From assembly GCF_008369165.1 (NCBI RefSeq), contig NZ_VOBA01000001.1:1171630-1235629 (forward strand): a stretch of 64,000 nucleotides of DNA. The letters run 5' to 3'. Both the position numbers and the translations under genes were made by a program. This stretch comes from Dietzia sp. ANT_WB102. GTDB lineage: Bacteria; Actinomycetota; Actinomycetes; Mycobacteriales; Mycobacteriaceae. This document shows, piece after piece, positions 1 through 64,000 of the stretch (its first letter is position 1; every line of letters starts with the position of its first letter). A model generated the notes under the pieces. The model did no database searches. It was not told the origin of the DNA and worked only from the letters and a program-made list of their open reading frames with translations.

Positions 1-628
1 AAGAAGTCCTCTTGATGGCCCGCCGGCCGGTGATGCCGTCTCGGGTGAGCACCCCGGCCTCGGTGCCCAGTTGCACCGCGCGGGCCGCCACCCACGGTCG
101 GCGCCGGAGTTTGCGGGGGCGGGCGGCGGTGGCCCGGACCCCGGGCAGTTCGGGCGTGGGCCGGACGGTGAAGGCATCGGTCTCCCCGGAGAAGACCACG
201 GTGTCGTCGGCGTAGGCCTCGCCCACCAGTCGGGCGCCATCGGGTGCGCGCACGAGGGCCTCGCCGACCAACGCCGTCCCGGTCTCGTCCCGCACGAGCG
301 GCACCTCGCGGGCCTTGCCCCGGAGGCCAAGCTTGGCCGCGTCCGATCCGGTCGGTAGCCCGTACGCGCGAGTGGCGGGGGTCGGCTCATCGGCGACGTA
401 GGCGACCTCAGCGTCCAGGTTCTCGGATCGGAGCAGGCGGGTGACGAGCGCGGCCAGTGCGGCGTCGGTGCCGCAGAGGACCAGGCGACGTCCCGGGCCC
501 ACCTCCGCCAGCGCCCGGTTGATCTCGTCCTTGGTCGGCACCTCGCTGACCTGGATGCGTGGGCGCTCGCCGAGAACCGTCGGGACCGGCGCCGAGCCGG
601 AGCGGATGACGATCATGGCCTCCATCAT
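1..628 (-). CDS. Conserved protein of the Rv0358 type, C-terminus cut by the window edge
   Basis: An open frame runs leftward from ATG 628 to the window edge without a stop (about 209 codons visible). The start has a purine-rich AGGGA about 8 nt upstream. The visible protein begins MMEAMIVIRSGSAPVPTVLG and has a conserved-looking stretch PRIQVSEVPTKDEINRAL, followed by a Rossmann-like hydrophobic stretch (RRLVLCGTDAALAALVTRLL). No catalytic motif or membrane segment is recognised. In M. tuberculosis a conserved hypothetical gene of this type (Rv0358) lies beside purA, which supports the family placement from memory only. It is divergent from pxpA, with 44 bp between the starts. Function unknown. 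Confidence 0.65.
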   Translation of the reverse strand, partial: MMEAMIVIRSGSAPVPTVLGERPRIQVSEVPTKDEINRALAEVGPGRRLVLCGTDAALAALVTRLLRSENLDAEVAYVADEPTPATRAYGLPTGSDAAKLGLRGKAREVPLVRDETGTALVGEALVRAPDGARLVGEAYADDTVVFSGETDAFTVRPTPELPGVRATAARPRKLRRRPWVAARAVQLGTEAGVLTRDGITGRRAIKRTS

Positions 629-672
629 GACCGTCCCTGCTGGCAGGCGTGAACCTGGGGCAGGATGGAAGG

Positions 673-1560
673 GTGGCTGGACAGTCGGGCAGGATCGATC
701 TCAACTGCGACCTCGGTGAGGCTCGCCGTGGGACGCCGCGGTGGTCGGCGTCGCTGGCGCCGAATGCCGGCCCCGATCCCGATGATGCCGCCCTGCTGGA
801 GGTGGTGACCTCAGCCAACGTCGCGTGCGGCTTCCACGCCGGCAACCGGCCCACCATGAACGCCACGGCCGTTGCCGCGGCCGAGCGGGGGGTCGCCCTC
901 GGCGCTCACCCCTCTTATCGGGACGGCGCGAACTTCGGGCGGATCGAGCACGACCTGGACCGCGAGGAGGTTGCCCGGCTGGTGGAGTTCCAGCTGGTCG
1001 AGCTCGACATGGCGGCGCGTCGGCACGGGACGCGGGTCCGCTACCTCAAGCCCCACGGGGCGCTCTACAACCGTATCGTCCGTGACTCGGCGCAGGCCGC
1101 AGGAGTGGTGGACGCCGTGCTGCGGTACGCAGAACTCGCCCGGGAGGAGCCGCTACCCATTCTCGGACTGCCCGGCGCGGTGGTGCTCTCCCATGCTGCG
1201 GCGGCGGGCGTTCCCACGGTGACGGAGGCGTTCGCCGACCGCGGGTACCGGCCCGACGGCACGCTGGTGCCCCGCAGGGAGCCGGGCGCCGTGATCACCG
1301 ATGCCGACGAGGTCGCCGACCGGGTGGTGGCGATGGCGACAGGCCGGTCCATCGCCACCGCCGAGGGGGCGCAGATCGTGGTGACCGCCGCGTCGGTGTG
1401 CATCCACGGCGACACCCCCGGCGCTGTCGACCTGGCCCGCCGCGTGCGCGTCTCGCTCGAGTCGGCCGGGGTGGAGGTGGCGTCCTTCGCCGCGCCGCGG
1501 GGCGCGCGGGGCCGCGGCGCGGCGGTGGACGGTTCAGCGGGGGAGCCGGGCGCGGGATGA
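673..1560 (+). CDS. pxpA: 5-oxoprolinase subunit A (LamB/YcsF family)
   Basis: The 295-residue LamB/YcsF protein is subunit A of ATP-dependent 5-oxoprolinase, which opens the 5-oxoproline ring to give glutamate in the cytoplasm. Family signatures seen are RIDLNCDLGE near residue 7, SANVACGFHAG near 50 and KPHGALYN near 125. GTG 673 is chosen because CAGGA lies 7 nt upstream and the conserved N-terminus follows at once; GTG 649, in frame, would add eight residues. The C-terminal 20 residues are Ala/Gly/Arg-rich. The stop overlaps the start of pxpB (ATGA), so the three subunit genes form one translationally coupled unit. Confidence 0.93.
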   Translation: MAGQSGRIDLNCDLGEARRGTPRWSASLAPNAGPDPDDAALLEVVTSANVACGFHAGNRPTMNATAVAAAERGVALGAHPSYRDGANFGRIEHDLDREEVARLVEFQLVELDMAARRHGTRVRYLKPHGALYNRIVRDSAQAAGVVDAVLRYAELAREEPLPILGLPGAVVLSHAAAAGVPTVTEAFADRGYRPDGTLVPRREPGAVITDADEVADRVVAMATGRSIATAEGAQIVVTAASVCIHGDTPGAVDLARRVRVSLESAGVEVASFAAPRGARGRGAAVDGSAGEPGAG

Positions 1561-2282
1561 CGACGACGAGGATCCGCCGCTGCGGAGAGACCGCGCTACT
1601 GGTCGACTGTGCCGAACTGTCCGAGGCGGTCTCGCTGGCCGGGAGGATCGAGCAGTGGCGACCGGATGCTGTCGATGTGGTGGCGGCGACCCGCACCGTG
1701 CTGGTGACCGTGCGCGATGCCGCCGCGTTGCCTGGGCTGCGGCGGCGGCTCGAGGCTCTTCTCGCCGCAGCCCACACCGAGTCGGGACGCACTGGGGATG
1801 CGGTGGACTCGGGGCACGCCGGGCACGCGGTGACGATCGACGTCCGCTATGACGGTCCGGACCTGGCCGCGGTCGCCGACCACGCGGGGATGTCCACCGA
1901 GACGCTCGTCCGTACCCACACCTCGATCACGTGGCGGGCCGCGTTCGGAGGCTTCGCGCCGGGCTTCTTCTACCTCGTCGACGCCCGGGAGGTGGATACG
2001 CGGGAGGTGGACACGACTGAGCAGGACGCGGCCGGGGTCCCGTCGGCGGAGCCCGCCCTTCCCGCGGTACCGCGACTGAGCTCCCCGCGGGCGAGGGTCC
2101 CGGCCGGGTCGGTGGGCCTGGCGGACCACTTCTGTGCCGTCTACCCCGGAGCCTCACCAGGCGGTTGGCAGCTGCTGGGCACCACCGACGCCCAGCTCTG
2201 GGACATCGGGCAGCCCCGACCCGCTCTACTCGCCCCCGGGGTTACCGTCCGGTTCCGCGAGATCGGCGGGCGTTCCCGTTGA
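1557..2282 (+). CDS. pxpB: 5-oxoprolinase subunit B (KipI family)
   Basis: The 241-residue subunit B (allophanate hydrolase subunit 1 / KipI fold) partners PxpC in 5-oxoproline cleavage. The diagnostic stretch TSITWRAAFGGFAPGFFYLV is present around residue 125, and the C-terminus has the expected GWQLLGTTDAQLWD. ATG 1557 overlaps the pxpA stop. An insertion relative to typical family members, with a 15-nt imperfect tandem duplication (EVDTR-EVDTT, about 1991-2020) and a Pro/Ala-rich linker, interrupts the region between the FFYL motif and the conserved PRLSSPRARVPAGSV. The insertion keeps the frame, so the protein is probably functional. A KipI-like regulatory role cannot be excluded, but the PxpABC set favours the enzyme. 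Confidence 0.92.
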   Translation: MTTTRIRRCGETALLVDCAELSEAVSLAGRIEQWRPDAVDVVAATRTVLVTVRDAAALPGLRRRLEALLAAAHTESGRTGDAVDSGHAGHAVTIDVRYDGPDLAAVADHAGMSTETLVRTHTSITWRAAFGGFAPGFFYLVDAREVDTREVDTTEQDAAGVPSAEPALPAVPRLSSPRARVPAGSVGLADHFCAVYPGASPGGWQLLGTTDAQLWDIGQPRPALLAPGVTVRFREIGGRSR

Positions 2283-3178
2283 GCCTGAAGGTGCTGAGGG
2301 CAGGGCCGTCCGCCCTCGTGCAGGATCTCGGACGCCCGGGCCACGCCTCCCTCGGGGTGACGGCCTCCGGGGCAGCGGACCGCGCCGCCGCGGCCACAGC
2401 GCTGCGGGCCGTCGGCACCGATCCGTCGGCCGCCGTGCTCGAGGTGCTGCTCGGCGGGCTGACGGTCATGACGGACGCCCCTGCGATTGTCGCGGTCACG
2501 GGGGCGGAGGCGCTCGTCGTCGTCGTCACCCCGGACGGCTCCCGACGCACTTCCGCTACCGGCGAGGTCCTCCGGCTCGACGCCGGGGCCACGCTGGAGA
2601 TCGGTCGGCCCGTCACGGGGGTGCGCACCTACGTCGGCGTGCGCGGGGGGATCGACGTGCCGGCGGTGCTGGGCAGTCGATCGCGCGACACCTTGTCCGG
2701 GCTGGGCCCGCCGCCCGTCATGGCTGGTGACGTACTGGGTGTCGGCGACGCCGTCGTGGGGCCGTGGGCCGACGGGTGGCAGGCTGCCGCAGGCCGAGAC
2801 GCGGGCACCGGCGGGCGCCAGCCCGTCGACCTCGACGTCATCCCCGGACCGCGCGACGACCTGTTTCCGCCCGACGCATGGGACGTACTCGCGGCGACCG
2901 GGCATGTCAGCGGGCATGCCGACCGCGTCGGAGTCCGCATCGACCCCGCGCGCCCCGTACCGCGGCTCGACGCCCGCGAGATCCCCAGCGAGGGCATGGT
3001 GCGCGGCGCCGTGCAGATCCCCTCCGACGGGTCACCCGTCGTGTTCGGCCCCGACCATCCCGTCACCGGCGGCTACCCGGTCATCGGCGTGCTCACCGCC
3101 CGTTCGGCGGACCAGATCTCGCAGATCCTGCCAGGAACGCCCGTGAGACTGCGCAGGCTGCGGGGGGTCGGCGACTAG
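2279..3178 (+). CDS. pxpC: 5-oxoprolinase subunit C (KipA family)
   Basis: The 299-residue subunit C (allophanate hydrolase subunit 2 / KipA fold) completes the PxpABC complex. Seen are the N-terminal SLKVLRAGPSALVQDLGRPG, YVGVRGGIDVPAVLGSRSRD in the middle, and near the end SEGMVRGAVQIPSDG and TGGYPVIGVL, all typical of the family. The best start is TTG 2279, overlapping the pxpB stop; GTG 2291, four codons in, is an alternative. The upstream in-frame extension lies inside pxpB and is not coding. This is the last gene of the operon; about 107 bp follow before purA. Confidence 0.92.
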   Translation: MSLKVLRAGPSALVQDLGRPGHASLGVTASGAADRAAAATALRAVGTDPSAAVLEVLLGGLTVMTDAPAIVAVTGAEALVVVVTPDGSRRTSATGEVLRLDAGATLEIGRPVTGVRTYVGVRGGIDVPAVLGSRSRDTLSGLGPPPVMAGDVLGVGDAVVGPWADGWQAAAGRDAGTGGRQPVDLDVIPGPRDDLFPPDAWDVLAATGHVSGHADRVGVRIDPARPVPRLDAREIPSEGMVRGAVQIPSDGSPVVFGPDHPVTGGYPVIGVLTARSADQISQILPGTPVRLRRLRGVGD

Positions 3179-3285
3179 GGTGAGAGCGCACAGGCGACTA
3201 ACCTTGTGCGCTGGTGTGCGCGGAATCACGGGAGTGAAACCGTCCCTCACCGTGTAGACGACTCTTTACGAGGTGAAAGCGAACC

Positions 3286-4572
<1,287 letters not shown>

Positions 4573-4733
4573 ACGGTGGTGACTGCCGAGGCCATTGTGG
4601 CGGGTGGGAACCGAGTTCGTGTGAACGTGTGACACATGTCGTACGTTCGCTCGATACCGGTGCCGGGACACATGCGGTGAAATCGACACCGAGCGGCCGT
4701 CCGGCCGCCATTCCCCGTCGATCGGAGCATTAC

Positions 4734-5333
4734 ATGCGTTCCCTCACCCGCCTTGGAGTCGCGTTCGCGGCCACCGCGCTCGCCGGATCCACCGCCCTCG
4801 CCGGCGCCGGGATCGCCGGCGCCGAGGAGGCCGCGACCAAGCCTGTGCTTGACAGTGCCAGCAGCGTCAGTGTCAGCGGCAAGGGCAAGAACACCAAGAT
4901 CTCGTACACCAACAAGTCGGGGCAGGACCTCTTCTGTAGTGGTATCGCGGCGCCGGGTTCGCTGATCAGCGAGCTGTACAACAGTATCCGGTCAATGGAC
5001 CCCAACAACCCCGGAAACATCCCCGAGGGGCTTGATGAGGCCATGACCAAAGCGGCCGAGCAGGGCAAGGTCGGCGGTTATGGCGGCGTTGTCGAAAACG
5101 GAAAAACTGTCGATCTGACCACCGGGTACCCGGGGGGCCCCGACTTCACGCTGACTGATGGATCGTTCGTTCCTGCCGCTGTGGTTGTGTGCTACGGCAA
5201 TAACGAATACTTCGAGGTGGAGGTCTCGCCGGGCGCCGGAGTTCCGGCCGGGCTCGGCTCACTGGACAGCGCGCTGGCCGGAATCGGTAGCTCCGGCTCT
5301 GTCGCTAAGACCACGGGCTCGCTCGGAAGCTAA
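4734..5333 (+). CDS. Small secreted protein with one cysteine pair, paralogue of the gene at 7254
   Basis: The 199-residue protein has a Sec signal peptide: MRSLTRLG, then an Ala-rich hydrophobic core and a likely cut after AGIAGA near residue 27. The mature part holds two cysteines (DLFCSG and VVVCYGN), probably one disulfide, and ends in a Gly/Ser-rich tail (TTGSLGS). The layout, cysteine contexts and tail match the protein at 7254, so the two are diverged paralogues. ATG 4734 has GGAG 6 nt upstream; the longer in-frame extension to 4629 lacks the signal peptide at its N-terminus and is rejected. Function unknown; export across the plasma membrane, perhaps to the mycolate envelope, is inferred. 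Confidence 0.8.
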   Translation: MRSLTRLGVAFAATALAGSTALAGAGIAGAEEAATKPVLDSASSVSVSGKGKNTKISYTNKSGQDLFCSGIAAPGSLISELYNSIRSMDPNNPGNIPEGLDEAMTKAAEQGKVGGYGGVVENGKTVDLTTGYPGGPDFTLTDGSFVPAAVVVCYGNNEYFEVEVSPGAGVPAGLGSLDSALAGIGSSGSVAKTTGSLGS

Positions 5334-5346
5334 CGGGCCGAAGTCT

Positions 5347-5424
5347 GCCCCTCGCGTTCTCCCCCGTGAGGGGCGGGTACAGAACCCGCCGCCCCGGCAT
5401 CTGTGACCAGTGCCGGGGCGGCGG
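5347..5424. terminator. Two hairpins between convergent genes
   Basis: The first hairpin is a 7-bp stem (5347-5353 with 5368-5374). The second is a perfect 14-bp stem (5386-5399 with 5411-5424) closing an 11-nt loop. They sit between the secreted-protein gene (+) and gntR (-), so they can stop transcription from both sides. No T-tract follows. Confidence 0.7.
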
Positions 5425-5466
5425 TGTGCGTGGGGCCCGTCGCCGGCAAGGGCGTCGAGGGCCCGA

Positions 5467-5895
5467 TCACGGGGAGTCGATAGACCGCGGATGGAAGGCA
5501 TGGCTGAGCTGGTCGAAAGCACTGCGGACGGCCGAGACAGCCTCATCAACATCGAAGCCGGCGCCCGCCGCCCGCTCCGCGAATTCCGCCGCAGACCGAA
5601 CAAGGGCTGCGGCGTGCACGTCGGAGGCGGCAACGAACGTCCCCGAGCGCCCGCGGCCCTCGAGGACACCGGCCTCCTCGAGTTCACGGTAGACCTTGGC
5701 CGCGGTCGCGGACGAGATTCCGACCTCGTCAGCCAGCTTCCGTACCGCAGGTAGTCGGGTGCCGGTGGTGAGTTGGCCTCGGCTCACGGCCTCGACGATC
5801 TGCGACTTGAGTTGGCGAAACGGCGGATCGGTCGAGTCGGGGTCCAGAGCCAGAACTATTCCATCAACTCGTGACCCGACCCCCGATCCGCTCAT
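5467..5895 (-). CDS. Short GntR-family (YtrA-like) transcriptional regulator
   Basis: The 142-residue protein has a winged helix: PPFRQLKSQIVEAVSRGQL, then GTRLPAVRKLADEVGISSAT with the GntR recognition region, and VLEGRGRSGTFV for the wing. Only about 55 residues follow, too few for a ligand-binding FCD or UTRA domain, which is characteristic of the YtrA subgroup often linked to transport or envelope genes. It is the second gene after the CoA transferase, starting 3 bp downstream of that gene's stop, and probably regulates its own operon or the secreted paralogues on either side (inference). Confidence 0.88.
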   Translation of the reverse strand: MSGSGVGSRVDGIVLALDPDSTDPPFRQLKSQIVEAVSRGQLTTGTRLPAVRKLADEVGISSATAAKVYRELEEAGVLEGRGRSGTFVAASDVHAAALVRSAAEFAERAAGAGFDVDEAVSAVRSAFDQLSHAFHPRSIDSP

Positions 5896-5897
5896 GA

Positions 5898-6995
5898 TCA
5901 GGCCCAGACCTGGTCGATCGTGGTGACCTCAGTCGGAGGCGCCGCGGGAACCGGGGCGGCGGGGGTGCGCGAGAAGCGTGGCGCCGGCGAGGGACCCATA
6001 TCTCCGTTGACCTCGACGAACGTCTCCCGAGCCTGGTTGTGGGGGTGATCGAGGGCCTCGGTGTAGGTCAGGACCGGGGTGGTGCACGCGTCGGTGCCGT
6101 AGAAGACCTCGGCCCACTCGTCGCGGGTCTTCTCCGCGAACTTCCCGGCGATGATCTTCCGCAGCTCGTCCCATCGATCGAAGTCGAACTGGCCGGGCAT
6201 TCCCTCGCCGTCGATGCCCAGCAGTCGGGCGAACTCGGCGTAGAACTGCGGCTCGAGGCAGCCCACGGCCATGAACTTGCCGTCCGAGCAGGTGTAGACG
6301 TCGTAGAACGGGTAGCCCGTGTCGAGCATGTTGGTCCCGGCGACGTCCGACCACTGGCCGCGGGCACGCATCGCCCACTGGAACTGGCCCAGCACGGAGG
6401 CGCCATCGGTCATGGCGGCATCGATGACCTGCCCCTTGCCAGAGGTGGACCGCTCGATGATCGCGGCGAGGATGCCCTGGATGAGGAACATCGACCCGCC
6501 GCCGAAGTCGCCGACGAGGTTGAGCGGCGGCACGGGGCGCTCACCCTTGCGGGCGGTGGCGTTGAGATGGCCGGTCAGGGAGATGTAGTTGAGGTCGTGG
6601 CCGGCGGTCTGCGCGAGGGGGCCGTGCTGGCCCCAGCCGGTCATGCGGGCGTAGACCAGCTTCGGGTTGCGCTCGAGGCATTCGTCGGGGCCCAGGCCCA
6701 TTCGCTCGGTGACCCCGGGTCGGAAGCCCTCGACCAGCACGTCGGCCTTGTTGATGAGTCCGCGCACCTGGGCCAGCCCCTCTTCGCTCTTGAGGTTGGC
6801 CTCCACAACCGTCCGGCCGCGACGGGTGACATGCGCCCATCCGTCGACCGACTTGGCCAACTCGCCGGGTCGCATGACGGTCACGACGTCGGCGCCAAGG
6901 TCGGCCAGCATCATGCAGGCGTGGGGGCCCGGTCCGATGCCGTTGAGTTCGACGACGCGGATGCCGGCGAGGGGGCCGGAGGAGGAAGTGGTCAT
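5898..6995 (-). CDS. Family III CoA transferase, alpha-methylacyl-CoA racemase type
   Basis: The 365-residue CaiB/BaiF-fold enzyme probably epimerises 2-methylacyl-CoA for branched-fatty-acid or sterol side-chain oxidation. Residues equivalent to the mycobacterial MCR catalytic set are visible: His in [13 protein letters not shown] (about 131), Asp in [12 protein letters not shown] (about 160) and Glu in [10 protein letters not shown] (about 245). ATG 6995 begins [18 protein letters not shown], typical of the family, and has AAAGGGC upstream; the longer frame to 7037 is not supported. It is co-transcribed with the GntR gene. A general acyl-CoA transferase role is the alternative, but the His/Asp/Glu set favours the racemase. 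Confidence 0.85.
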
Positions 6996-7253
6996 GTTGT
7001 GCCCTTTCGTGTGGCTTTCCACACACGGTATCGCCACGACTCCCCGGTCGTCCGTGCGAGGGGAATGTTGCGCAGGGGGTGGGTGTGGCCTGGGGTGTTG
7101 AATTGCGTGAGAAAGTCCTTATGTTAGCGCGTCTGATGTTCGGAGGGGCGCCCATTCCGCGTGACGAGTGTCACTATCGGGGTGAGCGTTGGCTGAGAGG
7201 TCCACGCGGTCGTTGCGGATGAGCAGCGTCAACCCCTCGTGTAAGGAGCACAA

Positions 7254-8081
7254 ATGACTTCACTCAAGCGATTCGTCGCCTGCGCCTCCGCGGTGGCACT
7301 CGCCGCCGGAACCACCCTCGCCGGAGCTGGCGTTGCTTCCGCGCAGGAAGGCGAGGAGTCCTCGGGCTCGCTCAGCAGTAGCTCGCTCAACCTGGGTCAG
7401 ACAGTGGCTGATCTCGAGACCGCAGCCCAGGCTCTCAATGGCCCGGTCACCGTGTCGCCCAATGCAGAGGGGGGCCCGACGGTCACCTATCTCAACGGGT
7501 CGGAGGGTGATCAGCGGTGCCTGGGCTTTACGGCCCCCTACTCCACGATCATTGAAAAAGACCTCGACACCAACTATGACCCGGCGGATCTCGCGGCAGG
7601 GCTTGCGCTGATCACCGAGATCGAGGCTGGCGGAGGCCTGTCCCACCTCCTCGCGGACTCAGAGGGTAACCCGGTGTCTGTGCCGGATGACGTCGAGGTC
7701 GAGAACAACGTTGTGCAGAACGTCTTTCCCCTCGTGTTTGGCCAGCCGGGTGAGAGTGTCTTGGTCGAGCCGGGCGAAGAGATCGTCTGGACCGCCGACA
7801 GCCCCGAGACTCCGGCGCTCTCCGTGGTGATCTGCTTCCGCGTCGATCCGGAGACCGGGGCGCTCAGCGATATGGAGACGAATTTCGGAATCGACCCGCA
7901 GGTCGTCGCGGATCAGATCAACGGCAAGATCCCGGGCGGGTCCGTCGACATCGTGGGCGCCGGTTCGATCTCCGGCGGCAGCGTCGCGACGGGCGCTACC
8001 GTGCTCGGATCGCTCGGCTCTGACGGCGCCGGTGGTGACGCTGACACGGAGGAGCCGCCGGTCGAGACGCCCGCTGAGTGA
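7254..8081 (+). CDS. Small secreted protein, paralogue of the gene at 4734
   Basis: The 275-residue exported protein has a signal peptide MTSLKRFVACASAVALAAG with a cut near AGVASA (residue 30). Two mature cysteines lie in DQRCLGF and VVICFRV, matching those of the protein at 4734. It is longer than its paralogue in the central region (an acidic Leu/Val-rich insertion around residues 120-180) and ends in an acidic Pro/Glu tail. The start has TAAGGAG at good spacing. About 258 bp upstream, shared with the divergent CoA transferase, contains the likely promoters. No enzyme motif is recognised. Confidence 0.8.
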   Translation: MTSLKRFVACASAVALAAGTTLAGAGVASAQEGEESSGSLSSSSLNLGQTVADLETAAQALNGPVTVSPNAEGGPTVTYLNGSEGDQRCLGFTAPYSTIIEKDLDTNYDPADLAAGLALITEIEAGGGLSHLLADSEGNPVSVPDDVEVENNVVQNVFPLVFGQPGESVLVEPGEEIVWTADSPETPALSVVICFRVDPETGALSDMETNFGIDPQVVADQINGKIPGGSVDIVGAGSISGGSVATGATVLGSLGSDGAGGDADTEEPPVETPAE

Positions 8082-8117
8082 TCGGCTAGCTCCACGCACG
8101 TTCCTGCCCTGACACGG

Positions 8118-8163
8118 CCCCGGATGGCCCCCACCTGACAACGGATGGGTGGACCGTCCGGGG
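8118..8163 (+). terminator. Rho-independent-like hairpin
   Basis: CCCCGGA (8118-8124) pairs with TCCGGGG (8157-8163), and an inner CCACC (8131-8135) with GGTGG (8148-8152). It follows the secreted-protein gene and precedes purT. Confidence 0.65.
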
Positions 8164-8181
8164 TCGTTTGCTGCCATCTAC

Positions 8182-8187
8182 TAGCCT
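8182..8187 (+). promoter_or_regulatory. -10 box for leaderless purT
   Basis: TAGCCT lies 7 nt before ATG 8195, so transcription would begin at or next to the start codon. Confidence 0.45.
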
Positions 8188-8194
8188 GTGGGCC

Positions 8195-9436
8195 ATGACC
8201 AGCGCGCATGATCCTCTGGCCCCTCCAGCCGTGGACCGCTTCGGCACCCCCGGCACGCCCGACGCCACCCGCGTCATGCTGCTGGGCTCAGGGGAGCTGG
8301 GCAAGGAGGTCACGATCGCGCTGCAGCGGCTCGGCATCGAGGTCATCGCGGTCGACCGCTATGACGGCGCCCCCGCCCATCAGGTGGCGCACCGCAGCCA
8401 CACGATCGACATGACAGACGGTGACGAGGTACGTCGGGTCGTGGAGCTGGAGAAGCCGCAGGTGATCCTCCCGGAGATCGAGGCCATCGCCACGGCCGCA
8501 CTCGCGGAAATCGAGAAGGACGGTTTGGCCCGGGTCGTCCCGACTGCCCGCGCTGTGCAGCTGACCATGGACCGTGAGGGCATCCGCCGACTCGCCGCCG
8601 AGGAGCTGGGGCTTCCCACCAGCAGGTATGCTTTCGCTTCCTCGCTGGAGGAGCTGCGCGAGGCGTGCACGATGGTCGGGTTCCCGTGCCTGGTCAAGCC
8701 CACCATGTCGTCGTCAGGCAAGGGCCAGTCCTCTCTGAACGGCCCCGATGACTTGCAGGCGGCGTGGGAATACGCGCAGTCCGGCGCCCGCGTTCAGGGG
8801 GCGCGCGTGATCGTGGAGTCGTTCGTCGACTTCGAGTACGAGATCACCCTGTTGACGGTCCGCAGCGTCGATCCCGCCACCGGTGAGATCCGCACGGACT
8901 TCTGCGAGCCCATCGGCCACCGCCAAGAGCGCGGCGACTACGTCGAGTCCTGGCAGCCGCAGGTCATGACGCAGGACGCCTACGACTCGGCGCGCTCGGT
9001 CGCCGCACGGGTCACGGGTGCGCTCGGCGGCGTCGGCGTGTTTGGCGTGGAACTGTTCGTCAAGGGCGTCGACGTCTACTTCTCGGAGGTCAGCCCCCGC
9101 CCCCACGACACCGGTCTGGTGACGATGGGCAGTCAGGTGCTCAGTGAGTTCGAGATGCACGCCCGCGCGGTGCTCGGTCTGCCCATCGTCACGACCATGT
9201 CCAGCCCGGGCGCGTCCGCGGTGATCTACGGAGGCGCAGACGGCGAAGGGGTCGGCTTCGAGGGAGTGGCCAGCGCGCTCGCCGTGCCCGAGGCGGACAT
9301 CCGACTGTTCGGCAAGCCCTCCGCCAGCGAGTACCGCCGCATGGGCGTGGCCGTTGCGACCGCCGAGGACGTGGACCTCGCCCGTGAGCGGGCGCGCGAA
9401 GCGGCCTCGCGGGTGCGGGTGGTGCGAGCGGGCTGA
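8195..9436 (+). CDS. purT: Formate-dependent glycinamide ribonucleotide transformylase
   Basis: The 413-residue ATP-grasp enzyme makes formyl-GAR from GAR, formate and ATP, the folate-independent route for purine step three. Seen are [17 protein letters not shown] at the N-terminus, [12 protein letters not shown] near 95, the ATP-grasp stretch [15 protein letters not shown] near 170, and [15 protein letters not shown] with metal/phosphate residues near 300. Start ATG 8195 is chosen over the upstream in-frame ATG 8168 because a TAGCCT -10 box sits 7 nt before it. The next gene begins 3 bp after its stop. A purT gene also occurs beside the rhodanese/metZ genes in M. tuberculosis. Confidence 0.95.
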
Positions 9437-9439
9437 CAC

Positions 9440-10000
9440 GTGACGACGACGAGGTCCGCAGCTGATGACGCCCGTGATCTGCCGAGGGAACCGACAGCGC
9501 CGTGGATCCGGGTGCTGGTCGCCGGATTGTCGATCATCTGGCTGGGGGTGCTGGCCTGGCAGGTCGCGGTCCTGCCCGACCGGGTCCCCACGCATTTCGG
9601 CCCGGGCGGTGAACCGGACGGCTGGTCGAGCAAGGTGGGCGCGCTCGCGTTCTCCGCTCTCGGGCCGCTGTTCGCCTTGCCGCTGCCGCTGGTGTCCTTG
9701 CTCGTCCTGCGCTGGCCGGGGCTGATCAATTCCCCAAACAAGCAGTGGTGGACGGCCACCGCGGCGCGGTTGCGCAGATTCGAGCGGCTGATACGTGAGG
9801 ATCTCTGGCTGATCGCGGCCGTGATTCTAGTAACGCTCATCGGCGTCCAGGTGGGGATCACCGGGGCCGCGCTGACCCCCGACGGACACCTGCCGGGTGT
9901 GTGGATCGCCGGTCCACTGATTGTGGTGTTCGTGGGAACCGGTGTGGTCCTGGCGAGGATGTACGGCGGCCGCTATGAGGAGCAAGTCGACCTCCAGTGA
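9440..10000 (+). CDS. DUF1648-type four-helix membrane protein
   Basis: The 186-residue protein has hydrophobic segments at about residues 26-45, 70-92, 118-140 and 152-172. Between the first two lies VPTHFGPGGEPDGW, the DUF1648 signature known from the N-terminal part of SdpI-like immunity proteins and related membrane sensors. GTG 9440 starts 3 bp after purT, so the genes are probably co-transcribed. The SdpI C-terminal domain is absent. The role is unknown; a membrane sensor or immunity function is only inferred from the domain. Confidence 0.75.
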   Translation: MTTTRSAADDARDLPREPTAPWIRVLVAGLSIIWLGVLAWQVAVLPDRVPTHFGPGGEPDGWSSKVGALAFSALGPLFALPLPLVSLLVLRWPGLINSPNKQWWTATAARLRRFERLIREDLWLIAAVILVTLIGVQVGITGAALTPDGHLPGVWIAGPLIVVFVGTGVVLARMYGGRYEEQVDLQ

Positions 10001-10125
10001 TCGGCCTGTGGATGGTCGTCGACCTCATCCACAGACCTTCGATTCCGGCCCGTCCGCGTGGCGCTGCGACCCTAGCGTGATCTCTCGAGCGGCCCGGGCG
10101 TCCGGGCCGGAGGGGAGCGGGGTCG

Positions 10126-10527
10126 ATGGCGGGGCAGGACGGGCGAGCTGACGGGGAGGCCACGAGGCGTACCGACTCGGGTGAGGCGGGCCCGGTGGGG
10201 GCTGTGCTTGTGGCGTTCGAGCAGGCTGCGGTGACCGCCGAGGCGCGGCGAGTGCGTGAGGCGGGCGCAGACACGGCCGAGAGCGCCGCGAGCTTGGTCG
10301 CGGCGCTGGAGGAGGCGTCCGCGGCCGCCACTGGAATGGGGGCAGGGGGGCCGGCCGTGCTGCTCGCCGGTCCAGCACTCGCCGAGTGTGCCGCCTTGCT
10401 CGCCCGGCGCGCGCGGGACCTCGACGCCGAGTGCGTACGGACCGCGGACGCGATGGACCGGGCGGCGGGTCTCCTGGTGGATGCAGACGAGGAGGTGGCC
10501 GGTCGTGTCGCCGGCGCGGCAGGCTGA
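10126..10527 (+). CDS. Ala-rich helical protein, possible WXG100/ESX-like partner
   Basis: The 133-residue protein is almost wholly Ala/Glu/Arg and predicted helical, with no signal peptide, cysteine pair or enzyme motif. ATG 10126 follows GGAGGGGAGCGG. Its 3' end overlaps the alpha/beta-hydrolase gene by 23 bp, so the two are coupled. Small helical proteins of this kind next to DUF1023 hydrolases in actinobacteria resemble WXG100 or excreted-virulence-factor-like proteins, but the WXG motif itself is not visible. Function not assigned. Confidence 0.65.
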   Translation: MAGQDGRADGEATRRTDSGEAGPVGAVLVAFEQAAVTAEARRVREAGADTAESAASLVAALEEASAAATGMGAGGPAVLLAGPALAECAALLARRARDLDAECVRTADAMDRAAGLLVDADEEVAGRVAGAAG

Positions 10528-11917
10528 GGCGTTGGTCGTGGCGATCGACCTCGCCGAGTCACGGGCGGCGTCGGTGGGCCGCCGGATCGCCGAAGCCGCC
10601 GAGGACCTGGACTCGGTCGCGCGCAGGCTCGGGCGCGCGGGACCCGACGGCGGGTGGTCAGGTCACTCCGGTGCCCGGGCGCGCGACCATGCGGGCGACG
10701 TCGCCACCGAAGCGAGGGTGCTCTCGGGGAACTGCCTGTACCTGGCTGACGTGCTGCGGGCCGAGGGATCCCGGTTGGCACGGTCGGTGATCAACTGGAG
10801 CGATGACGAGCTCGCGACGCCCGGCTCCGGCGACTCGAGGGCGGTGGAGGAGTCGGACCGGGGCCTCGCGTTGCGCCTGAAGGAGGCCGCCGACTACCTC
10901 GCCGGGCAGGCGGATCCCGCGACCCGGCCGTGCCTCGACCTGTCCGGATCGACCGACGACGACCCACGGGCGGTCGCCGGGCTGTGGCATTCGCTCGGCC
11001 CTGCGGACCGTGCTCGGCTCGCCCGCGACCATCCGGAGCTGGGGTCGGTGGCAGGCCTGTCCTCGGCCACGCGGGACTCGATCAATCGGACCCGGCTGCG
11101 TCGCCTGATTGACGCGGTGGGGGGCCGCGCCGGCGGGGACGAACTTGCAGGTCCGGCGCCAGCCCTAGCGGCGCTCGCGGCGCATCTCGAGGCCGATCCG
11201 CGGCGGCATCTGCTCGACCTGCATCTGGACGGTCGCGCGGTGGTCGCGAGCGCCGACCCGGACAGCGCAGACCGGGTGGTCACGTTTATTCCGGGCACGG
11301 GATCCTCGCTCGAGGTGCTCGGACGTACCAGCGAACGGGCGGAGGCGATGTGCGCGGAAGTCGAGTCGTGCGTCGCGGTGTCGTGGCAGGGCTACGAGGC
11401 GCCGGCCGACCTCGCTGCGGCCGGATCCTCCGCGGGCCCTGCGTGGAAGCACGCCGCGGACCTGCGCACCTTCGCGGCGGGGCTGGACGAGGTCGAGCGC
11501 ATGGACGGCGACGACTCCCCACATGCTGTCGTCGGGTACAGCTACGGCTCGGTGGTCCTCGGGGCTGCCGCCGCAGAGCCGCGCGGGGTGGCGGCCGATC
11601 TGATGATCCACGTCGGCAGCCCCGGCGCGGGTGTCGATTCGCTCGCCGAGCAGTGGGTGGACGACGGCGGCGTCGCGCGCCCGGCGGGGGAGCAGGATGT
11701 GGCCGGCGTCGTCTCGCGATGGGACCCGGTGCCGTGGTGGTCGATGACCGGAGTGCTGGGCGGGCGGCCGGGAACCGGGGAGTTCGGCGGGATCGCGGTC
11801 GACGTCACCGAACCGGGCTCGGGACCGAAGGCCGTGAGCAGCGCGCACTCCCGCTACTTCGACCCGGGCACGGTGTCATTGACCGAGATCGGCAGGCTCA
11901 TCGCCGAGGCTTACTGA
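10505..11917 (+). CDS. DUF1023-type alpha/beta hydrolase with helical N-terminus
   Basis: The 470-residue protein starts at GTG 10505 inside the end of the preceding gene. Residues 1-230 are helical (ARRLGRAGPDGGWSGHSGAR includes a GW-SG turn reminiscent of WXG100 helices). The hydrolase domain follows: VVTFIPGTGSS near 260, the nucleophile elbow VVGYSYGSVVLG near 345, and MIHVGSPGAGVDSL near 375. A late Asp (SRWDPVPWW) and His (SSAHSRYFDPGT) complete a plausible Ser/Asp/His triad. The substrate is unknown. The longer frame to 10256 is rejected because it shadows the upstream gene. Confidence 0.82.
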   Translation: MSPARQAEALVVAIDLAESRAASVGRRIAEAAEDLDSVARRLGRAGPDGGWSGHSGARARDHAGDVATEARVLSGNCLYLADVLRAEGSRLARSVINWSDDELATPGSGDSRAVEESDRGLALRLKEAADYLAGQADPATRPCLDLSGSTDDDPRAVAGLWHSLGPADRARLARDHPELGSVAGLSSATRDSINRTRLRRLIDAVGGRAGGDELAGPAPALAALAAHLEADPRRHLLDLHLDGRAVVASADPDSADRVVTFIPGTGSSLEVLGRTSERAEAMCAEVESCVAVSWQGYEAPADLAAAGSSAGPAWKHAADLRTFAAGLDEVERMDGDDSPHAVVGYSYGSVVLGAAAAEPRGVAADLMIHVGSPGAGVDSLAEQWVDDGGVARPAGEQDVAGVVSRWDPVPWWSMTGVLGGRPGTGEFGGIAVDVTEPGSGPKAVSSAHSRYFDPGTVSLTEIGRLIAEAY

Positions 11918-11994
11918 CCCCCGAGGCTGACTGACCCCCGAGAGACCGGCTATCCCGCCCGTGTGGGCCGCGCACCCCGGGCCGGGAAGACGGC

Positions 11995-13467
11995 TCAGGA
12001 CGAGGTCCGGGAGGTGCGCGTGGAGCGGGCGATGTCGAGCATCTCCGTCCGGCCCGGCAGTTTGGTGCGCTCGCGGCCCGCCGCCTCACCGAGGCTGCGC
12101 TCGTGGGCGTCGATCTTCAGCCAGGTGTCGCCGTCGACCAGGTCCGCAACCCGGTCGGCGAGCAGGTCGCGCACGGTCTGCGGGTCTGGTTCCGCGGGCT
12201 CGGGAAGCGAGCCGGACTCGAGTTCGGCGGTCAACCGGCCGATCGTCTCCACGGCGCAGGACCGGTTGGTGCCGATCACGCCGGACGGGCCACGCTTGAC
12301 CCAACCCGCGGTGAACAATCCCGGCAGGTGTTGCCCACCCGGCGAGTCCAGGACGCGGCCGGAGTCGTTGGGAATGGTCGACGAGGCATGGTCGAAGGGG
12401 ACGCCCTCCAGGGCTGCGGAACGGTAACCGACCGCCCGGTAGACGGCCTCCACCGGCAGATCCTCGGTGCGGCCGGTACTGCGCACCCGCCCGCCCTCGC
12501 CCTCTGGTCCGGGAACCGGTTCAGTGATCTCCAGCCGCAGCCCGGACACCCGGCCGTCAGCACCCAGGATCTCGACAGGCGACCGGTGGAAGCGGAACCT
12601 GACGACCCGCTTCCCGTCGGCGAGAGCCGCGGCCTCGGCCTCATCCGCCGTACCCAGACCAGCCTCACGCTGTGCCCCGGCCCACTTCTCGAGTTGCGCG
12701 CACACCTGTCCGACCCGGCGATCGCTGTCGCGGAGAGTGCGCGCCTCGTCGTCATACTCCAAGTCATCGGGGTCTACCACCACGGTGGCACCCTCCACCT
12801 TGCCCATTTCCCGCAACTCCAGGGGCGTGAATTTGGCGTGGACGGGGCCGCGGCGACCGATCACCGACACCACACGGGTCGTGTTGGAACCAAACCCGGT
12901 GCGGACATGCTCGGGGATGTCTGTGGGTTCGAGTTGCTCGGAGCTGCGCACCAGCATGCGCGCCACATCCAGCGCGACATTGCCCACGCCGACCACGGCC
13001 GCGCGCTCGGCGGTCAGCGCCCACTCGGGGTGCGAGTCCGGGTGACCGTCGTACCAGGTGACGAATTCGGCGGCGCCGTAGGAACCTTCCAGGTCCTCGC
13101 CCGGGATGCCGAGCCGGCGGTCCGTGAGCGCGCCGGTCGAGAAGACCACGGCGTGGTAGTGGCGCCGCACGTCGTCCAGGGTGAGGTCGCGGCCGAACTC
13201 GACGTTGCCCAGGAACCGGATTCGCGGATCGGAGGCGATCCCCTCCAGGGTGCGGGCGATGCCCTTGATCCGGGGGTGGTCTGGGGCCACGCCGTGGCGT
13301 AGGAGACCGTACGGCACGGGCAACTGGTCGAACAGATCCACCACGATCCCGCGCGCGGAGGGATCGCGATTGTCGCTCCAGTCCAACAGCGCTTCGCTGG
13401 CGTATACACCCGCCGGGCCGGAGCCCACTACGGCCACACGGAACGGAGAATCTGTGACAGGCGTCAT
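11995..13467 (-). CDS. fprA: FprA-type NADPH:ferredoxin (adrenodoxin-like) reductase
   Basis: The 490-residue flavoprotein passes electrons from NADPH through FAD to a ferredoxin, for example for P450 systems. The FAD-binding glycine motif is VAVVGSGPAGVYASEALL near residue 10. VPYGLLRHGVAPDHP follows near 55, the NADPH site VVGVGNVALDVARML lies near 165, and a second FAD contact GLFTAGWVKRGPSGVIGTN near 385. It is somewhat longer than M. tuberculosis FprA (about 456) because of the C-terminus. Start ATG 13467 puts the FAD motif at the usual distance; frames reaching 13485 or 13548 would overlap the divergent promoter. Confidence 0.92.
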   Translation of the reverse strand: MTPVTDSPFRVAVVGSGPAGVYASEALLDWSDNRDPSARGIVVDLFDQLPVPYGLLRHGVAPDHPRIKGIARTLEGIASDPRIRFLGNVEFGRDLTLDDVRRHYHAVVFSTGALTDRRLGIPGEDLEGSYGAAEFVTWYDGHPDSHPEWALTAERAAVVGVGNVALDVARMLVRSSEQLEPTDIPEHVRTGFGSNTTRVVSVIGRRGPVHAKFTPLELREMGKVEGATVVVDPDDLEYDDEARTLRDSDRRVGQVCAQLEKWAGAQREAGLGTADEAEAAALADGKRVVRFRFHRSPVEILGADGRVSGLRLEITEPVPGPEGEGGRVRSTGRTEDLPVEAVYRAVGYRSAALEGVPFDHASSTIPNDSGRVLDSPGGQHLPGLFTAGWVKRGPSGVIGTNRSCAVETIGRLTAELESGSLPEPAEPDPQTVRDLLADRVADLVDGDTWLKIDAHERSLGEAAGRERTKLPGRTEMLDIARSTRTSRTSS

Positions 13468-13532
13468 GTCGCGATCGTCGCACATAAAGGCGACCCGGGG
13501 ACCTCGACCCCGCCGATCAGCGGTCGGGGGAG

Positions 13533-13538
13533 CATAAT
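13533..13538 (+). promoter_or_regulatory. -10 box for leaderless rhodanese mRNA
   Basis: CATAAT lies 8 nt before ATG 13547, giving a transcript that begins at the start codon. Confidence 0.6.
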
Positions 13539-13546
13539 CGACATCC

Positions 13547-13963
13547 ATGAACGACTACGCCGGGGACCTCCCGCCACGCCAGGCCTGGGATCTGCTCGCC
13601 TCCGACCCCGACGCCGTACTAGTGGACGTGCGCACCAGTGCCGAATGGCAGTGGGTCGGCGGCGCAGATCTGTCGGAGCTGGGCAAGCGCACGCTGGGCA
13701 TCGAGTGGATGATGTCGTCCGGCGAGCCCAACCCCCGTTTCCTCGAGCAACTCGGCGAGGCAGGTGTCGCCCCCGAGGCGCCGGTGCTGTTCCTGTGCCG
13801 CAGCGGGGGCAGGTCGGCTGCCGCCGCGCAGGCCGCCACCGCTGCCGGTTTCGGGTCCGCCTACAACGTGGCCGAGGGGTTCGAGGGTGACCCCGACGAC
13901 GACGGCCACCGCGGCAGCATCAACGGGTGGAAGGTCGCGGGCCTGGCCTGGCGGCAGTCCTGA
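13547..13963 (+). CDS. Rhodanese-like sulfurtransferase
   Basis: The 138-residue single-domain rhodanese has the CH2A-like DVRTSAEWQWVGG near residue 26 and the active-site loop FLCRSGGRSAAAA with catalytic Cys near 84. It probably carries a persulfide for sulfur transfer. The following gene is metZ, 38 bp downstream, and the same rhodanese-metZ pair occurs in M. tuberculosis (Rv0390-Rv0391), which ties it to sulfur assimilation. The start codon is fixed by the -10 box immediately upstream. Confidence 0.9.
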   Translation: MNDYAGDLPPRQAWDLLASDPDAVLVDVRTSAEWQWVGGADLSELGKRTLGIEWMMSSGEPNPRFLEQLGEAGVAPEAPVLFLCRSGGRSAAAAQAATAAGFGSAYNVAEGFEGDPDDDGHRGSINGWKVAGLAWRQS

Positions 13964-14001
13964 CCGAGTTTTTTGACGACGACGACGAGGAAAAGCAGCG
14001 G

Positions 14002-15210
14002 ATGAAGAACAACGAGCTCCCCGACGGACTCCACCCGGACACCCTGGGGGTCCGGGCCGGGCAGATGCGCACCGGCTTCGAGGAGACCGCGGAGCCGATG
14101 TTCCTCAACTCCGGTTACGTCTACGAGTCGGCGGAGGCGGCCGAGGCGTCGTTCAACGGGAGCGTCCAGCGCTTCGTGTACTCGCGCTACGGAAACCCGA
14201 CCGTCGCGATGTTCCAGGAGCGGCTGCGGCAGATCGAGGGCGCGGATGCGTGCTTCGCCACCAGCTCCGGCATGTCCGCGGTGTTCGTCGCGCTGGCCGC
14301 ACTGTGCGGAAACGGCTCGCGGCTCGTGGCCTCGCGGGCGCTGTTCGGCTCCTGTTACGTGATCTGCGCGGAGATCCTCCCACGGTGGGGCGTGGAGACG
14401 GTGTTCGTCGACGGCACCGACCTGGATCAGTGGCGCGAGGCGCTCAGCGAGCCCACCGACGCCGTGTTCTTCGAGACCCCCTCCAACCCGATGCAGGAGC
14501 TGGTGGACGTCCGCTCCGTGTGCGATCTGGCCCATGCGGCAGGCGCGCAGGTCGTGGTGGACAACGTGTTCGCCACCGTCCTGCACCAGAAGCCGCTCGA
14601 GCTGGGCGCGGACGTCGTGGTCTACTCCGCGACCAAGCACATCGACGGGCAGGGCCGGGTGTTGGGCGGCGCCGTGCTGGGCACCGAGGAATACATCTCC
14701 GGTCCGGTGCAGAACCTTATGCGCCACGCCGGCTTCGGGATGAGCGCGTTCAACGCCTGGGTGCTGCTCAAAGGCTTGGAGACCATGAGCATGCGCGTCG
14801 AGCGGATGTCGGCCAACGCGCTGGAGGTGGCACGATTTCTGGAGTCGCACCCGGCCGTGGACTGGGTGACCTACCCGATGCTCGAGTCTCACCCCCAGTA
14901 CGAGCTGGCACGGACGCAGATGGCGGGCGGCGGGTCTGTGGTGACGTTCGGACTGAAGTTTGACGACGCCGAAGGCGGCCGCGGCAAAAAAGAGTGCTTC
15001 TCGCTGCTCAACGCGCTGGAGATCATCGATATCTCCAACAACCTGGGTGACGCCAAGACACTGGTGACCCATCCCGCGACGACGACCCATGCGTCCATGG
15101 AGCCCGAGGCCCGCGCCGCTGTGGGCATCGGCGACAACGTCATCCGCCTTTCTGTGGGGCTGGAGTTCGCTGGAGATCTGATCGAGGACTTGCGCCGCGG
15201 TCTAGATTGA
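14002..15210 (+). CDS. metZ: O-succinylhomoserine sulfhydrylase
   Basis: The 402-residue PLP enzyme converts O-succinylhomoserine and sulfide to homocysteine for methionine synthesis. Seen are NSGYVYESAE and YSRYGNPT (PLP phosphate and substrate tyrosines), ATSSGMSAVF near 90, VVDNVFATVLHQKPLELGAD near 185, and the PLP lysine in VYSATKHIDGQGRVLGG near 210. ATG 14002 has GAGGAAA about 8 nt upstream; the frame to 13927 would overlap the rhodanese gene and adds an acidic non-conserved leader. It is grouped with MetZ rather than cystathionine synthases on overall similarity and synteny. Confidence 0.93.
   Translation: MKNNELPDGLHPDTLGVRAGQMRTGFEETAEPMFLNSGYVYESAEAAEASFNGSVQRFVYSRYGNPTVAMFQERLRQIEGADACFATSSGMSAVFVALAALCGNGSRLVASRALFGSCYVICAEILPRWGVETVFVDGTDLDQWREALSEPTDAVFFETPSNPMQELVDVRSVCDLAHAAGAQVVVDNVFATVLHQKPLELGADVVVYSATKHIDGQGRVLGGAVLGTEEYISGPVQNLMRHAGFGMSAFNAWVLLKGLETMSMRVERMSANALEVARFLESHPAVDWVTYPMLESHPQYELARTQMAGGGSVVTFGLKFDDAEGGRGKKECFSLLNALEIIDISNNLGDAKTLVTHPATTTHASMEPEARAAVGIGDNVIRLSVGLEFAGDLIEDLRRGLD
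15203..15208 (+). promoter_or_regulatory. -10 box for leaderless glycosyltransferase mRNA
   Basis: TAGATT, overlapping the metZ stop, lies 6 nt before ATG 15215. Confidence 0.45.
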
Positions 15211-15214
15211 TCCT

Positions 15215-16366
15215 ATGGATGGACGGGGTGAACATGCCCGTACGCGAGTGGCGGTCCTTCCGGCCGCCCACCCCGCCGTTCGCCGAATCACCGGACTGGA
15301 CGTCTCCTCGCGCGTAGAGCTGGTGCCGGTGCGGCCCGGAGTGGTGAACAGTCAGACGCCGACCGAGGCGTCGAGCGCCGTCGAATTCGACCCCGCCGCC
15401 GTTGCCTCCGGCGAGATTGACCGCGAGGGCGACTCGCTGAGCAGCGTCGATCTGGCGCACGTGCACTTCGGTTACGACTACCTCGAGCCTGACAGTGTGG
15501 ACATGGTGGTGAGACACCTGGCGGGGGCCGACGTGCCGATGGTCTTGACCGTCCACGACATTGTGTATCCGACCGACGAGGACGAGTTGCCGCATCGCGA
15601 CCACACCGGCACGTTGGTGGAGGCGGCCGCGGCGGTGATCACGTTGACCGAGGTGGCGGCCCACGAACTGTGGGTGCGGTGGGGTGTGGAGCCACTGGTC
15701 ATTCCGCATCCCCGCTTGCTCAGCGAGGAGGAGATCTCCGCCGCGGTGCGTGGTTCCAAACACCTGCGCAGCACCGATTCCGCCGTGGTGGGTGTGTTGT
15801 TGGAGCGGATGGGGGAGAACATCGAGGGCCCGGAGCTGCTCGATCAGCTCGCCTCGGTGGCGTCGGGCCGGCCGGGGGCGGAGCTGCGGATCCTGGTGGA
15901 GGCGCAGGCGTGGCGGGATGCGTGTGGCGACGACGGGGTGAGCGGTAGCAATCACCTGGTGGCCGAGTTCGCGGCCGAGGGGGACTGGACCTCCGTGCGT
16001 CTGGTGCGTTACGAATCACTTGACTTGGGCTCGTTGCTCGCCGAGGTCGCCGCTCTGGATGTCTGCGTTCTGCCGTATCGGTTCGCTACCCATTCCACGT
16101 GGCTCGAGTTGTGTCGTGATCTGGGGGTGGCGCCGGTGTTTCCGGCCGTGGGGTGTCTGTGGGATCAGTGGTTCGATCGCTGCGATCCGGCCGAACATTC
16201 GGGGGAGGTCTACGATCCCCGCGATCCCGCCGCGGTCGCCACGGCAGTGCGGGCTTCCCTCGATACGCCTCTCGCGGTTCCTCCGCGCGTCGAAGGCGCC
16301 GATCCGTCGGCGGTGGTGGCCGAGTATTCGAAGGTGTATAGCCAGGTCGCCGGCTTCCGGCCGTGA
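15215..16366 (+). CDS. GT-B (family 4 type) glycosyltransferase
   Basis: The 383-residue soluble protein has the GT-B look: an N-terminal half with AHVHFGYDYLEPDS near 90 and PMVLTVHDIVYP near 108, then a C-terminal half with LDVCVLPYRFATHSTWLELC near 300, where the Glu-containing nucleotide-sugar site is expected. The donor and acceptor are not identifiable; a mannosyl- or glucosyl-transfer role in envelope glycans is possible. No RBS is seen, but a -10 box sits just before the ATG. It ends 24 bp from the convergent SipW-locus gene. Confidence 0.8.
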   Translation: MDGRGEHARTRVAVLPAAHPAVRRITGLDVSSRVELVPVRPGVVNSQTPTEASSAVEFDPAAVASGEIDREGDSLSSVDLAHVHFGYDYLEPDSVDMVVRHLAGADVPMVLTVHDIVYPTDEDELPHRDHTGTLVEAAAAVITLTEVAAHELWVRWGVEPLVIPHPRLLSEEEISAAVRGSKHLRSTDSAVVGVLLERMGENIEGPELLDQLASVASGRPGAELRILVEAQAWRDACGDDGVSGSNHLVAEFAAEGDWTSVRLVRYESLDLGSLLAEVAALDVCVLPYRFATHSTWLELCRDLGVAPVFPAVGCLWDQWFDRCDPAEHSGEVYDPRDPAAVATAVRASLDTPLAVPPRVEGADPSAVVAEYSKVYSQVAGFRP

Positions 16367-16390
16367 TCGACGTGAAGACCTGCCTGGCTT

Positions 16391-17020
16391 TTACGTGTCG
16401 GCGCCGCTGCGACTGATGTCGAGCGGCCACGCCAGTGTGAGCATCGAATCCGGAGCCGGTGACAGCGAGTCCATGCTCAACTCCAGGCACACGGTCACGG
16501 GCGCGCCTGGCGTGGTGCGGGTGGCTCCCGGCAGGACGAGTGGCCTGGGTGCGGTCTGAGCGTCTACGGGAACAGGTCGGGTGGGGTCGCCGGTGAAGAT
16601 GCCGGGGGAGCCGGAGGCGAAGGTCGGCTCTGCACACGCCCCGCCGCCGGTGGCTATGGCCCGGATGCGGACAGCTGCTGCAGCGTCGGGGTTGCCCTCC
16701 ACCAGGACGCCTTTACCGATGGTGACGTGCGCGTCGTCCTGGGAGTCGACGCTCGTGCGCAGGGTGAGGGGTTGGTAGGCGGAGCGGTTACGCAGTCCGG
16801 AGGTGTCCACGCGGACGGGGAAGTGCCCGCCGTAGGAGGAGACGGGGGCGGTCCAGGTGGTACCGAAGTCGGTGGAGGCCTGGACGGACCAAGCGGAGGC
16901 GCGGAGTTCGGATTCGCGGGCTTGTTCGTCGTGGTCGTGAATGATCATCGAGGCGCCGAGTGCGCATGCGGAGGTGGCAGCGAGAGCGACCAGTGCGCTG
17001 GCCGCGTGCCGGATCCGCAT
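16391..17020 (-). CDS. Exported protein of the SipW locus (member E)
   Basis: The 209-residue protein has an N-terminal hydrophobic segment (RHAASALVALAATSACALG) followed by IIHDHDEQAR rather than the TDDVF motif of its neighbours. The mature part contains SVQASTDFGTTWTAP and two cysteines (GGACAEP and VTVCLEL). ATG 17020 has GGAGG 7 nt upstream; the TTG 17098 extension lacks an RBS. It has its own promoter-like TACTCT at 17110-17115 after the hairpin that ends the upstream operon. The beta-rich pattern and cluster position suggest a TasA/camelysin-like matrix or fibre protein, but the family is not certain. Confidence 0.65.
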   Translation of the reverse strand: MRIRHAASALVALAATSACALGASMIIHDHDEQARESELRASAWSVQASTDFGTTWTAPVSSYGGHFPVRVDTSGLRNRSAYQPLTLRTSVDSQDDAHVTIGKGVLVEGNPDAAAAVRIRAIATGGGACAEPTFASGSPGIFTGDPTRPVPVDAQTAPRPLVLPGATRTTPGAPVTVCLELSMDSLSPAPDSMLTLAWPLDISRSGADT

Positions 17021-17109
17021 AATCGCCTCCGAGACGTGCTGTGCCGGATGCTGGTCAGGGGAGGGGCCCTGGTTCGCGGTGCGGTACCGCGAGTGCAACC
17101 GATCTACCT

Positions 17110-17115
17110 AGAGTA
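17110..17115 (-). promoter_or_regulatory. Putative -10 box upstream of member E
   Basis: On the minus strand TACTCT lies about 90 nt before ATG 17020, after the hairpin at 17145-17178. It would give an independent transcript with a leader of about 80 nt. Confidence 0.35.
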
Positions 17116-17144
17116 TTGCGGTTCGTTCGTCTCTTGTTACATTG

Positions 17145-17178
17145 CGCCCGGCGAGTGAGCATTCTCACTCGCCGGGCG
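17145..17178 (-). terminator. Perfect 15-bp hairpin after the SipW operon
   Basis: A 15-bp perfect stem (17145-17159 with 17164-17178) closes a four-base loop, 28 bp past the stop of the large exported protein. It would separate that operon from member E. Confidence 0.8.
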
Positions 17179-17205
17179 GCGTGTCTTGTGGGCTGGCGGG
17201 TGCGG

Positions 17206-18978
17206 TCAGCGGATGTAGACGACCGTGCCGGTCTTCCGGTTGATGGCTGCCCAGCGCCAGCCGTCGGTGTCGGGGTCGGTGGCGGTGAAGGTGGCCCAGG
17301 TGTCGCCGGGGTCGCCGCCGCTCAGCCAGATCTCCAGCGCCGCGGCGCCCTGACGCGCATCGTTGGGCGCGGTATCGCCGCGGACGACGACTACAGCGTC
17401 CCCCTCGTCAACCTTCACGGTCCCGGCCTCTTCGGTCCGGGCAGATACGGGGAGTTTCGCGGGCTCGCTGGGGATGACCATTACGGGCCCCACCGTTGTT
17501 GTTGGCGCCGGCGGCGTGGCCGACGGAGTCGAGGGGGCAGGCACCGACGTTGGAGTTTTTGTGCTGGTCTTGGTTGAGGGTGCCGAAGTGCTTGTGCTGG
17601 TCCGAGTCGTACGCGTGCCGGGGCTGGTCGAGGTCCCCTCGTCATCGGGGTTCGGCGGAGCCGACGTGGTGGTCTCCGACGCAGTGGAGTTCTCGAGCGG
17701 AGAGGTCACGGTTGTTGTGGGAGGCAGGTCGCTGGCGGTGGCTTCGGTTTCGAGTATTCCCCGCATCATCGACCGGCCGAAAGTAGCCGGGGTTCCCAAG
17801 TCGGAAAAAGTAAAGGTCTGGTACCTCTGCGAAGCGGTTGGTGCAAGGTTTCCTAACGAACGACCTGGCCACCCTAACTGGTTTGCATCACCTCGCCACG
17901 TTCCAGCCATTGACCGTAACGGTTTCGTGCCGTTGCTAAATCCGCATTCGGACCTGGTTAGAGGGAGGTTTATTTGGTCGATAAAGGCACCACGGCTAGA
18001 TAAGCCACCTCCCGCGCTGTAGACCTGCACGACGAGATCCATTTCGGCCAGAGCGTAGTAAGGTGCGGTAAATGTATCTTTTCTCACATTGACTGCTAGA
18101 ACGAATGACGCATTTCCTTCTCCAAGGCCTTCAACGTTGTATCGACCCCAAGTGTTGGTAACGCCATCGTATCTTTCGCCAGGTGTGTCCGTAGCGGGAA
18201 TGAGATTCGTGATGTCTTGGGCGTCCGTAAAACTTGCGTTGTTGGTGTTCGGAATAACCTGGCGGGCTAATTGCAATACTCTGTTGTTTTCAGTGATTGA
18301 GGCGGTGGAGTTTCCATCTTCGTAACACTGTGCTTTTGAGGAGAATCCGGAAGCGTTAACGCGCGCAGCTTTAGTTCCGAGGTTCGACGCCGTTATAGAG
18401 AAAGTAAATCCTTCATTATTCTGGTGCGATGCCATCCGGGGACTTGGGTTCGAGGCGGCAAAGCAGGTGCTGGCAGACCCGGGGATGCTAGCCGGTGATG
18501 GATATGCCATGCAATGTCCCGCTCTGGTTATCTCAGTGTCATTCGAAGCTGTTGTATATTTGCCCATCCACAGGTCCTCGCCGGACTCTCTAGGCGGGAC
18601 GATATCGGCAGAGGCGTTCGCGCCGAAGCTGTTGCGTGCATCCTCAGCGCCGGTTGCCTGGGCGTAGCCAGGCAGTTTCGGGTAGGTGAGCCCAAAATTC
18701 CTAGTCCTTTCGGCGGGGCCCCTCAGGCCGATAGAACTAGGTAGGTTCGTGTCTCGGACATTTCGCATCTTCCAGCCCGGGTTGGTGACTCTGGTATAGC
18801 CCTGCATCCAAGCAGTTTTGACCGAAGCTTGAGCCACCTCGGTGTCATTCCACGCTGCCTCCGTCTCTTCTACACCCCCGCCAACCAGGCCGGACAGTGC
18901 GAGCATCCCGGCGATCGTCAGCGCACCCGCGGAGGCTGCGACGTGTCGGAGGCTGCTGGACGTGCGAGAGGTGCTCAT
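17206..18978 (-). CDS. Large exported protein of the SipW locus with Thr/Ser/Pro-rich stalk (member D)
   Basis: The 590-residue protein begins MSTSRTSSSLRHVAASAGAL, then a hydrophobic core and EETEAAWNDTEVAQ, the alternate signal-peptide pattern recognised by SipW-type peptidases. Residues about 60-390 form a Asn/Thr/Ser-rich domain with four to six cysteines. Residues about 400-490 are a Thr/Ser/Pro/Lys stalk (PSTKTSTKTPTSVPAPSTP). The last 90 residues form a compact acidic/aromatic domain ending KTGTVVYIR. ATG 18978 starts 1 nt after the sipW stop, so it is coupled. The upstream in-frame extension lies within sipW. It may be the cell-surface tip or anchor of the system (inference). Confidence 0.78.
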   Translation of the reverse strand: MSTSRTSSSLRHVAASAGALTIAGMLALSGLVGGGVEETEAAWNDTEVAQASVKTAWMQGYTRVTNPGWKMRNVRDTNLPSSIGLRGPAERTRNFGLTYPKLPGYAQATGAEDARNSFGANASADIVPPRESGEDLWMGKYTTASNDTEITRAGHCMAYPSPASIPGSASTCFAASNPSPRMASHQNNEGFTFSITASNLGTKAARVNASGFSSKAQCYEDGNSTASITENNRVLQLARQVIPNTNNASFTDAQDITNLIPATDTPGERYDGVTNTWGRYNVEGLGEGNASFVLAVNVRKDTFTAPYYALAEMDLVVQVYSAGGGLSSRGAFIDQINLPLTRSECGFSNGTKPLRSMAGTWRGDANQLGWPGRSLGNLAPTASQRYQTFTFSDLGTPATFGRSMMRGILETEATASDLPPTTTVTSPLENSTASETTTSAPPNPDDEGTSTSPGTRTTRTSTSTSAPSTKTSTKTPTSVPAPSTPSATPPAPTTTVGPVMVIPSEPAKLPVSARTEEAGTVKVDEGDAVVVVRGDTAPNDARQGAAALEIWLSGGDPGDTWATFTATDPDTDGWRWAAINRKTGTVVYIR

Positions 18979-18979
18979 A

Positions 18980-19531
18980 TCACTGCTGCTTTCGGGGCCA
19001 AAAGGCCCAAACGACGAGGAGGGAGGCCGCAATCGTTATTCCCGCCATATAGATCGGTTGGCTTACTTTCGCAACCACGTAGGCGAGGCCGGGGGCGTGC
19101 CAGAGCACCTTTTTGACCTCGGCCACTTCGTAAGGCTGAGCGTCAGGTGAGTCGTTGGCGTCGCCTTTCATTGCAATGGAGTAAGTGTCTCCGTTTACGG
19201 GGGTAACGGACACCACGCGGTGGGTCACCGGTAGTTGACCCTCGCCGCGGGAAACTGTTGTGACATCGCCGACGCGAATGTCAGAGGCAGGGATCTGCCT
19301 GACGATGGCGAGGGATCCAGTCGGAATCGTTGGCGACATGGAACCGGTCTTGAACATGATTAGGCTGATGTTAAGAGCGAAGGCGGCAATCGTCGCGATG
19401 ATGCAGACAACGCCGAGTAGCGCGAGCGCCGACAACAGGGCGTCTGTGACCCGTGACAGGAACTTAGTGCGGATGAACCCATCAACTGGCTGGGGTTCCT
19501 CATTCGCAGGAGCGCTCACGTCGATCGTCAT
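18980..19531 (-). CDS. SipW-type (S26B, ER-like) signal peptidase I
   Basis: The 183-residue membrane protease has one transmembrane helix near residues 35-60, the catalytic Ser in MFKTGSMSPTIPTGSLAIV near 74, and THRVVSV near 115 with His where Gram-negative LepB has Lys. That Ser/His pair defines the SipW/ER subgroup. A second helix (YMAGITIAASLLVVWAFWP) ends the protein. ATG 19531 starts 2 nt after the preceding stop. In Bacillus SipW matures TasA and TapA; here five exported neighbours are the likely substrates. The longer frame to 19561 overlaps the neighbouring gene and is rejected. Confidence 0.9.
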   Translation of the reverse strand: MTIDVSAPANEEPQPVDGFIRTKFLSRVTDALLSALALLGVVCIIATIAAFALNISLIMFKTGSMSPTIPTGSLAIVRQIPASDIRVGDVTTVSRGEGQLPVTHRVVSVTPVNGDTYSIAMKGDANDSPDAQPYEVAEVKKVLWHAPGLAYVVAKVSQPIYMAGITIAASLLVVWAFWPRKQQ

Positions 19532-19533
19532 AG

Positions 19534-20208
19534 CTACACAGACTCCGCTGTGAATGTCCACTGGACAGTGACTACTGCACCGTTAGTTAACCCTGCCGGC
19601 GGTGTGGCGTTGGGAAGACTAAATTCATAGCACAGATAGACGGGGATGCCGGGGTTCGATGTCGTCGCATTAGGGTTCAGGGTGAGTTTCCGAAGAGCAG
19701 TGCCGGGTTGGTCAAGCATCTTTCCGTAAGTGCTTGCGGTCCCTATTAAAAAAACAGCGTTTACGTCCGAGAAGGTGCTCGAATCGCAGGTTGGGGATGT
19801 TGTACGGATAAGGCGCATGCTGATCAGGTTGGCCTGGTTACCGCTCGAGACCTCCACTCCGACGGGGATCGTGACGTTTGCCCCGAGCGTGGCGCCTGGT
19901 GCCATACGGAGTCCGAAACGCGAATACGATCGGATTTCTCCACCAGGGATGATAGTGCCCAATGTGGGTCGAAAGATGGCCGCGTTTGCGGAAGTTGGGT
20001 GATCGGACCACCCAGCGGCCCCGGGCTCAATGTCAGCGGTCGCGTTTCCCTGGACGTTCCACTTGGAAGAAAAAAAGGTTCCAGTCGCGAATGTGTCATC
20101 GACAAAGCCTGCAATGGTTTCACCGGGCGTGGTCTGCACAGCGACGGCTCCGAGAACGACTGCTGCTGCGATTGCCGCAATTTTGCCTCGCCTAGTCGGC
20201 TTCTTCAC
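19534..20208 (-). CDS. SipW-dependent exported protein (member C)
   Basis: The 224-residue protein has a basic start (KKPTRRGK), a hydrophobic core and then IAGFVDDTFATGTFFSSKW, the shared motif of members A-C. The mature domain is beta-rich with a Cys pair (SPTCDSS and VYLCYEF) and ends VVTVQWTFTAESV, parallel to member A. GTG 20208 is the only in-frame start with the right signal; the RBS is weak (GTGAGTCAGA). It lies in the operon 2 nt before sipW. TasA/camelysin-like fold inferred from the signal class, not from motif identity. Confidence 0.75.
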   Translation of the reverse strand: MKKPTRRGKIAAIAAAVVLGAVAVQTTPGETIAGFVDDTFATGTFFSSKWNVQGNATADIEPGAAGWSDHPTSANAAIFRPTLGTIIPGGEIRSYSRFGLRMAPGATLGANVTIPVGVEVSSGNQANLISMRLIRTTSPTCDSSTFSDVNAVFLIGTASTYGKMLDQPGTALRKLTLNPNATTSNPGIPVYLCYEFSLPNATPPAGLTNGAVVTVQWTFTAESV

Positions 20209-20309
20209 TCTGACTCACAACCTGGTCATTGAACTATCTTAAAAGTGCTTATGTGGCATATCGAATGCGCCACGGCATCGAGTCTGGGGGCGTGCGGCCG
20301 TGCGCACTT

Positions 20310-20993
20310 TTACGTTGTTGCGGTTCCTCGGAAATCCCACGTGATCGAAGTCGAGGTCAGCGGATTTGCGTTATTGATGGCGTCCTTCGCGGCCTGGGAA
20401 TTCGCTAGCGTAACCGCGATGCAGAACTTCTGAGTGTCTCCCGAATCGGCGAGAAGGTCTCGTGCGGGAGCCCCAGTTGGAGCAGTGGGGCTGGATTGAG
20501 TCCCGCCCGGTGTGCCAGTCGCCCACGAGGTTCCGTTAGTGGTGCTCGCGCCAGCAGCGCAGGTAGTACCTCCGTTGAGGACCGTGTAGGTCAGATACGG
20601 ATCCAATGTGCCGGCGGTCGAGAAGTATGCCCCCGCCAGGGTTACGGTTCCTGCACCGGATTCTGGCCCGGTCCGAATCGTAAACGGGGCGTAAACGGTG
20701 TCGCCGGGGGCCATCGAGGATGCGAAGGTCAACGCAGCGTGCCCGGTGCCCGGCGCTCCGGTCGGGTCTGGATAATCCTTGAATGAGGCGTCCGAGGCTG
20801 CCGGGTATGCCGCAGCTTGTGACCCCTGTATCGAGAACTTCGCTGAACTGAAAGTGCCCGTGGCGAAGACGTCATCGGTGAACGCCGCCAGGGTGGCGAC
20901 AGCACCGAGGCCGAGAACAACCCCGCCAGCAAGTAGCGCTTTGCGTTTGCGGTTGCGATCCGCTAGCTCGGAGGGATTCATCGAGTCGGTCAT
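20310..20993 (-). CDS. SipW-dependent exported protein (member B)
   Basis: The 227-residue protein starts at ATG 20993 (GGAAG upstream) with DRNRKRKALLAGGVVLGLGA, then TLAAFTDDVFATGTFSSAKF. The N-terminal 60 residues are nearly the same as in member A, while the mature domains have diverged. Two cysteines occur in GGTTCAAGA and QKFCIAV, and the protein ends TSITWDFRGTATT. The 101 bp before member C contain the complementary octamers 20241-20248 and 20304-20311, which could fold into a long-range stem. Paralogue of A. Confidence 0.78.
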   Translation of the reverse strand: MTDSMNPSELADRNRKRKALLAGGVVLGLGAVATLAAFTDDVFATGTFSSAKFSIQGSQAAAYPAASDASFKDYPDPTGAPGTGHAALTFASSMAPGDTVYAPFTIRTGPESGAGTVTLAGAYFSTAGTLDPYLTYTVLNGGTTCAAGASTTNGTSWATGTPGGTQSSPTAPTGAPARDLLADSGDTQKFCIAVTLANSQAAKDAINNANPLTSTSITWDFRGTATT

Positions 20994-21015
20994 AGTCAAC
21001 TTCCGGATATGGAGG

Positions 21016-21045
21016 GGTGGACGGGGCCGTACGGCCCCGCCCACC
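21016..21045 (-). repeat. Palindromic hairpin between members A and B
   Basis: An 18-bp perfect palindrome (21022-21039) is extended by GGTGG/CCACC on each side of one mismatch. It lies between the A stop (21074) and the B start (20993), so it could attenuate transcription or stabilise the 3' end of the A message. Confidence 0.6.
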
Positions 21046-21073
21046 TGTGTTCGTTAAGCCGAGTTGGCCGCGA

Positions 21074-21763
21074 TCAGGGGGTATTGGCCGTGGCGGTGAA
21101 CTGCCAAATCACCTGAGTGTCGGTCGCACCCTGAACGTCTTCCGAGTTGTCGTTCAAGGTGATGCCGAGGCACAACTGGTCTTGCGTAGCCGCGGCCGCG
21201 GTCAGCGGACGCGCAGATGCACCCGAGTTGGAGACTCCAGGCGCATCGTCGGCGACGGTGCCGGTGTACCAGTCGGATCCTGCAGGCGTTTGCGCGTCGC
21301 ACTGCGCAGCGGTGGAGTTCGTAATAACCCGGTAGTCGAGCTTGTCAGCCAGATCTGGGTCTGCAGTGGTTCCGAAAGTGACTCCGGATAGGACAAACGT
21401 GCCGTCCACAGTTGTTTCCGGTGAAAGGCGAAGCGTGATCGGCGCGAAAACCTCCTCACCGGGCTGGAGGGTGACGGCCGTCAGTACCTGGTCGAACCGG
21501 AGGGTGCCGCCGGGCGTGTCGTCGTAGTTCTCGTACTGAGGTACATCCTCGGCGGATTCGACAGCGGTGGTCGTCAGGTTGCCCTGAAGCTCGAATGAAC
21601 CTGTGTTGAAGATACCGTTCGCGAAAACGTCATCCGACCAGGCAGCCAGGGTGATCGCAGCGCCGAGGCCGAGGACGACGCCGCCAGCGAGGATCGCCTT
21701 GCGCTTGCGCTTGCGGTCCTGCTGCCGTTGGACGTCGGTGACGATGGGGTCATTGGCTGTCAT
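21074..21763 (-). CDS. SipW-dependent exported protein (member A), first gene of the locus
   Basis: The 229-residue protein starts at ATG 21763 with GGAAGGA upstream. After a charged start it has RKRKAILAGGVVLGLGA, a hydrophobic segment and TLAAWSDDVFANGIF, the SipW-type cleavage and post-cleavage motif. The mature domain is acidic and beta-rich with cysteines in AAQCDAQ and DQLCLGI and ends IWQFTATANTP. It is probably the most highly expressed structural subunit, being first and closest to the promoter region (inference). TasA-like by signal class; no metal-protease motif seen. Confidence 0.78.
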   Translation of the reverse strand: MTANDPIVTDVQRQQDRKRKRKAILAGGVVLGLGAAITLAAWSDDVFANGIFNTGSFELQGNLTTTAVESAEDVPQYENYDDTPGGTLRFDQVLTAVTLQPGEEVFAPITLRLSPETTVDGTFVLSGVTFGTTADPDLADKLDYRVITNSTAAQCDAQTPAGSDWYTGTVADDAPGVSNSGASARPLTAAAATQDQLCLGITLNDNSEDVQGATDTQVIWQFTATANTP

Positions 21764-22155
21764 GTGTGGATCCTTCCGGTGGGGGCCACCGAAGCGGCCC
21801 GAGGGGTACAAGTCATGCCAGATCCCGATCGCCGTTGATCGCGTGCCGACACCAAGTTCATCTACCGAACTCACATAAGTGTTACAGATTCTTAGTAATT
21901 TGCAAAGGGCGGCCAGCCTGCGAGTTTCGGGGGCTAGCGACTGTTTCCGCCCGTAGTGCTAGATGCGGCAACATTTTTTCCGCCGTCCAGTATAAGGAGT
22001 CTGTTATTCGCGACCCACCGTTATTAGAGGTCAGAGCAGCGGGGCTACGCGACGTGTATATCCGGGACAGCGCGCATCGGTCCGCTGGCATACTCGGGAC
22101 AACACTTGGCGTACGTGCCGATGATTTAGCTCACATGCCCCTCTAGGAGACCCCC
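21764..22155. other. 392-bp divergent intergenic region
   Basis: This AT-richer stretch lies between the SipW locus (leftward) and fgd (rightward). It must hold both promoters. Runs such as ACATAAGTGTTACAG around 21873-21888 are promoter-like, but I cannot fix a single -10/-35 pair. Two short ORFs across it show no RBS or coding character. No repeat or RNA gene is recognised. Confidence 0.5.
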
Positions 22156-23175
22156 ATGCCAGACACCCCTTCCCTCAAGCTCGGATACAAGGCATCAGCC
22201 GAGCAGTTCGGCCCGCGCGACTTGGTCGAGTACGCGGTCTTGGCGGAGCAGGCGGGGATGGATTCGGCCACGGTGTCTGACCACTTCCAGCCATGGCGCC
22301 ACGATGGCGGCCACGCCCCGTTCTCTCTCGCGTGGTTGACGGCAGTGGGCGAGCGCACCGAGCGCCTCCAGTTGGGCACCTCGGTACTCACGCCGACGTT
22401 CCGCTACAACCCGGCGGTACTGGCCCAGGCGTTTGCCACCATGGCGTGCCTGTACCCGGGGCGGGTCTTCCTGGGTGTGGGCACTGGTGAGGCGCTCAAC
22501 GAGATCGCCACCGGCTTCCAGGGTGAGTGGCCAGCGTTCAAGGAGCGATTCGCTCGTCTGCGTGAGTCCGTCCGCCTGATGCGAGAGCTGTGGACGGGCG
22601 AGACGACCAACTTTGAGGGCGACTACTACAGCACCAGGGACGCATTCCTCTATGACGTTCCGGACGGCGGCGTCCCCGTCTACATCGCCGCCGGTGGCCC
22701 GGTTGTGGCCAAGTACGCCGGCCGCGTCGGCGACGGATTCATCTGCACCTCCGGCAAGGGCATGGAGCTCTACACCGACAAGCTACTCCCAGCAGTCGAG
22801 GAGGGTGCCGGCATCAACGAGCGCGACTCCACGACCATCGACAGGATGATCGAGATCAAGATCAGCTACGACCCCGACCCGGACAAGGCGCTGGAGAATT
22901 GCCGCTTCTGGGCCCCGCTCTCGCTCACCCCCGAGCAGAAGCACTCCGTGGACTCCCCGCGCGAGATGGAGCGTCTGGCCGACGAGTTGCCCATCGAGCA
23001 GGTCGCCAAGCGCTGGATTGTGGCCTCTGACCCCGATGAGGCCGTGGAGCAGGTCAAGCAGTACGTCGACGCGGGCCTTAACCACCTGGTCTTTCATGCA
23101 CCCGGCCACGATCAAAAGCGTTTCCTCGACCTGTTCAAGACCGACCTCGAACCCCGTCTGCGAGCACTTGCATGA
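22156..23175 (+). CDS. fgd: F420-dependent glucose-6-phosphate dehydrogenase
   Basis: The 339-residue luciferase-like TIM-barrel enzyme oxidises glucose-6-phosphate to 6-phosphogluconolactone while reducing coenzyme F420. The residues matching M. tuberculosis Fgd1 His40, Trp44 and Glu109 are seen: VSDHFQPW (His43, Trp47) and [10 protein letters not shown] (Glu112). The start ATG 22156 has TAGGAG 5-7 nt upstream. In mycobacteria fgd1 is followed directly by pta-ackA; here about 6 kb of other genes intervene. The stop overlaps the next gene (ATGA). Confidence 0.96.
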
Positions 23176-23810
23176 GTGACACCACCACCCCACCGGGCCC
23201 CGCCCAATCCGACCTCGCCGGCCTCGAGGGCATTCTCGCCGACAAGGAGTCGGTCCGCGTCCTGCGCTATCCGCACGAGACCGAAGCCGACGAAGAGGGC
23301 AACACCACCGAGTGGCACTGCGACATTGTGATCGTCGACGACGTGCCCGCCGCCGGATTCTCGACCTACGCCACCGTGGGTGCCCGGGGACTCCCCACCA
23401 ACGTCACCACGCCCGAGGGGCGGCAGATCCGCAGTGAATTCGTGATCGTCGGCCGCACCGGCCACCGGGCCATGGCAGACGTTCTCGACGCGTGCGCACT
23501 CGCCGTCGCGACCGGCTCCATCCACGTGGCCCCCGGTGCCGTGATCCCCAACGCGGTGGGATTGGTCGACTCCGGGCGCACCTGTGAGCACCTCGTCCTG
23601 ACCCCACCGTTCCTGTGGCCAGACCTGGAGGTCGTCGACGAGTCCGGCGGCGAGGATGGCACCGGACCCCTGCTCACACGTTTGCAGGCCGTACCCATCA
23701 CCACCGCCGAGATGTCCTTCCTCGTCCGGGAGGGCCCCGATGCCCTGTTCGAGAAGCTCGACAGCGCCGACGCCGACGTCACCAACCCGGACCGCCCGAG
23801 CGTCGTGTGA
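23172..23810 (+). CDS. Suppressor-of-fused (SUFU) domain-like protein
   Basis: The 212-residue protein is soluble, acidic and without signal peptide. The middle part, [20 protein letters not shown] then IRSEFVIVG and [15 protein letters not shown], followed by PFLWPDLEV and [11 protein letters not shown], has the layout of bacterial SUFU/DUF2314-like domains, often immunity or accessory proteins of unknown role. It is translationally coupled to fgd (ATGA) and to the next gene (GTGA). No catalytic residue is evident. The family call rests on pattern memory only. Confidence 0.6.
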
Positions 23811-24415
23811 GCGCGCCCGCGCCGCGATCGCCCGGCGGCGTGGCGCGATTGCTCGAGACCGCGGCCGGGCTGATGATCGTCGAGGCCACACACGAGGGCA
23901 TCGCACGGCTCCAGCAGGTCGATGCCGCAGATCTCCACGCTGCCGACCTCCACCTCGCAGAGCTCGACCCGGCCGAACCCGACGATGCTGGGCGTGGTGT
24001 GGGCGTCGACGACGTGGCGGCCGGAGCGAAGGCGCATCTCGTCCGCCTGGCGGAACAGCTGGAGGACTACCTGGCAGGGACAGCCCGTGAGTTCGACGTG
24101 CCGCTCGACTGGGCCGCTGCGGGAGTCCACGACGAATTCTCCCGCGAGGTATATCGCGAGATCCAGCACATCCCCTACGGCGAGACGTCTACGTACGGGC
24201 AGATCAGCATGGACGCCGGTCGGCCGCGCAACGCCCGCCGAGTGGGCAGACTCTGCTCGCTCGTCCCAGTGCCGTTCGTCATCCCCGTCCACCGCGTGAT
24301 CCGCGCTGACGGCGGCATGGGCAACTGCCCCGAATACCGACTGCGACTGCTCCATCATGAGCGCCGCAACCTCGAAGCCGCTCGCATCGGGAGCCCGGCC
24401 GCTCCATTCGCGTAG
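23807..24415 (+). CDS. Ogt/MGMT-like protein lacking the acceptor cysteine
   Basis: The 202-residue protein has the O6-alkylguanine transferase C-terminal domain: IPYGETSTYGQIS (helix-turn-helix start), RPRNARRVGRLCSLVPVPF, then IPVHRVIRADGGMGN. The active-site PCHR of Ogt is PVHR here, so methyl transfer to cysteine is not possible by the known mechanism. It could be a damage sensor like the alkyltransferase-like (ATL) proteins, in which the Cys is also replaced. GTG 23807 overlaps the preceding stop (GTGA). egtB begins 120 bp downstream. The Val codon is gtc, two bases from tgc, so one sequencing error is unlikely to explain it. Confidence 0.82.
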   Translation: MSAPAPRSPGGVARLLETAAGLMIVEATHEGIARLQQVDAADLHAADLHLAELDPAEPDDAGRGVGVDDVAAGAKAHLVRLAEQLEDYLAGTAREFDVPLDWAAAGVHDEFSREVYREIQHIPYGETSTYGQISMDAGRPRNARRVGRLCSLVPVPFVIPVHRVIRADGGMGNCPEYRLRLLHHERRNLEAARIGSPAAPFA

Positions 24416-24535
24416 GGAAATTTCCTGCGGTGGGCGGAGAGCCACACTGTGGCTACTGTGGCGAACAACGTTCGGCAGCCGAGAGGCCCGCCGTCGCCCA
24501 CGACCTGCCGTCGACCGCAACCCACGGGGGAACCC

Positions 24536-25828
24536 ATGACAGCTGGAACCGTCTCCACCACCGCGCGCGCCGAGAGCGTGGTCGAGAAGTTCCTGCGAGT
24601 CCGCGGGCTCACTGACCTGCTCGCATCCCGGCTCAGTCCCGAGGACCAGATCCCGCAGTCGATGACCGCCGCCAGCCCCGCCGCATGGCATCGCGCGCAC
24701 ACGACGTGGTTCTTCGAAGAGTTCGTCCTGGGTCGGCTGCCGGGGTACACCCCGCCCGACCCGGTATTCCGGTTCCTGTTCAACTCGTACTACGAGGCGG
24801 TCGGCCCGCGGCAACCCCGGCCAGAGCGTGGGCTCATCACTCGCCCGTCGGTGGCCGAGATCGGGGACTTCCGCGCCCGCGTGGACGAGTCCGTGGTCGA
24901 CGCGCTCGAGGCGGGGCGAGTCGACGAGCGCGGGCTGGAACTGATGGAGCTGGGCTGCCACCACGAGCAGCAGCATCAGGAGCTGCTGCTCGCGGACATC
25001 AAACATCTCTTCTCGCATAACCCCACCGATCCGGTGTACGTCCACAGGTCCGCGGACCCGGCCGTGGCGGTGCCGGGGGAGACCGGCTGGCTCGCCGTCG
25101 TCGAGGGGATCGCCGAGATCGGCGCGCAGAACCCCGTCGACGGCGACCCCGGGGCAGCGTTCTCCTACGACAACGAGCGCCCCCGTCACCGCGTGTGGAT
25201 CCCCGGCGGCGAGGTGGCCACCCGCCAGGTCACCGTGGGCGAGTGGAAGCAGTTCATGGCCGACGGCGGCTACTCCCGGCCCGAACTGTGGCTGTCCGAC
25301 GGGTGGGCCACGGTCCAGGCTGAGGGCTGGGACGCGCCCGGGTACTGGCGGCGCGAGGACGACGGCCCCGACGCCGACGCGGTATATGGCCGGTGGACGA
25401 CCTTCACCCTGAGCGGACGACGCCCGACCGTGGACGCCGAACCGGTCATCCACGTGTCCTTCTACGAGGCCGACGCCTACGCCCGCTGGGCCGGCGGACG
25501 ACTGCCCACCGAGTTCGAGTGGGAGATCGCCGCCACCGGGTGGGAGATCCGCGACGAGCTCGACCCCGACAGGTGCCACCCGCAACCCGCAGCGGAGCGG
25601 ACGATCGGCGGCGTGTGGGAGTGGACGTCCAGCGCCTACCTGCCGTACCCCGGGTTCGTCACCGAGGAGGGCGCGGCCGGCGAGTACAACGGCAAATTCA
25701 TGTCCGACCAGCACGTTCTACGCGGCGGCAGCGCCTTCACGCCCGCCGGCCACACCCGACACACGTACCGGAACTTCTACCCCGCCGCGTCACGATGGGC
25801 GGCCACCGGGCTGAGGCTCGCCCGGTGA
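24536..25828 (+). CDS. egtB: Ergothioneine sulfoxide synthase
   Basis: The 430-residue non-haem iron enzyme joins hercynine to a thiol substrate with oxygen. The DinB-like N-terminal domain has [13 protein letters not shown] near residue 51 and [19 protein letters not shown] near 140, whose histidines bind iron. The formylglycine-generating-enzyme-like C-terminal domain ends [23 protein letters not shown] 24536 has CGGGGGAA upstream; the frame to 24449 is not supported. The stop overlaps egtD (GTGA). No egtA, egtC or egtE is seen nearby. Confidence 0.94.
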
Positions 25829-26982
25829 GCCGCGTGCAGGACGTGGAGTCGCAGCGTGGAGTGGTTCGAGCCGTCGGAGCTGCCGGAGTCCCCGGGGAGA
25901 CGAGTACGACCACAAGAACGACGACGACAACGACAGCGACGACGACAACGACAACGAGCACCGCCAACCCCGACACCGCAGCCCTTGAATCCGATTTGCT
26001 CGACGGGTTCTTCGCCGACCCGCCGACGCTGGCGCCCCGCTGGTTCTACGACGAGAAGGGCAGCCTGCTGTTCGACCAGATCACCAGGCTGGCCGAGTAT
26101 TACCCCACCCGCGCAGAAGCGGAGATCCTGCGGGCGCGGGCCGCTGACATCGTGGGCAGCGCGGACACGATGGTAGAGCTCGGGGCGGGTACCTGCGAGA
26201 AGACCAGGGCGCTGCTCGACGTCTTCGCGCCGGGACCGGCCGCCTCTGAGCCGGCCCCTCCCGAGGCTGCGTCGACCTGCCCCGAGGCCGCGTCGAACGG
26301 CTCGGCCGCCGCAGCCGATGCCGGGCCGCTGTTCGTGCCGGTCGACATCAGCACCGAGATGCTCTTTGGCTCCGCCCGGGCGCTGACCGCCGAGTACCCC
26401 GGGCTGCGCGTCGTCCCGGTCGTCGGCGATCTCACCGCCCTAGACGGCCCCCTGCCGGGTGAGCCGGGCAGACGGATGGTGCTGTTCCTCGGTGGGACGA
26501 TCGGCAACTTCTCCGATGCCCAGCGCGCCGACTTCTTCACCATGCTGCGCGCCATCATGGACCCGGGCGACCGATTGGTGGTCGGGTTCGATCTGGTCAA
26601 GAGTCCCGAGCGGCTCACCGCGGCCTACGACGACTCCGCCGGGGTCACCGCCGAGTTCGATCTCAACATGCTCGATGTGATCGCCCGTACCGTCGAGTGC
26701 ACCGGTCTGGACCGCGCCGATTTCCGACACGAGGCCGTGTGGAATCCCGGCGAGAGCCGGATCGAGATGTGGCTACGTGCTGTCCGCGACGTGCACGTCG
26801 AGTTCCCCACACTGGGACGCTCGCGAACTCTCGCCGCAGGGGAAGGCATCCGCACCGAGATCGCGAGGAAGTTCGAGCCGGACGTCCTTGCCGACGAGCT
26901 GGCGGGCTACGGATATGTGCGCCCGACCGTGTGGACGGACGACGCAGGGGACTTTGGACTTGTTGTCGTCGTCGTCGATTAG
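25825..26982 (+). CDS. egtD: L-histidine N-alpha-methyltransferase
   Basis: The 385-residue SAM enzyme trimethylates histidine to hercynine, the first ergothioneine step. Seen are [17 protein letters not shown] near 71, the SAM motif [17 protein letters not shown] near 115, [12 protein letters not shown]-like [12 protein letters not shown] near 220, and [13 protein letters not shown] near 315. The N-terminus carries a Thr tract (25900-25962), and an Ala/Pro-rich insert (about residues 137-165) interrupts the SAM domain. These make it longer than the roughly 320 residues usual for EgtD. GTG 25825 overlaps the egtB stop. The C-terminus ends in a Val run. Confidence 0.93.
25900..25962 (+). repeat. 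ACN trinucleotide tract coding a Thr run in egtD
   Basis: A run of 21 codons, mostly acg and aca, encodes Thr with a few Ser, Arg and Ala. It sits in the non-conserved N-terminal leader of EgtD. Triplet slippage would change length without breaking the frame. Confidence 0.85.
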
Positions 26983-27000
26983 GGGCGGTTCCCACCGCCC
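26983..27000 (+). terminator. Hairpin after egtD
   Basis: GGGCGG (26983-26988) pairs with CCGCCC (26995-27000) around a 6-nt loop, starting directly after the egtD stop. Confidence 0.5.
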
Positions 27001-27085
27001 ACGGCGAGGACCGTTCCCAGGAGGGCGATTCCACGAGGAGCGTTCCCACGATGGGCGCAGCGCGCCCAAGGGGGAGGAGTAGTCG

Positions 27086-27673
27086 GTGACGAGTTCAGAC
27101 AGATCGGATCTGGTGGACCGGGCGCGCAGCCTCCTCGAGGAGGCCCGGGCAGCCGAGGACGCCCTCGACTCGGCGGCCGCAATGATGTTCAGGCTGGGCG
27201 GGGACGTCGCTCGGGCCGACACCCGGAGCCGGGCGGCGAGGAGCGGGGCGCACGTGGCGGCCGAGCGGGATCTGGTGGGCGGCTTGCTCGACGAGTTGGG
27301 ATCGATCACTCTGGCCGCTGACCGGCTCGGTCAGGAGATCAGCCGGGCCACCGACGGAGCTGCCGCCGGCGCCGACCGCGGTGCAGCGGAGGCCAGGGCT
27401 GAGCTGCGTTCGGTGCGGCGCATTGTTCAGGCGGCGGGTGGCCGGGCCCGCGAGTGCGTGTGGATGGGCGAGCTCGCTGCCACCCGGGTGCGCGAGTTCG
27501 CCGAGTTCGAACTTCTCTACTCGCAGGCATCTCGGCACCTCGACGACGATGAGTTGGACGCCGCCGACGCCGCTTTGCCGCGGCTGATCGCGCTGGACCG
27601 CGCGCTGCTGAGCGGCGAGGTCGGGGCGATGCTGGACGAGCTCAAGTTCCGGACCATGACCTCTCGCGGCTGA
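27086..27673 (+). CDS. Helical/coiled-coil protein of unknown function
   Basis: The 195-residue protein is rich in Ala, Arg, Glu and Asp and is predicted to be almost all helix, with heptad-like Leu spacing. It has no signal peptide or membrane segment. The only cysteine is in ARECVWMGELA. GTG 27086 follows GGGGAGGAG with good spacing, so translation is credible. It lies between egtBD and the DUF222 gene, has no recognised domain, and the region has no counterpart in the mycobacterial order. Confidence 0.65.
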   Translation: MTSSDRSDLVDRARSLLEEARAAEDALDSAAAMMFRLGGDVARADTRSRAARSGAHVAAERDLVGGLLDELGSITLAADRLGQEISRATDGAAAGADRGAAEARAELRSVRRIVQAAGGRARECVWMGELAATRVREFAEFELLYSQASRHLDDDELDAADAALPRLIALDRALLSGEVGAMLDELKFRTMTSRG

Positions 27674-27715
27674 CCGGGGCGGAGCCGTGTGAAGCTCGTT
27701 GTCGGCCGCTTTGTG

Positions 27716-27731
27716 TCGTACGTGTGTTCTA
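27716..27731 (+). promoter_or_regulatory. LexA (SOS)-like box before the DUF222/HNH gene
   Basis: TCGTACGTGTGTTCTA matches the actinobacterial LexA palindrome TCGAACRNNYGTTCGA at all but two fixed positions. It lies 12 bp before GTG 27743 and would overlap the promoter. 13E12-family genes of mycobacteria are known to carry such boxes. Confidence 0.55.
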
Positions 27732-27742
27732 TCGTGTGAGGC

Positions 27743-29032
27743 GTGGATCGGGAAGAGCGAGACGCGGATGCGTGGGGCGGCGAGCGAGATCAGCCGACCC
27801 CGCTGACCGAGGTGCTCGCCTTCCTCGAGGCGTCGGTGGAGACGCTGTGCGTGGTCGACTGGGCCGAGCACGAGGCGGAGGCGCTCGCCGCCGCCGTGGG
27901 GCGCGTGGAGGTGGTCGCACGACGGTTGGGCGCCTGCGGTGCCCGGGCCACCGCCGAGCTCGCCGCGTTACACCGGCTGAAGGGGCGCAGCGCCGGTGGT
28001 GTTGCCGCGATGCTCGCCGAGAAACTGGGTCTGGCCAAGGGGACGGTGCACGGACGGATCGAGGCCGGCGGACGTCAAGCCACCCCGGCAGGCCGGGCTG
28101 CTGCGGTCGGGGAGATCACGGGTGAGCATGAGCGGATCATCGCCAAGGCGGTCTCCGGGCTGCCGGGGACGATGGGCGGCGACGCCAAACTCCGCTTTGC
28201 CGAGGAGCTCACACAGTTCGCACGCTCGGCAGCTCCCGCCGACCTGCGAGCCGAGGCCGCGCGTCGGGTCGCGGCCCTGTGCCCCGACCGGGGTAGGGGC
28301 CGCGAGGAGCACCAGGAGCGGCAACGTGCGGCCCGGCTCGGAGCGGTCCGGTCCGACGGCACCAGCACGCTTACCATGACCCTCACGCCTCGCGCTCGCG
28401 CGCTTGTCGAGCGGGCACTGTGCGACTTCGGCGGACCCGGCGGCGCCATGGAATGTGAGCCCGGGACCGACGATCGCACACCCGAGCAGCGCGCGCACGA
28501 CGCACTCGTGCATCAGTGGGCCCTCGGGTCGACCGTCGACCCGGCACGGCCCAAGGGCATAGCGACCATCATCGTGCGGGTGACCCCCGAGCAGCTCGAG
28601 GACCCCACCGCGCTCGTGCGGACCGACGCCGGCACCCAGCTCAGCGTGCGGCAAGCGGTGTCCCTGGCAGGCGCAATGCCGTGGTTCGTCTCGCTGCTGC
28701 GGGACGGACGCGAGGAACTGCACCGGATCGACGTGGACGCTCATCCCGATCGCCGACTGGCGTCGGCGATCCAACGGTTGGTCCTCTACGCCGCCCATGG
28801 GCGATGCACCTTCCCCGGGTGCAGCGCACCAGCCAGACGAAGTCAGTTCCACCACGTGAGGCAATGGTCCCGAGGTGGGCCCACTACCGTCGCCAACGGG
28901 GCGCTCTGCTGCCCCGTTCACCACGGGTTCGTCGGCGACGGCCCGGCTGGGTGGAAAACAGTGGTGAACCCCGCCTCTCCCGGGCTGTGCAGGTGGCTGC
29001 CGCCCGGCGTCGACAGGCTCACCGATGTCTGA
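27743..29032 (+). CDS. DUF222/13E12-repeat HNH endonuclease-like protein
   Basis: The 429-residue protein is a typical 13E12/DUF222 member: a helical N-terminal domain with AEHEAEALAAAVGRVEVVAR and KGRSAGGVAAMLAEKLGL, and a C-terminal HNH nuclease with RCTFPGCSAPARRSQFHHV (two zinc Cys, catalytic His pair) and GALCCPVHHGFV. GTG 27743 follows the SOS-like box. Such genes occur in many copies in mycobacterial and related genomes, often in accessory positions. It may be a homing-type nuclease or a DNA-damage-linked element; the domain looks intact. Confidence 0.9.
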   Translation: MDREERDADAWGGERDQPTPLTEVLAFLEASVETLCVVDWAEHEAEALAAAVGRVEVVARRLGACGARATAELAALHRLKGRSAGGVAAMLAEKLGLAKGTVHGRIEAGGRQATPAGRAAAVGEITGEHERIIAKAVSGLPGTMGGDAKLRFAEELTQFARSAAPADLRAEAARRVAALCPDRGRGREEHQERQRAARLGAVRSDGTSTLTMTLTPRARALVERALCDFGGPGGAMECEPGTDDRTPEQRAHDALVHQWALGSTVDPARPKGIATIIVRVTPEQLEDPTALVRTDAGTQLSVRQAVSLAGAMPWFVSLLRDGREELHRIDVDAHPDRRLASAIQRLVLYAAHGRCTFPGCSAPARRSQFHHVRQWSRGGPTTVANGALCCPVHHGFVGDGPAGWKTVVNPASPGLCRWLPPGVDRLTDV

Positions 29033-29105
29033 CGGGCGGCCCCGCACTGGGGTGCGGGATCGGGGCCTTGGGTGTGTGCGTGGTGTGCTGCGGGGCCCGC
29101 GCTGT

Positions 29106-29111
29106 CACAAT
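29106..29111 (+). promoter_or_regulatory. -10 box for leaderless pta
   Basis: CACAAT lies 6 nt before GTG 29118. It sets the start and predicts a leaderless pta-ackA message. Confidence 0.5.
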
Positions 29112-29117
29112 GCCTCC

Positions 29118-31385
29118 GTGCCCGATTCTCTTCCGCCCGAGTCCGTTGTGTCCGCTTCTAACGAGCCAGCCAGAGCCGAGCTTTCCGAGGCAGAGGTCGC
29201 GGCTCTGTCGATCCCGTCCCAGTCGGCGGGCGAACCACTCTCGTCGTCGGCTGTCTACGTGGTGGCACCCGAAGGGGACACGGGAAAATCGACGGTCGCA
29301 CTCGGACTGCTCCGTATCCTCGCAGGGACCGTCCAGCGGGTCGGCGTGTTCCGCCCCGTCACGGTCGAGCCGCGCTCAGCCGCCGCAGGACGCGGTGACG
29401 GTGAGGCCGCCCGCGACCGCATCGTGGAGATGCTGCTGCAGCACACCACTGCGGATCTCGAATACGAGGACTGCATCGGCGTCACCAACATGCGGGTCCA
29501 CGAGGATCGCGATATTGCGCTGAGCGAGATTGTCGACCGATACCACGCGGTGGCCCGGCAGTGCGATGTCGTGGTGATTGTCGGTACTGACTACACCGGC
29601 GTGCCGAGCCCCACCGAATTCGACTTCAACGCCACCATCGCCGTGAACCTCGGAGCGCCTGTCCTGCTGGTAATCCGCGGCGCGGACCGAACCCCTGCGG
29701 AGATCGGCACCAACGCCAGACTCACCCTGGACGAGCTGCGTGCCGAACACGCGCACCCCATCGGAGTCGTCGCGAACCGGTGCGACCCGGAAGCGCTCGA
29801 CCAGATCAAGACCGAGCTCAGTTCGGTGGGTGTCTCCTCCTGGACGTTGCCTACCGAGTCGGTGCTCACCGCCCCCACGATGGGCGAACTCATGGAGGCT
29901 GTCGACGGCGACCTCTACTCGGGTGACCCGGCTCTGCTCGACCGCGAGGCGATGGCCGTCATGGTCGGCGGCATGACCGGCGACAGGATTCTCGAGCGAC
30001 TGGTCGACGGGATGGTCGTCATCGTCCCCGCGGACCGCACCGATGCCGTGCTGGCGATCCTCGCCGCGCACGCCGCCGAGGGCTTCCCCTCACTGGCCGG
30101 GATGATCTGGAACGGCGGGGTCAAACCGAACTCGGCGCTGGACAAGTTGGTCTGCGGCATGCGCTCCACACTGCCGATCATTTGCACGGATCACGGAACC
30201 TACGACACCGCTCGTCTGGCCTCAGAGACCCGCGGGCGGGTATACGCGGGATCGGGACGCAAGGTCGAGACCGCGCTCAGTCTGATGGAAAAGTACGTCG
30301 ACACGGAGGAGCTGCTCGCACCGCTGCGCGTTGGCACGCCCGACGTCATGACGCCCCAGATGTTCGAGTATCAACTGCTCGAACGAGCCCGGACCGACAA
30401 GCGCCACATCGTGCTCCCCGAGGGGGACGACGACCGCATCCTGCACGCCGCCGGCCGGCTCCTGCGACGCGAGGTGGCGGACCTGACGATCCTCGGCGAT
30501 CCCGAGTCGATCCGCCGGCGCGCGGACGAACTGGGCATCCAACTGGGCGACGCGAATGTGCTGGATCCGCGCACGAGCGAGCACGCCGACCGGTTCGCCC
30601 ACGAGTACGTCGAATTGCGCAAGCACAAGGGCATGACCCTGGATGTGGCGCGCGACCGCATTCTCGATATCTCCTACTTCGCCACGATGATGGTGCACAC
30701 CGGGCTCGCAGACGGCATGGTCTCCGGTGCCGCACACACCACCGCACACACCATTCGCCCCGCGCTGGAGATCATCCGCACGCAACCCGACGTGGAGACG
30801 GTGTCCAGCGTGTTCCTCATGTGCCTGGCCGACCACGTCCTGGCGTTCGGGGATTGCGCGGTGGTACCCGACCCCACCGCCCAGCAACTCGCGGACATCG
30901 CCCTGTCGTCTGCCGAGACCGCCTCACGCTTCGGCATCGACCCGCGCGTGGCCCTGCTCTCGTACTCCACCGGAGATTCCGGCACCGGGGCCGACGTCGA
31001 CAAGGTGCGCGAGGCGACCGCTCTCGTGCGATCCCGGATCGACGAGGCGGGCGCCGACGACCCGGTGGCCGGCCTCGTGGTGGACGGACCGCTGCAATTC
31101 GATGCCGCCGTCGACCCCACCGTCGCACAAAAAAAGATGCCCGACTCCCCGGTCGCCGGACGGGCCACCGTCCTGGTGTTCCCCGACCTCAACACGGGGA
31201 ACAACACTTACAAGGCCGTGCAGCGGACAGCCGGCGCCGTGGCGATCGGCCCGGTCCTGCAGGGGCTGCGCAAGCCCGTCAACGACCTCTCCCGGGGTGC
31301 GCTGGTCGAGGACATCGTCAACACGGTTGCGATCACTGCCGTCCAGGCGCAGGGCGTCGCAGACTCTCAGGAAAGTAACTCATGA
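29118..31385 (+). CDS. pta: Phosphate acetyltransferase (long form)
   Basis: The 755-residue enzyme interconverts acetyl-CoA and acetyl phosphate. Residues about 55-260 form a P-loop dethiobiotin-synthetase-like domain (VYVVAPEGDTGKSTVALGLL), then a DRTGG domain, and from about residue 430 the catalytic PTA domain (HIVLPEGDDDRILHAAGRLL, SGAAHTTAHTIRPALEI, LLSYSTGDSGTG, VFPDLNTGNNTYK). Start GTG 29118 replaces the frame start at 29025, which overlaps the DUF222 gene. It is coupled to ackA by ATGA. The acetyl phosphate node fits overflow or acetate growth. Confidence 0.95.
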   Translation: MPDSLPPESVVSASNEPARAELSEAEVAALSIPSQSAGEPLSSSAVYVVAPEGDTGKSTVALGLLRILAGTVQRVGVFRPVTVEPRSAAAGRGDGEAARDRIVEMLLQHTTADLEYEDCIGVTNMRVHEDRDIALSEIVDRYHAVARQCDVVVIVGTDYTGVPSPTEFDFNATIAVNLGAPVLLVIRGADRTPAEIGTNARLTLDELRAEHAHPIGVVANRCDPEALDQIKTELSSVGVSSWTLPTESVLTAPTMGELMEAVDGDLYSGDPALLDREAMAVMVGGMTGDRILERLVDGMVVIVPADRTDAVLAILAAHAAEGFPSLAGMIWNGGVKPNSALDKLVCGMRSTLPIICTDHGTYDTARLASETRGRVYAGSGRKVETALSLMEKYVDTEELLAPLRVGTPDVMTPQMFEYQLLERARTDKRHIVLPEGDDDRILHAAGRLLRREVADLTILGDPESIRRRADELGIQLGDANVLDPRTSEHADRFAHEYVELRKHKGMTLDVARDRILDISYFATMMVHTGLADGMVSGAAHTTAHTIRPALEIIRTQPDVETVSSVFLMCLADHVLAFGDCAVVPDPTAQQLADIALSSAETASRFGIDPRVALLSYSTGDSGTGADVDKVREATALVRSRIDEAGADDPVAGLVVDGPLQFDAAVDPTVAQKKMPDSPVAGRATVLVFPDLNTGNNTYKAVQRTAGAVAIGPVLQGLRKPVNDLSRGALVEDIVNTVAITAVQAQGVADSQESNS

Positions 31386-32593
31386 CCCGTGTGCTCGTCA
31401 TCAATTCCGGTTCCTCCTCGCTGAAGCTCCAGATTCTCGACACCGCCCTCGAGAGCGAGCTGGCCTGGGTTCTGGTCGAGCGGATCGGTGAGCCCGTCGG
31501 CACGGTGACCGTCCGCCGCAGTGATCTACCCGGGGCTCCCGGTGACCAGCGCACCGTCGAGGAGGAGTTTCCCGACCACACGGCCGCGCTCTCCCGCGTG
31601 CTGGAGCTGACACGCGAGCTGCACGTACACCCGACCGAGCTGGGAGTCCAGGCGATCGGCCACCGGGTGGTCCACGGCGGGCCCGCCTTCCACGACCCGG
31701 TTGAGATCACGCCCGAGGTGGAGGCGGAAATCGAGGAGCTCGAGCTCCTCGCACCGCTGCACAACCCAGCGAACCTTCGTGGAATCCGGGTGGCCCGCGA
31801 ACTGCTGCCCGGGCTCCCGCACGTCGCCGTATTCGACACGGGCTTCTTCCACACGCTTCCCGCCGCAGCACACACCTACGCCATCGACCTCGAGACGGCC
31901 CGGAAGTGGGACCTGCGCCGGTACGGGTTCCACGGCACCAGCCACGAGTTCGTGTCCCGCCGAACAGCCGACGTCCTGGGCCAGCCCTACGAGCAGCTGA
32001 ACCAGATCGTGCTCCACCTCGGCAACGGGGCGTCGGCGTCAGCGATCGACAGCGGCCGTGCTGTGGACACCTCTATGGGCCTGACGCCGCTCGAAGGGCT
32101 GGTCATGGGGACCCGTCCCGGCGACGTCGACCCCGGACTGCTCATCCACCTCATCCGAGACCGTGGCATGACGCCGCAGGACGTCTCCACCCTCCTCAAC
32201 CGGAAGTCCGGACTGGAAGGCCTGTGCGGGGCGCGCGACTTCCGAGAACTGCTCACCCGAGTGGATGACCACGACGACGACGCCATCCTCGCCTACGACG
32301 TGGTGATCCATCGGCTGCGTCGCTACATCGGCGGCTACTGGGCGATCCTCGGCCGAGTGGATGCCATCACGTTCACTGCCGGGGTGGGAGAGAACGTCGC
32401 CCGCCTGCGAGCCGATGCGTTGTCCACCTTGGCCGGCTGGGGGGTGGAGCTCGACGCCGAGGCTAACGAGAACGGCTCCGGCGAACGCATCATCTCTTCA
32501 CCGGGCAGCTCGGTGAAGGTCCTCGTGGTGCCCACCGACGAGGAGTTGGCGATCGCCCGCGCGTGCGACGACGTCCTCGTGCTGAAGAGTTGA
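31382..32593 (+). CDS. ackA: Acetate kinase
   Basis: The 403-residue ASKHA kinase makes acetyl phosphate from acetate and ATP, or the reverse. Seen are RVLVINSGSSSLKLQILD at the start, AIGHRVVHGGPAFHDPV near 96, FDTGFFHTLPAAAHTYA near 152, GFHGTSHEFVSRR near 183, and LHLGNGASASAIDSGRAVDT near 211. Length matches the family. It overlaps pta by 4 bp and ends the operon; 88 bp follow before the surface-protein gene, including a TTAAG/CTTAA inverted repeat (32612-32626). Confidence 0.96.
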   Translation: MTRVLVINSGSSSLKLQILDTALESELAWVLVERIGEPVGTVTVRRSDLPGAPGDQRTVEEEFPDHTAALSRVLELTRELHVHPTELGVQAIGHRVVHGGPAFHDPVEITPEVEAEIEELELLAPLHNPANLRGIRVARELLPGLPHVAVFDTGFFHTLPAAAHTYAIDLETARKWDLRRYGFHGTSHEFVSRRTADVLGQPYEQLNQIVLHLGNGASASAIDSGRAVDTSMGLTPLEGLVMGTRPGDVDPGLLIHLIRDRGMTPQDVSTLLNRKSGLEGLCGARDFRELLTRVDDHDDDAILAYDVVIHRLRRYIGGYWAILGRVDAITFTAGVGENVARLRADALSTLAGWGVELDAEANENGSGERIISSPGSSVKVLVVPTDEELAIARACDDVLVLKS

Positions 32594-32681
32594 TGTGAAT
32601 CCCGATCTTTCTTAAGAGTGCCTTAACGCATACAGTGTGGTGAAGTCCGGGAGGTGGCTCTCGGCATGACGAAACCGGAAT

Positions 32682-34265
32682 ATGTCGAACACTCCAGACT
32701 CCTCGCCCGTCCCAGGGGGCGGCCGAAGCTCTCGGCCGGGCCCGGCACGTGTCAGACGTAGGCGGAATATCGTCCCGGTCGCACTGGCCACCGTCGCTAC
32801 CCTCGTGCTGGGTGGTGCCTCGGTGGCGCGGGCGATGGAAGTGCCGCCGCTAAACGCGCACGCCGACCTCGAGTTCTCGCTCGACGGTTCGTCCTGGAGT
32901 GATGTCCCAGACCTAGTCCTGGGCTCGTGGGGCTGCGATGTGAGTGGAGACTCAACGATCCCGGATCCAGCCGGAGCTATTGACGGCACGCCGGGCGTCG
33001 ACCCGTGTTCGATGTCCCCGGGGGAGTCGGTCGACCGCACCTACTTCGTCCGCAACTCAACCAACACCGGTCGGGTGGGCCGTTACGAGGTGGGCATCGG
33101 GGACTTTGTGGTCTCCGGCGAAGCCGAGTTCGCGGTCACCTCGACCATCACCGGTGACGCGGACGCAGACTCTCAGTCTGTCACGATCTACGGCGAGGAC
33201 ACGCCGCAGGCCGACGACTCCCCGGATCGCGGCACCATGATCGCCGCACTGGAGTTGGCGCCGGGGCAGTCAGCGAGGGTCGTCGACGAGGTGGCGGTCC
33301 CGGTCGACCCCCAGACTTATGCGCAGAATCAGAGCGTCAGCCCCAGGATTTGGGTCGCATTCACTGACCTCGGGGTGATCGACCGCGACGGTGACGGACT
33401 GCCCGATCGCGACGAGGACCAACTCGGTACCGATCCTGACGACCCGGTGAACCTTCTGCCAGGTGGCACGGTCGGGCAGCGCTACGGCCCCGAGCCATTC
33501 CTGCCGACACCGCCCGACGGCACGATTCTCGAGGTTGACGAATCCACCCTTCCCGACGGACTGCGACTCCGCGACGGCGTCCTCACCGGCACACCGACCC
33601 GCGCTGGCACCTTTGACGTTGAGTTCACCGTGACGATGCCGGATGGTGCCACATATCAGTCGATTCGTCGCGTGGTGGTCGAACCCGCGTCGGGCGGCGG
33701 TTCGTCCGACCTACCGGATTTTTTCTGGCCGATCGTCGGGATCGGGGTGATCGGTACGGTCGTCGTGATCCTCGGCCAGGGCTTCGGGTCTCTCATGGGC
33801 TCGCTCGGCAGCGCTGGCTCAAGCGGTGGCTCCGGTGGCTCCGGTGGCTTGGGCGGCTCTAGCAGTTCTGAAGGATCTAGCGGCTCGAACGGTTCCGGTG
33901 GGTCCGGCGGCTCGAGCGACTCAAGCGGCCCCGACCGCGACAAGGACGGTCAGGACCAGGCGGGCCCGTCCGACACCGGCGCTGACAGGGATGTTTCGGC
34001 CGTTGCCAATCTCGTTGGGACGGACGGCGGAAAGACCGGCAAGACCGGCCAGGTGCCGGTGAACTCGGTGACGCCGCGCGAAGGGGCGCCGTCGCAGGAG
34101 TGGGCCCGCGCCAACTCGGACGTGCGCGGATCGCTGGCGTCGACAGGCGTCGGTGCGATCGACCTCCTGCTGTGGGCGCTCACCGCATCAGCGGCGGGGG
34201 CCGCGTTGATTCTGCTGGTCAAGCGCCGCCGTCACGATGACCCACCAGCCGGCTCCGACGGCTGA
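32682..34265 (+). CDS. Surface protein with LASTG-type sorting signal
   Basis: The 527-residue protein has an N-terminal hydrophobic signal (VPVALATVATLVLGGASVARA, cut near residue 48). A TasA-like beta domain follows, starting with EFSLDGSSWSDVP. Next come a calcium-binding thrombospondin-3-like segment (DRDGDGLPDRDEDQLGTDPD near 225) and a putative Ig fold (LPDGLRLRDGVLTGTPTRAG near 280). A transmembrane stretch lies near 355, then a long Gly/Ser repeat, and at the end LASTGVGAIDLLLWALTASA with a basic KRRRHDD tail resembling a sortase anchor. The internal membrane segment before the Gly/Ser linker is odd for a wall-anchored protein. No sortase gene is in the window. Confidence 0.75.
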   Translation: MSNTPDSSPVPGGGRSSRPGPARVRRRRNIVPVALATVATLVLGGASVARAMEVPPLNAHADLEFSLDGSSWSDVPDLVLGSWGCDVSGDSTIPDPAGAIDGTPGVDPCSMSPGESVDRTYFVRNSTNTGRVGRYEVGIGDFVVSGEAEFAVTSTITGDADADSQSVTIYGEDTPQADDSPDRGTMIAALELAPGQSARVVDEVAVPVDPQTYAQNQSVSPRIWVAFTDLGVIDRDGDGLPDRDEDQLGTDPDDPVNLLPGGTVGQRYGPEPFLPTPPDGTILEVDESTLPDGLRLRDGVLTGTPTRAGTFDVEFTVTMPDGATYQSIRRVVVEPASGGGSSDLPDFFWPIVGIGVIGTVVVILGQGFGSLMGSLGSAGSSGGSGGSGGLGGSSSSEGSSGSNGSGGSGGSSDSSGPDRDKDGQDQAGPSDTGADRDVSAVANLVGTDGGKTGKTGQVPVNSVTPREGAPSQEWARANSDVRGSLASTGVGAIDLLLWALTASAAGAALILLVKRRRHDDPPAGSDG

Positions 34266-34289
34266 CGCTGGAACGAAGTCCCCGGCCGG

Positions 34290-37812
<3,523 letters not shown>

Positions 37813-37816
<4 letters not shown>

Positions 37817-39249
37817 AGGTACTCCCTGATCCGGGGGGCGATGCCCACGATCACCGCGAACGCGGCCAGCGTGGACAGCGCGATGATGAGGTCCGGGCCG
37901 CTGGACGAGGTACGGCGGGCCTTGTCGATGCGCGTACGCAGAGTGTCGCGGGCTTCCTCGATGGCGTCCTGCATGGACTCGTCGAAGTTCTCGAATGCCG
38001 CGCCCGAGTCGCCTTGCCCCTGGCCGGAGGAGATGGTGATGGCGCCCTGATAGTCACCCTGCTGGTAGAGGGAGTCGGCACGGTTCTGGGCGGCCACCCA
38101 GTCGTCGAGCGCCTCGATCGCCTCGGTCACCGCGCCGTGCGAGTCGAGGCTGATGCGGTTGGAGGAGTCCTCGTCGTCGTCGAGGTACACGGTCAGGGTG
38201 TCCCGGACGCCGCCCAGGATGGACGCCCGCTCGCCCGCCGACCCCTCCGGATCGGTACGCCGGACCAGGTTGAGGGTCTCCTGCGCGCGCACCTTCTGGG
38301 CATTGATGCGCTGGCGGGTCAGCTCGTTCATCGGCGCCGCGCCCTCGGACAGGCCCTTCGCGTTGTCGTTCGCGGCGAGGAACCCCGCGATCATGGTGAG
38401 CAGGAACGTCGCCACCATGAGCATCGAGGCCAGGGCGAGCGGCGGATTCACCCGCCGCGCGGTGAGACGCCACAGCCACTGCTGCAGCAACAGCAGCAAC
38501 GCTATCGCCAGCCCCAGCAGGAAGAACGACCCCCATGGTGGCGACGACCACTGGCGGTCCGACTGGCCCACCGACGAGGACTGCCGGTCGTACAGGTCCG
38601 CGGCGGCGGGCAGGATTGTGTCCTGCATCAGCGCCGACGCCGATGCCAGGTACGCCGACCCGACCGGATTGGCCACCCGGTTGTTGGTGCGCGCTGTCTC
38701 CACGAGACCGGTGTAGGTCGCCAGTTGTGCGTTGATGTGGGCCAGCTGGTCGATGGACTCGGTGTCGGTGCGGTCGAGTCCCTGGGAGGCGGCGATGATC
38801 GACGACGACGAGGTCGCGATGGCCTGGAGATAGCGTTCGCGCAGATCCGCAGGCTCGATCCCCCCGGTAATGAACGCGGTGTTCGCCGCCGAGTCCGCGA
38901 TCGTCAGGGAGCTGTACAGGGTTTGCGAGGCGTTGGCGACCGGCTCGACCTCTGCCAACAGCGTCTCGTGGTAGCTCTGCCGCTGGGTGATCGTCGAGGA
39001 CGCCACGATCCCGCCCGTGAGGACCGCGATGATCGCCACCACTGCGAACACCGACATGCGGCCCGGGGTGGTGAGCACGTCGTTCCAGAAGCGTGCGGCG
39101 CGGCGGCGGACCGGGCGGCGGGGTTGGAGGGGGCTGGTCGACTCGCCGCCCCTGCGGGGGGCGGGCGCGGACATCGCGGCGGGCGTTGGCGTGGTGCCGC
39201 CCACCGACGCGCCGCGGGGGCGGCGACGGGGAAGGGTTCGGGCGCGCAT
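37813..39249 (-). CDS. glnX: Transmembrane sensor GlnX
   Basis: The 478-residue membrane protein has four hydrophobic segments: near residues 65-85, 240-262 (FFLLGLAIALLLLLQ), 275-295, and 450-470 at the C-terminus. Two extracytoplasmic helical domains between them would contact GlnH. It links the lipoprotein to the cytoplasmic PknG in Mycobacterium and Corynebacterium. ATG 39249 has GGAGGTGA at suitable spacing. It is first gene of the glnX-glnH-pknG operon, divergent from the NUDIX gene. Confidence 0.92.
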
Positions 39250-39274
39250 CTACTCGCTCACCTCCCCGGTTCTC

Positions 39275-39299
39275 GCCCGCCGATCCGACGATCGGGCGG
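39275..39299. promoter_or_regulatory. Inverted repeat in the glnX/NUDIX divergent promoter region
   Basis: CCCGCCGATC (39275-39284) faces GATCGGGCGGG (39289-39299) with a 4-bp spacer and one unpaired G. Located 25 bp upstream of glnX, it may be an operator or a leader hairpin. Confidence 0.45.
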
Positions 39300-39382
39300 G
39301 AGTGTGTCCCAGGTTAGTGAAGTGACGGCGCGGAGTCGGGCAGACTGGTCGACGAGGACTCAAGGTTTCGCCCGATCCGGGG

Positions 39383-40453
39383 GTGGACGGGTCCAGGGGA
39401 GGTGGTGGACCAGTGGCGGCGAGCGAGGGTGACGGTAACGGCTGGGTGGTGTCCGATGCCGGTGATCGTCGGTGGGGCCGGTTCGGAGCTGCCGGGCTAC
39501 TGCTGCGCGCAGCCGACCCGACCGACCCCGACACCCCGCTCGTGTTGCTGCAGCACCGCGCCGTGTGGACGGCCTCCGGGGACACGTGGGCGCTGCCGGG
39601 CGGTGCGCGGGACTCGTACGAGGACGCGCCCGTGGCGGCCCTGCGCGAGACGGAGGAGGAGGCCGAGATCCGGCCCTCCGACGTGGTGGTGCGCGCCGAG
39701 GTCGTCACGCACCGGATGCCGGGCACGGTGTGGCACCGGCCCGGCCTGGACATGCGGCACGCGGCCGAGATGATGCGGCGGATGCGGCCCGACCAGCGAC
39801 ACGACGAGGAGCCCGATGGCCATCCGGGCGAGGCCACCGGGGACGCGGGCGGCTCCGGCGGCGGCCGTCTCCGCACCATTCCGCCGCTGGTCCAGGAATC
39901 CGCCGACGCGGTGGAGTGGACCTACACGACCGTCATCGCGGACGCCCCGCGCGCTTTGGAAACCGTGCCCAACAACGAGAGCCTTGAGCTGCGCTGGGTG
40001 CCCGAGACGCTGGTGACCGAGTTGCCGCTGATGCCCGCGTTCGCCCAGGCGTGGGCGAACGGGTTGCGCACCGAGCCCGTCGAGCTCGTGGTGGACGTGG
40101 CCAACGTGCTCGGCTCCCGCCCCGACGGCTGGTGGAAGGACCGGGCGGGCTCCACCACTCGGTTGCTCGACGAACTGGGCACCGGGATGCCCCGCACTCT
40201 CGTACTGCCGGAGGGATTCGGCTGGGTCGCCCGCGCACACGCCGTCATCGAGGGCGCCGCCCGGGCCGCGGAGCACGAGGGTCCGTTCGTCCTTCACCGC
40301 GCCGCCGGCTCGGGTGACGACGCGATAGTCGACCTGGCCACCGAGCTCGATGGCGGGTCCCGCCGGGTGGTGGTGGTGACGGCCGATCGGGGGTTGCGTG
40401 ACAGGGTGCCGGAGGGTGTCCTCGTCGTCGGGCCCCGCGCCCTTCTCGGCTAG
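39383..40453 (+). CDS. NUDIX hydrolase fused to a NYN/PIN-like domain (MutT3 position)
   Basis: The 356-residue protein has a NUDIX domain with the full box GGARDSYEDAPVAALRETEE near residues 72-93. After residue 230 a second domain begins: ELVVDVANVLGSRPDGWWKD, and later RRVVVVTADRGLRDRV, the Asp pattern of NYN/PIN-like nucleases. The M. tuberculosis gene at this synteny (mutT3, Rv0413) is about 217 residues and lacks it. GTG 39383 or GTG 39413 may be the start; the latter has AGGGGAGG 10 nt upstream. The substrate is probably an oxidised nucleotide; the second domain may act on RNA. Confidence 0.85.
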   Translation: MDGSRGGGGPVAASEGDGNGWVVSDAGDRRWGRFGAAGLLLRAADPTDPDTPLVLLQHRAVWTASGDTWALPGGARDSYEDAPVAALRETEEEAEIRPSDVVVRAEVVTHRMPGTVWHRPGLDMRHAAEMMRRMRPDQRHDEEPDGHPGEATGDAGGSGGGRLRTIPPLVQESADAVEWTYTTVIADAPRALETVPNNESLELRWVPETLVTELPLMPAFAQAWANGLRTEPVELVVDVANVLGSRPDGWWKDRAGSTTRLLDELGTGMPRTLVLPEGFGWVARAHAVIEGAARAAEHEGPFVLHRAAGSGDDAIVDLATELDGGSRRVVVVTADRGLRDRVPEGVLVVGPRALLG

Positions 40454-40520
40454 CACTCGCGCGCACCGGTGCGGTCACGGTGAAGCTGACGGGTGCGGGC
40501 GGTGCTGCAGCGCGCAGGTG

Positions 40521-40526
40521 CACACT
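40521..40526 (+). promoter_or_regulatory. -10-like box for leaderless phosphatase gene
   Basis: CACACT lies 6 nt before ATG 40533, the same arrangement as before the ABC transporter gene at 46282. Confidence 0.35.
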
Positions 40527-40532
40527 GGAACG

Positions 40533-42347
40533 ATGACTCCTCCTCCTGAGATCCTCGTCGGCCCGATGTTGCGGTACGTGGACAGCACCGACGCCACGGT
40601 GTGGGTGGAGGTGTCGGCGCCGTGCGAGGTGACCATCCACGCGGGCGACGAGGTGGTCACGGAGCGCTCCTGGGGCGTGCACGGCCACCACTTCGCAGTG
40701 CTGCACCTGCGCCACCTACCCGAGGGGGAGGTGACCCCGTACCAGGTGTCGCTCGACGACCGGCCCGCGTGGCCCGTCGAGCCGGACCGCCCGAGTGTGA
40801 TCCGCACGCCCCGCGCCGACGACACGGTGCGCCTGGCGTTCGGCTCGTGCCGTCGCGGTGAGAGCCAGACCGCGGTGGCGCTGCGCGAGATCGGCGCCGA
40901 CGCGTTGGTGGCCCTGGCGCACCGCATGGCCCACACCCCGCACGACGAGTGGCCGGACGCGATGCTGTTGCTCGGCGACCAGGTGTACGCCGACATCCCC
41001 AGCCGGGAGATCTCCGAGCGGCTGGCCGAGCGCCGCCGCGCGGGCGAGGGGCCGCAGTCGGTGCGCGACTCGGCCGGCGCCGGCGGTGACCGCGATGTGT
41101 CCGACGAGATTTGCGACTTCGAGGAGTACACGTGGCTGTACCACGAGTCGTGGCGGGACCCGGACGTGCGCTGGCTGCTGTCTACCGTGCCCAGCTGCAT
41201 GATCCTCGACGACCACGACCTGCGCGACGACTGGAACTCGTCGCACTCGTGGCGCCGCGAGATGACCGCCCAGCCGTGGTGGCGCGACCGGGTGATCGGA
41301 GCGTTCTCCAGCTACTTCGTCTACCAGCATCTGGGCAACCTCGCCCCCGATGAGTTGGAGACCAACGAGATGTATCAGGCGTTGCGGGCCGCGAGCTCGG
41401 ACGCCGAGAGGGAGTCGCTGCTGGATGACTTCGCCCTGTCCGCCGATTCCGACCGCCGCACGGTGCAGTGGAGCTTCAAGCGCGATTTCGGGCGGGTGCG
41501 GGTGGTGATGCTCGATGTGCGCGCGTCCAGGCAGCTGGACCCGCAGGATCGGCGGGTGATGGACGCGCAGGAGTGGGCGTGGGCCCGCGATGCATGTCTG
41601 GACGCCGACGCGGAGGTGGACCACCTGGTGATCGGCTCGTCGCTACCCGCGTTCATGCTGCCTGCTCTTCACCACATCGAGGGATGGAACGAGTCCGTGG
41701 CCCGCGACCGCCCGGACAAGCCGATCACCGCGCGGATCGGCGAGCGCATCCGCCTGGCGGTGGACCTCGAGCACTGGGGTGCGTTTCGAAACAGCTTCGA
41801 TGACCTGGTCGGCCTACTCACGGAGGTGGCGGCGGGGGACCACCGGCCCGCACCCGCGTCAATCCTGCTGTTGGGTGGCGACGTGCACTGTTCGTACCTG
41901 GAGGAGGTCGAACTCACCGCGGGGCGGGTCGCGGGCTCTCCCACCCGGGTCCACCAGCTGGTGATGTCGCCCTTCCGAAACCCCCTACAGAAGTCGATCC
42001 GCGCGGTGAACCGGCTCTCGGTCCGCGATCCCGTCCCCGCCCTGACACGCCGACTGGCCCGGGCGGTGGGGGTGCGCGATCCCGAGGTGCGGTGGCAGGT
42101 CACCGACGGCGTCTGGTTTAACAACGGCGTGATGACTCTTGTACTTCGCGGTCGCCGCGCCATGGTGCAGGTCGATCACGCCACCGTCGAGTGGCCCGGA
42201 CGTGGTCTGGGCAAGATCCTCACCCTGGTGCCCGCGCTGGTGCCGGAGTCGTGGGGACGACGACGGCAAGGCGGCGATTCGCTCAACCGTAAACCCCGTC
42301 AGGTGTTGCGGAGGACGCTGAGCAAGGAGCTCACGGGCGGCGCCTGA
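40533..42347 (+). CDS. PhoD-like metallophosphatase
   Basis: The 604-residue protein belongs to the alkaline phosphatase D/calcineurin-like group. Metal-binding motifs are AMLLLGDQVYADIPS near 150, MILDDHDLRDDWNSSHSW near 225 and ILLLGGDVHCSYLEEVE near 447. RLAFGSCRRGES near 95 is the usual start of the domain after an N-terminal Fn3-like part. No Tat or Sec signal is seen, so it may be cytoplasmic. ATG 40533 is chosen; the upstream frame overlaps the NUDIX gene. It is inserted between the mutT3-like gene and thiE compared with M. tuberculosis. Confidence 0.9.
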   Translation: MTPPPEILVGPMLRYVDSTDATVWVEVSAPCEVTIHAGDEVVTERSWGVHGHHFAVLHLRHLPEGEVTPYQVSLDDRPAWPVEPDRPSVIRTPRADDTVRLAFGSCRRGESQTAVALREIGADALVALAHRMAHTPHDEWPDAMLLLGDQVYADIPSREISERLAERRRAGEGPQSVRDSAGAGGDRDVSDEICDFEEYTWLYHESWRDPDVRWLLSTVPSCMILDDHDLRDDWNSSHSWRREMTAQPWWRDRVIGAFSSYFVYQHLGNLAPDELETNEMYQALRAASSDAERESLLDDFALSADSDRRTVQWSFKRDFGRVRVVMLDVRASRQLDPQDRRVMDAQEWAWARDACLDADAEVDHLVIGSSLPAFMLPALHHIEGWNESVARDRPDKPITARIGERIRLAVDLEHWGAFRNSFDDLVGLLTEVAAGDHRPAPASILLLGGDVHCSYLEEVELTAGRVAGSPTRVHQLVMSPFRNPLQKSIRAVNRLSVRDPVPALTRRLARAVGVRDPEVRWQVTDGVWFNNGVMTLVLRGRRAMVQVDHATVEWPGRGLGKILTLVPALVPESWGRRRQGGDSLNRKPRQVLRRTLSKELTGGA

Positions 42348-42348
42348 T

Positions 42349-42380
42349 GACGGCTCACGACCGATGGGGGACGAGCCGTC
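42349..42380. terminator. Hairpin between convergent phosphatase and thiE
   Basis: GACGGCTC (42349-42356) pairs perfectly with GAGCCGTC (42373-42380); TCTTC follows on the plus strand. Confidence 0.65.
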
Positions 42381-42451
42381 TTCACCGCTGCCTGGTCTCT
42401 CTACTCGGAGCGCTCTGATCCGGCCCGCCCCGGGCAGGCCGGGAGGGTGAC

Positions 42452-43177
42452 TCAGGCAAGCGCGGATGTCAGCGCGGCGGCGGCCGCTTCGGGGTCGTCG
42501 GCACCGGTGATCGCGCGGACCACCACCACCCGCCGTGCACCCGCGGCCAGCACCTGCGGAAGGGTGTCGGCGTCGATGCCGCCGATCGCGAACCAGGGCG
42601 TGGCGGCCCGATCCCGTGTCGCGGCCGCTGCATGGCGCACGAGGTCGAGGCCGGGCGCGTGGCGGCCCGGCTTGGTCGGAGTGGGCCACACGGGGCCGGC
42701 GCAGAAATAGTCGAGCAGGGGGTTCGCTGCGGCCTTGTCCACCTCGGCCGCGGCGTGGCAGGACAGGCCGATCACCACGTCGTCGCCGACGATGCGGCGC
42801 GCCCATTCCACCGGCAGGTCGTCCTGGCCGACGTGCAGCACGTCCGCCCCGGACGCGACGGCGACGTCGGCGCGGTCGTTGACCGACAGCATCGCCCCGT
42901 GCTGGTCGCACACCTCGCGCATCACCGCGAGCGCCCGCAGTTCGTGACCGGCCTCGAGCGGGCCGTGGTCGCGTTCGCCGGCCGAATTCTTGTCCCGCAA
43001 CTGGACGATGTCGACCCCGCCGGCCAGCGCCGCCGAGACGTCCCTGCGCAGCGCCGGGAAGTCGCCCGACCAGCCCTGCCCACGGGCCTCCTCGTCGAGG
43101 TGCCGACGGGCGTCGATGCAGAGGTAGAGGCGGGCGTCGGCGAGGCGGGCACGGAGGCGGTCGGCGCGAGAGGTCAT
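42452..43177 (-). CDS. thiE: Thiamine-phosphate synthase
   Basis: The 241-residue TIM-barrel enzyme couples HMP-PP with thiazole phosphate to thiamine phosphate. Seen are [10 protein letters not shown] near 55, [20 protein letters not shown] near 94, [26 protein letters not shown] near 136, [16 protein letters not shown] near 155, and [20 protein letters not shown] near 190. ATG 43177 is preceded by a TACGGT -10 box 7 nt away on the minus strand. Only 40 bp separate it from the divergent thiO start. The longer frame to 43687 is antisense to thiO and rejected. Confidence 0.94.
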
Positions 43178-43184
43178 GCCCACA

Positions 43185-43190
43185 ACCGTA
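43185..43190 (-). promoter_or_regulatory. -10 box for leaderless thiE
   Basis: On the minus strand TACGGT lies 7 nt before ATG 43177. Confidence 0.4.
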
Positions 43191-43204
43191 GGCGAGAGCC
43201 CCAC

Positions 43205-43210
43205 TAAGCT
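43205..43210 (+). promoter_or_regulatory. -10 box for leaderless thiO-thiS-thiG
   Basis: TAAGCT lies 7 nt before GTG 43218. With the thiE box facing it, the divergent promoters are back to back and leave no room for a riboswitch. Confidence 0.5.
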
Positions 43211-43217
43211 GACCGTC

Positions 43218-44411
43218 GTGACTATCGACCCCGGACCTCCCACCGCCCGAACCGGCGCCCGCCGCGTGGCCGTGGTCGGCGGTTCGGTGATCGGTCTGGC
43301 GTGCGCGTGGTCCATCGCCCGGTCCGGTCTCGCCTCCGAAGTCGTGATCCACGAGCCTGACGACTCCGCCCCCGACGGTGTGCCCACCTCGGGGGCGGCG
43401 TGGGTGGCCGGCGGCATGCTGGCCCCGTTCAGCGAGGCCTGGCCGGGCGAGGAGGAGGTGTTCGCGCTCGGCGTGGACTCCCTGCGGCGGTGGCCGGAGT
43501 TCCTCGCCGCTCTCGCGCCGCACGTCCCTCCCGGCCCGCCCGTCCGCACCGCGACCCACACACACATGGTGGCGGTGGACGAGGCCGACGCGCGAGACCT
43601 CGACATGGCCATGCAGTGGGCCGCCCGCCAACCCGATCCCACCCGAGGTACCGCGGGCCCGGGCGCGGATGCGGCACCCGGCATCACCGAGGCCGACCTG
43701 CGCCGTATCTCCCGGCGTGAACTGCGCGAGGCCGAGCCGTCCCTGGCCCGCGTCGCCCGCGCCGCCTACCGGATGGGCGCCGAGGGCGCCGTCGACAACC
43801 GCATCCTCCTGGCAGCCCTGGCTCGTGCCTGCCGCGCCGAGGGCGTGACGTGGGTGCGCAGCGCGGTGACCGCGCTCGACGACGTCGACGCAGACCGCGT
43901 CGTGCTGGCCGCGGGCTCCGGGTCCGCCGCCCTGGCAGGTCTGCCGGTGCGCCCCGTCAAGGGCGAGGTACTCCGGTTGCGCGCCCGGCCCGGATGCGAG
44001 GACCCGCCCCACGGAGTCGTCCGGGCGTTCGTGCACGGGCGGCCGCTCTACCTCGTGCCACGTGACGGCGGCCTGGTCGTGGGCGCGACCCAGTACGAAC
44101 ACGGTGACGACCGGCAAGTCACCGTCGCCGGTGTGCGCGACCTGCTCGCCGACGCCGAGACGGTCTTCCCCGGGATCGGCGAGTACGAACTGGCCGAGGC
44201 CATCGCCGGTCTCCGGCCGATGTCCCCGGACAACATGCCCTTCCTCGGCACCGATCCCACTGACCCGCGTCTCATCCACGCCACCGGGCACGGCCGCAAC
44301 GGCATCGCCCTGACCCCGGTGACCGTGGCCGCGGTCTGGGCGGAGCTCCGAGGACTGCCCGTGCCGGTGGCGGCGCGTGCGGCCGCCCCGGACCGGTTCA
44401 GCCGGGGATGA
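43218..44411 (+). CDS. thiO: Glycine oxidase (thiamine biosynthesis)
   Basis: The 397-residue FAD enzyme oxidises glycine to iminoglycine, a precursor of the thiazole ring. The dinucleotide site is [18 protein letters not shown] near residue 16; [20 protein letters not shown] near 57 is typical of Thi[12 protein letters not shown]-like [14 protein letters not shown] near 333 and [14 protein letters not shown] near 355 complete the FAD fold. GTG 43218 is supported by the TAAGCT box. A Gly/Ala/Asp-rich insert near residues 143-155 is not conserved. First gene of thiO-thiS-thiG. Confidence 0.92.
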
Positions 44412-44470
44412 GCTGTGTGGTCCGGGGCGACTACGGTGGGATGGACAGCAGATGTGAAGCAGGAGGCCCC

Positions 44471-45506
<1,036 letters not shown>

Positions 45507-45510
45507 GCCC

Positions 45511-45533
45511 CGCCCGCGCGACAGTGGCGGGCG
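45511..45533. terminator. Hairpin between convergent thiG and the DUF1707 gene
   Basis: CGCCCGC (45511-45517) pairs with GCGGGCG (45527-45533), 5 bp after the thiG stop and 8 bp from the stop of the opposing gene. Confidence 0.55.
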
Positions 45534-45540
45534 GTCCCGG

Positions 45541-46194
45541 TCACTCCTCGATGCGGGGCACCCGACGCACGCCGATACCGCCCATGAGCGCCAGCCCGGT
45601 GACCCGAACCACAGGAGCGCCGGGCGGGGCCTGGTGGACCGGGCGCGGATCTGGCCTCCAATGCCCGGACTCCTCGCCGAAGCCGCCCATCAGACCGATC
45701 CCCTCGACCTCCACGTGCACGTCGTCCGGGACGTAGATTTCGATCCCTCCCATGATCGCGAACGCCCGGATCGTGGTCTCCTGGGACTGCAACGCGGCTC
45801 TGCGCAGGTCGATCTCGATGCCACCCATCAGCGCGAACGCCGTGTGCACCGCGGGAAGGGTCCACGTCCCCGTGCGCTCGACGCCGCCCATGATCGCCAG
45901 TGAGGTGGCGGGCCCGCTGCCGCCGGTGACCCGACGAGCCGGGGCCCGGTGAGGGCGGGCCTCCAGCGTCGACTCGTGCTCGCGGTGCGCCACGGGCAGG
46001 TCGTGCGTGAGCTCGATGAGCTCGGATCGAAAGCGCGCCGAGTACGCCCGCGAGGTCCGTTCGTCGAACTCGGCGAGTGTGAGTCGCCCCTCCGAGTAGG
46101 ACTCCTGCAGGAGCCTGGCGGTCGTGTCGCGCTCGGCGTCGGAGGCGCGAACCGACGGAAGCTGGCGGTCCGGCTCGGGGGTGGCGTCGTCCAT
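45541..46194 (-). CDS. DUF1707 protein with LiaF-like beta repeats
   Basis: The 217-residue soluble protein starts with a DUF1707 domain (VRASDAERDTTARLLQES, GRLTLAEFDERTSRAYSAR), about residues 14-65. The rest has four ALMGG/AIMGG motifs (SLAIMGGVERTG, AFALMGGIEID, AFAIMGGIEIYV, GLALMGGIGV), as in the LiaF/DUF2154 C-terminal domain, where they form a beta solenoid. Membrane segments seen in many relatives are absent. It may sense or bind envelope components. ATG 46194 follows a TAGGCT -10 box. Confidence 0.82.
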   Translation of the reverse strand: MDDATPEPDRQLPSVRASDAERDTTARLLQESYSEGRLTLAEFDERTSRAYSARFRSELIELTHDLPVAHREHESTLEARPHRAPARRVTGGSGPATSLAIMGGVERTGTWTLPAVHTAFALMGGIEIDLRRAALQSQETTIRAFAIMGGIEIYVPDDVHVEVEGIGLMGGFGEESGHWRPDPRPVHQAPPGAPVVRVTGLALMGGIGVRRVPRIEE

Positions 46195-46201
46195 GGTCAC
46201 G

Positions 46202-46207
46202 AGCCTA
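46202..46207 (-). promoter_or_regulatory. -10 box for leaderless DUF1707 gene
   Basis: On the minus strand TAGGCT lies 7 nt before ATG 46194. Confidence 0.5.
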
Positions 46208-46268
46208 GACCTGTGCGAGCTGTACGCCGGCTGAGTAGGTGGACGCACGCTGGGCGGAGCCCGGCAGG

Positions 46269-46274
46269 CACACT
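46269..46274 (+). promoter_or_regulatory. -10-like box for leaderless ABC operon
   Basis: CACACT lies 7 nt before ATG 46282. It faces the TAGGCT box of the divergent DUF1707 gene 62 bp away. Confidence 0.4.
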
Positions 46275-46281
46275 GGTGTCC

Positions 46282-47196
46282 ATGATCGAGGTACGGAATC
46301 TCACCAAACGCTTCGGCGCCTCTACCGCCGTGGACGACCTCAGCTTCACCGTCCGACCCGGCGTCGTCACCGGATTCCTCGGCCCGAACGGGGCCGGTAA
46401 GTCCACGACGATGCGGATGATGGTCGGGCTGGACACCCCCACGTCCGGCCAGGCGCTGATCAACGGGATCCCGTACCGCGAGCTCGAACACCCTGCCCGC
46501 CGGGTCGGTTGCCTGCTCGACGCGTCCTGGACCCATGCCAACCGCTCCGCGGGCGCGCATCTGAAGATGGTCGCCGCGGCGGGCGGCGTGGCCCCCACCC
46601 GCGTCGACGAGGTGCTCGCCCTGGTGGGCTTGACCGACGTCGCCGGCCGCAAGGTGGGCGGCTACTCGCTCGGCATGCGCCAGCGGCTGGGCCTGGCCAC
46701 CGCCATGCTCGGGGACCCCGAGGTCCTGCTGTTCGACGAGCCCGTCAACGGCCTCGACCCCGAGGGCATCCTGTGGATCCGCCGTTTCATGCACGCTCGC
46801 GCAGCCGAGGGCCGCACCGTACTGGTGTCCTCACACCTGCTGTCGGAGATGGCCCAGACCGCGCAGGACCTCGTGGTGATTGGCCGCGGCAAACTCCGCG
46901 CCCAAACCTCCGTCGAGGATTTCCTCTCCGCCGCCACGTCCTCGGTGATCCTGCGCACCCCGCACGTCGACGAGTTCACGGCCGCTGCGCGCGAGGAAGG
47001 CATCGAGGCCACGTTCGACCCGGAGCAGGGGGTATTCCTCATCGAGAACCTCCGGGCAACGCTGGTCGGTGACCTCGCCGCCAGCCTGGGGATCACCGTC
47101 CACGAACTGCACGAGAAGCGGGCGTCGCTGGAGGAGGCCTTCATGGCCCTCACCGACCAGGACGTCGAATACCACGGTCAGGAGTCCACCCGATGA
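46282..47196 (+). CDS. ABC transporter ATP-binding protein
   Basis: The 304-residue ATPase has Walker A FLGPNGAGKSTTMRMMVGLD near 35, an ABC signature variant YSLGMRQRLGLATAMLG near 135, Walker B EVLLFDEPVNGLDPEG near 153 and the switch His in VLVSSHLLSEMAQ near 187. The C-terminal 80 residues are the regulatory extension seen in drug/antibiotic and lantibiotic-export type ATPases. ATG 46282 is chosen; the upstream frame overlaps the divergent gene. It is coupled to the permease by ATGA. Substrate unknown. Confidence 0.93.
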   Translation: MIEVRNLTKRFGASTAVDDLSFTVRPGVVTGFLGPNGAGKSTTMRMMVGLDTPTSGQALINGIPYRELEHPARRVGCLLDASWTHANRSAGAHLKMVAAAGGVAPTRVDEVLALVGLTDVAGRKVGGYSLGMRQRLGLATAMLGDPEVLLFDEPVNGLDPEGILWIRRFMHARAAEGRTVLVSSHLLSEMAQTAQDLVVIGRGKLRAQTSVEDFLSAATSSVILRTPHVDEFTAAAREEGIEATFDPEQGVFLIENLRATLVGDLAASLGITVHELHEKRASLEEAFMALTDQDVEYHGQESTR

Positions 47197-47957
47197 ACCA
47201 ACTGAAGTCCGAGTGGATCAAGGTCACCACCACGAAGAGTGCCTACTGGCTGTACGCGATCGGCATCGGTTTGGCACTGCTGCTGGCCGGGATCATCGGT
47301 CAGTTCGAGCAGACCTCCACCGGGGAGCCGATGGCCGGTGAGCCCGGCGGCGGCGGCGACCCGCTGTTCGCGATCCTCGGGGTCAGTGCGTTCACCGTCC
47401 TGCTGGCATGGATCGCCGCAATCGTCGGCGTGACCGGTGAATACCGCTACCACACGATCAAGGCCACGTTCCTCACCACTCCGTCGCGCTGGCCGGCCAT
47501 CGTGGCCAAGACCGCCCTGTTCGCGGCGCTGTCGATGGTGGTCACGGCCGTCTCGGTAATCCTGGCCCTCCTTGTGGCCAGGGCGTTGTCCCGGAACCAG
47601 GGGTGGACGCCGTTCTCCGGGGACGGGCTGACGTACCTGTGGCGCTTCCCCGTTTACGCGGCGTTGGGCACGTTCGCTGTGATGGGGCTGGCGTACATCA
47701 TGCGCAACGCTGCGGGCACGATCTCGCTGTTCCTGGTGTGGACACTGGCGCTCGAGGGCATGATCTCCTTGATCCCGCGGGTCGGGGAGGACCTGGCCGC
47801 CTGGATGCCATTCGCCAATGGTGACTTCTGGACGCAGGGCGAGACGGTCCGCGGCTACATCACGTGGGGCGAGTGGCCGGCGTTGGCGTGGTTCGCCGCC
47901 GTGTGCGTGGCCCTGTGGGGCGTCGGGCTGCTGATGACGCTGCGCCGGGACGCCTGA
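47193..47957 (+). CDS. ABC transporter permease (ABC-2 type)
   Basis: The 254-residue protein starts MNQLKSEWIKVTTTKSAYW, typical of ABC-2 permeases whose N-terminus lies along the membrane. It has about six transmembrane segments (near 18-38, 60-85, 105-128, 148-168, 178-200, 228-248). It pairs with the preceding ATPase. The substrate cannot be told; an envelope-stress link through the adjacent LiaF-like gene is only inferred. Confidence 0.9.
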   Translation: MNQLKSEWIKVTTTKSAYWLYAIGIGLALLLAGIIGQFEQTSTGEPMAGEPGGGGDPLFAILGVSAFTVLLAWIAAIVGVTGEYRYHTIKATFLTTPSRWPAIVAKTALFAALSMVVTAVSVILALLVARALSRNQGWTPFSGDGLTYLWRFPVYAALGTFAVMGLAYIMRNAAGTISLFLVWTLALEGMISLIPRVGEDLAAWMPFANGDFWTQGETVRGYITWGEWPALAWFAAVCVALWGVGLLMTLRRDA

Positions 47958-47959
47958 CC

Positions 47960-47980
47960 GTTCGGGCCGCACGCCCGAAC
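47960..47980 (+). terminator. Hairpin after the ABC permease gene
   Basis: GTTCGGGC (47960-47967) pairs perfectly with GCCCGAAC (47973-47980) around a 5-nt loop, directly after the stop. Confidence 0.65.
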
Positions 47981-48032
47981 CCGAGCCGCGCACCCGCCCC
48001 GACCCAGGGGTGTGGCGCGCGGCCCGGTCTCC

Positions 48033-49842
<1,810 letters not shown>

Positions 49843-49922
49843 TGAGTATTGAATTGTGCAGGGGGCAGCGTACCCCGACGAGTAGCATCGCCAGTGGAAC
49901 ACACTCTGCAGAAGGGGTTCTG

Positions 49923-50219
49923 ATGTCCGCTGACACGTCGTTGGTTCTGGTCCACAACACCGATAGAGACCGGTTCGAGTTGTGGGACGGCGAGACCTTT
50001 ATGGGCTTGGTCGGTTACGAGAAGGACGGCGAGGTCTACATCCTCCTCCATACCGTGATCGAGGAGCGGTTCGGCCAACAGGGGATCGCTCGTCTGCTGG
50101 TCAGCTTGGTGCTCACACGACTTCGACTCGACGGGCTCAAGATCCGGCCGGTGTGCAGCTATGTGCGGCGCTTCCTCGTCCGATTCCCGGAGTACCAACT
50201 CCTCGTCGCTTCGGAGTGA
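49923..50219 (+). CDS. Small GNAT (YjdJ-type) N-acetyltransferase domain protein
   Basis: The 98-residue protein has the compact N-acetyltransferase layout: RFELWDGETFMGLVGYEKDG, then YILLHTVIEERFGQQGIARL with a Q-x-G-x-A acetyl-CoA loop, and IRPVCSYVRRFLVRFPEYQ at the end. This matches the single-domain YjdJ/At1g77540 type, with the Cys near residue 77 in the position used by that subfamily. ATG 49923 has AAGGGG upstream. Acceptor unknown. The stop lies in the first copy of a tandem repeat. Confidence 0.85.
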   Translation: MSADTSLVLVHNTDRDRFELWDGETFMGLVGYEKDGEVYILLHTVIEERFGQQGIARLLVSLVLTRLRLDGLKIRPVCSYVRRFLVRFPEYQLLVASE

Positions 50220-50265
50220 CCACCGCCTCAGAGTGACCACCGCCTCAGAGTGACCACCGCTGCAG
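50215..50265 (+). repeat. Three 17-bp tandem repeats overlapping a stop codon
   Basis: The unit AGTGACCACCGCCTCAG occurs at 50215-50231 and 50232-50248, and a third copy with two changes at 50249-50265. The first copy contains the TGA of the GNAT gene. Confidence 0.95.
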
Positions 50266-50355
50266 GCGACAGTCGCCTGAGCCGGTGGCCGGTGCCAGCC
50301 GGTGGGGGAGCCGACCTAACCTGACCCCAGACGACCAGCGATCCAGAGGACTTCC

Positions 50356-50898
50356 ATGACGTACCCGCCGCAAGGCCACAGCGCCGGCGATGACTACACC
50401 GGCGGCGATTACTCCGGCGTTGACGACCCGACGCGGAGCCCGTATGGCCAAGGCCCATTCGGCAACGGCTCAACCGGGCAGAACCCATACAGTCAGGGAA
50501 CCTACGAACAGGGGGCCCACGAACAGAGCGTGTACGGCCAGGGTTCGTACGGGCAGACCGACTTCAGCGCCCAAGCCCCAGGCTACGGGGCGCAGACCCC
50601 GTCCTACACGGGTGCGGGCGGGTACGGGGCCGCCTCGGTCGCTAACCCCGGCCCACCGTCGAACGTCGGCTGGGCGGTCGCGTCAATCCTGTTCTTCTGG
50701 CCACTGTCGTTCGTCGCGATGACCCGCGCCCTGGAGGTCTATCCGCTATGGGCCGCCGGGCGCCACGCCGAGGCGGAGGCCGCGAGCGCCACGGCCAAAA
50801 AGCTCGGCATAATCTCAGTGGCCATCGTGGCGGTGCTCATCGTCCTGTACTTCATCTTCATCTTCGCGATGGTGGGGCTGGCCTCGAGCGGCTTTTAA
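50356..50898 (+). CDS. CD225/dispanin-family membrane protein
   Basis: The 180-residue protein has a 95-residue N-terminal tail rich in Gly, Tyr, Gln and Ser (YGQGSYGQTDFSAQ, SPYGQGPFGNG) and then a CD225-like two-helix part: NVGWAVASILFFWPLSFVAM near 102 and a helix near 152-172 (IISVAIVAVLIVLYFIFIFA). The connecting loop contains YPLWAAGRHAEAEAAS, similar to the conserved amphipathic loop of dispanins. ATG 50356 follows AGAGGA. Role unknown; relatives in actinobacteria sit in the membrane. Confidence 0.82.
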   Translation: MTYPPQGHSAGDDYTGGDYSGVDDPTRSPYGQGPFGNGSTGQNPYSQGTYEQGAHEQSVYGQGSYGQTDFSAQAPGYGAQTPSYTGAGGYGAASVANPGPPSNVGWAVASILFFWPLSFVAMTRALEVYPLWAAGRHAEAEAASATAKKLGIISVAIVAVLIVLYFIFIFAMVGLASSGF

Positions 50899-50916
50899 GC
50901 CCAGGCTGGCCCGCGA

Positions 50917-51333
50917 CTAGGCCAAGCCCAGGCGCGGTGCCTCGATCGCGGGGCACGCGTCCATCACCACGTCCAGCCCGGCATCTTTCGCCCGCTGCGC
51001 CGCAGCCTCGTCGATCACGCCCAACTGCAGCCACACCGCCTTGGCACCCTTGGCGATCGCATCGTAGACCACGCCGCCCGCGAGCTGCGAGTTGACGAAC
51101 ACGTCGACCACATCGATCTCGCCGGGAACGGACGCGAGATCGGGGTACCCTTGCTGACCGTGCACCGTCTCGGCCTTCGGGTGGACCGGAACGATCTCGT
51201 GTCCGAGGTCGCGGACATAGGCGGCGATCCGGTACGCGGTGCGCTCGGTGTTGTTCGACAGGCCGGCGACGGCCCATCGACCCTTCTCCGAAAGCAGACG
51301 CGTGACGACGGCCGGGTCATTGGTATGGCTCAT
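50917..51333 (-). CDS. CoA-binding-domain (YccU-like) protein
   Basis: The 138-residue Rossmann protein has WAVAGLSNNTERTAYRIA near 20, IVPVHPKAETVHGQQGYPDL near 45, IDVVDVFVNSQLAGGVV near 70, and AVWLQLGVIDEAAAQRAKDA with MDACPAIEA near the end. This is the CoA_binding_2 family of small cytoplasmic proteins. ATG 51333 begins MSHTNDPA, and the longer frame to 51375 adds a leader not seen in the family. It is convergent with the dispanin gene. Confidence 0.9.
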   Translation of the reverse strand: MSHTNDPAVVTRLLSEKGRWAVAGLSNNTERTAYRIAAYVRDLGHEIVPVHPKAETVHGQQGYPDLASVPGEIDVVDVFVNSQLAGGVVYDAIAKGAKAVWLQLGVIDEAAAQRAKDAGLDVVMDACPAIEAPRLGLA

Positions 51334-51376
51334 ACACAGTGCAATGCCCGATCTCGCCCAGACATTCCCCACCATC

Positions 51377-51455
51377 CCCTCCGCTAGTCCCCGGCGGTGG
51401 CGTGCGCGGGGACATCGCTTCGCTCACTGGCGCTCCCTCCGCTAGTCCCCGGCGG
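51377..51455 (-). repeat. Direct repeat of 21 bp at and after the ppk2 stop
   Basis: A 21-bp unit CCCTCCGCTAGTCCCCGGCGG is found at 51377-51397 and 51435-51455, 58 bp apart. The second copy contains the stop and last codons of ppk2 on the minus strand, so the first looks like a duplicated gene tail. Confidence 0.85.
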
Positions 51456-52335
51456 CGTCCTTGCCGCGCTGGACGATCTTCGGGTCCGGGTCAAACACCA
51501 CCTGCGGGTCCTTCTCCGGGTAGTCGAACTGGTTGAGGAAATGGCGCATCGCGTTGATGCGGGCACGCTTCTTATCGTTGGATTTGATGGTGATCCAGGG
51601 CGCCCACTCGGTGTCCGTGCGGCGGAACATCGCCTCTTTGGCGTGGGTGTATTCCTCCCACTTGTCGAGGGACTGCAGGTCCATCGAGGACAGCTTCCAC
51701 CGCCGCACCGGGTCCAGTTGGCGGATCGCGAACCGCGTCTTCTGCTCCTCGCGGGTGACGGAGAACCACAGTTTGGTCAACCCGATCCCGGAATCGACGA
51801 GCATCTTCTCGAACATGGGCGCCTGCTCCATGAACGTCTCGTACTGGGAATCGGTGCAGAAGCCCATCACCCGCTCGACACCGGCGCGGTTGTACCACGA
51901 TCGGTCGAACAGGACGAGCTCACCGCGACTGGGCAGGTGAGCTACGTAGCGTTGGAAATACCATTGGTACATCTCGGTCTCGGTCGGCTTGATCAGCGCG
52001 ACGACCCGAGCCTGACGGACGTTGATGTATTCGGTGAACCGCTTGATCGTCCCGCCCTTGCCGGCGGCGTCGCGACCCTCGAACACGATCACCTGACGAT
52101 GCCCGGTCTCGGCCTGCCAGTTCTGGAACTTCAACAACTCGATTTGCAGCAGATATTTCTCGACCTCGTACTGGTTGCGGTCCATCCGATTGTCGTACGG
52201 GTAGTTCTCCCGCCACGTGTCGACGGCGTTGCCGTGGATGTCGATGAGGTCCGGGTCCTCACCGTGGTCGTCGCGGACCGTGAACCCCTCGGCGCGCAGC
52301 CGGTCGATGTAGTGGCGCAGTTGGAATGTGGACAT
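51442..52335 (-). CDS. ppk2: Polyphosphate kinase 2
   Basis: The 297-residue PPK2 phosphorylates nucleoside diphosphates from polyphosphate or the reverse. Walker A is VFEGRDAAGKGGTIKRFTEY near 82, Walker B FDRSWYNRAGVERVMGF near 143, and the lid SVTREEQKTRFAIR near 192. Class I single-domain form. It starts 3 bp after the xthA stop, so it is co-transcribed with it. The gene end lies in a 21-bp repeat. Confidence 0.94.
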   Translation of the reverse strand: MSTFQLRHYIDRLRAEGFTVRDDHGEDPDLIDIHGNAVDTWRENYPYDNRMDRNQYEVEKYLLQIELLKFQNWQAETGHRQVIVFEGRDAAGKGGTIKRFTEYINVRQARVVALIKPTETEMYQWYFQRYVAHLPSRGELVLFDRSWYNRAGVERVMGFCTDSQYETFMEQAPMFEKMLVDSGIGLTKLWFSVTREEQKTRFAIRQLDPVRRWKLSSMDLQSLDKWEEYTHAKEAMFRRTDTEWAPWITIKSNDKKRARINAMRHFLNQFDYPEKDPQVVFDPDPKIVQRGKDAAGD

Positions 52336-52338
52336 GGC

Positions 52339-53139
52339 TCAGTCGAGGTCCACGACGACCGGCGCGTGGTCCGACGCGCCCTTACCCTTGCGTTCCTCGC
52401 GGTCGATGAACGCCCCGGTGACCCGGGTGGCTAGTGCAGGGGAGTGCAACTGGAAATCGATGCGCATGCCCTGCTTCTTGGGGAAGCGCAACTGCGTGTA
52501 GTCCCAGTAGGTGTAGACGCCGGGCCCGGGAGTGTGGTCGCGGGTGACCTCGCGGAACCCGGCCCCGTCGAACGCGGCGAACGCCAGCCGCTCGGGATCG
52601 GAGACGTGGGTCTTGCCGTCGAAGACCTCCATGTCCCACACGTCCTCGTCGAGCGGCGCAACGTTCCAGTCGCCCACCAACGCGATCTGGGCGTCGGAAT
52701 CCGCGGCCAGTTCGGCCACCGCGTGGTCGCGCAGGCGGGCCAGCCACTCCAACTTGTACGTGTAGTGGGGGTCGTCCAGCTCGCGACCGTTCGGCACGTA
52801 GAGGCTGTACACGCGGACGCCGTCGCAGACCGCCGAGATGGCGCGGGCCTCCGGGGCCTGCGAGGCCTCGGGGTCTTTGTGGAAACCAGGCATCCCGTCA
52901 AATCCCCGGCGCACGTCCTCGAGGCCCACCCGGGAGGCCACGGCGACGCCGTTCCACTGGCTCAGCCCGAAATGGGCGACCTCATAGCCGAGGTCGCGGA
53001 ACGACTCCTCCGGGAACTGTTCGTCCTTGCACTTGGTCTCCTGCATCGCCAGGACGTCGACGTCGGAGCGTTCGAGCCAGGCGAGCACGCGGTCTTTTCG
53101 GGCACGGATCGAGTTCACATTCCAGGTGGCCAGGCGCAT
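52339..53139 (-). CDS. xthA: Exodeoxyribonuclease III
   Basis: The 266-residue AP endonuclease/3'-5' exonuclease acts in base excision repair. Seen are MRLATWNVNSIRARKDRVLA, LAMQETKCKDEQFP with the metal Glu, LVGDWNVAPLDEDVWD, and the C-terminal GASDHAPVVVDLD with catalytic His. YSLYVPNGRELDDPHYTYK is also typical. ATG 53139 follows a TAGACT -10 box 7 nt away. Same neighbourhood as Rv0427c-Rv0429c. Confidence 0.96.
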   Translation of the reverse strand: MRLATWNVNSIRARKDRVLAWLERSDVDVLAMQETKCKDEQFPEESFRDLGYEVAHFGLSQWNGVAVASRVGLEDVRRGFDGMPGFHKDPEASQAPEARAISAVCDGVRVYSLYVPNGRELDDPHYTYKLEWLARLRDHAVAELAADSDAQIALVGDWNVAPLDEDVWDMEVFDGKTHVSDPERLAFAAFDGAGFREVTRDHTPGPGVYTYWDYTQLRFPKKQGMRIDFQLHSPALATRVTGAFIDREERKGKGASDHAPVVVDLD

Positions 53140-53146
53140 GGGACAG

Positions 53147-53152
53147 AGTCTA
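53147..53152 (-). promoter_or_regulatory. -10 box for leaderless xthA-ppk2
   Basis: On the minus strand TAGACT lies 7 nt before ATG 53139. Confidence 0.5.
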
Positions 53153-53261
53153 TTGCCCGCCGTGCGGCGGTGTCACCGGAGTAGGCGGTGCCGGACGAGG
53201 CCGCGGAGCGAACGGTGCCTGGGCGGGGTGGGAGACTCCGACCGGGGCCGGGGGTCGACGA

Positions 53262-54335
53262 CTAGTCGACGACGACGTGGCGCAGCGAATGGTGCGGTTC
53301 CAGCCCGAGCTTGGCCCACAGTCCACGCCCGGCGGAGTTGTTCGCGAACACGTGCAGGTGACATTCCTGCGCCCCGAGGCTCACTCCCCAGTCGACGAGC
53401 GAGCCGGTGACCACCTCGGCAAGTCCGCGACGGCGGTGGCCGTCCGCGGTCTCGACGCAGGAGACCGCGATTCTCGCGGCGCCGTCGGGTCCGGCGGTGA
53501 CGGCGCCCCGGGCGATCGCGGCCAACTCCCCGCCTTCCTCGAGCCTGGCGAACACGGCGTGGCCGCCGGGGCCGGGTTCGCCGGCGTCGGGTCCGGTGCT
53601 GACGAGCCCGGCCGTGGCGAGCATGGCAGGCCGGACGCGCTCGGGGTCCAGGCCAGCGGTGGCGTGGTAAAGCGCCAGCCAGTCGTCGTCGGGGCGTTCC
53701 GCTAGCGTGACCGCCGGGCGGCTGTCGGCGGGGAACGCGGCGTCGACCACCTCGAGCAGGTCGTGGCTGTCGACGGTGCAGAGCAGTAGTTCACGGTCAG
53801 CCCGGATCCGCCCGGGATCCACGTGCGCACCGTTGAGCATCATCTGGTCGGACCGGACCAGCCGGTCCACGTCCACCAACCGCAGTGGCAACCCGCGGGC
53901 GGCGTACCAGTCGCGCACCCCGTCGAGCTCCGCACAACTGGCCCACGGCAGGACGGGCACGGCCGAGTTGCCGCGGTACGACCAGTCGTCACCCGCACGG
54001 CAGAACCATCCGTCGACCAGGGAGTACTCCGTGCCGGGCCACGCCAGCGCGCCGGCGTACTCGTGCGCCCGGATGTCGCGAGCCCGCACCGGCCGCGGCG
54101 GGATCACCTTGAGTACCGCGATGGTCGCGTCGGGGATCCGCACCTGCTCACCGGACTCGCGAGAGACGACCAGTTCCGGCTCGAGCTCGACCACGTGGCC
54201 GATGACATCCGTGTACAGGTGTGAGGTCTGGCCTGCCTCCAGATGCCGACGCACCACCACGCGATCGCCCACCGCGACCTGGCGGCCGGCGTTCCACCGG
54301 GACCGCTTCGACAGGCCCCGGTCCGGCTCAGCCAT
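53262..54335 (-). CDS. GNAT acetyltransferase with N-terminal SH3-like domain (Rv0428c type)
   Basis: The 357-residue protein has an N-terminal beta domain ([36 protein letters not shown], about residues 15-85) like the Rv0428c relative. The C-terminal GNAT has [20 protein letters not shown] near 290 (acetyl-CoA loop RRRGLA) and [20 protein letters not shown] near 325. Its ATG overlaps the def stop by 8 bp, so it is translated with def. Acceptor unknown. Confidence 0.88.
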
Positions 54336-54987
54336 GGTCGGTGACGACCTCGTCGTCGTCGTCCTCCTCGTCGGCGAACGGGTCCGGCTCGGTGGCCGGG
54401 TCCCAGCTCAGGCCCGGTACGCCCCAGCCGGCATCGCGGATGTGACGCTTGGCGGCCTTGCGGTTCCGCCCGATGAGGTGATCGGTGTAGACGAAGCCGT
54501 CGAGGTGGCCCACCTCGTGCTGCAGGCAGCGGGCGAACAGTCCAAAGCCCTCCACCGACACGGGCTTGCCGTGCTCGTCGGTGCCAGTCACCCGCGCCCA
54601 CCACGCGCGACCTCGCGGAAAGTTCACGCCGGGGACGGACAGGCAGCCCTCGAGATCGTCCTCCGGGTCCGGCATCGTCTCCGGGATCTCGGACGTTTCC
54701 AGCACCGGGTTAATGATGCAGCCGCGTCGGTTGAGCCAGCCGCGAGCGTTAACCTCGTCGCGGGTGACGCCCTCACCGTCCTCGGTATCGAGGTCGGGGC
54801 AGTCGTAGACGAACAGTCGCTTGCGCACACCGATCTGGTTGGCGGCCAGCCCCACCCCGTTGGCGGCGTCCATCGTGTCGTAGAGGTCCTGCACCAGCTC
54901 GGTGAGCTCCTCGGGGGACTCGGTGACGGGCTCGGTGGGCGCGTGGAGCGCAGGATCGCCGAGGATGACGATGGGACGGACGGCCAT
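54328..54987 (-). CDS. def: Peptide deformylase
   Basis: The 219-residue metalloenzyme removes formyl from nascent N-termini. The three motifs are [10 protein letters not shown] near 48, EGCLSVPG near 117 (metal Cys) and QHEVGHLDG near 159 (HExxH). The last 30 residues are an acidic tail ([10 protein letters not shown]) longer than in most PDFs. ATG 54987 is chosen: [18 protein letters not shown] is the normal N-terminus and a TAGAAT box lies 8 nt upstream. Confidence 0.96.
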
Positions 54988-54995
54988 GGTGGTCG

Positions 54996-55001
54996 ATTCT
55001 A
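54996..55001 (-). promoter_or_regulatory. -10 box for leaderless def
   Basis: On the minus strand TAGAAT lies 8 nt before ATG 54987. Confidence 0.55.
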
Positions 55002-55061
55002 GAGCGCCGGGCATGGCAGCGTGTCGGAGGTGTGTGGTTCACTACGGGAGAATGACAACGG

Positions 55062-55124
55062 TGTGATCTGCCAGCTGTGATCTGCCAGCACAGGCCAGCA
55101 CAGGCCAGCACAGGCAAGCACAGC
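55062..55124 (+). repeat. Nested short tandem repeats before the DUF3263 gene
   Basis: TGTGATCTGCCAGC is repeated head to tail at 55062-55075 and 55076-55089. It runs into a 10-bp unit CAGGCCAGCA, present at 55091-55100 and 55101-55110 and with one change at 55111-55120. Confidence 0.95.
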
Positions 55125-55199
55125 ACGCCCACACTTCACGCCGGCACACCACTGGCGTACACCACCCCCCCGTACACCGGTATCCCAGGAGGCGCGCAC

Positions 55200-55532
55200 A
55201 TGAGTCGATCGGCCGCCGCAGCACACGAGGTGCACGTCAAACGCGGGCAGGATCTGAGCGAACTGAACGCTGCTGACCCCGTCCTGTCCGACCGCGACCG
55301 GGCGATGCTCGAGTTCGAGCGGCAGTGGTGGAAGTTCGCTGGCTCCAAGGAAGAAGCGATCCGGCAGCAGTTCGACATGTCGGGCACCCGCTACTTCCAG
55401 ATCCTCAACGACCTCATCGACCGCCCCGAGGCCCTGGCCGCGGACCCCCTCCTCGTCAAGCGTCTGCGCCGTATGCGCTCGAGCCGACAGAAGGCACGCG
55501 CGGCGCGCAACCTGGGAATGCGGCTCGACTGA
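55200..55532 (+). CDS. DUF3263 protein (Rv0430 type)
   Basis: The 110-residue protein is small, basic and helical, with LSDRDRAMLEFERQWWKFAG near 29, EAIRQQFDMSGTRYFQILND near 50, and a basic end (RRMRSSRQKARAARNLGMRL). The middle segment reads as a helix-turn-helix, so DNA binding is plausible. ATG 55200 has CCAGGAGG at good spacing. It lies between def and the LytR_C gene as in M. tuberculosis. Role unknown. Confidence 0.88.
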   Translation: MSRSAAAAHEVHVKRGQDLSELNAADPVLSDRDRAMLEFERQWWKFAGSKEEAIRQQFDMSGTRYFQILNDLIDRPEALAADPLLVKRLRRMRSSRQKARAARNLGMRLD

Positions 55533-55534
55533 CC

Positions 55535-55540
55535 TAGACT
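55535..55540 (+). promoter_or_regulatory. -10 box for leaderless LytR_C gene
   Basis: TAGACT lies 7 nt before GTG 55548, directly after the preceding stop. Confidence 0.55.
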
Positions 55541-55547
55541 CGGCCGC

Positions 55548-56318
55548 GTGAGCTCCCAGTCCGACACCCCGCAGCCCGACAGCCCGCAGCCCGGCGATGC
55601 CGAGTTCGGCAGCCCGCACGGCGCCGACGACCGGTACGCCCCGGGTGATGGCCCGGCCGTCGACGAGCCGAGTGGTCCCCCGTACCGCGCCATTGCGATG
55701 GTGCTGCTCGCCGCCGTGGTGGTGGCGGTCGGAGTCGGGCTGGTCCAGCTGTTCGGGAGCGACGACGATGCCGGCCCCACCGCCGCCGAGGCCACCTCCC
55801 AGGTCGAGCAGAACGGGCAGGCCCAGCAGGGCGCCGACGGCGAATCCGGCGCGGCTGGTGCCGACGGTGCGGGAGACCCGAGTGCCGGAAACGGTGAGGC
55901 CGGCGCGAATGGCGCGGACGTCGCGCCCGGTGGGGCCGACGCGCCGGCCCCGCCGCCGGGGGATCCCGCAGCACCCGGACAGGATCGGCCCGCGGGCGAG
56001 GCTCCTGCAGGCGCGGTGCCGGACGTGACGACCGTCCCCGTGCAGATCTTCAACAACAGCACCGTCACCGGCCTGGCCGCCCGCACAGGCGAGGCGCTGC
56101 GTGAGAACGGCTTCGCGGTCGGAGACGTCGCAAACATGCCGTCTAACCGTGGCGTCGTCCCCGAGTCGACCGCGTTCTACGGCCCCGGCCCCGGTGAGCA
56201 GCAGGCCGCCCAGGCGATCGCCGCGCAGTTGGGCATCACCGCCCAGCCGCGACCAGCGGATCTCGCGGGAGAGGCCCCAGGGGTGATCGTGATCGTCACC
56301 CAGGATCTCAACCGCTGA
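55548..56318 (+). CDS. Membrane-anchored LytR C-terminal domain protein (Rv0431 type)
   Basis: The 256-residue protein has one transmembrane helix near residues 48-68 (AIAMVLLAAVVVAVGVG), an Ala/Gly/Pro-rich extracytoplasmic linker (about 75-160), and a LytR_C domain: VPVQIFNNSTVTGLAARTGE near 164 and FAVGDVANMPSNRG near 190, ending PGVIVIVTQDLN. M. tuberculosis Rv0431 has the same place and domain and has been linked to vesicle release (from memory). GTG 55548 is set by the -10 box. Confidence 0.88.
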   Translation: MSSQSDTPQPDSPQPGDAEFGSPHGADDRYAPGDGPAVDEPSGPPYRAIAMVLLAAVVVAVGVGLVQLFGSDDDAGPTAAEATSQVEQNGQAQQGADGESGAAGADGAGDPSAGNGEAGANGADVAPGGADAPAPPPGDPAAPGQDRPAGEAPAGAVPDVTTVPVQIFNNSTVTGLAARTGEALRENGFAVGDVANMPSNRGVVPESTAFYGPGPGEQQAAQAIAAQLGITAQPRPADLAGEAPGVIVIVTQDLNR

Positions 56319-56407
56319 CGTCTGAGGATATGATGAGCCCGAGCATCCCGTCCGCGGGATGCGCGCTCACTAGCGACTTGCAGCTTCCCGAGATCGAAGG
56401 AGCCCCC

Positions 56408-56749
56408 ATGGCCCCGCGTCAGACCGCCCGCCGCCTCCTGGTCGCGGCTCCCGCCCTCGCCCTCGCGTTCGCCGTGGCCGCGTGCAGCCCGCCCAACGAG
56501 CAGCCGGCCGAGGCCGACGCGCCGTACACGCTGCCCAGCTACACCGAGGACGCCAGGCCGACCAGCTCGATCCCGGCTCCGCAGGAGACCACCCCGGCTG
56601 ACAGCGCCGAGGGCGACGCCACCGAGACCGGCATGCCCGGCGCGGAAGGCGGCGCAGAGGGTAGCGGCCAGGCCCCCGCCGGCGCTGGCGTCGGCGCCCC
56701 GAGCCCCGCGCAGCAAGGCGGAATCGCCCCCGCGCAGCCCGCCCCCTGA
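56408..56749 (+). CDS. Small Pro/Ala/Gly-rich lipoprotein
   Basis: The 113-residue protein has a signal with Arg residues (APRQTARRLLVAAPALALAF) and a lipobox AVAACSPP, lipidated Cys at about residue 26. The remaining 87 residues are low-complexity Pro/Ala/Gly/Glu with no fold evident. ATG 56408 has AAGGAG at ideal spacing. In M. tuberculosis sodC follows the Rv0431 gene; no Cu/Zn superoxide dismutase motif is seen here. Function unknown. Confidence 0.78.
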   Translation: MAPRQTARRLLVAAPALALAFAVAACSPPNEQPAEADAPYTLPSYTEDARPTSSIPAPQETTPADSAEGDATETGMPGAEGGAEGSGQAPAGAGVGAPSPAQQGGIAPAQPAP

Positions 56750-56783
56750 CCTTTCGGCGCCCAGCGCCGCACTTAACGTCGAG

Positions 56784-56834
56784 ACGAGCGTCCCGCACAC
56801 ATCGCCCCGAAACGGGCGCGTGCGGGACGCTCGT
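56784..56834. terminator. Perfect 15-bp bidirectional hairpin
   Basis: ACGAGCGTCCCGCAC (56784-56798) pairs perfectly with 56820-56834; the loop contains a further CGCCC/GGGCG pairing. It lies between the lipoprotein gene and the end of the mrp operon, which are convergent. Confidence 0.85.
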
Positions 56835-56855
56835 GGCGTTGGGCGGCCGTTCCGG

Positions 56856-57224
56856 TCAGGAACTCCGGTGGTTGTCGATGTCTTTAGCGGTGAATTTCTC
56901 CAGCACCGGGGCCTCGTGAGTGATGGTGCCGTCCTCGACGCTCTCCCGGTAGGCGAGGTTGCCCATCCGGTTGGCGATCACGGGCGCGGTGCTCACGGCG
57001 ACCATGGCTGCCAGCACGAGCATTCCGAGGTCAATGTCCGGGTAAATCCGGACCCCGGCACCGAACAGGATCAGCACGAGCCCGAGGACCTGCGGCTTGG
57101 CCGCCGGGTGCATGCGGCTCAGGGTGTCGCGGAATCGGACGAGGCCGATGGCGCTGGCCAGAGTGAGCAGTGCCCCGGCGAGGACGAACAGCGCGGAGAC
57201 GATCTCCACCAGGTTGTCAGTCAT
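56856..57224 (-). CDS. mrpG: Na+/H+ antiporter subunit G
   Basis: The 122-residue subunit has three transmembrane helices: VEIVSALFVLAGALLTLASA at the start, then VLGLVLILFGAGVRIY, then LVLAAMVAVSTAPVIANRM. FRDTLSRMHPAAKPQ is the signature loop of MnhG/PhaG proteins. ATG 57224 overlaps the mrpF stop (ATGA). The hydrophilic C-terminal 25 residues are not conserved. Confidence 0.92.
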   Translation of the reverse strand: MTDNLVEIVSALFVLAGALLTLASAIGLVRFRDTLSRMHPAAKPQVLGLVLILFGAGVRIYPDIDLGMLVLAAMVAVSTAPVIANRMGNLAYRESVEDGTITHEAPVLEKFTAKDIDNHRSS

Positions 57225-57514
57225 GAGAGTGTCTCCTCGGGGGATCCGACGTTGTCGCCGACGCGGAAGCGGGCCACGGACACCGATCCGAGGAACGCGA
57301 CGAGGGCGAGCGCGACGAGCGCGGCCACCGGTGTGGTGTCCCTGGTCCAGGCGATGTAGACGCCGAGGCCGCCCTGGGCGACCGCGACCAGCGTATCGAG
57401 CGAGATCAGGCGGTCGAGGGTGTTGGGTCCGGCGACGAGTCGGATCATGGTGAGGGCCAGCGCCGCCGTCAGTGCGATGATCGCCAGGGTCCACAGGATG
57501 AGTGAGATGGTCAC
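57221..57514 (-). CDS. mrpF: Na+/H+ antiporter subunit F
   Basis: The 97-residue subunit has three helices, and MIRLVAGPNTLDRLISLDTL near 23 is the MnhF motif. GTG 57514 has AGGAGG at 6-7 nt and overlaps the mrpE stop (GTGA). The larger frame to 58090 shadows mrpE and is rejected. Confidence 0.92.
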   Translation of the reverse strand: MTISLILWTLAIIALTAALALTMIRLVAGPNTLDRLISLDTLVAVAQGGLGVYIAWTRDTTPVAALVALALVAFLGSVSVARFRVGDNVGSPEETLS

Positions 57515-58149
57515 CGGGGGACCTCCTGTTCTGAGGTGGCGCCGGACTCCGTGGGCCCGTTCGTGCCTTCGGCCGTCGGGCCGCTGTCGGCGGGGGCCCA
57601 GTAGTGCTCTGGGCTCGGCCGCCAGTCCTCGTCGCGTTCGAATGCCCGCTTGTAGATCTTCTCGACGTGCGCGGTCTGGTGTCGGAACTGTTCCACGGCC
57701 TTGTCGCTGCCGGCGTCCAGCACGTGGATGTACACGTATCGGGCGACGGGATCGACGCGGACGACGATGCCGCCCGGCAGGAGGTTCAGGGTATTGACGG
57801 CCAAGGCGAGGGTGAAGTCGGACTTCAGCCGCATCGGTGCGCGTAGCACCGCGGAACGGGGCGGGGCGGTTGGGCGGACCGACAGCCAGGCAACGGCGAT
57901 CGATGAGCGGACGAGATAGTAGGCCACCACAAGCACCAACCACACCGTGGACACCGGGCGCAGCAGCCCCTCCACGGGAACTCGGGGGAGGGGGAGCACC
58001 ACCATGACGAAGGTCGCCACCAGCAGTCCGGCGGCGATGGTCCCGATATCGGTGTTGCCCCACAACAGGACCCATGCCGCGGCCAGCCACAGGGTCATGC
58101 TCAGTCGGGCGCCGAATACCCGGGGCTCCATCTTGATCTTCCTGGCCAT
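57511..58149 (-). CDS. mrpE: Na+/H+ antiporter subunit E
   Basis: The 212-residue subunit has two to three helices near residues 18-75, then the MnhE domain core LKSDFTLALAVNTLNLLPGG near 108 and VDPVARYVYIHVLD. A hydrophilic tail of about 50 residues is Pro/Gly/Glu-rich and not conserved. ATG 58149 starts 1 nt after the mrpD stop. Confidence 0.9.
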   Translation of the reverse strand: MARKIKMEPRVFGARLSMTLWLAAAWVLLWGNTDIGTIAAGLLVATFVMVVLPLPRVPVEGLLRPVSTVWLVLVVAYYLVRSSIAVAWLSVRPTAPPRSAVLRAPMRLKSDFTLALAVNTLNLLPGGIVVRVDPVARYVYIHVLDAGSDKAVEQFRHQTAHVEKIYKRAFERDEDWRPSPEHYWAPADSGPTAEGTNGPTESGATSEQEVPR

Positions 58150-58150
58150 G

Positions 58151-59776
58151 TCAGCGCACCCCCGTCACGGAGTCGACGACACGGCCGGGCGACGCATCGG
58201 CGGGGACGGTCTCAAGGTACTCACTGCGCCCCATCAGGCTCGCGGCGGCGCCGTCGGTGACCTCGAGGAGTGGGCCCGCGAAGATGGTCATGAGCAGTGA
58301 GACGGCGATGAGCGCCCAGGTGGGGGCGAGCATGGTCCACGGCATCCGGCCGACCTCGTCGCGTTCGTCGAACTCGACGTACTCGTCGGACGGCAGCAGT
58401 GCGAGCGGCTTGGCCAGGGCAATCGCACCCTCGGGGGCGTCGGCGCGGGGGCGCCAGAACGCCTTGGACCACACGCGCGTCATCACGTAGAGAGTGAGCA
58501 GGCTCGTGACCATGGCGCCCGCGACGAGAACCCACATGAGTGCGCCGCCGACCTCGGCCCCCGCCTGGATCACAGCGAGTTTGCCGACGAAACCGGAGAA
58601 CGGCGGGATGCCACCCAGGTTGAGCGCCGGGACGAGGAACGTGACGGCCAGCACCGGGCTGACGACGCCGAGTGACCCCAAGCGGCGGAGGGAGGACGAA
58701 CCCGCCTGCCGTTCGATCAGGCCCACGACGAGGAACAGCGTGGTCTGGACGATGATGTGGTGACCGACGTAGTAGATCGCGGCGCTCAGCCCGGCCTCGG
58801 TGGACAGGGCGATGCCGAAGATCATGTAGCCGATGTGACTGACCAGCGTGAACGACAGTATTCGTTTGATGTCCGACTGGGCGATCGCGCCGAGGATGCC
58901 GACGACCATGGTGAGCAGGCCGGCCACCAGGAGGACCCCGTCCATGCTGCCGCCGGGGAACACCAGGGTGTGGAAGCGGATGATCGCGTACACGCCGACC
59001 TTGGTGAGCAGGCCAGCGAACACGGCGGTGACCGGGGCGGGCGCGGTCGGGTAGGAGTCCGGCAGCCAGGTGGAGAGCGGGAACACGGCGGCTTTGATAC
59101 CGAACGCGACGAGGAACACCGCGAAGATGGTGTTCCTCACACCGTCCGGGACCTCGGCCATGCGGGTGGCGAGTTGCGCCAGGTTGAGGGTCCCGGTGGC
59201 GGAGTAGGTCAGCGCGATGCCGAGGAGAAAGACGGTGGAGGACACCATCGACACGACGGTGTACGACACACCCGCGCGGACGCGTTCCTGGCTGGCCCCC
59301 AACGTCAGCAGAACGTAGGAGGCGGCCAGCAGGATCTCGAACCCAACGAAGAGGTTGAACAGGTCGCCGGCGATGAACGCCGCGTTGAGGCCGGCCGCCA
59401 ACGCGAGGTAGGTGGGTAGGAATACCGAGGTCGGCTGGTCACCGTCGCCGTCACGGACACCCTGACCGACGGCGTAGACGATGACAGTCAGCAGGACCAC
59501 GGCGGACACACACAGCATGAGCGCGCTGAGCCGGTCCGCGACCAGGGTGATGCCGACCGGGGCGTCCCACCCTCCCACCTGGACGGTGTGCATCCCGTGC
59601 TGTTCGGTGAGCACCAGCAGGATCCCCGACACGGCCAGCACCCCGGCCAGGGTGATGATCGTGATGATGTTCTGGACCCGCGGCCGGCGGGAAACGACCA
59701 GACACAGGGCGGCCGCCAGCAGCGGGCCGAGGAAGACGGACGGGATGAGGTAGCCGAAGAGATCGGGGGAGATCAC
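58151..59776 (-). CDS. mrpD: Na+/H+ antiporter subunit D
   Basis: The 541-residue polytopic protein is related to NADH dehydrogenase ND4/NuoM, with about 14 helices. Seen are FVGFEILLAASYVLLTLGAS near 125, the lysine-bearing FGIKAAVFPLSTWLPDSYPT near 225, and SFTLVSHIGYMIFGIAL near 305. GTG 59776 has GGAGG upstream and overlaps the mrpC stop (GTGA). It probably carries one of the proton/sodium channels of the complex. Confidence 0.93.
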   Translation of the reverse strand: MISPDLFGYLIPSVFLGPLLAAALCLVVSRRPRVQNIITIITLAGVLAVSGILLVLTEQHGMHTVQVGGWDAPVGITLVADRLSALMLCVSAVVLLTVIVYAVGQGVRDGDGDQPTSVFLPTYLALAAGLNAAFIAGDLFNLFVGFEILLAASYVLLTLGASQERVRAGVSYTVVSMVSSTVFLLGIALTYSATGTLNLAQLATRMAEVPDGVRNTIFAVFLVAFGIKAAVFPLSTWLPDSYPTAPAPVTAVFAGLLTKVGVYAIIRFHTLVFPGGSMDGVLLVAGLLTMVVGILGAIAQSDIKRILSFTLVSHIGYMIFGIALSTEAGLSAAIYYVGHHIIVQTTLFLVVGLIERQAGSSSLRRLGSLGVVSPVLAVTFLVPALNLGGIPPFSGFVGKLAVIQAGAEVGGALMWVLVAGAMVTSLLTLYVMTRVWSKAFWRPRADAPEGAIALAKPLALLPSDEYVEFDERDEVGRMPWTMLAPTWALIAVSLLMTIFAGPLLEVTDGAAASLMGRSEYLETVPADASPGRVVDSVTGVR

Positions 59777-60366
59777 AGGTCCTCCTCTTCTCCGGTCGCC
59801 TTGTCGCGCCGCTCGCGACGGTTCATCCTTCGGGCTTCGGCCTCGGCTCGCGACGTGGCCTCCGCGCGGGTGCCCGCGGCGGCCTCGGCCTCGGCGTCCT
59901 CGAGGTCCTCGTCGTCGTAGTCCACGTAATCACCGAGCTCCGTGGGCAGGCCTGTGGTCAGGTCGTCGGAGGCGTCGCGGTCGGGCGCCGACCAGGTGTC
60001 GGTGGGGGAGCGCTTGGCGATCTTGGTGTCCTCGGCGTCGTCCGCGACCTCATCCACGGTGGTGAACTGGTACGAGCGGTAGGCCAGCGCGAGGATGAAC
60101 GCGCCGACGCCGGCGGTGATGACGATGGCGGTGAGGATCATCGCCTGGGACAGTGGGTCGGAGTCGACGGCGTTGTCGCCCCAGCCCCGGTCGCGGATGG
60201 GCGGGTTCCCGGGGGCGCCACCTGAGGCCAACAGCAACAGGTTGACGCCGTTGGACAGGATCATGATGCCGAGCAGGATCTTGATGATCGACCGCTCGAG
60301 CAGTAGGTAGACGCCGGCGGCGCTGAGGATGCCGGCGAGGAAGAGCAGCGCGAAGTCGGCGGTCAT
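59773..60366 (-). CDS. mrpC: Na+/H+ antiporter subunit C with long acidic tail
   Basis: The 197-residue subunit has a NuoK-like three-helix core (FALLFLAGILSAAGVYLLLE, IIKILLGIMILSNGVNLLLL, LSQAMILTAIVITAGVGAF) in the first 110 residues. About 85 further residues are strongly charged and acidic, then basic (GDYVDYDDEDLEDAEAEAAA, RRMNRRERRDKATGE), an extension most MrpC proteins lack. ATG 60366 overlaps the mrpA stop (ATGA). Confidence 0.92.
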   Translation of the reverse strand: MTADFALLFLAGILSAAGVYLLLERSIIKILLGIMILSNGVNLLLLASGGAPGNPPIRDRGWGDNAVDSDPLSQAMILTAIVITAGVGAFILALAYRSYQFTTVDEVADDAEDTKIAKRSPTDTWSAPDRDASDDLTTGLPTELGDYVDYDDEDLEDAEAEAAAGTRAEATSRAEAEARRMNRRERRDKATGEEEDL

Positions 60367-63300
60367 GGCATCCCCCGGGGAGAGGCGCCCTGGTTCTCGG
60401 CGGCCTCGAGTCGGGCGGCGCGGCGGGCGGACAGATCGGACCTCGGCGCGGCGCCGTCGACGCCGGGGACGCTGCGCAGGGAGGCGGTGGACGGCGAATC
60501 GGTGGCGTCGACGTAGATGGCGCGGAGTTCCGCGAGGTCCTCGGCGTCGAGATCGAGCCGGGCACCGAGACTGCGGAGGATGTCGAGAACGAGGCCGACG
60601 ACGATGAGGTACACCCCCGCGTCAAAGATCATCGCCGTGACGAACTTGACGTCACCAAACACCGGGAGCGTCCACTCGAAGGTGGCGCTGGACAGTGGGG
60701 GCGCGCCGAACGCCATGGAGGTGGCGGCCGTCCCGGCGGCGAGCAGGAGTCCGACCCCGAGGATGCGGCCGGCATCGATCGGGAGGGCCTCCCCGAGTTC
60801 GTAGCGGCCGCCGGCGATGTACCTCAGGACCAGGGCGAGGCCCGCCACCAGGCCGCCGGCGAAGCCGCCCCCGGGGTTGTTGTGGCCGGCGAAGAAGAAG
60901 TACAGGCTGAGGATCATCATCGTGGGGAAGATGAGCCTGGTGGTGACTTCGAGGACAAGGGAACGGGCGCGCGGGTCGCGGACGGTCGCGCCGACGAGCC
61001 AGCGGCCCGGGGACGCGCCGGGCGCCTCGATGACGATCCGGGCCGCCTCCATGCCGCGTCGGCCGGAGCGGGTCTTGTCGGCGTCGGCGATGCGCGGCCC
61101 CGAGCCGTAGCGACGGTTACGGAAGACCAGGCTGGCCACACCGGTGGCGGCGACGAGCAGCACCGTGATCTCGCCGAGGGTGTCCCAGGCGCGGATGTCG
61201 ACCAAGGTGACGTTGACGGCGTTGGCGCCGTTTCCGATGCCGTAGGCGATGTCCGGGAAGACCGTGGACACGGCCGGGTCCTGGCGGGCGTTGATGGCGT
61301 AGGCGCCGACGATCACCACGAGCAGGCCCACCCCGATGCCGAGCCAGGCACGCATCCGTCGGAAGCCGGCAGACAGCGGGACCTCGGCGGGCATTGTGCG
61401 CAGCACGAGGACGAACGCCACCATCATCAGCGTCTCGACCAGGACCTGGGTGAGTGCCAGGTCAGGGGCGCCGTGGAAGGCGAAGATGATGGCGAGACCG
61501 TAGCCGGTGACGGACATGCTGATCACCGCGGCGAGGCGGTTGCGCAGGACGGTGGCGGCGACCGCGGCGATGGCCATGGGGATCATGACGAACAGCACGA
61601 CGGGGTTGTTCGACAGTTCCATTCGCAGGCCCTCGCGGGTGCCGACCAGCAGGGAGACGAACGGGAACAACACCAGCGTGAACAGGATGATGCCTAGAGT
61701 CAGCGGGAGGGAGCCGCGCTGGATGCTCGCCGTCAGGCGCAGTGACAACAAGTCGAAGAAGCGCAGGACGGCGTCGTAGATGCGGTCGGCGTTACCCAGA
61801 GCGGGCGACTCGAACTGCATGCGCTCAACCGTCCGCTGGGCGACGTAGAGCATGGTCCCCAGCACGTACACGACCACCGTGAGCGCCAGTGGGACGTCGA
61901 GGCCGTGCCACAGCCCGAGGTGGTAGGTCTCGCCGCCACGCCACGGGCTTCCGGGAGGGAACGCGGCGTCCACGAAGCGGGCGAGGAGGTTCTCGACGGG
62001 GGCCGACCACAGTCCGAGCACCAGGCCGGCCACGGCGAGGGCGGCGGGGACCGAGAGGAACAGCGGGCTGACGGGCTTTGAGTCGGCGACGGCGGGGCTG
62101 ATCCCGTCGCGGAAGGACGCCTTCGCGCGGAAGGCGCCCATGACCAGGCGGGCGGTGTAGGCGAAGGTGAGCACCGAACCCGCGACCAATCCCGCAGTGA
62201 CGACGAGTGACGGCATCCCGTGCAGTCGCTCCTCGGACAGCACCGTGGCGAACGCGGCTTCCTTGCCGATGAACCCCAGGAGCGGAGGCAGTCCCGCCAT
62301 CGAGGCGGCGGCGAGCGTGAAGAACACCGCCAGGGCGGGGCGGGTGCGACCGAGGCCGGACAGTTCGCGGATCTCGCGGGTCCCGGTGGTCTTGTCGATC
62401 ACTCCGACCGCCATGAACAGGGACGATTTGAACAGCGAGTGGGCCAGTAGCATGGTCAGCCCGGCAAGCATGGTGTTCCGGGAGCCGATTCCCACCAGCA
62501 CCAGCAGGAAGCCCAGCTGCGATACCGTGCCGAAGGCCAGCACCAGCTTGAGATCGGTCTCGCGCAGCGCCCGCCATCCGGCCATGAGCAGGGACCCCAG
62601 TCCCAGGGCGATGAGGGGCAACTGCCACGTGGCCGAGCCGGACATCCCCGGGCTGAACGCTGCGACCAGGAAGACTCCGGCCTTGACCATGGCTGCGGAG
62701 TGCAGGTACGCGCTCACCGGGGTCGGGGCGGACATCGCCCCCGGCAACCAGAAGTGCAGGGGCGCGATGGCGGATTTGCTCGTCGCGCCGACGATGACAA
62801 GTGCGAGCGCCCAGTGCACGAGCGTCCCGGACGGCGGGGACGCGACGATGTCGCTGAGCAGGTACGACCCGGCCTCCTGCGCCAGGATGATCATGCCGAC
62901 GAGCATCGCCAGCCCGCCGAGGGTGGTCACCAGCAGCGCCTGCGTGGCTGCGCGGCGGGACGTGGCCCGCTCGGCGTAGTGGCCGACCAGCAGGAAACTC
63001 AGGACGGAGGTGATCTCCCAGAAGATGTACAGAAGGATCATGTTGTCGGCCACAACCAGCCCGAACATGACGCCCGCGAAGGCGACGAGTTCCGCCGCGA
63101 ACAGGTGTAGCCGCGGTTCGGAGTCGTCGAAGTACCAGGTGCAGTAGATGAGGACCAACGCGCCCACACCGAGCGCGATGAGGGACATCAGCGCGGACAG
63201 GGCGTCCATCCGCAGGTCCAGCGCGAGGTGGACAGTGGGAGCCCACTGGATGGACTCCGTGGGAACGCTGTCGAGGTGGGCTGCCACCCACACCGCACCG

Positions 63301-63407
63301 GCGGCGGGGACCAGGGCCAGTAGCGGGAAGGCGCGGCGACCCAGCCTCAACACCAGCGGAATCGCGATCAGAGCGGCCACGGCATGGGCCGCGAGGATCA
63401 CGATCAC
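60363..63407 (-). CDS. mrpA: Na+/H+ antiporter subunit A (fused MrpA-MrpB form)
   Basis: The 1014-residue protein has an ND5/NuoL-like N-terminal part (LLYIFWEITSVLSFLLVGHY near 125, GATSKSAIAPLHFWLPGAMS near 210, YLHSAAMVKAGVFLVAAF near 235). An MrpA C-terminal part follows (VLFVMIPMAIAAVAATVLRN, APDLALTQVLVETLMMVAFV). From about residue 830 an MrpB domain begins (FFFAGHNNPGGGFAGGLVAG). No separate mrpB exists, so the fusion accounts for the seventh subunit. GTG 63407 has AGGAG upstream. First gene of the operon mrpA-C-D-E-F-G; it uses proton motive force to export Na+. Confidence 0.94.
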   Translation of the reverse strand: MIVILAAHAVAALIAIPLVLRLGRRAFPLLALVPAAGAVWVAAHLDSVPTESIQWAPTVHLALDLRMDALSALMSLIALGVGALVLIYCTWYFDDSEPRLHLFAAELVAFAGVMFGLVVADNMILLYIFWEITSVLSFLLVGHYAERATSRRAATQALLVTTLGGLAMLVGMIILAQEAGSYLLSDIVASPPSGTLVHWALALVIVGATSKSAIAPLHFWLPGAMSAPTPVSAYLHSAAMVKAGVFLVAAFSPGMSGSATWQLPLIALGLGSLLMAGWRALRETDLKLVLAFGTVSQLGFLLVLVGIGSRNTMLAGLTMLLAHSLFKSSLFMAVGVIDKTTGTREIRELSGLGRTRPALAVFFTLAAASMAGLPPLLGFIGKEAAFATVLSEERLHGMPSLVVTAGLVAGSVLTFAYTARLVMGAFRAKASFRDGISPAVADSKPVSPLFLSVPAALAVAGLVLGLWSAPVENLLARFVDAAFPPGSPWRGGETYHLGLWHGLDVPLALTVVVYVLGTMLYVAQRTVERMQFESPALGNADRIYDAVLRFFDLLSLRLTASIQRGSLPLTLGIILFTLVLFPFVSLLVGTREGLRMELSNNPVVLFVMIPMAIAAVAATVLRNRLAAVISMSVTGYGLAIIFAFHGAPDLALTQVLVETLMMVAFVLVLRTMPAEVPLSAGFRRMRAWLGIGVGLLVVIVGAYAINARQDPAVSTVFPDIAYGIGNGANAVNVTLVDIRAWDTLGEITVLLVAATGVASLVFRNRRYGSGPRIADADKTRSGRRGMEAARIVIEAPGASPGRWLVGATVRDPRARSLVLEVTTRLIFPTMMILSLYFFFAGHNNPGGGFAGGLVAGLALVLRYIAGGRYELGEALPIDAGRILGVGLLLAAGTAATSMAFGAPPLSSATFEWTLPVFGDVKFVTAMIFDAGVYLIVVGLVLDILRSLGARLDLDAEDLAELRAIYVDATDSPSTASLRSVPGVDGAAPRSDLSARRAARLEAAENQGASPRGMP

Positions 63408-63454
63408 CGGCGGCTCCTCTCCTAGCGTCGATCGGACGACGACGTGCGGACGAA

Positions 63455-63473
63455 CCCGCCGTGAAACGGCGGG
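63455..63473 (-). terminator. Hairpin after the LeuA-like gene
   Basis: CCCGCCG (63455-63461) pairs with CGGCGGG (63467-63473) around TGAAA, between the upstream gene and the mrpA start. Confidence 0.5.
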
Positions 63474-63539
63474 GAGCCGGGGGTCGACCGGGGCGTGGTT
63501 CCAGCGATCACTTTACAGAACAGTGTTTCTGGCCCACCT

Positions 63540-64000
63540 TCAGCGCAGGTGGAGGAGGGTGGCGGCACTGAGTAGCGCGGAGATGGAGGCATCGGAGGAG
63601 GTCTGCCCGAACCCCAGCGCCCACGTCTCGCGTCGGCCGCAGCTGGCCCGCAGGATGGTGCACCAGGATTCGGTCTGGCCGAAGGAGTGGCCCTCGTACT
63701 GGTGGAAGCGCTCGATCTCGGTCCGGGCGCCGACTTGGCCCAACATGTCGGACATGGCCGCGACGTCGCCGCAGGACTCGGTGGTCAGTCGGTGGGCGGT
63801 GAACTCCCCGGGGGCATCCCCGGCCGTGCGGGTGGCCAGGATCGCCTCGTAAGCGGTGATGCCCCGGCCGAGTGGGCGGCGCGAGAAGTCGGACAGATGG
63901 AAGTGGTCAGACGACGGCGCGTAGGTATCGACCAGTGTGCGCCAGTCCAGACCCGCGGCCGCGGCGGCGAACCCCCGCGGCAGGCGGCGACCGAACCGCG
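63540..64000 (-). CDS. LeuA regulatory-domain-like protein, 5' part beyond the window
   Basis: The open frame enters from the right edge and stops at 63540 (about 152 codons visible). The C-terminal 70 residues resemble the allosteric domain of 2-isopropylmalate synthase: MSDMLGQVGARTEIERFHQY, SFGQTESWCTILRAS, ETWALGFGQTSSDASISALL. The upstream part has LDWRTLVDTYAPSSDHFHLS and RGITAYEAILATRTAGDAPG, not a TIM barrel. The ATG at 63755 is internal; the frame has no stop upstream of it. The family assignment is from pattern only; it may be a stand-alone LeuA-dimer-domain protein. Confidence 0.6.
   Translation of the reverse strand, partial: RFGRRLPRGFAAAAAGLDWRTLVDTYAPSSDHFHLSDFSRRPLGRGITAYEAILATRTAGDAPGEFTAHRLTTESCGDVAAMSDMLGQVGARTEIERFHQYEGHSFGQTESWCTILRASCGRRETWALGFGQTSSDASISALLSAATLLHLR

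What the first reader, a model, noticed from the sequence alone, without database searches (positions are those of the whole stretch)
16391..21763. Actinobacterial SipW export locus with five dissimilar exported proteins
A SipW/ER-type signal peptidase (Ser/His dyad) is embedded in an operon with three proteins sharing an AxFTDDVFATGTF-like post-cleavage motif (A, B, C), a large Thr-rich-stalk protein (D) and a separately promoted small one (E). In Bacillus the comparable sipW-tasA module builds matrix fibres. Here the substrates are different and more numerous, in an organism expected to have a mycolate outer layer. Mature domains of A-C each keep one Cys pair and a closing aromatic strand, as expected for structural subunits. 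A surface fibre or matrix system is inferred.
Basis: partly seen in the sequence, partly recalled or inferred. Interest (0 to 1): 0.78.

Follow-up and report, generated by a model that had tools for sequence, protein, structure and literature searches.

The report
SipW-dependent surface-fibre cassette in Dietzia
An actinobacterium carries a swappable gene cassette that makes a dedicated signal peptidase together with secreted proteins that look like distant cousins of the Bacillus biofilm-fibre protein TasA, which suggests that a little-studied kind of surface fibre occurs in many actinobacteria.

Summary
In detail: an ER-type (SipW-like) signal peptidase sits in a tight operon A-B-C-sipW-D. 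In 75 of 80 fetched actinobacterial sipW loci an A-family gene lies within 500 nt upstream.

Corrections. (1) A, B, C and E belong to one family; only D differs. (2) E is not part of the module: it is in 11 of 11 Dietzia genomes, one without a sipW match, lies behind a strong hairpin, and lacks the W-x-D...F start. (3) A-B-C-sipW-D is a 5-kb low-GC cassette in a fixed site. Of 15 sites read, the closest congener and two others are empty, one holds a different sipW cassette, one a decayed and one a relic form.

The A family has no Pfam model. It matches, over full length, the subunits of dual-sipW loci; three of these pass the TasA/camelysin model at full length, though the mature part shown does not, and their profile's PDB hits include AbpX and TasA, weakly. 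Most likely A-C build, and D initiates or anchors, a SipW-dependent surface fibre. The fold was not tested (prediction switched off). New variant of a known kind.

The parts
21074..21763 (-). A: A-family exported subunit; mature start about residue 41-42 (AWSDDVFANGIF...)
   Evidence: TIGR04088 25.8 bits, cut-off 19; finds B and C by phmmer
20310..20993 (-). B: A-family exported subunit
   Evidence: TIGR04088 25.9 bits; 41% identical to A in the alignment; phmmer with A 3e-34
19534..20208 (-). C: A-family exported subunit, GTG start
   Evidence: phmmer with B 9e-8, A 3e-6, E 1e-6; no TIGR04088 match
18980..19531 (-). sipW: ER-type signal peptidase (Ser64/His104/Asp124/Asp130)
   Evidence: TIGR02228 68.4 bits over cut-off; PDB relative SEC11C E 2e-5; invariant residues
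17206..18978 (-). D: large protein with a SipW-type start by reading: N-domain with 4 Cys, Thr/Pro/Ser-rich stalk, C-terminal module
   Evidence: sequence; D-like gene in the same slot in other loci
17461..17754 (-). Thr/Pro/Ser-rich stalk of D
   Evidence: sequence and composition
17206..17460 (-). 84-aa C-terminal module of D, shared by D proteins with different N-domains at this Dietzia site
   Evidence: 12 of 23 Dietzia genomes at E up to 0.001; 49-68% identity in 10 genomes, while the N-domain finds only G003 at E 1e-4
17145..17178 (-). hairpin with a 15-bp stem between D and E, terminator-like but without a T run
   Evidence: -35.6 kcal/mol, z -5.63; not listed by the simple terminator scan
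16391..17020 (-). E: core Dietzia gene, diverged A-family relative lacking the W-x-D...F start; neighbour of the cassette, not part of it
   Evidence: A3 profile (no E row in it) 2.1e-17; 11 of 11 Dietzia genomes; ortholog alignment
17174..22144 (.). extent of the cassette relative to the empty site of G055
   Evidence: blastn: window 14801-17173 and 22145-23400 align to L186 with 124 nt between; GC 0.596 against a minimum of 0.658 in 197 other stretches of equal length of the window

Best explanation
A-B-C-sipW-D is an exchangeable cassette for a SipW-dependent surface fibre related at the superfamily level to TasA/camelysin. Inferred mechanism: A, B, C and D leave through Sec. The ER-type peptidase cuts just before an A-[W/F]-x-D-like start and frees an N-terminal strand. 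A-C, each with one Cys pair and a closing Trp strand, polymerise by passing that strand to a neighbour (donor-strand exchange). D has the same kind of start but a different body and a Thr/Pro-rich stalk, so it initiates, anchors or caps the fibre at the cell wall, the role of TapA in Bacillus. Shown here: operon, family, conserved neighbourhood, cassette with empty and alternative sites. Inferred: cleavage, polymerisation, the role of D.
For: SipW over the TIGR02228 cut-off, A and B over TIGR04088. A-family gene within 500 nt upstream of sipW in 75 of 80 loci. In a phylum sample of 296 genomes 9 have the A family, 8 of those 9 have sipW, and in all 8 the two matches lie within 200 bp. F11, P60, two Cys and the closing Trp are kept in at least 74 of 78 rows. 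Full-length profile match to dual-sipW subunits, 98.5%, E 3.8e-15; three of those proteins pass PF12389 TasA/camelysin at 25.1-27.2 bits, cut-off 22.5; their profile's PDB hits are led by AbpX (0.0018), with TasA at 0.066. The main D family and the A family share their first 23 mature residues, 54.6%, E 1.2e-4, as TapA and TasA share AFHDI/AFNDI (PMC10151520, passages). Empty site in the closest congener compared.
Against: No structure was predicted or searched. A-C have no Pfam match, and the A3 profile alone does not find TasA in PDB; its only hits are weak cytokine-receptor domains, which reappear with the combined profile. 1 of 78 family members touches PF12389, at 0.005. On mature parts alone 5 of 15 intermediate proteins match PF12389 at E up to 0.1, best 0.0007, and the member shown is below the cut-off (19.1 bits), so part of the over-cut-off score comes from the signal region. 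PDB hits of the intermediate are weak and include HYDIN Ig-like domains. The window's own D does not match the A family (P 0.04 over 11 columns) and matches the main D family only at P 0.012. W1 and D3 of the family were partly required by my trimming rule. No expression, cleavage or fibre data.
Confidence: 0.58

Rival explanations
1. A-D are SipW-processed but non-polymeric cell-wall or secreted proteins (a surface coat, adhesins or ligand-binding proteins), and the A family is a globular beta-sandwich that never forms fibres.
For: No fold was tested; PDB profile hits are weak and include non-fibre Ig-like domains; loci hold one to three A genes upstream and very different genes in the D slot.
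Against: Close tie to a dedicated peptidase, as for TasA/TapA and BsaA (PMC9674648 and PMC7395162, passages); profile link to TasA/AbpX through the intermediate.
Confidence: 0.3
2. The cassette is a degenerating or chance acquisition without a current function in this strain.
For: Low GC (0.596) and GC3 (0.60-0.73) against the flanks; empty, relic and transposase-interrupted states occur in congeners.
Against: All five frames are open here, with tight gene spacing; catalytic and family residues are kept.
Confidence: 0.08
3. E works with the cassette as a capping or accepting subunit that lacks a donor strand.
For: E is an A-family relative (2.1e-17) without the W-x-D...F start, and it borders the cassette in each Dietzia cassette site read that reaches that edge.
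Against: E is present where the cassette is absent (G055, G115, G127) and in G150, which has no sipW match.
Confidence: 0.15

Closest known systems
tapA-sipW-tasA of Bacillus subtilis (TasA fibre, donor-strand exchange; PMC9674648 and PMC10151520, passages read)
   Same: Dedicated ER-type signal peptidase in one operon with a fibre subunit and an accessory protein; substrates share an A-[F/W]-x-D-like mature start; near-overlapping genes.
   Different: Three A-type subunits instead of one; conserved Cys pair; D is 590 aa with a stalk and has no NCBIfam or Pfam match; SipW is far below the Bacillus SipW equivalog (48 against 190 bits).
sipW-bsaABC of Clostridium perfringens (BsaA filaments, PMC7395162, passages read)
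   Same: SipW-dependent polymer with accessory exported proteins in one operon.
   Different: A-E do not match TIGR04090 at E up to 1; three dual-sipW-type relatives touch it at 0.014-0.077.
TIGR04089, alternate-type signal peptide proteins (exp_by_SipW_III)
   Same: SipW-associated exported family; a member (P0007, 5e-31) occupies the same chromosomal site in Dietzia genome G088.
   Different: A-C do not match it at E up to 1; 1 of 78 family members does, at 0.004.
AbpX / archaeal bundling pili
   Same: First PDB sequence hit of the intermediate profile and of the combined profile; in the latter the match covers the first half including the N-terminal Trp.
   Different: Archaeal; E 0.002 only, and found by profiles that are not made of the window's family alone.

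Membership tests
ER/archaeal-type signal peptidase I (TIGR02228) | score over the curated cut-off | tested here: met
   68.4 against 51.85 bits
ER/archaeal-type signal peptidase I (TIGR02228) | Ser/His/Asp catalysis, no Lys | tested here: met
   S64, H104, D124, D130 invariant in 20 sequences; the assignment of roles is recalled
Bacillus SipW equivalog (NF046067) | score over the curated cut-off | tested here: not met
   48 against 190 bits
SipW-dependent signal peptide (TIGR04088) | score over the curated cut-off, A and B | tested here: met
   A 25.8 and B 25.9 against 19
SipW-dependent signal peptide (TIGR04088) | score over the curated cut-off, C, D and E | tested here: not met
   no match at E up to 1
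TasA/camelysin (PF12389) | direct Pfam match of A-E | tested here: not met
   no match at E up to 1; 1 of 78 family members at 0.005
TasA/camelysin superfamily | first link: A family homologous to dual-sipW subunits | tested here: met
   hhalign 98.5%, E 3.8e-15 over 149 columns; sipW alignment as control 0.3%
TasA/camelysin superfamily | second link: dual-sipW subunits belong to PF12389 | tested here: inconclusive
   three full-length proteins over the cut-off at 26.7, 27.2 and 25.1 bits, a fourth below at 20.3; mature parts 5 of 15 at E up to 0.1, the member shown below the cut-off
TasA/camelysin superfamily | jelly-roll/Ig-like fold completed by the neighbour's N-terminal strand | not testable with these tools
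   structure prediction switched off
TIGR04089 exported proteins | score over the curated cut-off | tested here: not met
   no match for A, B or C at E up to 1
Sortase-assembled pili | LPXTG-type C-terminus | tested here: not met
   C-termini of A-D read directly: ANTP, ATT, ESV, VVYIR

The most novel reading that the evidence does not exclude
Actinobacteria have their own disulphide-stabilised branch of donor-strand fibres, and Dietzia switches fibre type at one chromosomal site. Whole cassettes (A-family type, or a different dual-sipW/TIGR04089 type) come and go between a flavin-monooxygenase gene and the core gene E, while the 84-aa C-terminal module of D next to E is kept. That module would be the constant dock of a variable fibre, and E, an A-family relative without a donor strand, its cap or receptor.
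Probability: 0.22. Interest if true: 0.76.

Novelty: new variant of a known kind. Interest (0 to 1): 0.52.

Why it matters
SipW/TasA fibres are known from Bacillus and, as relatives, from archaea. Here an actinobacterial family with no Pfam model sits beside sipW in Rhodococcus, Gordonia, Dietzia, Arthrobacter, Brevibacterium and others. If it forms fibres, it gives mycolate-bearing and ordinary actinobacteria a sortase-free appendage, and the Dietzia site offers a natural present/absent/swapped comparison.

Tried and rejected
Rejected: 'five dissimilar substrates' (A, B, C and E are homologous); E as a member of the module; sortase pilus (no LPXTG by reading); insertion with a target duplication at the edges (no shared word longer than 7 nt, composition shuffles average 7.0).

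Led nowhere: Pfam on A-E; PDB by sequence with B (one weak hit to a designed-looking entry, 0.005), the A3 profile and D; promoter/terminator scan (no promoter-like site, and it did not list the D-E hairpin). Literature: searches of an open-access library listed no paper on a SipW/TasA-like system in actinobacteria. I judged this from titles and abstract starts, and searches listed only 20 of 269, 120 and 92 papers.

Limits. Profile A3 was built from A-family genes of those same loci, so the 75 of 80 is not an independent test of the family; the phylum search is closer to one, but it uses the same profile, its 8 genomes include the window's own, and overlap of the others with the 80 loci was not checked. 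To make A3 I kept only members with an aromatic/Leu residue at mature position 1 and Asp/Glu at 3 (135 rows), then thinned at 70% identity (89) and by E-value and length (75 plus 3 window rows); the W1/D3 conservation is therefore partly selected, the rest is not. B's row in A3 and A5 starts one residue late. The phylum searches mostly scored at most 11 candidates per genome, so counts are lower bounds. The ORF caller is home-made. In one search five ORFs of 400 aa or more after sipW (L094, L123, L124, L131, L153) were dropped by eye as not D-like; L115's mature start was misplaced and it was left out of group G1, as was L192 (same as L074). Of 23 Dietzia genomes the E site was read in 15 including the window; G152 gave only a contig end and was dropped; G153, G154, G155, G156, G159, G160 and G162 were not looked at.

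Full report
Anatomy. On the minus strand the genes run A (21763-21074), B (20993-20310), C (20208-19534), sipW (19531-18980), D (18978-17206), then E (17020-16391). C/sipW are 2 nt and sipW/D 1 nt apart; between D and E lie 185 nt with a hairpin of 15 pairs, -35.6 kcal/mol, z -5.63. The genome is a Dietzia by its relatives: contigs of same-genus handles have the lengths of named Dietzia records (216776, 542191 and 28541 bases).

The peptidase. SipW scores 68.4 bits on TIGR02228 (cut-off 51.85) and 48 on the Bacillus SipW equivalog (cut-off 190). Its best PDB sequence match is SEC11C, E 2e-5. Ser64, His104, Asp124 and Asp130 are invariant in 20 homologues. It is the only match over the TIGR02228 cut-off in the genome; a second lies below it.

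The substrates. A and B pass TIGR04088, the SipW-dependent signal; C, D and E do not. A and B are 41% identical in the alignment. By phmmer C finds A, B and E, and E finds C. A profile of 78 mature A-family members without any E row finds the window's E at 2.1e-17 and that of G088 at 5.2e-17. So A, B, C and E are one family. Conserved positions are W1 75, D3 76, F11 77, P60 77, C114 74, C157 74 and W179 77 of 78 rows; W1 and D3 were partly required by my trimming. At E up to 0.001 the genome holds only these four members.

Conserved neighbourhood. A search with the SipW protein found matches in 73 of 151 family genomes. A scan of genome contigs with the sipW alignment kept the best 80 of 442 loci: Dietzia, Rhodococcus, Gordonia, Hoyosella, Williamsia, Arthrobacter, Plantibacter, Brevibacterium, Leucobacter and others. 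In 75 of 80 an A-family gene lies within 500 nt upstream of sipW; the number of upstream copies within 3 kb is 0, 1, 2 or 3 in 2, 18, 57 and 3 loci. The profile used was built from these loci. As a check that does not start from sipW, 296 genomes of the phylum were searched with it: 9 have a match at E up to 1e-6 (the window's genome among them), 8 of those 9 also have sipW at E up to 1e-15, and in all 8 a pair of matches lies within 200 bp on the same strand. The ninth, G301, has no sipW match at that threshold. Thirty further genomes have sipW without an A-family match, so other substrates must exist.

D. The gene after sipW is often a protein of about 420-650 aa with the same kind of cleavage context (for example TEA-AWNDT) and a Thr/Pro/Ser-rich region. 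Four Cys stand in the N-domain in 19 of 34 rows read, the window's D included. In the 80 loci I counted 26 such long proteins, 25 of them in Dietzia, Hoyosella, Lolliginicoccus, Rhodococcus/Rhodococcoides, Gordonia or Williamsia. In many of the other loci the slot seems, by eye, to hold a protein of about 200 aa with a similar start, or one with a C-terminal membrane segment. The main D family and the A family align only over their first 23 mature residues (54.6%, E 1.2e-4), but the window's own D group does not match the A family (P 0.04) and matches the main D family only weakly (P 0.012). The pattern recalls TapA and TasA, whose mature starts AFHDI and AFNDI are nearly identical (PMC10151520, passages).

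A cassette in a fixed site. In Dietzia the region between the luciferase-like monooxygenase gene (22156+) and E is variable. Of 15 sites including the window, seven hold A-family cassettes (window, G072, G003, G139, G151, G158, G157), one has sipW and a D interrupted by an ISL3-type transposase but no A-C (G102), one is cut by the contig end inside D (G161), one holds a different cassette with two sipW genes and a TIGR04089 protein (G088), one keeps only a D C-terminal relic (G034), three are empty (G055, G115, G127), and G150 has a diverged E and no sipW match. Gene order also differs: A-sipW-A-D in G072, A-A-D-sipW in G151. G055 is the closest congener compared by flank DNA (84% left, 91% right, seven loci) and by the monooxygenase (97%), SUFU (97%) and E (93%) proteins, though not by the PLP enzyme on the left (88%, against up to 95% elsewhere). 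It has 124 nt where the window has 4971. In eight congeners with sipW at the site the monooxygenase is 93-95% identical, but SipW ranges from 41 to 82%, and the best hits of A, B and C from 27 to 59%, some of the C hits possibly falling on other family members. The D N-domain finds only G003 at E 1e-4; a longer query that includes the stalk also touched G139, G157 and G161 at 3e-11 to 2e-6. Cassette GC is 0.596; the minimum of 197 other stretches of that length in the window is 0.658. The edges share no repeat beyond chance, so exchange by recombination in the flanks is my inference.

E. E is found in 11 of 11 Dietzia genomes of the sample, including G150 without a sipW match. Weak matches occur in four other genomes of three genera; those in G024, G067 and G128 fall on A-family genes beside sipW. 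E keeps the family-like stretch SVQASTDFGTTW but has charged residues in place of W-x-D...F. It is a core relative, not shown to be a SipW substrate.

Link to TasA. A-C match no Pfam family, and the A profile alone finds nothing relevant in PDB. The small subunits of dual-sipW loci (alignment A4, 15 sequences) match the A family over 149 columns at 98.5% and E 3.8e-15; the unrelated sipW alignment gives 0.3%. PF12389 matches over its cut-off in 6 of 151 family genomes; those in G110, G116 and G142 are A4 members, and at full length these score 26.7, 27.2 and 25.1 bits (cut-off 22.5), while G088's scores 20.3. Without the signal region 5 of 15 match at E up to 0.1, best 0.0007, and the member shown falls to 19.1 bits. 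The A4 profile's PDB hits are AbpX 0.0018 and 0.0037, HYDIN 0.032 and 0.045, TasA 0.066 and 0.088, a lipase 1.3; the combined profile A5 gives AbpX 0.0022, cytokine-receptor domains from 0.066, TasA 0.12 and 0.14. The link is firm at the family step and suggestive at the TasA step. [quoted passage not shown] for TasA also PMC9674648, passages).

Function. SipW is needed for extracellular BsaA polymers in Clostridium perfringens (PMC7395162, passages) and cleaves TasA and TapA in Bacillus (PMC9674648, passages). By analogy I infer a surface fibre with A-C as subunits and D as initiator or anchor. Fold, cleavage and polymerisation were not tested.

Verdict. The new points are the spread of the actinobacterial family, its close tie to sipW, and the cassette exchange site in Dietzia.

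Noticed in passing
L063 (G088), 3933-10473: At the same Dietzia site a different cassette: a protein with Ig-like domains (Big_6), a TIGR04089 protein, two sipW genes around an A-like subunit, and a D with the same C-terminal module as the window's D.
   Followed up: partly
L034 (G102, contig length of a Dietzia natronolimnaea record), 5126-8651: An ISL3-type transposase (PF01610, 1.7e-53) lies between pieces of D; sipW is open and A-C are absent.
   Followed up: partly
L147: A record titled Kitasatospora arboriphila carries a sipW locus whose D looks nearly the same as that of Williamsia muralis (L141, L152): contamination, mislabelling or recent transfer.
   Followed up: no
L051, L053-L056: Further Dietzia loci away from the E site with an A-sipW-D module; in L051, L053 and L054 they lie near a gene that looks by eye like an ATP-dependent DNA ligase.
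   Followed up: partly
window 15215-16366: Neighbour of E, glycosyltransferase-like by eye but without a Pfam match; no match to it beside E in G072 and G150.
   Followed up: no
window 23172-23810: A SUFU-domain protein (PF05076, 7.5e-22) directly after the luciferase-like monooxygenase.
   Followed up: no
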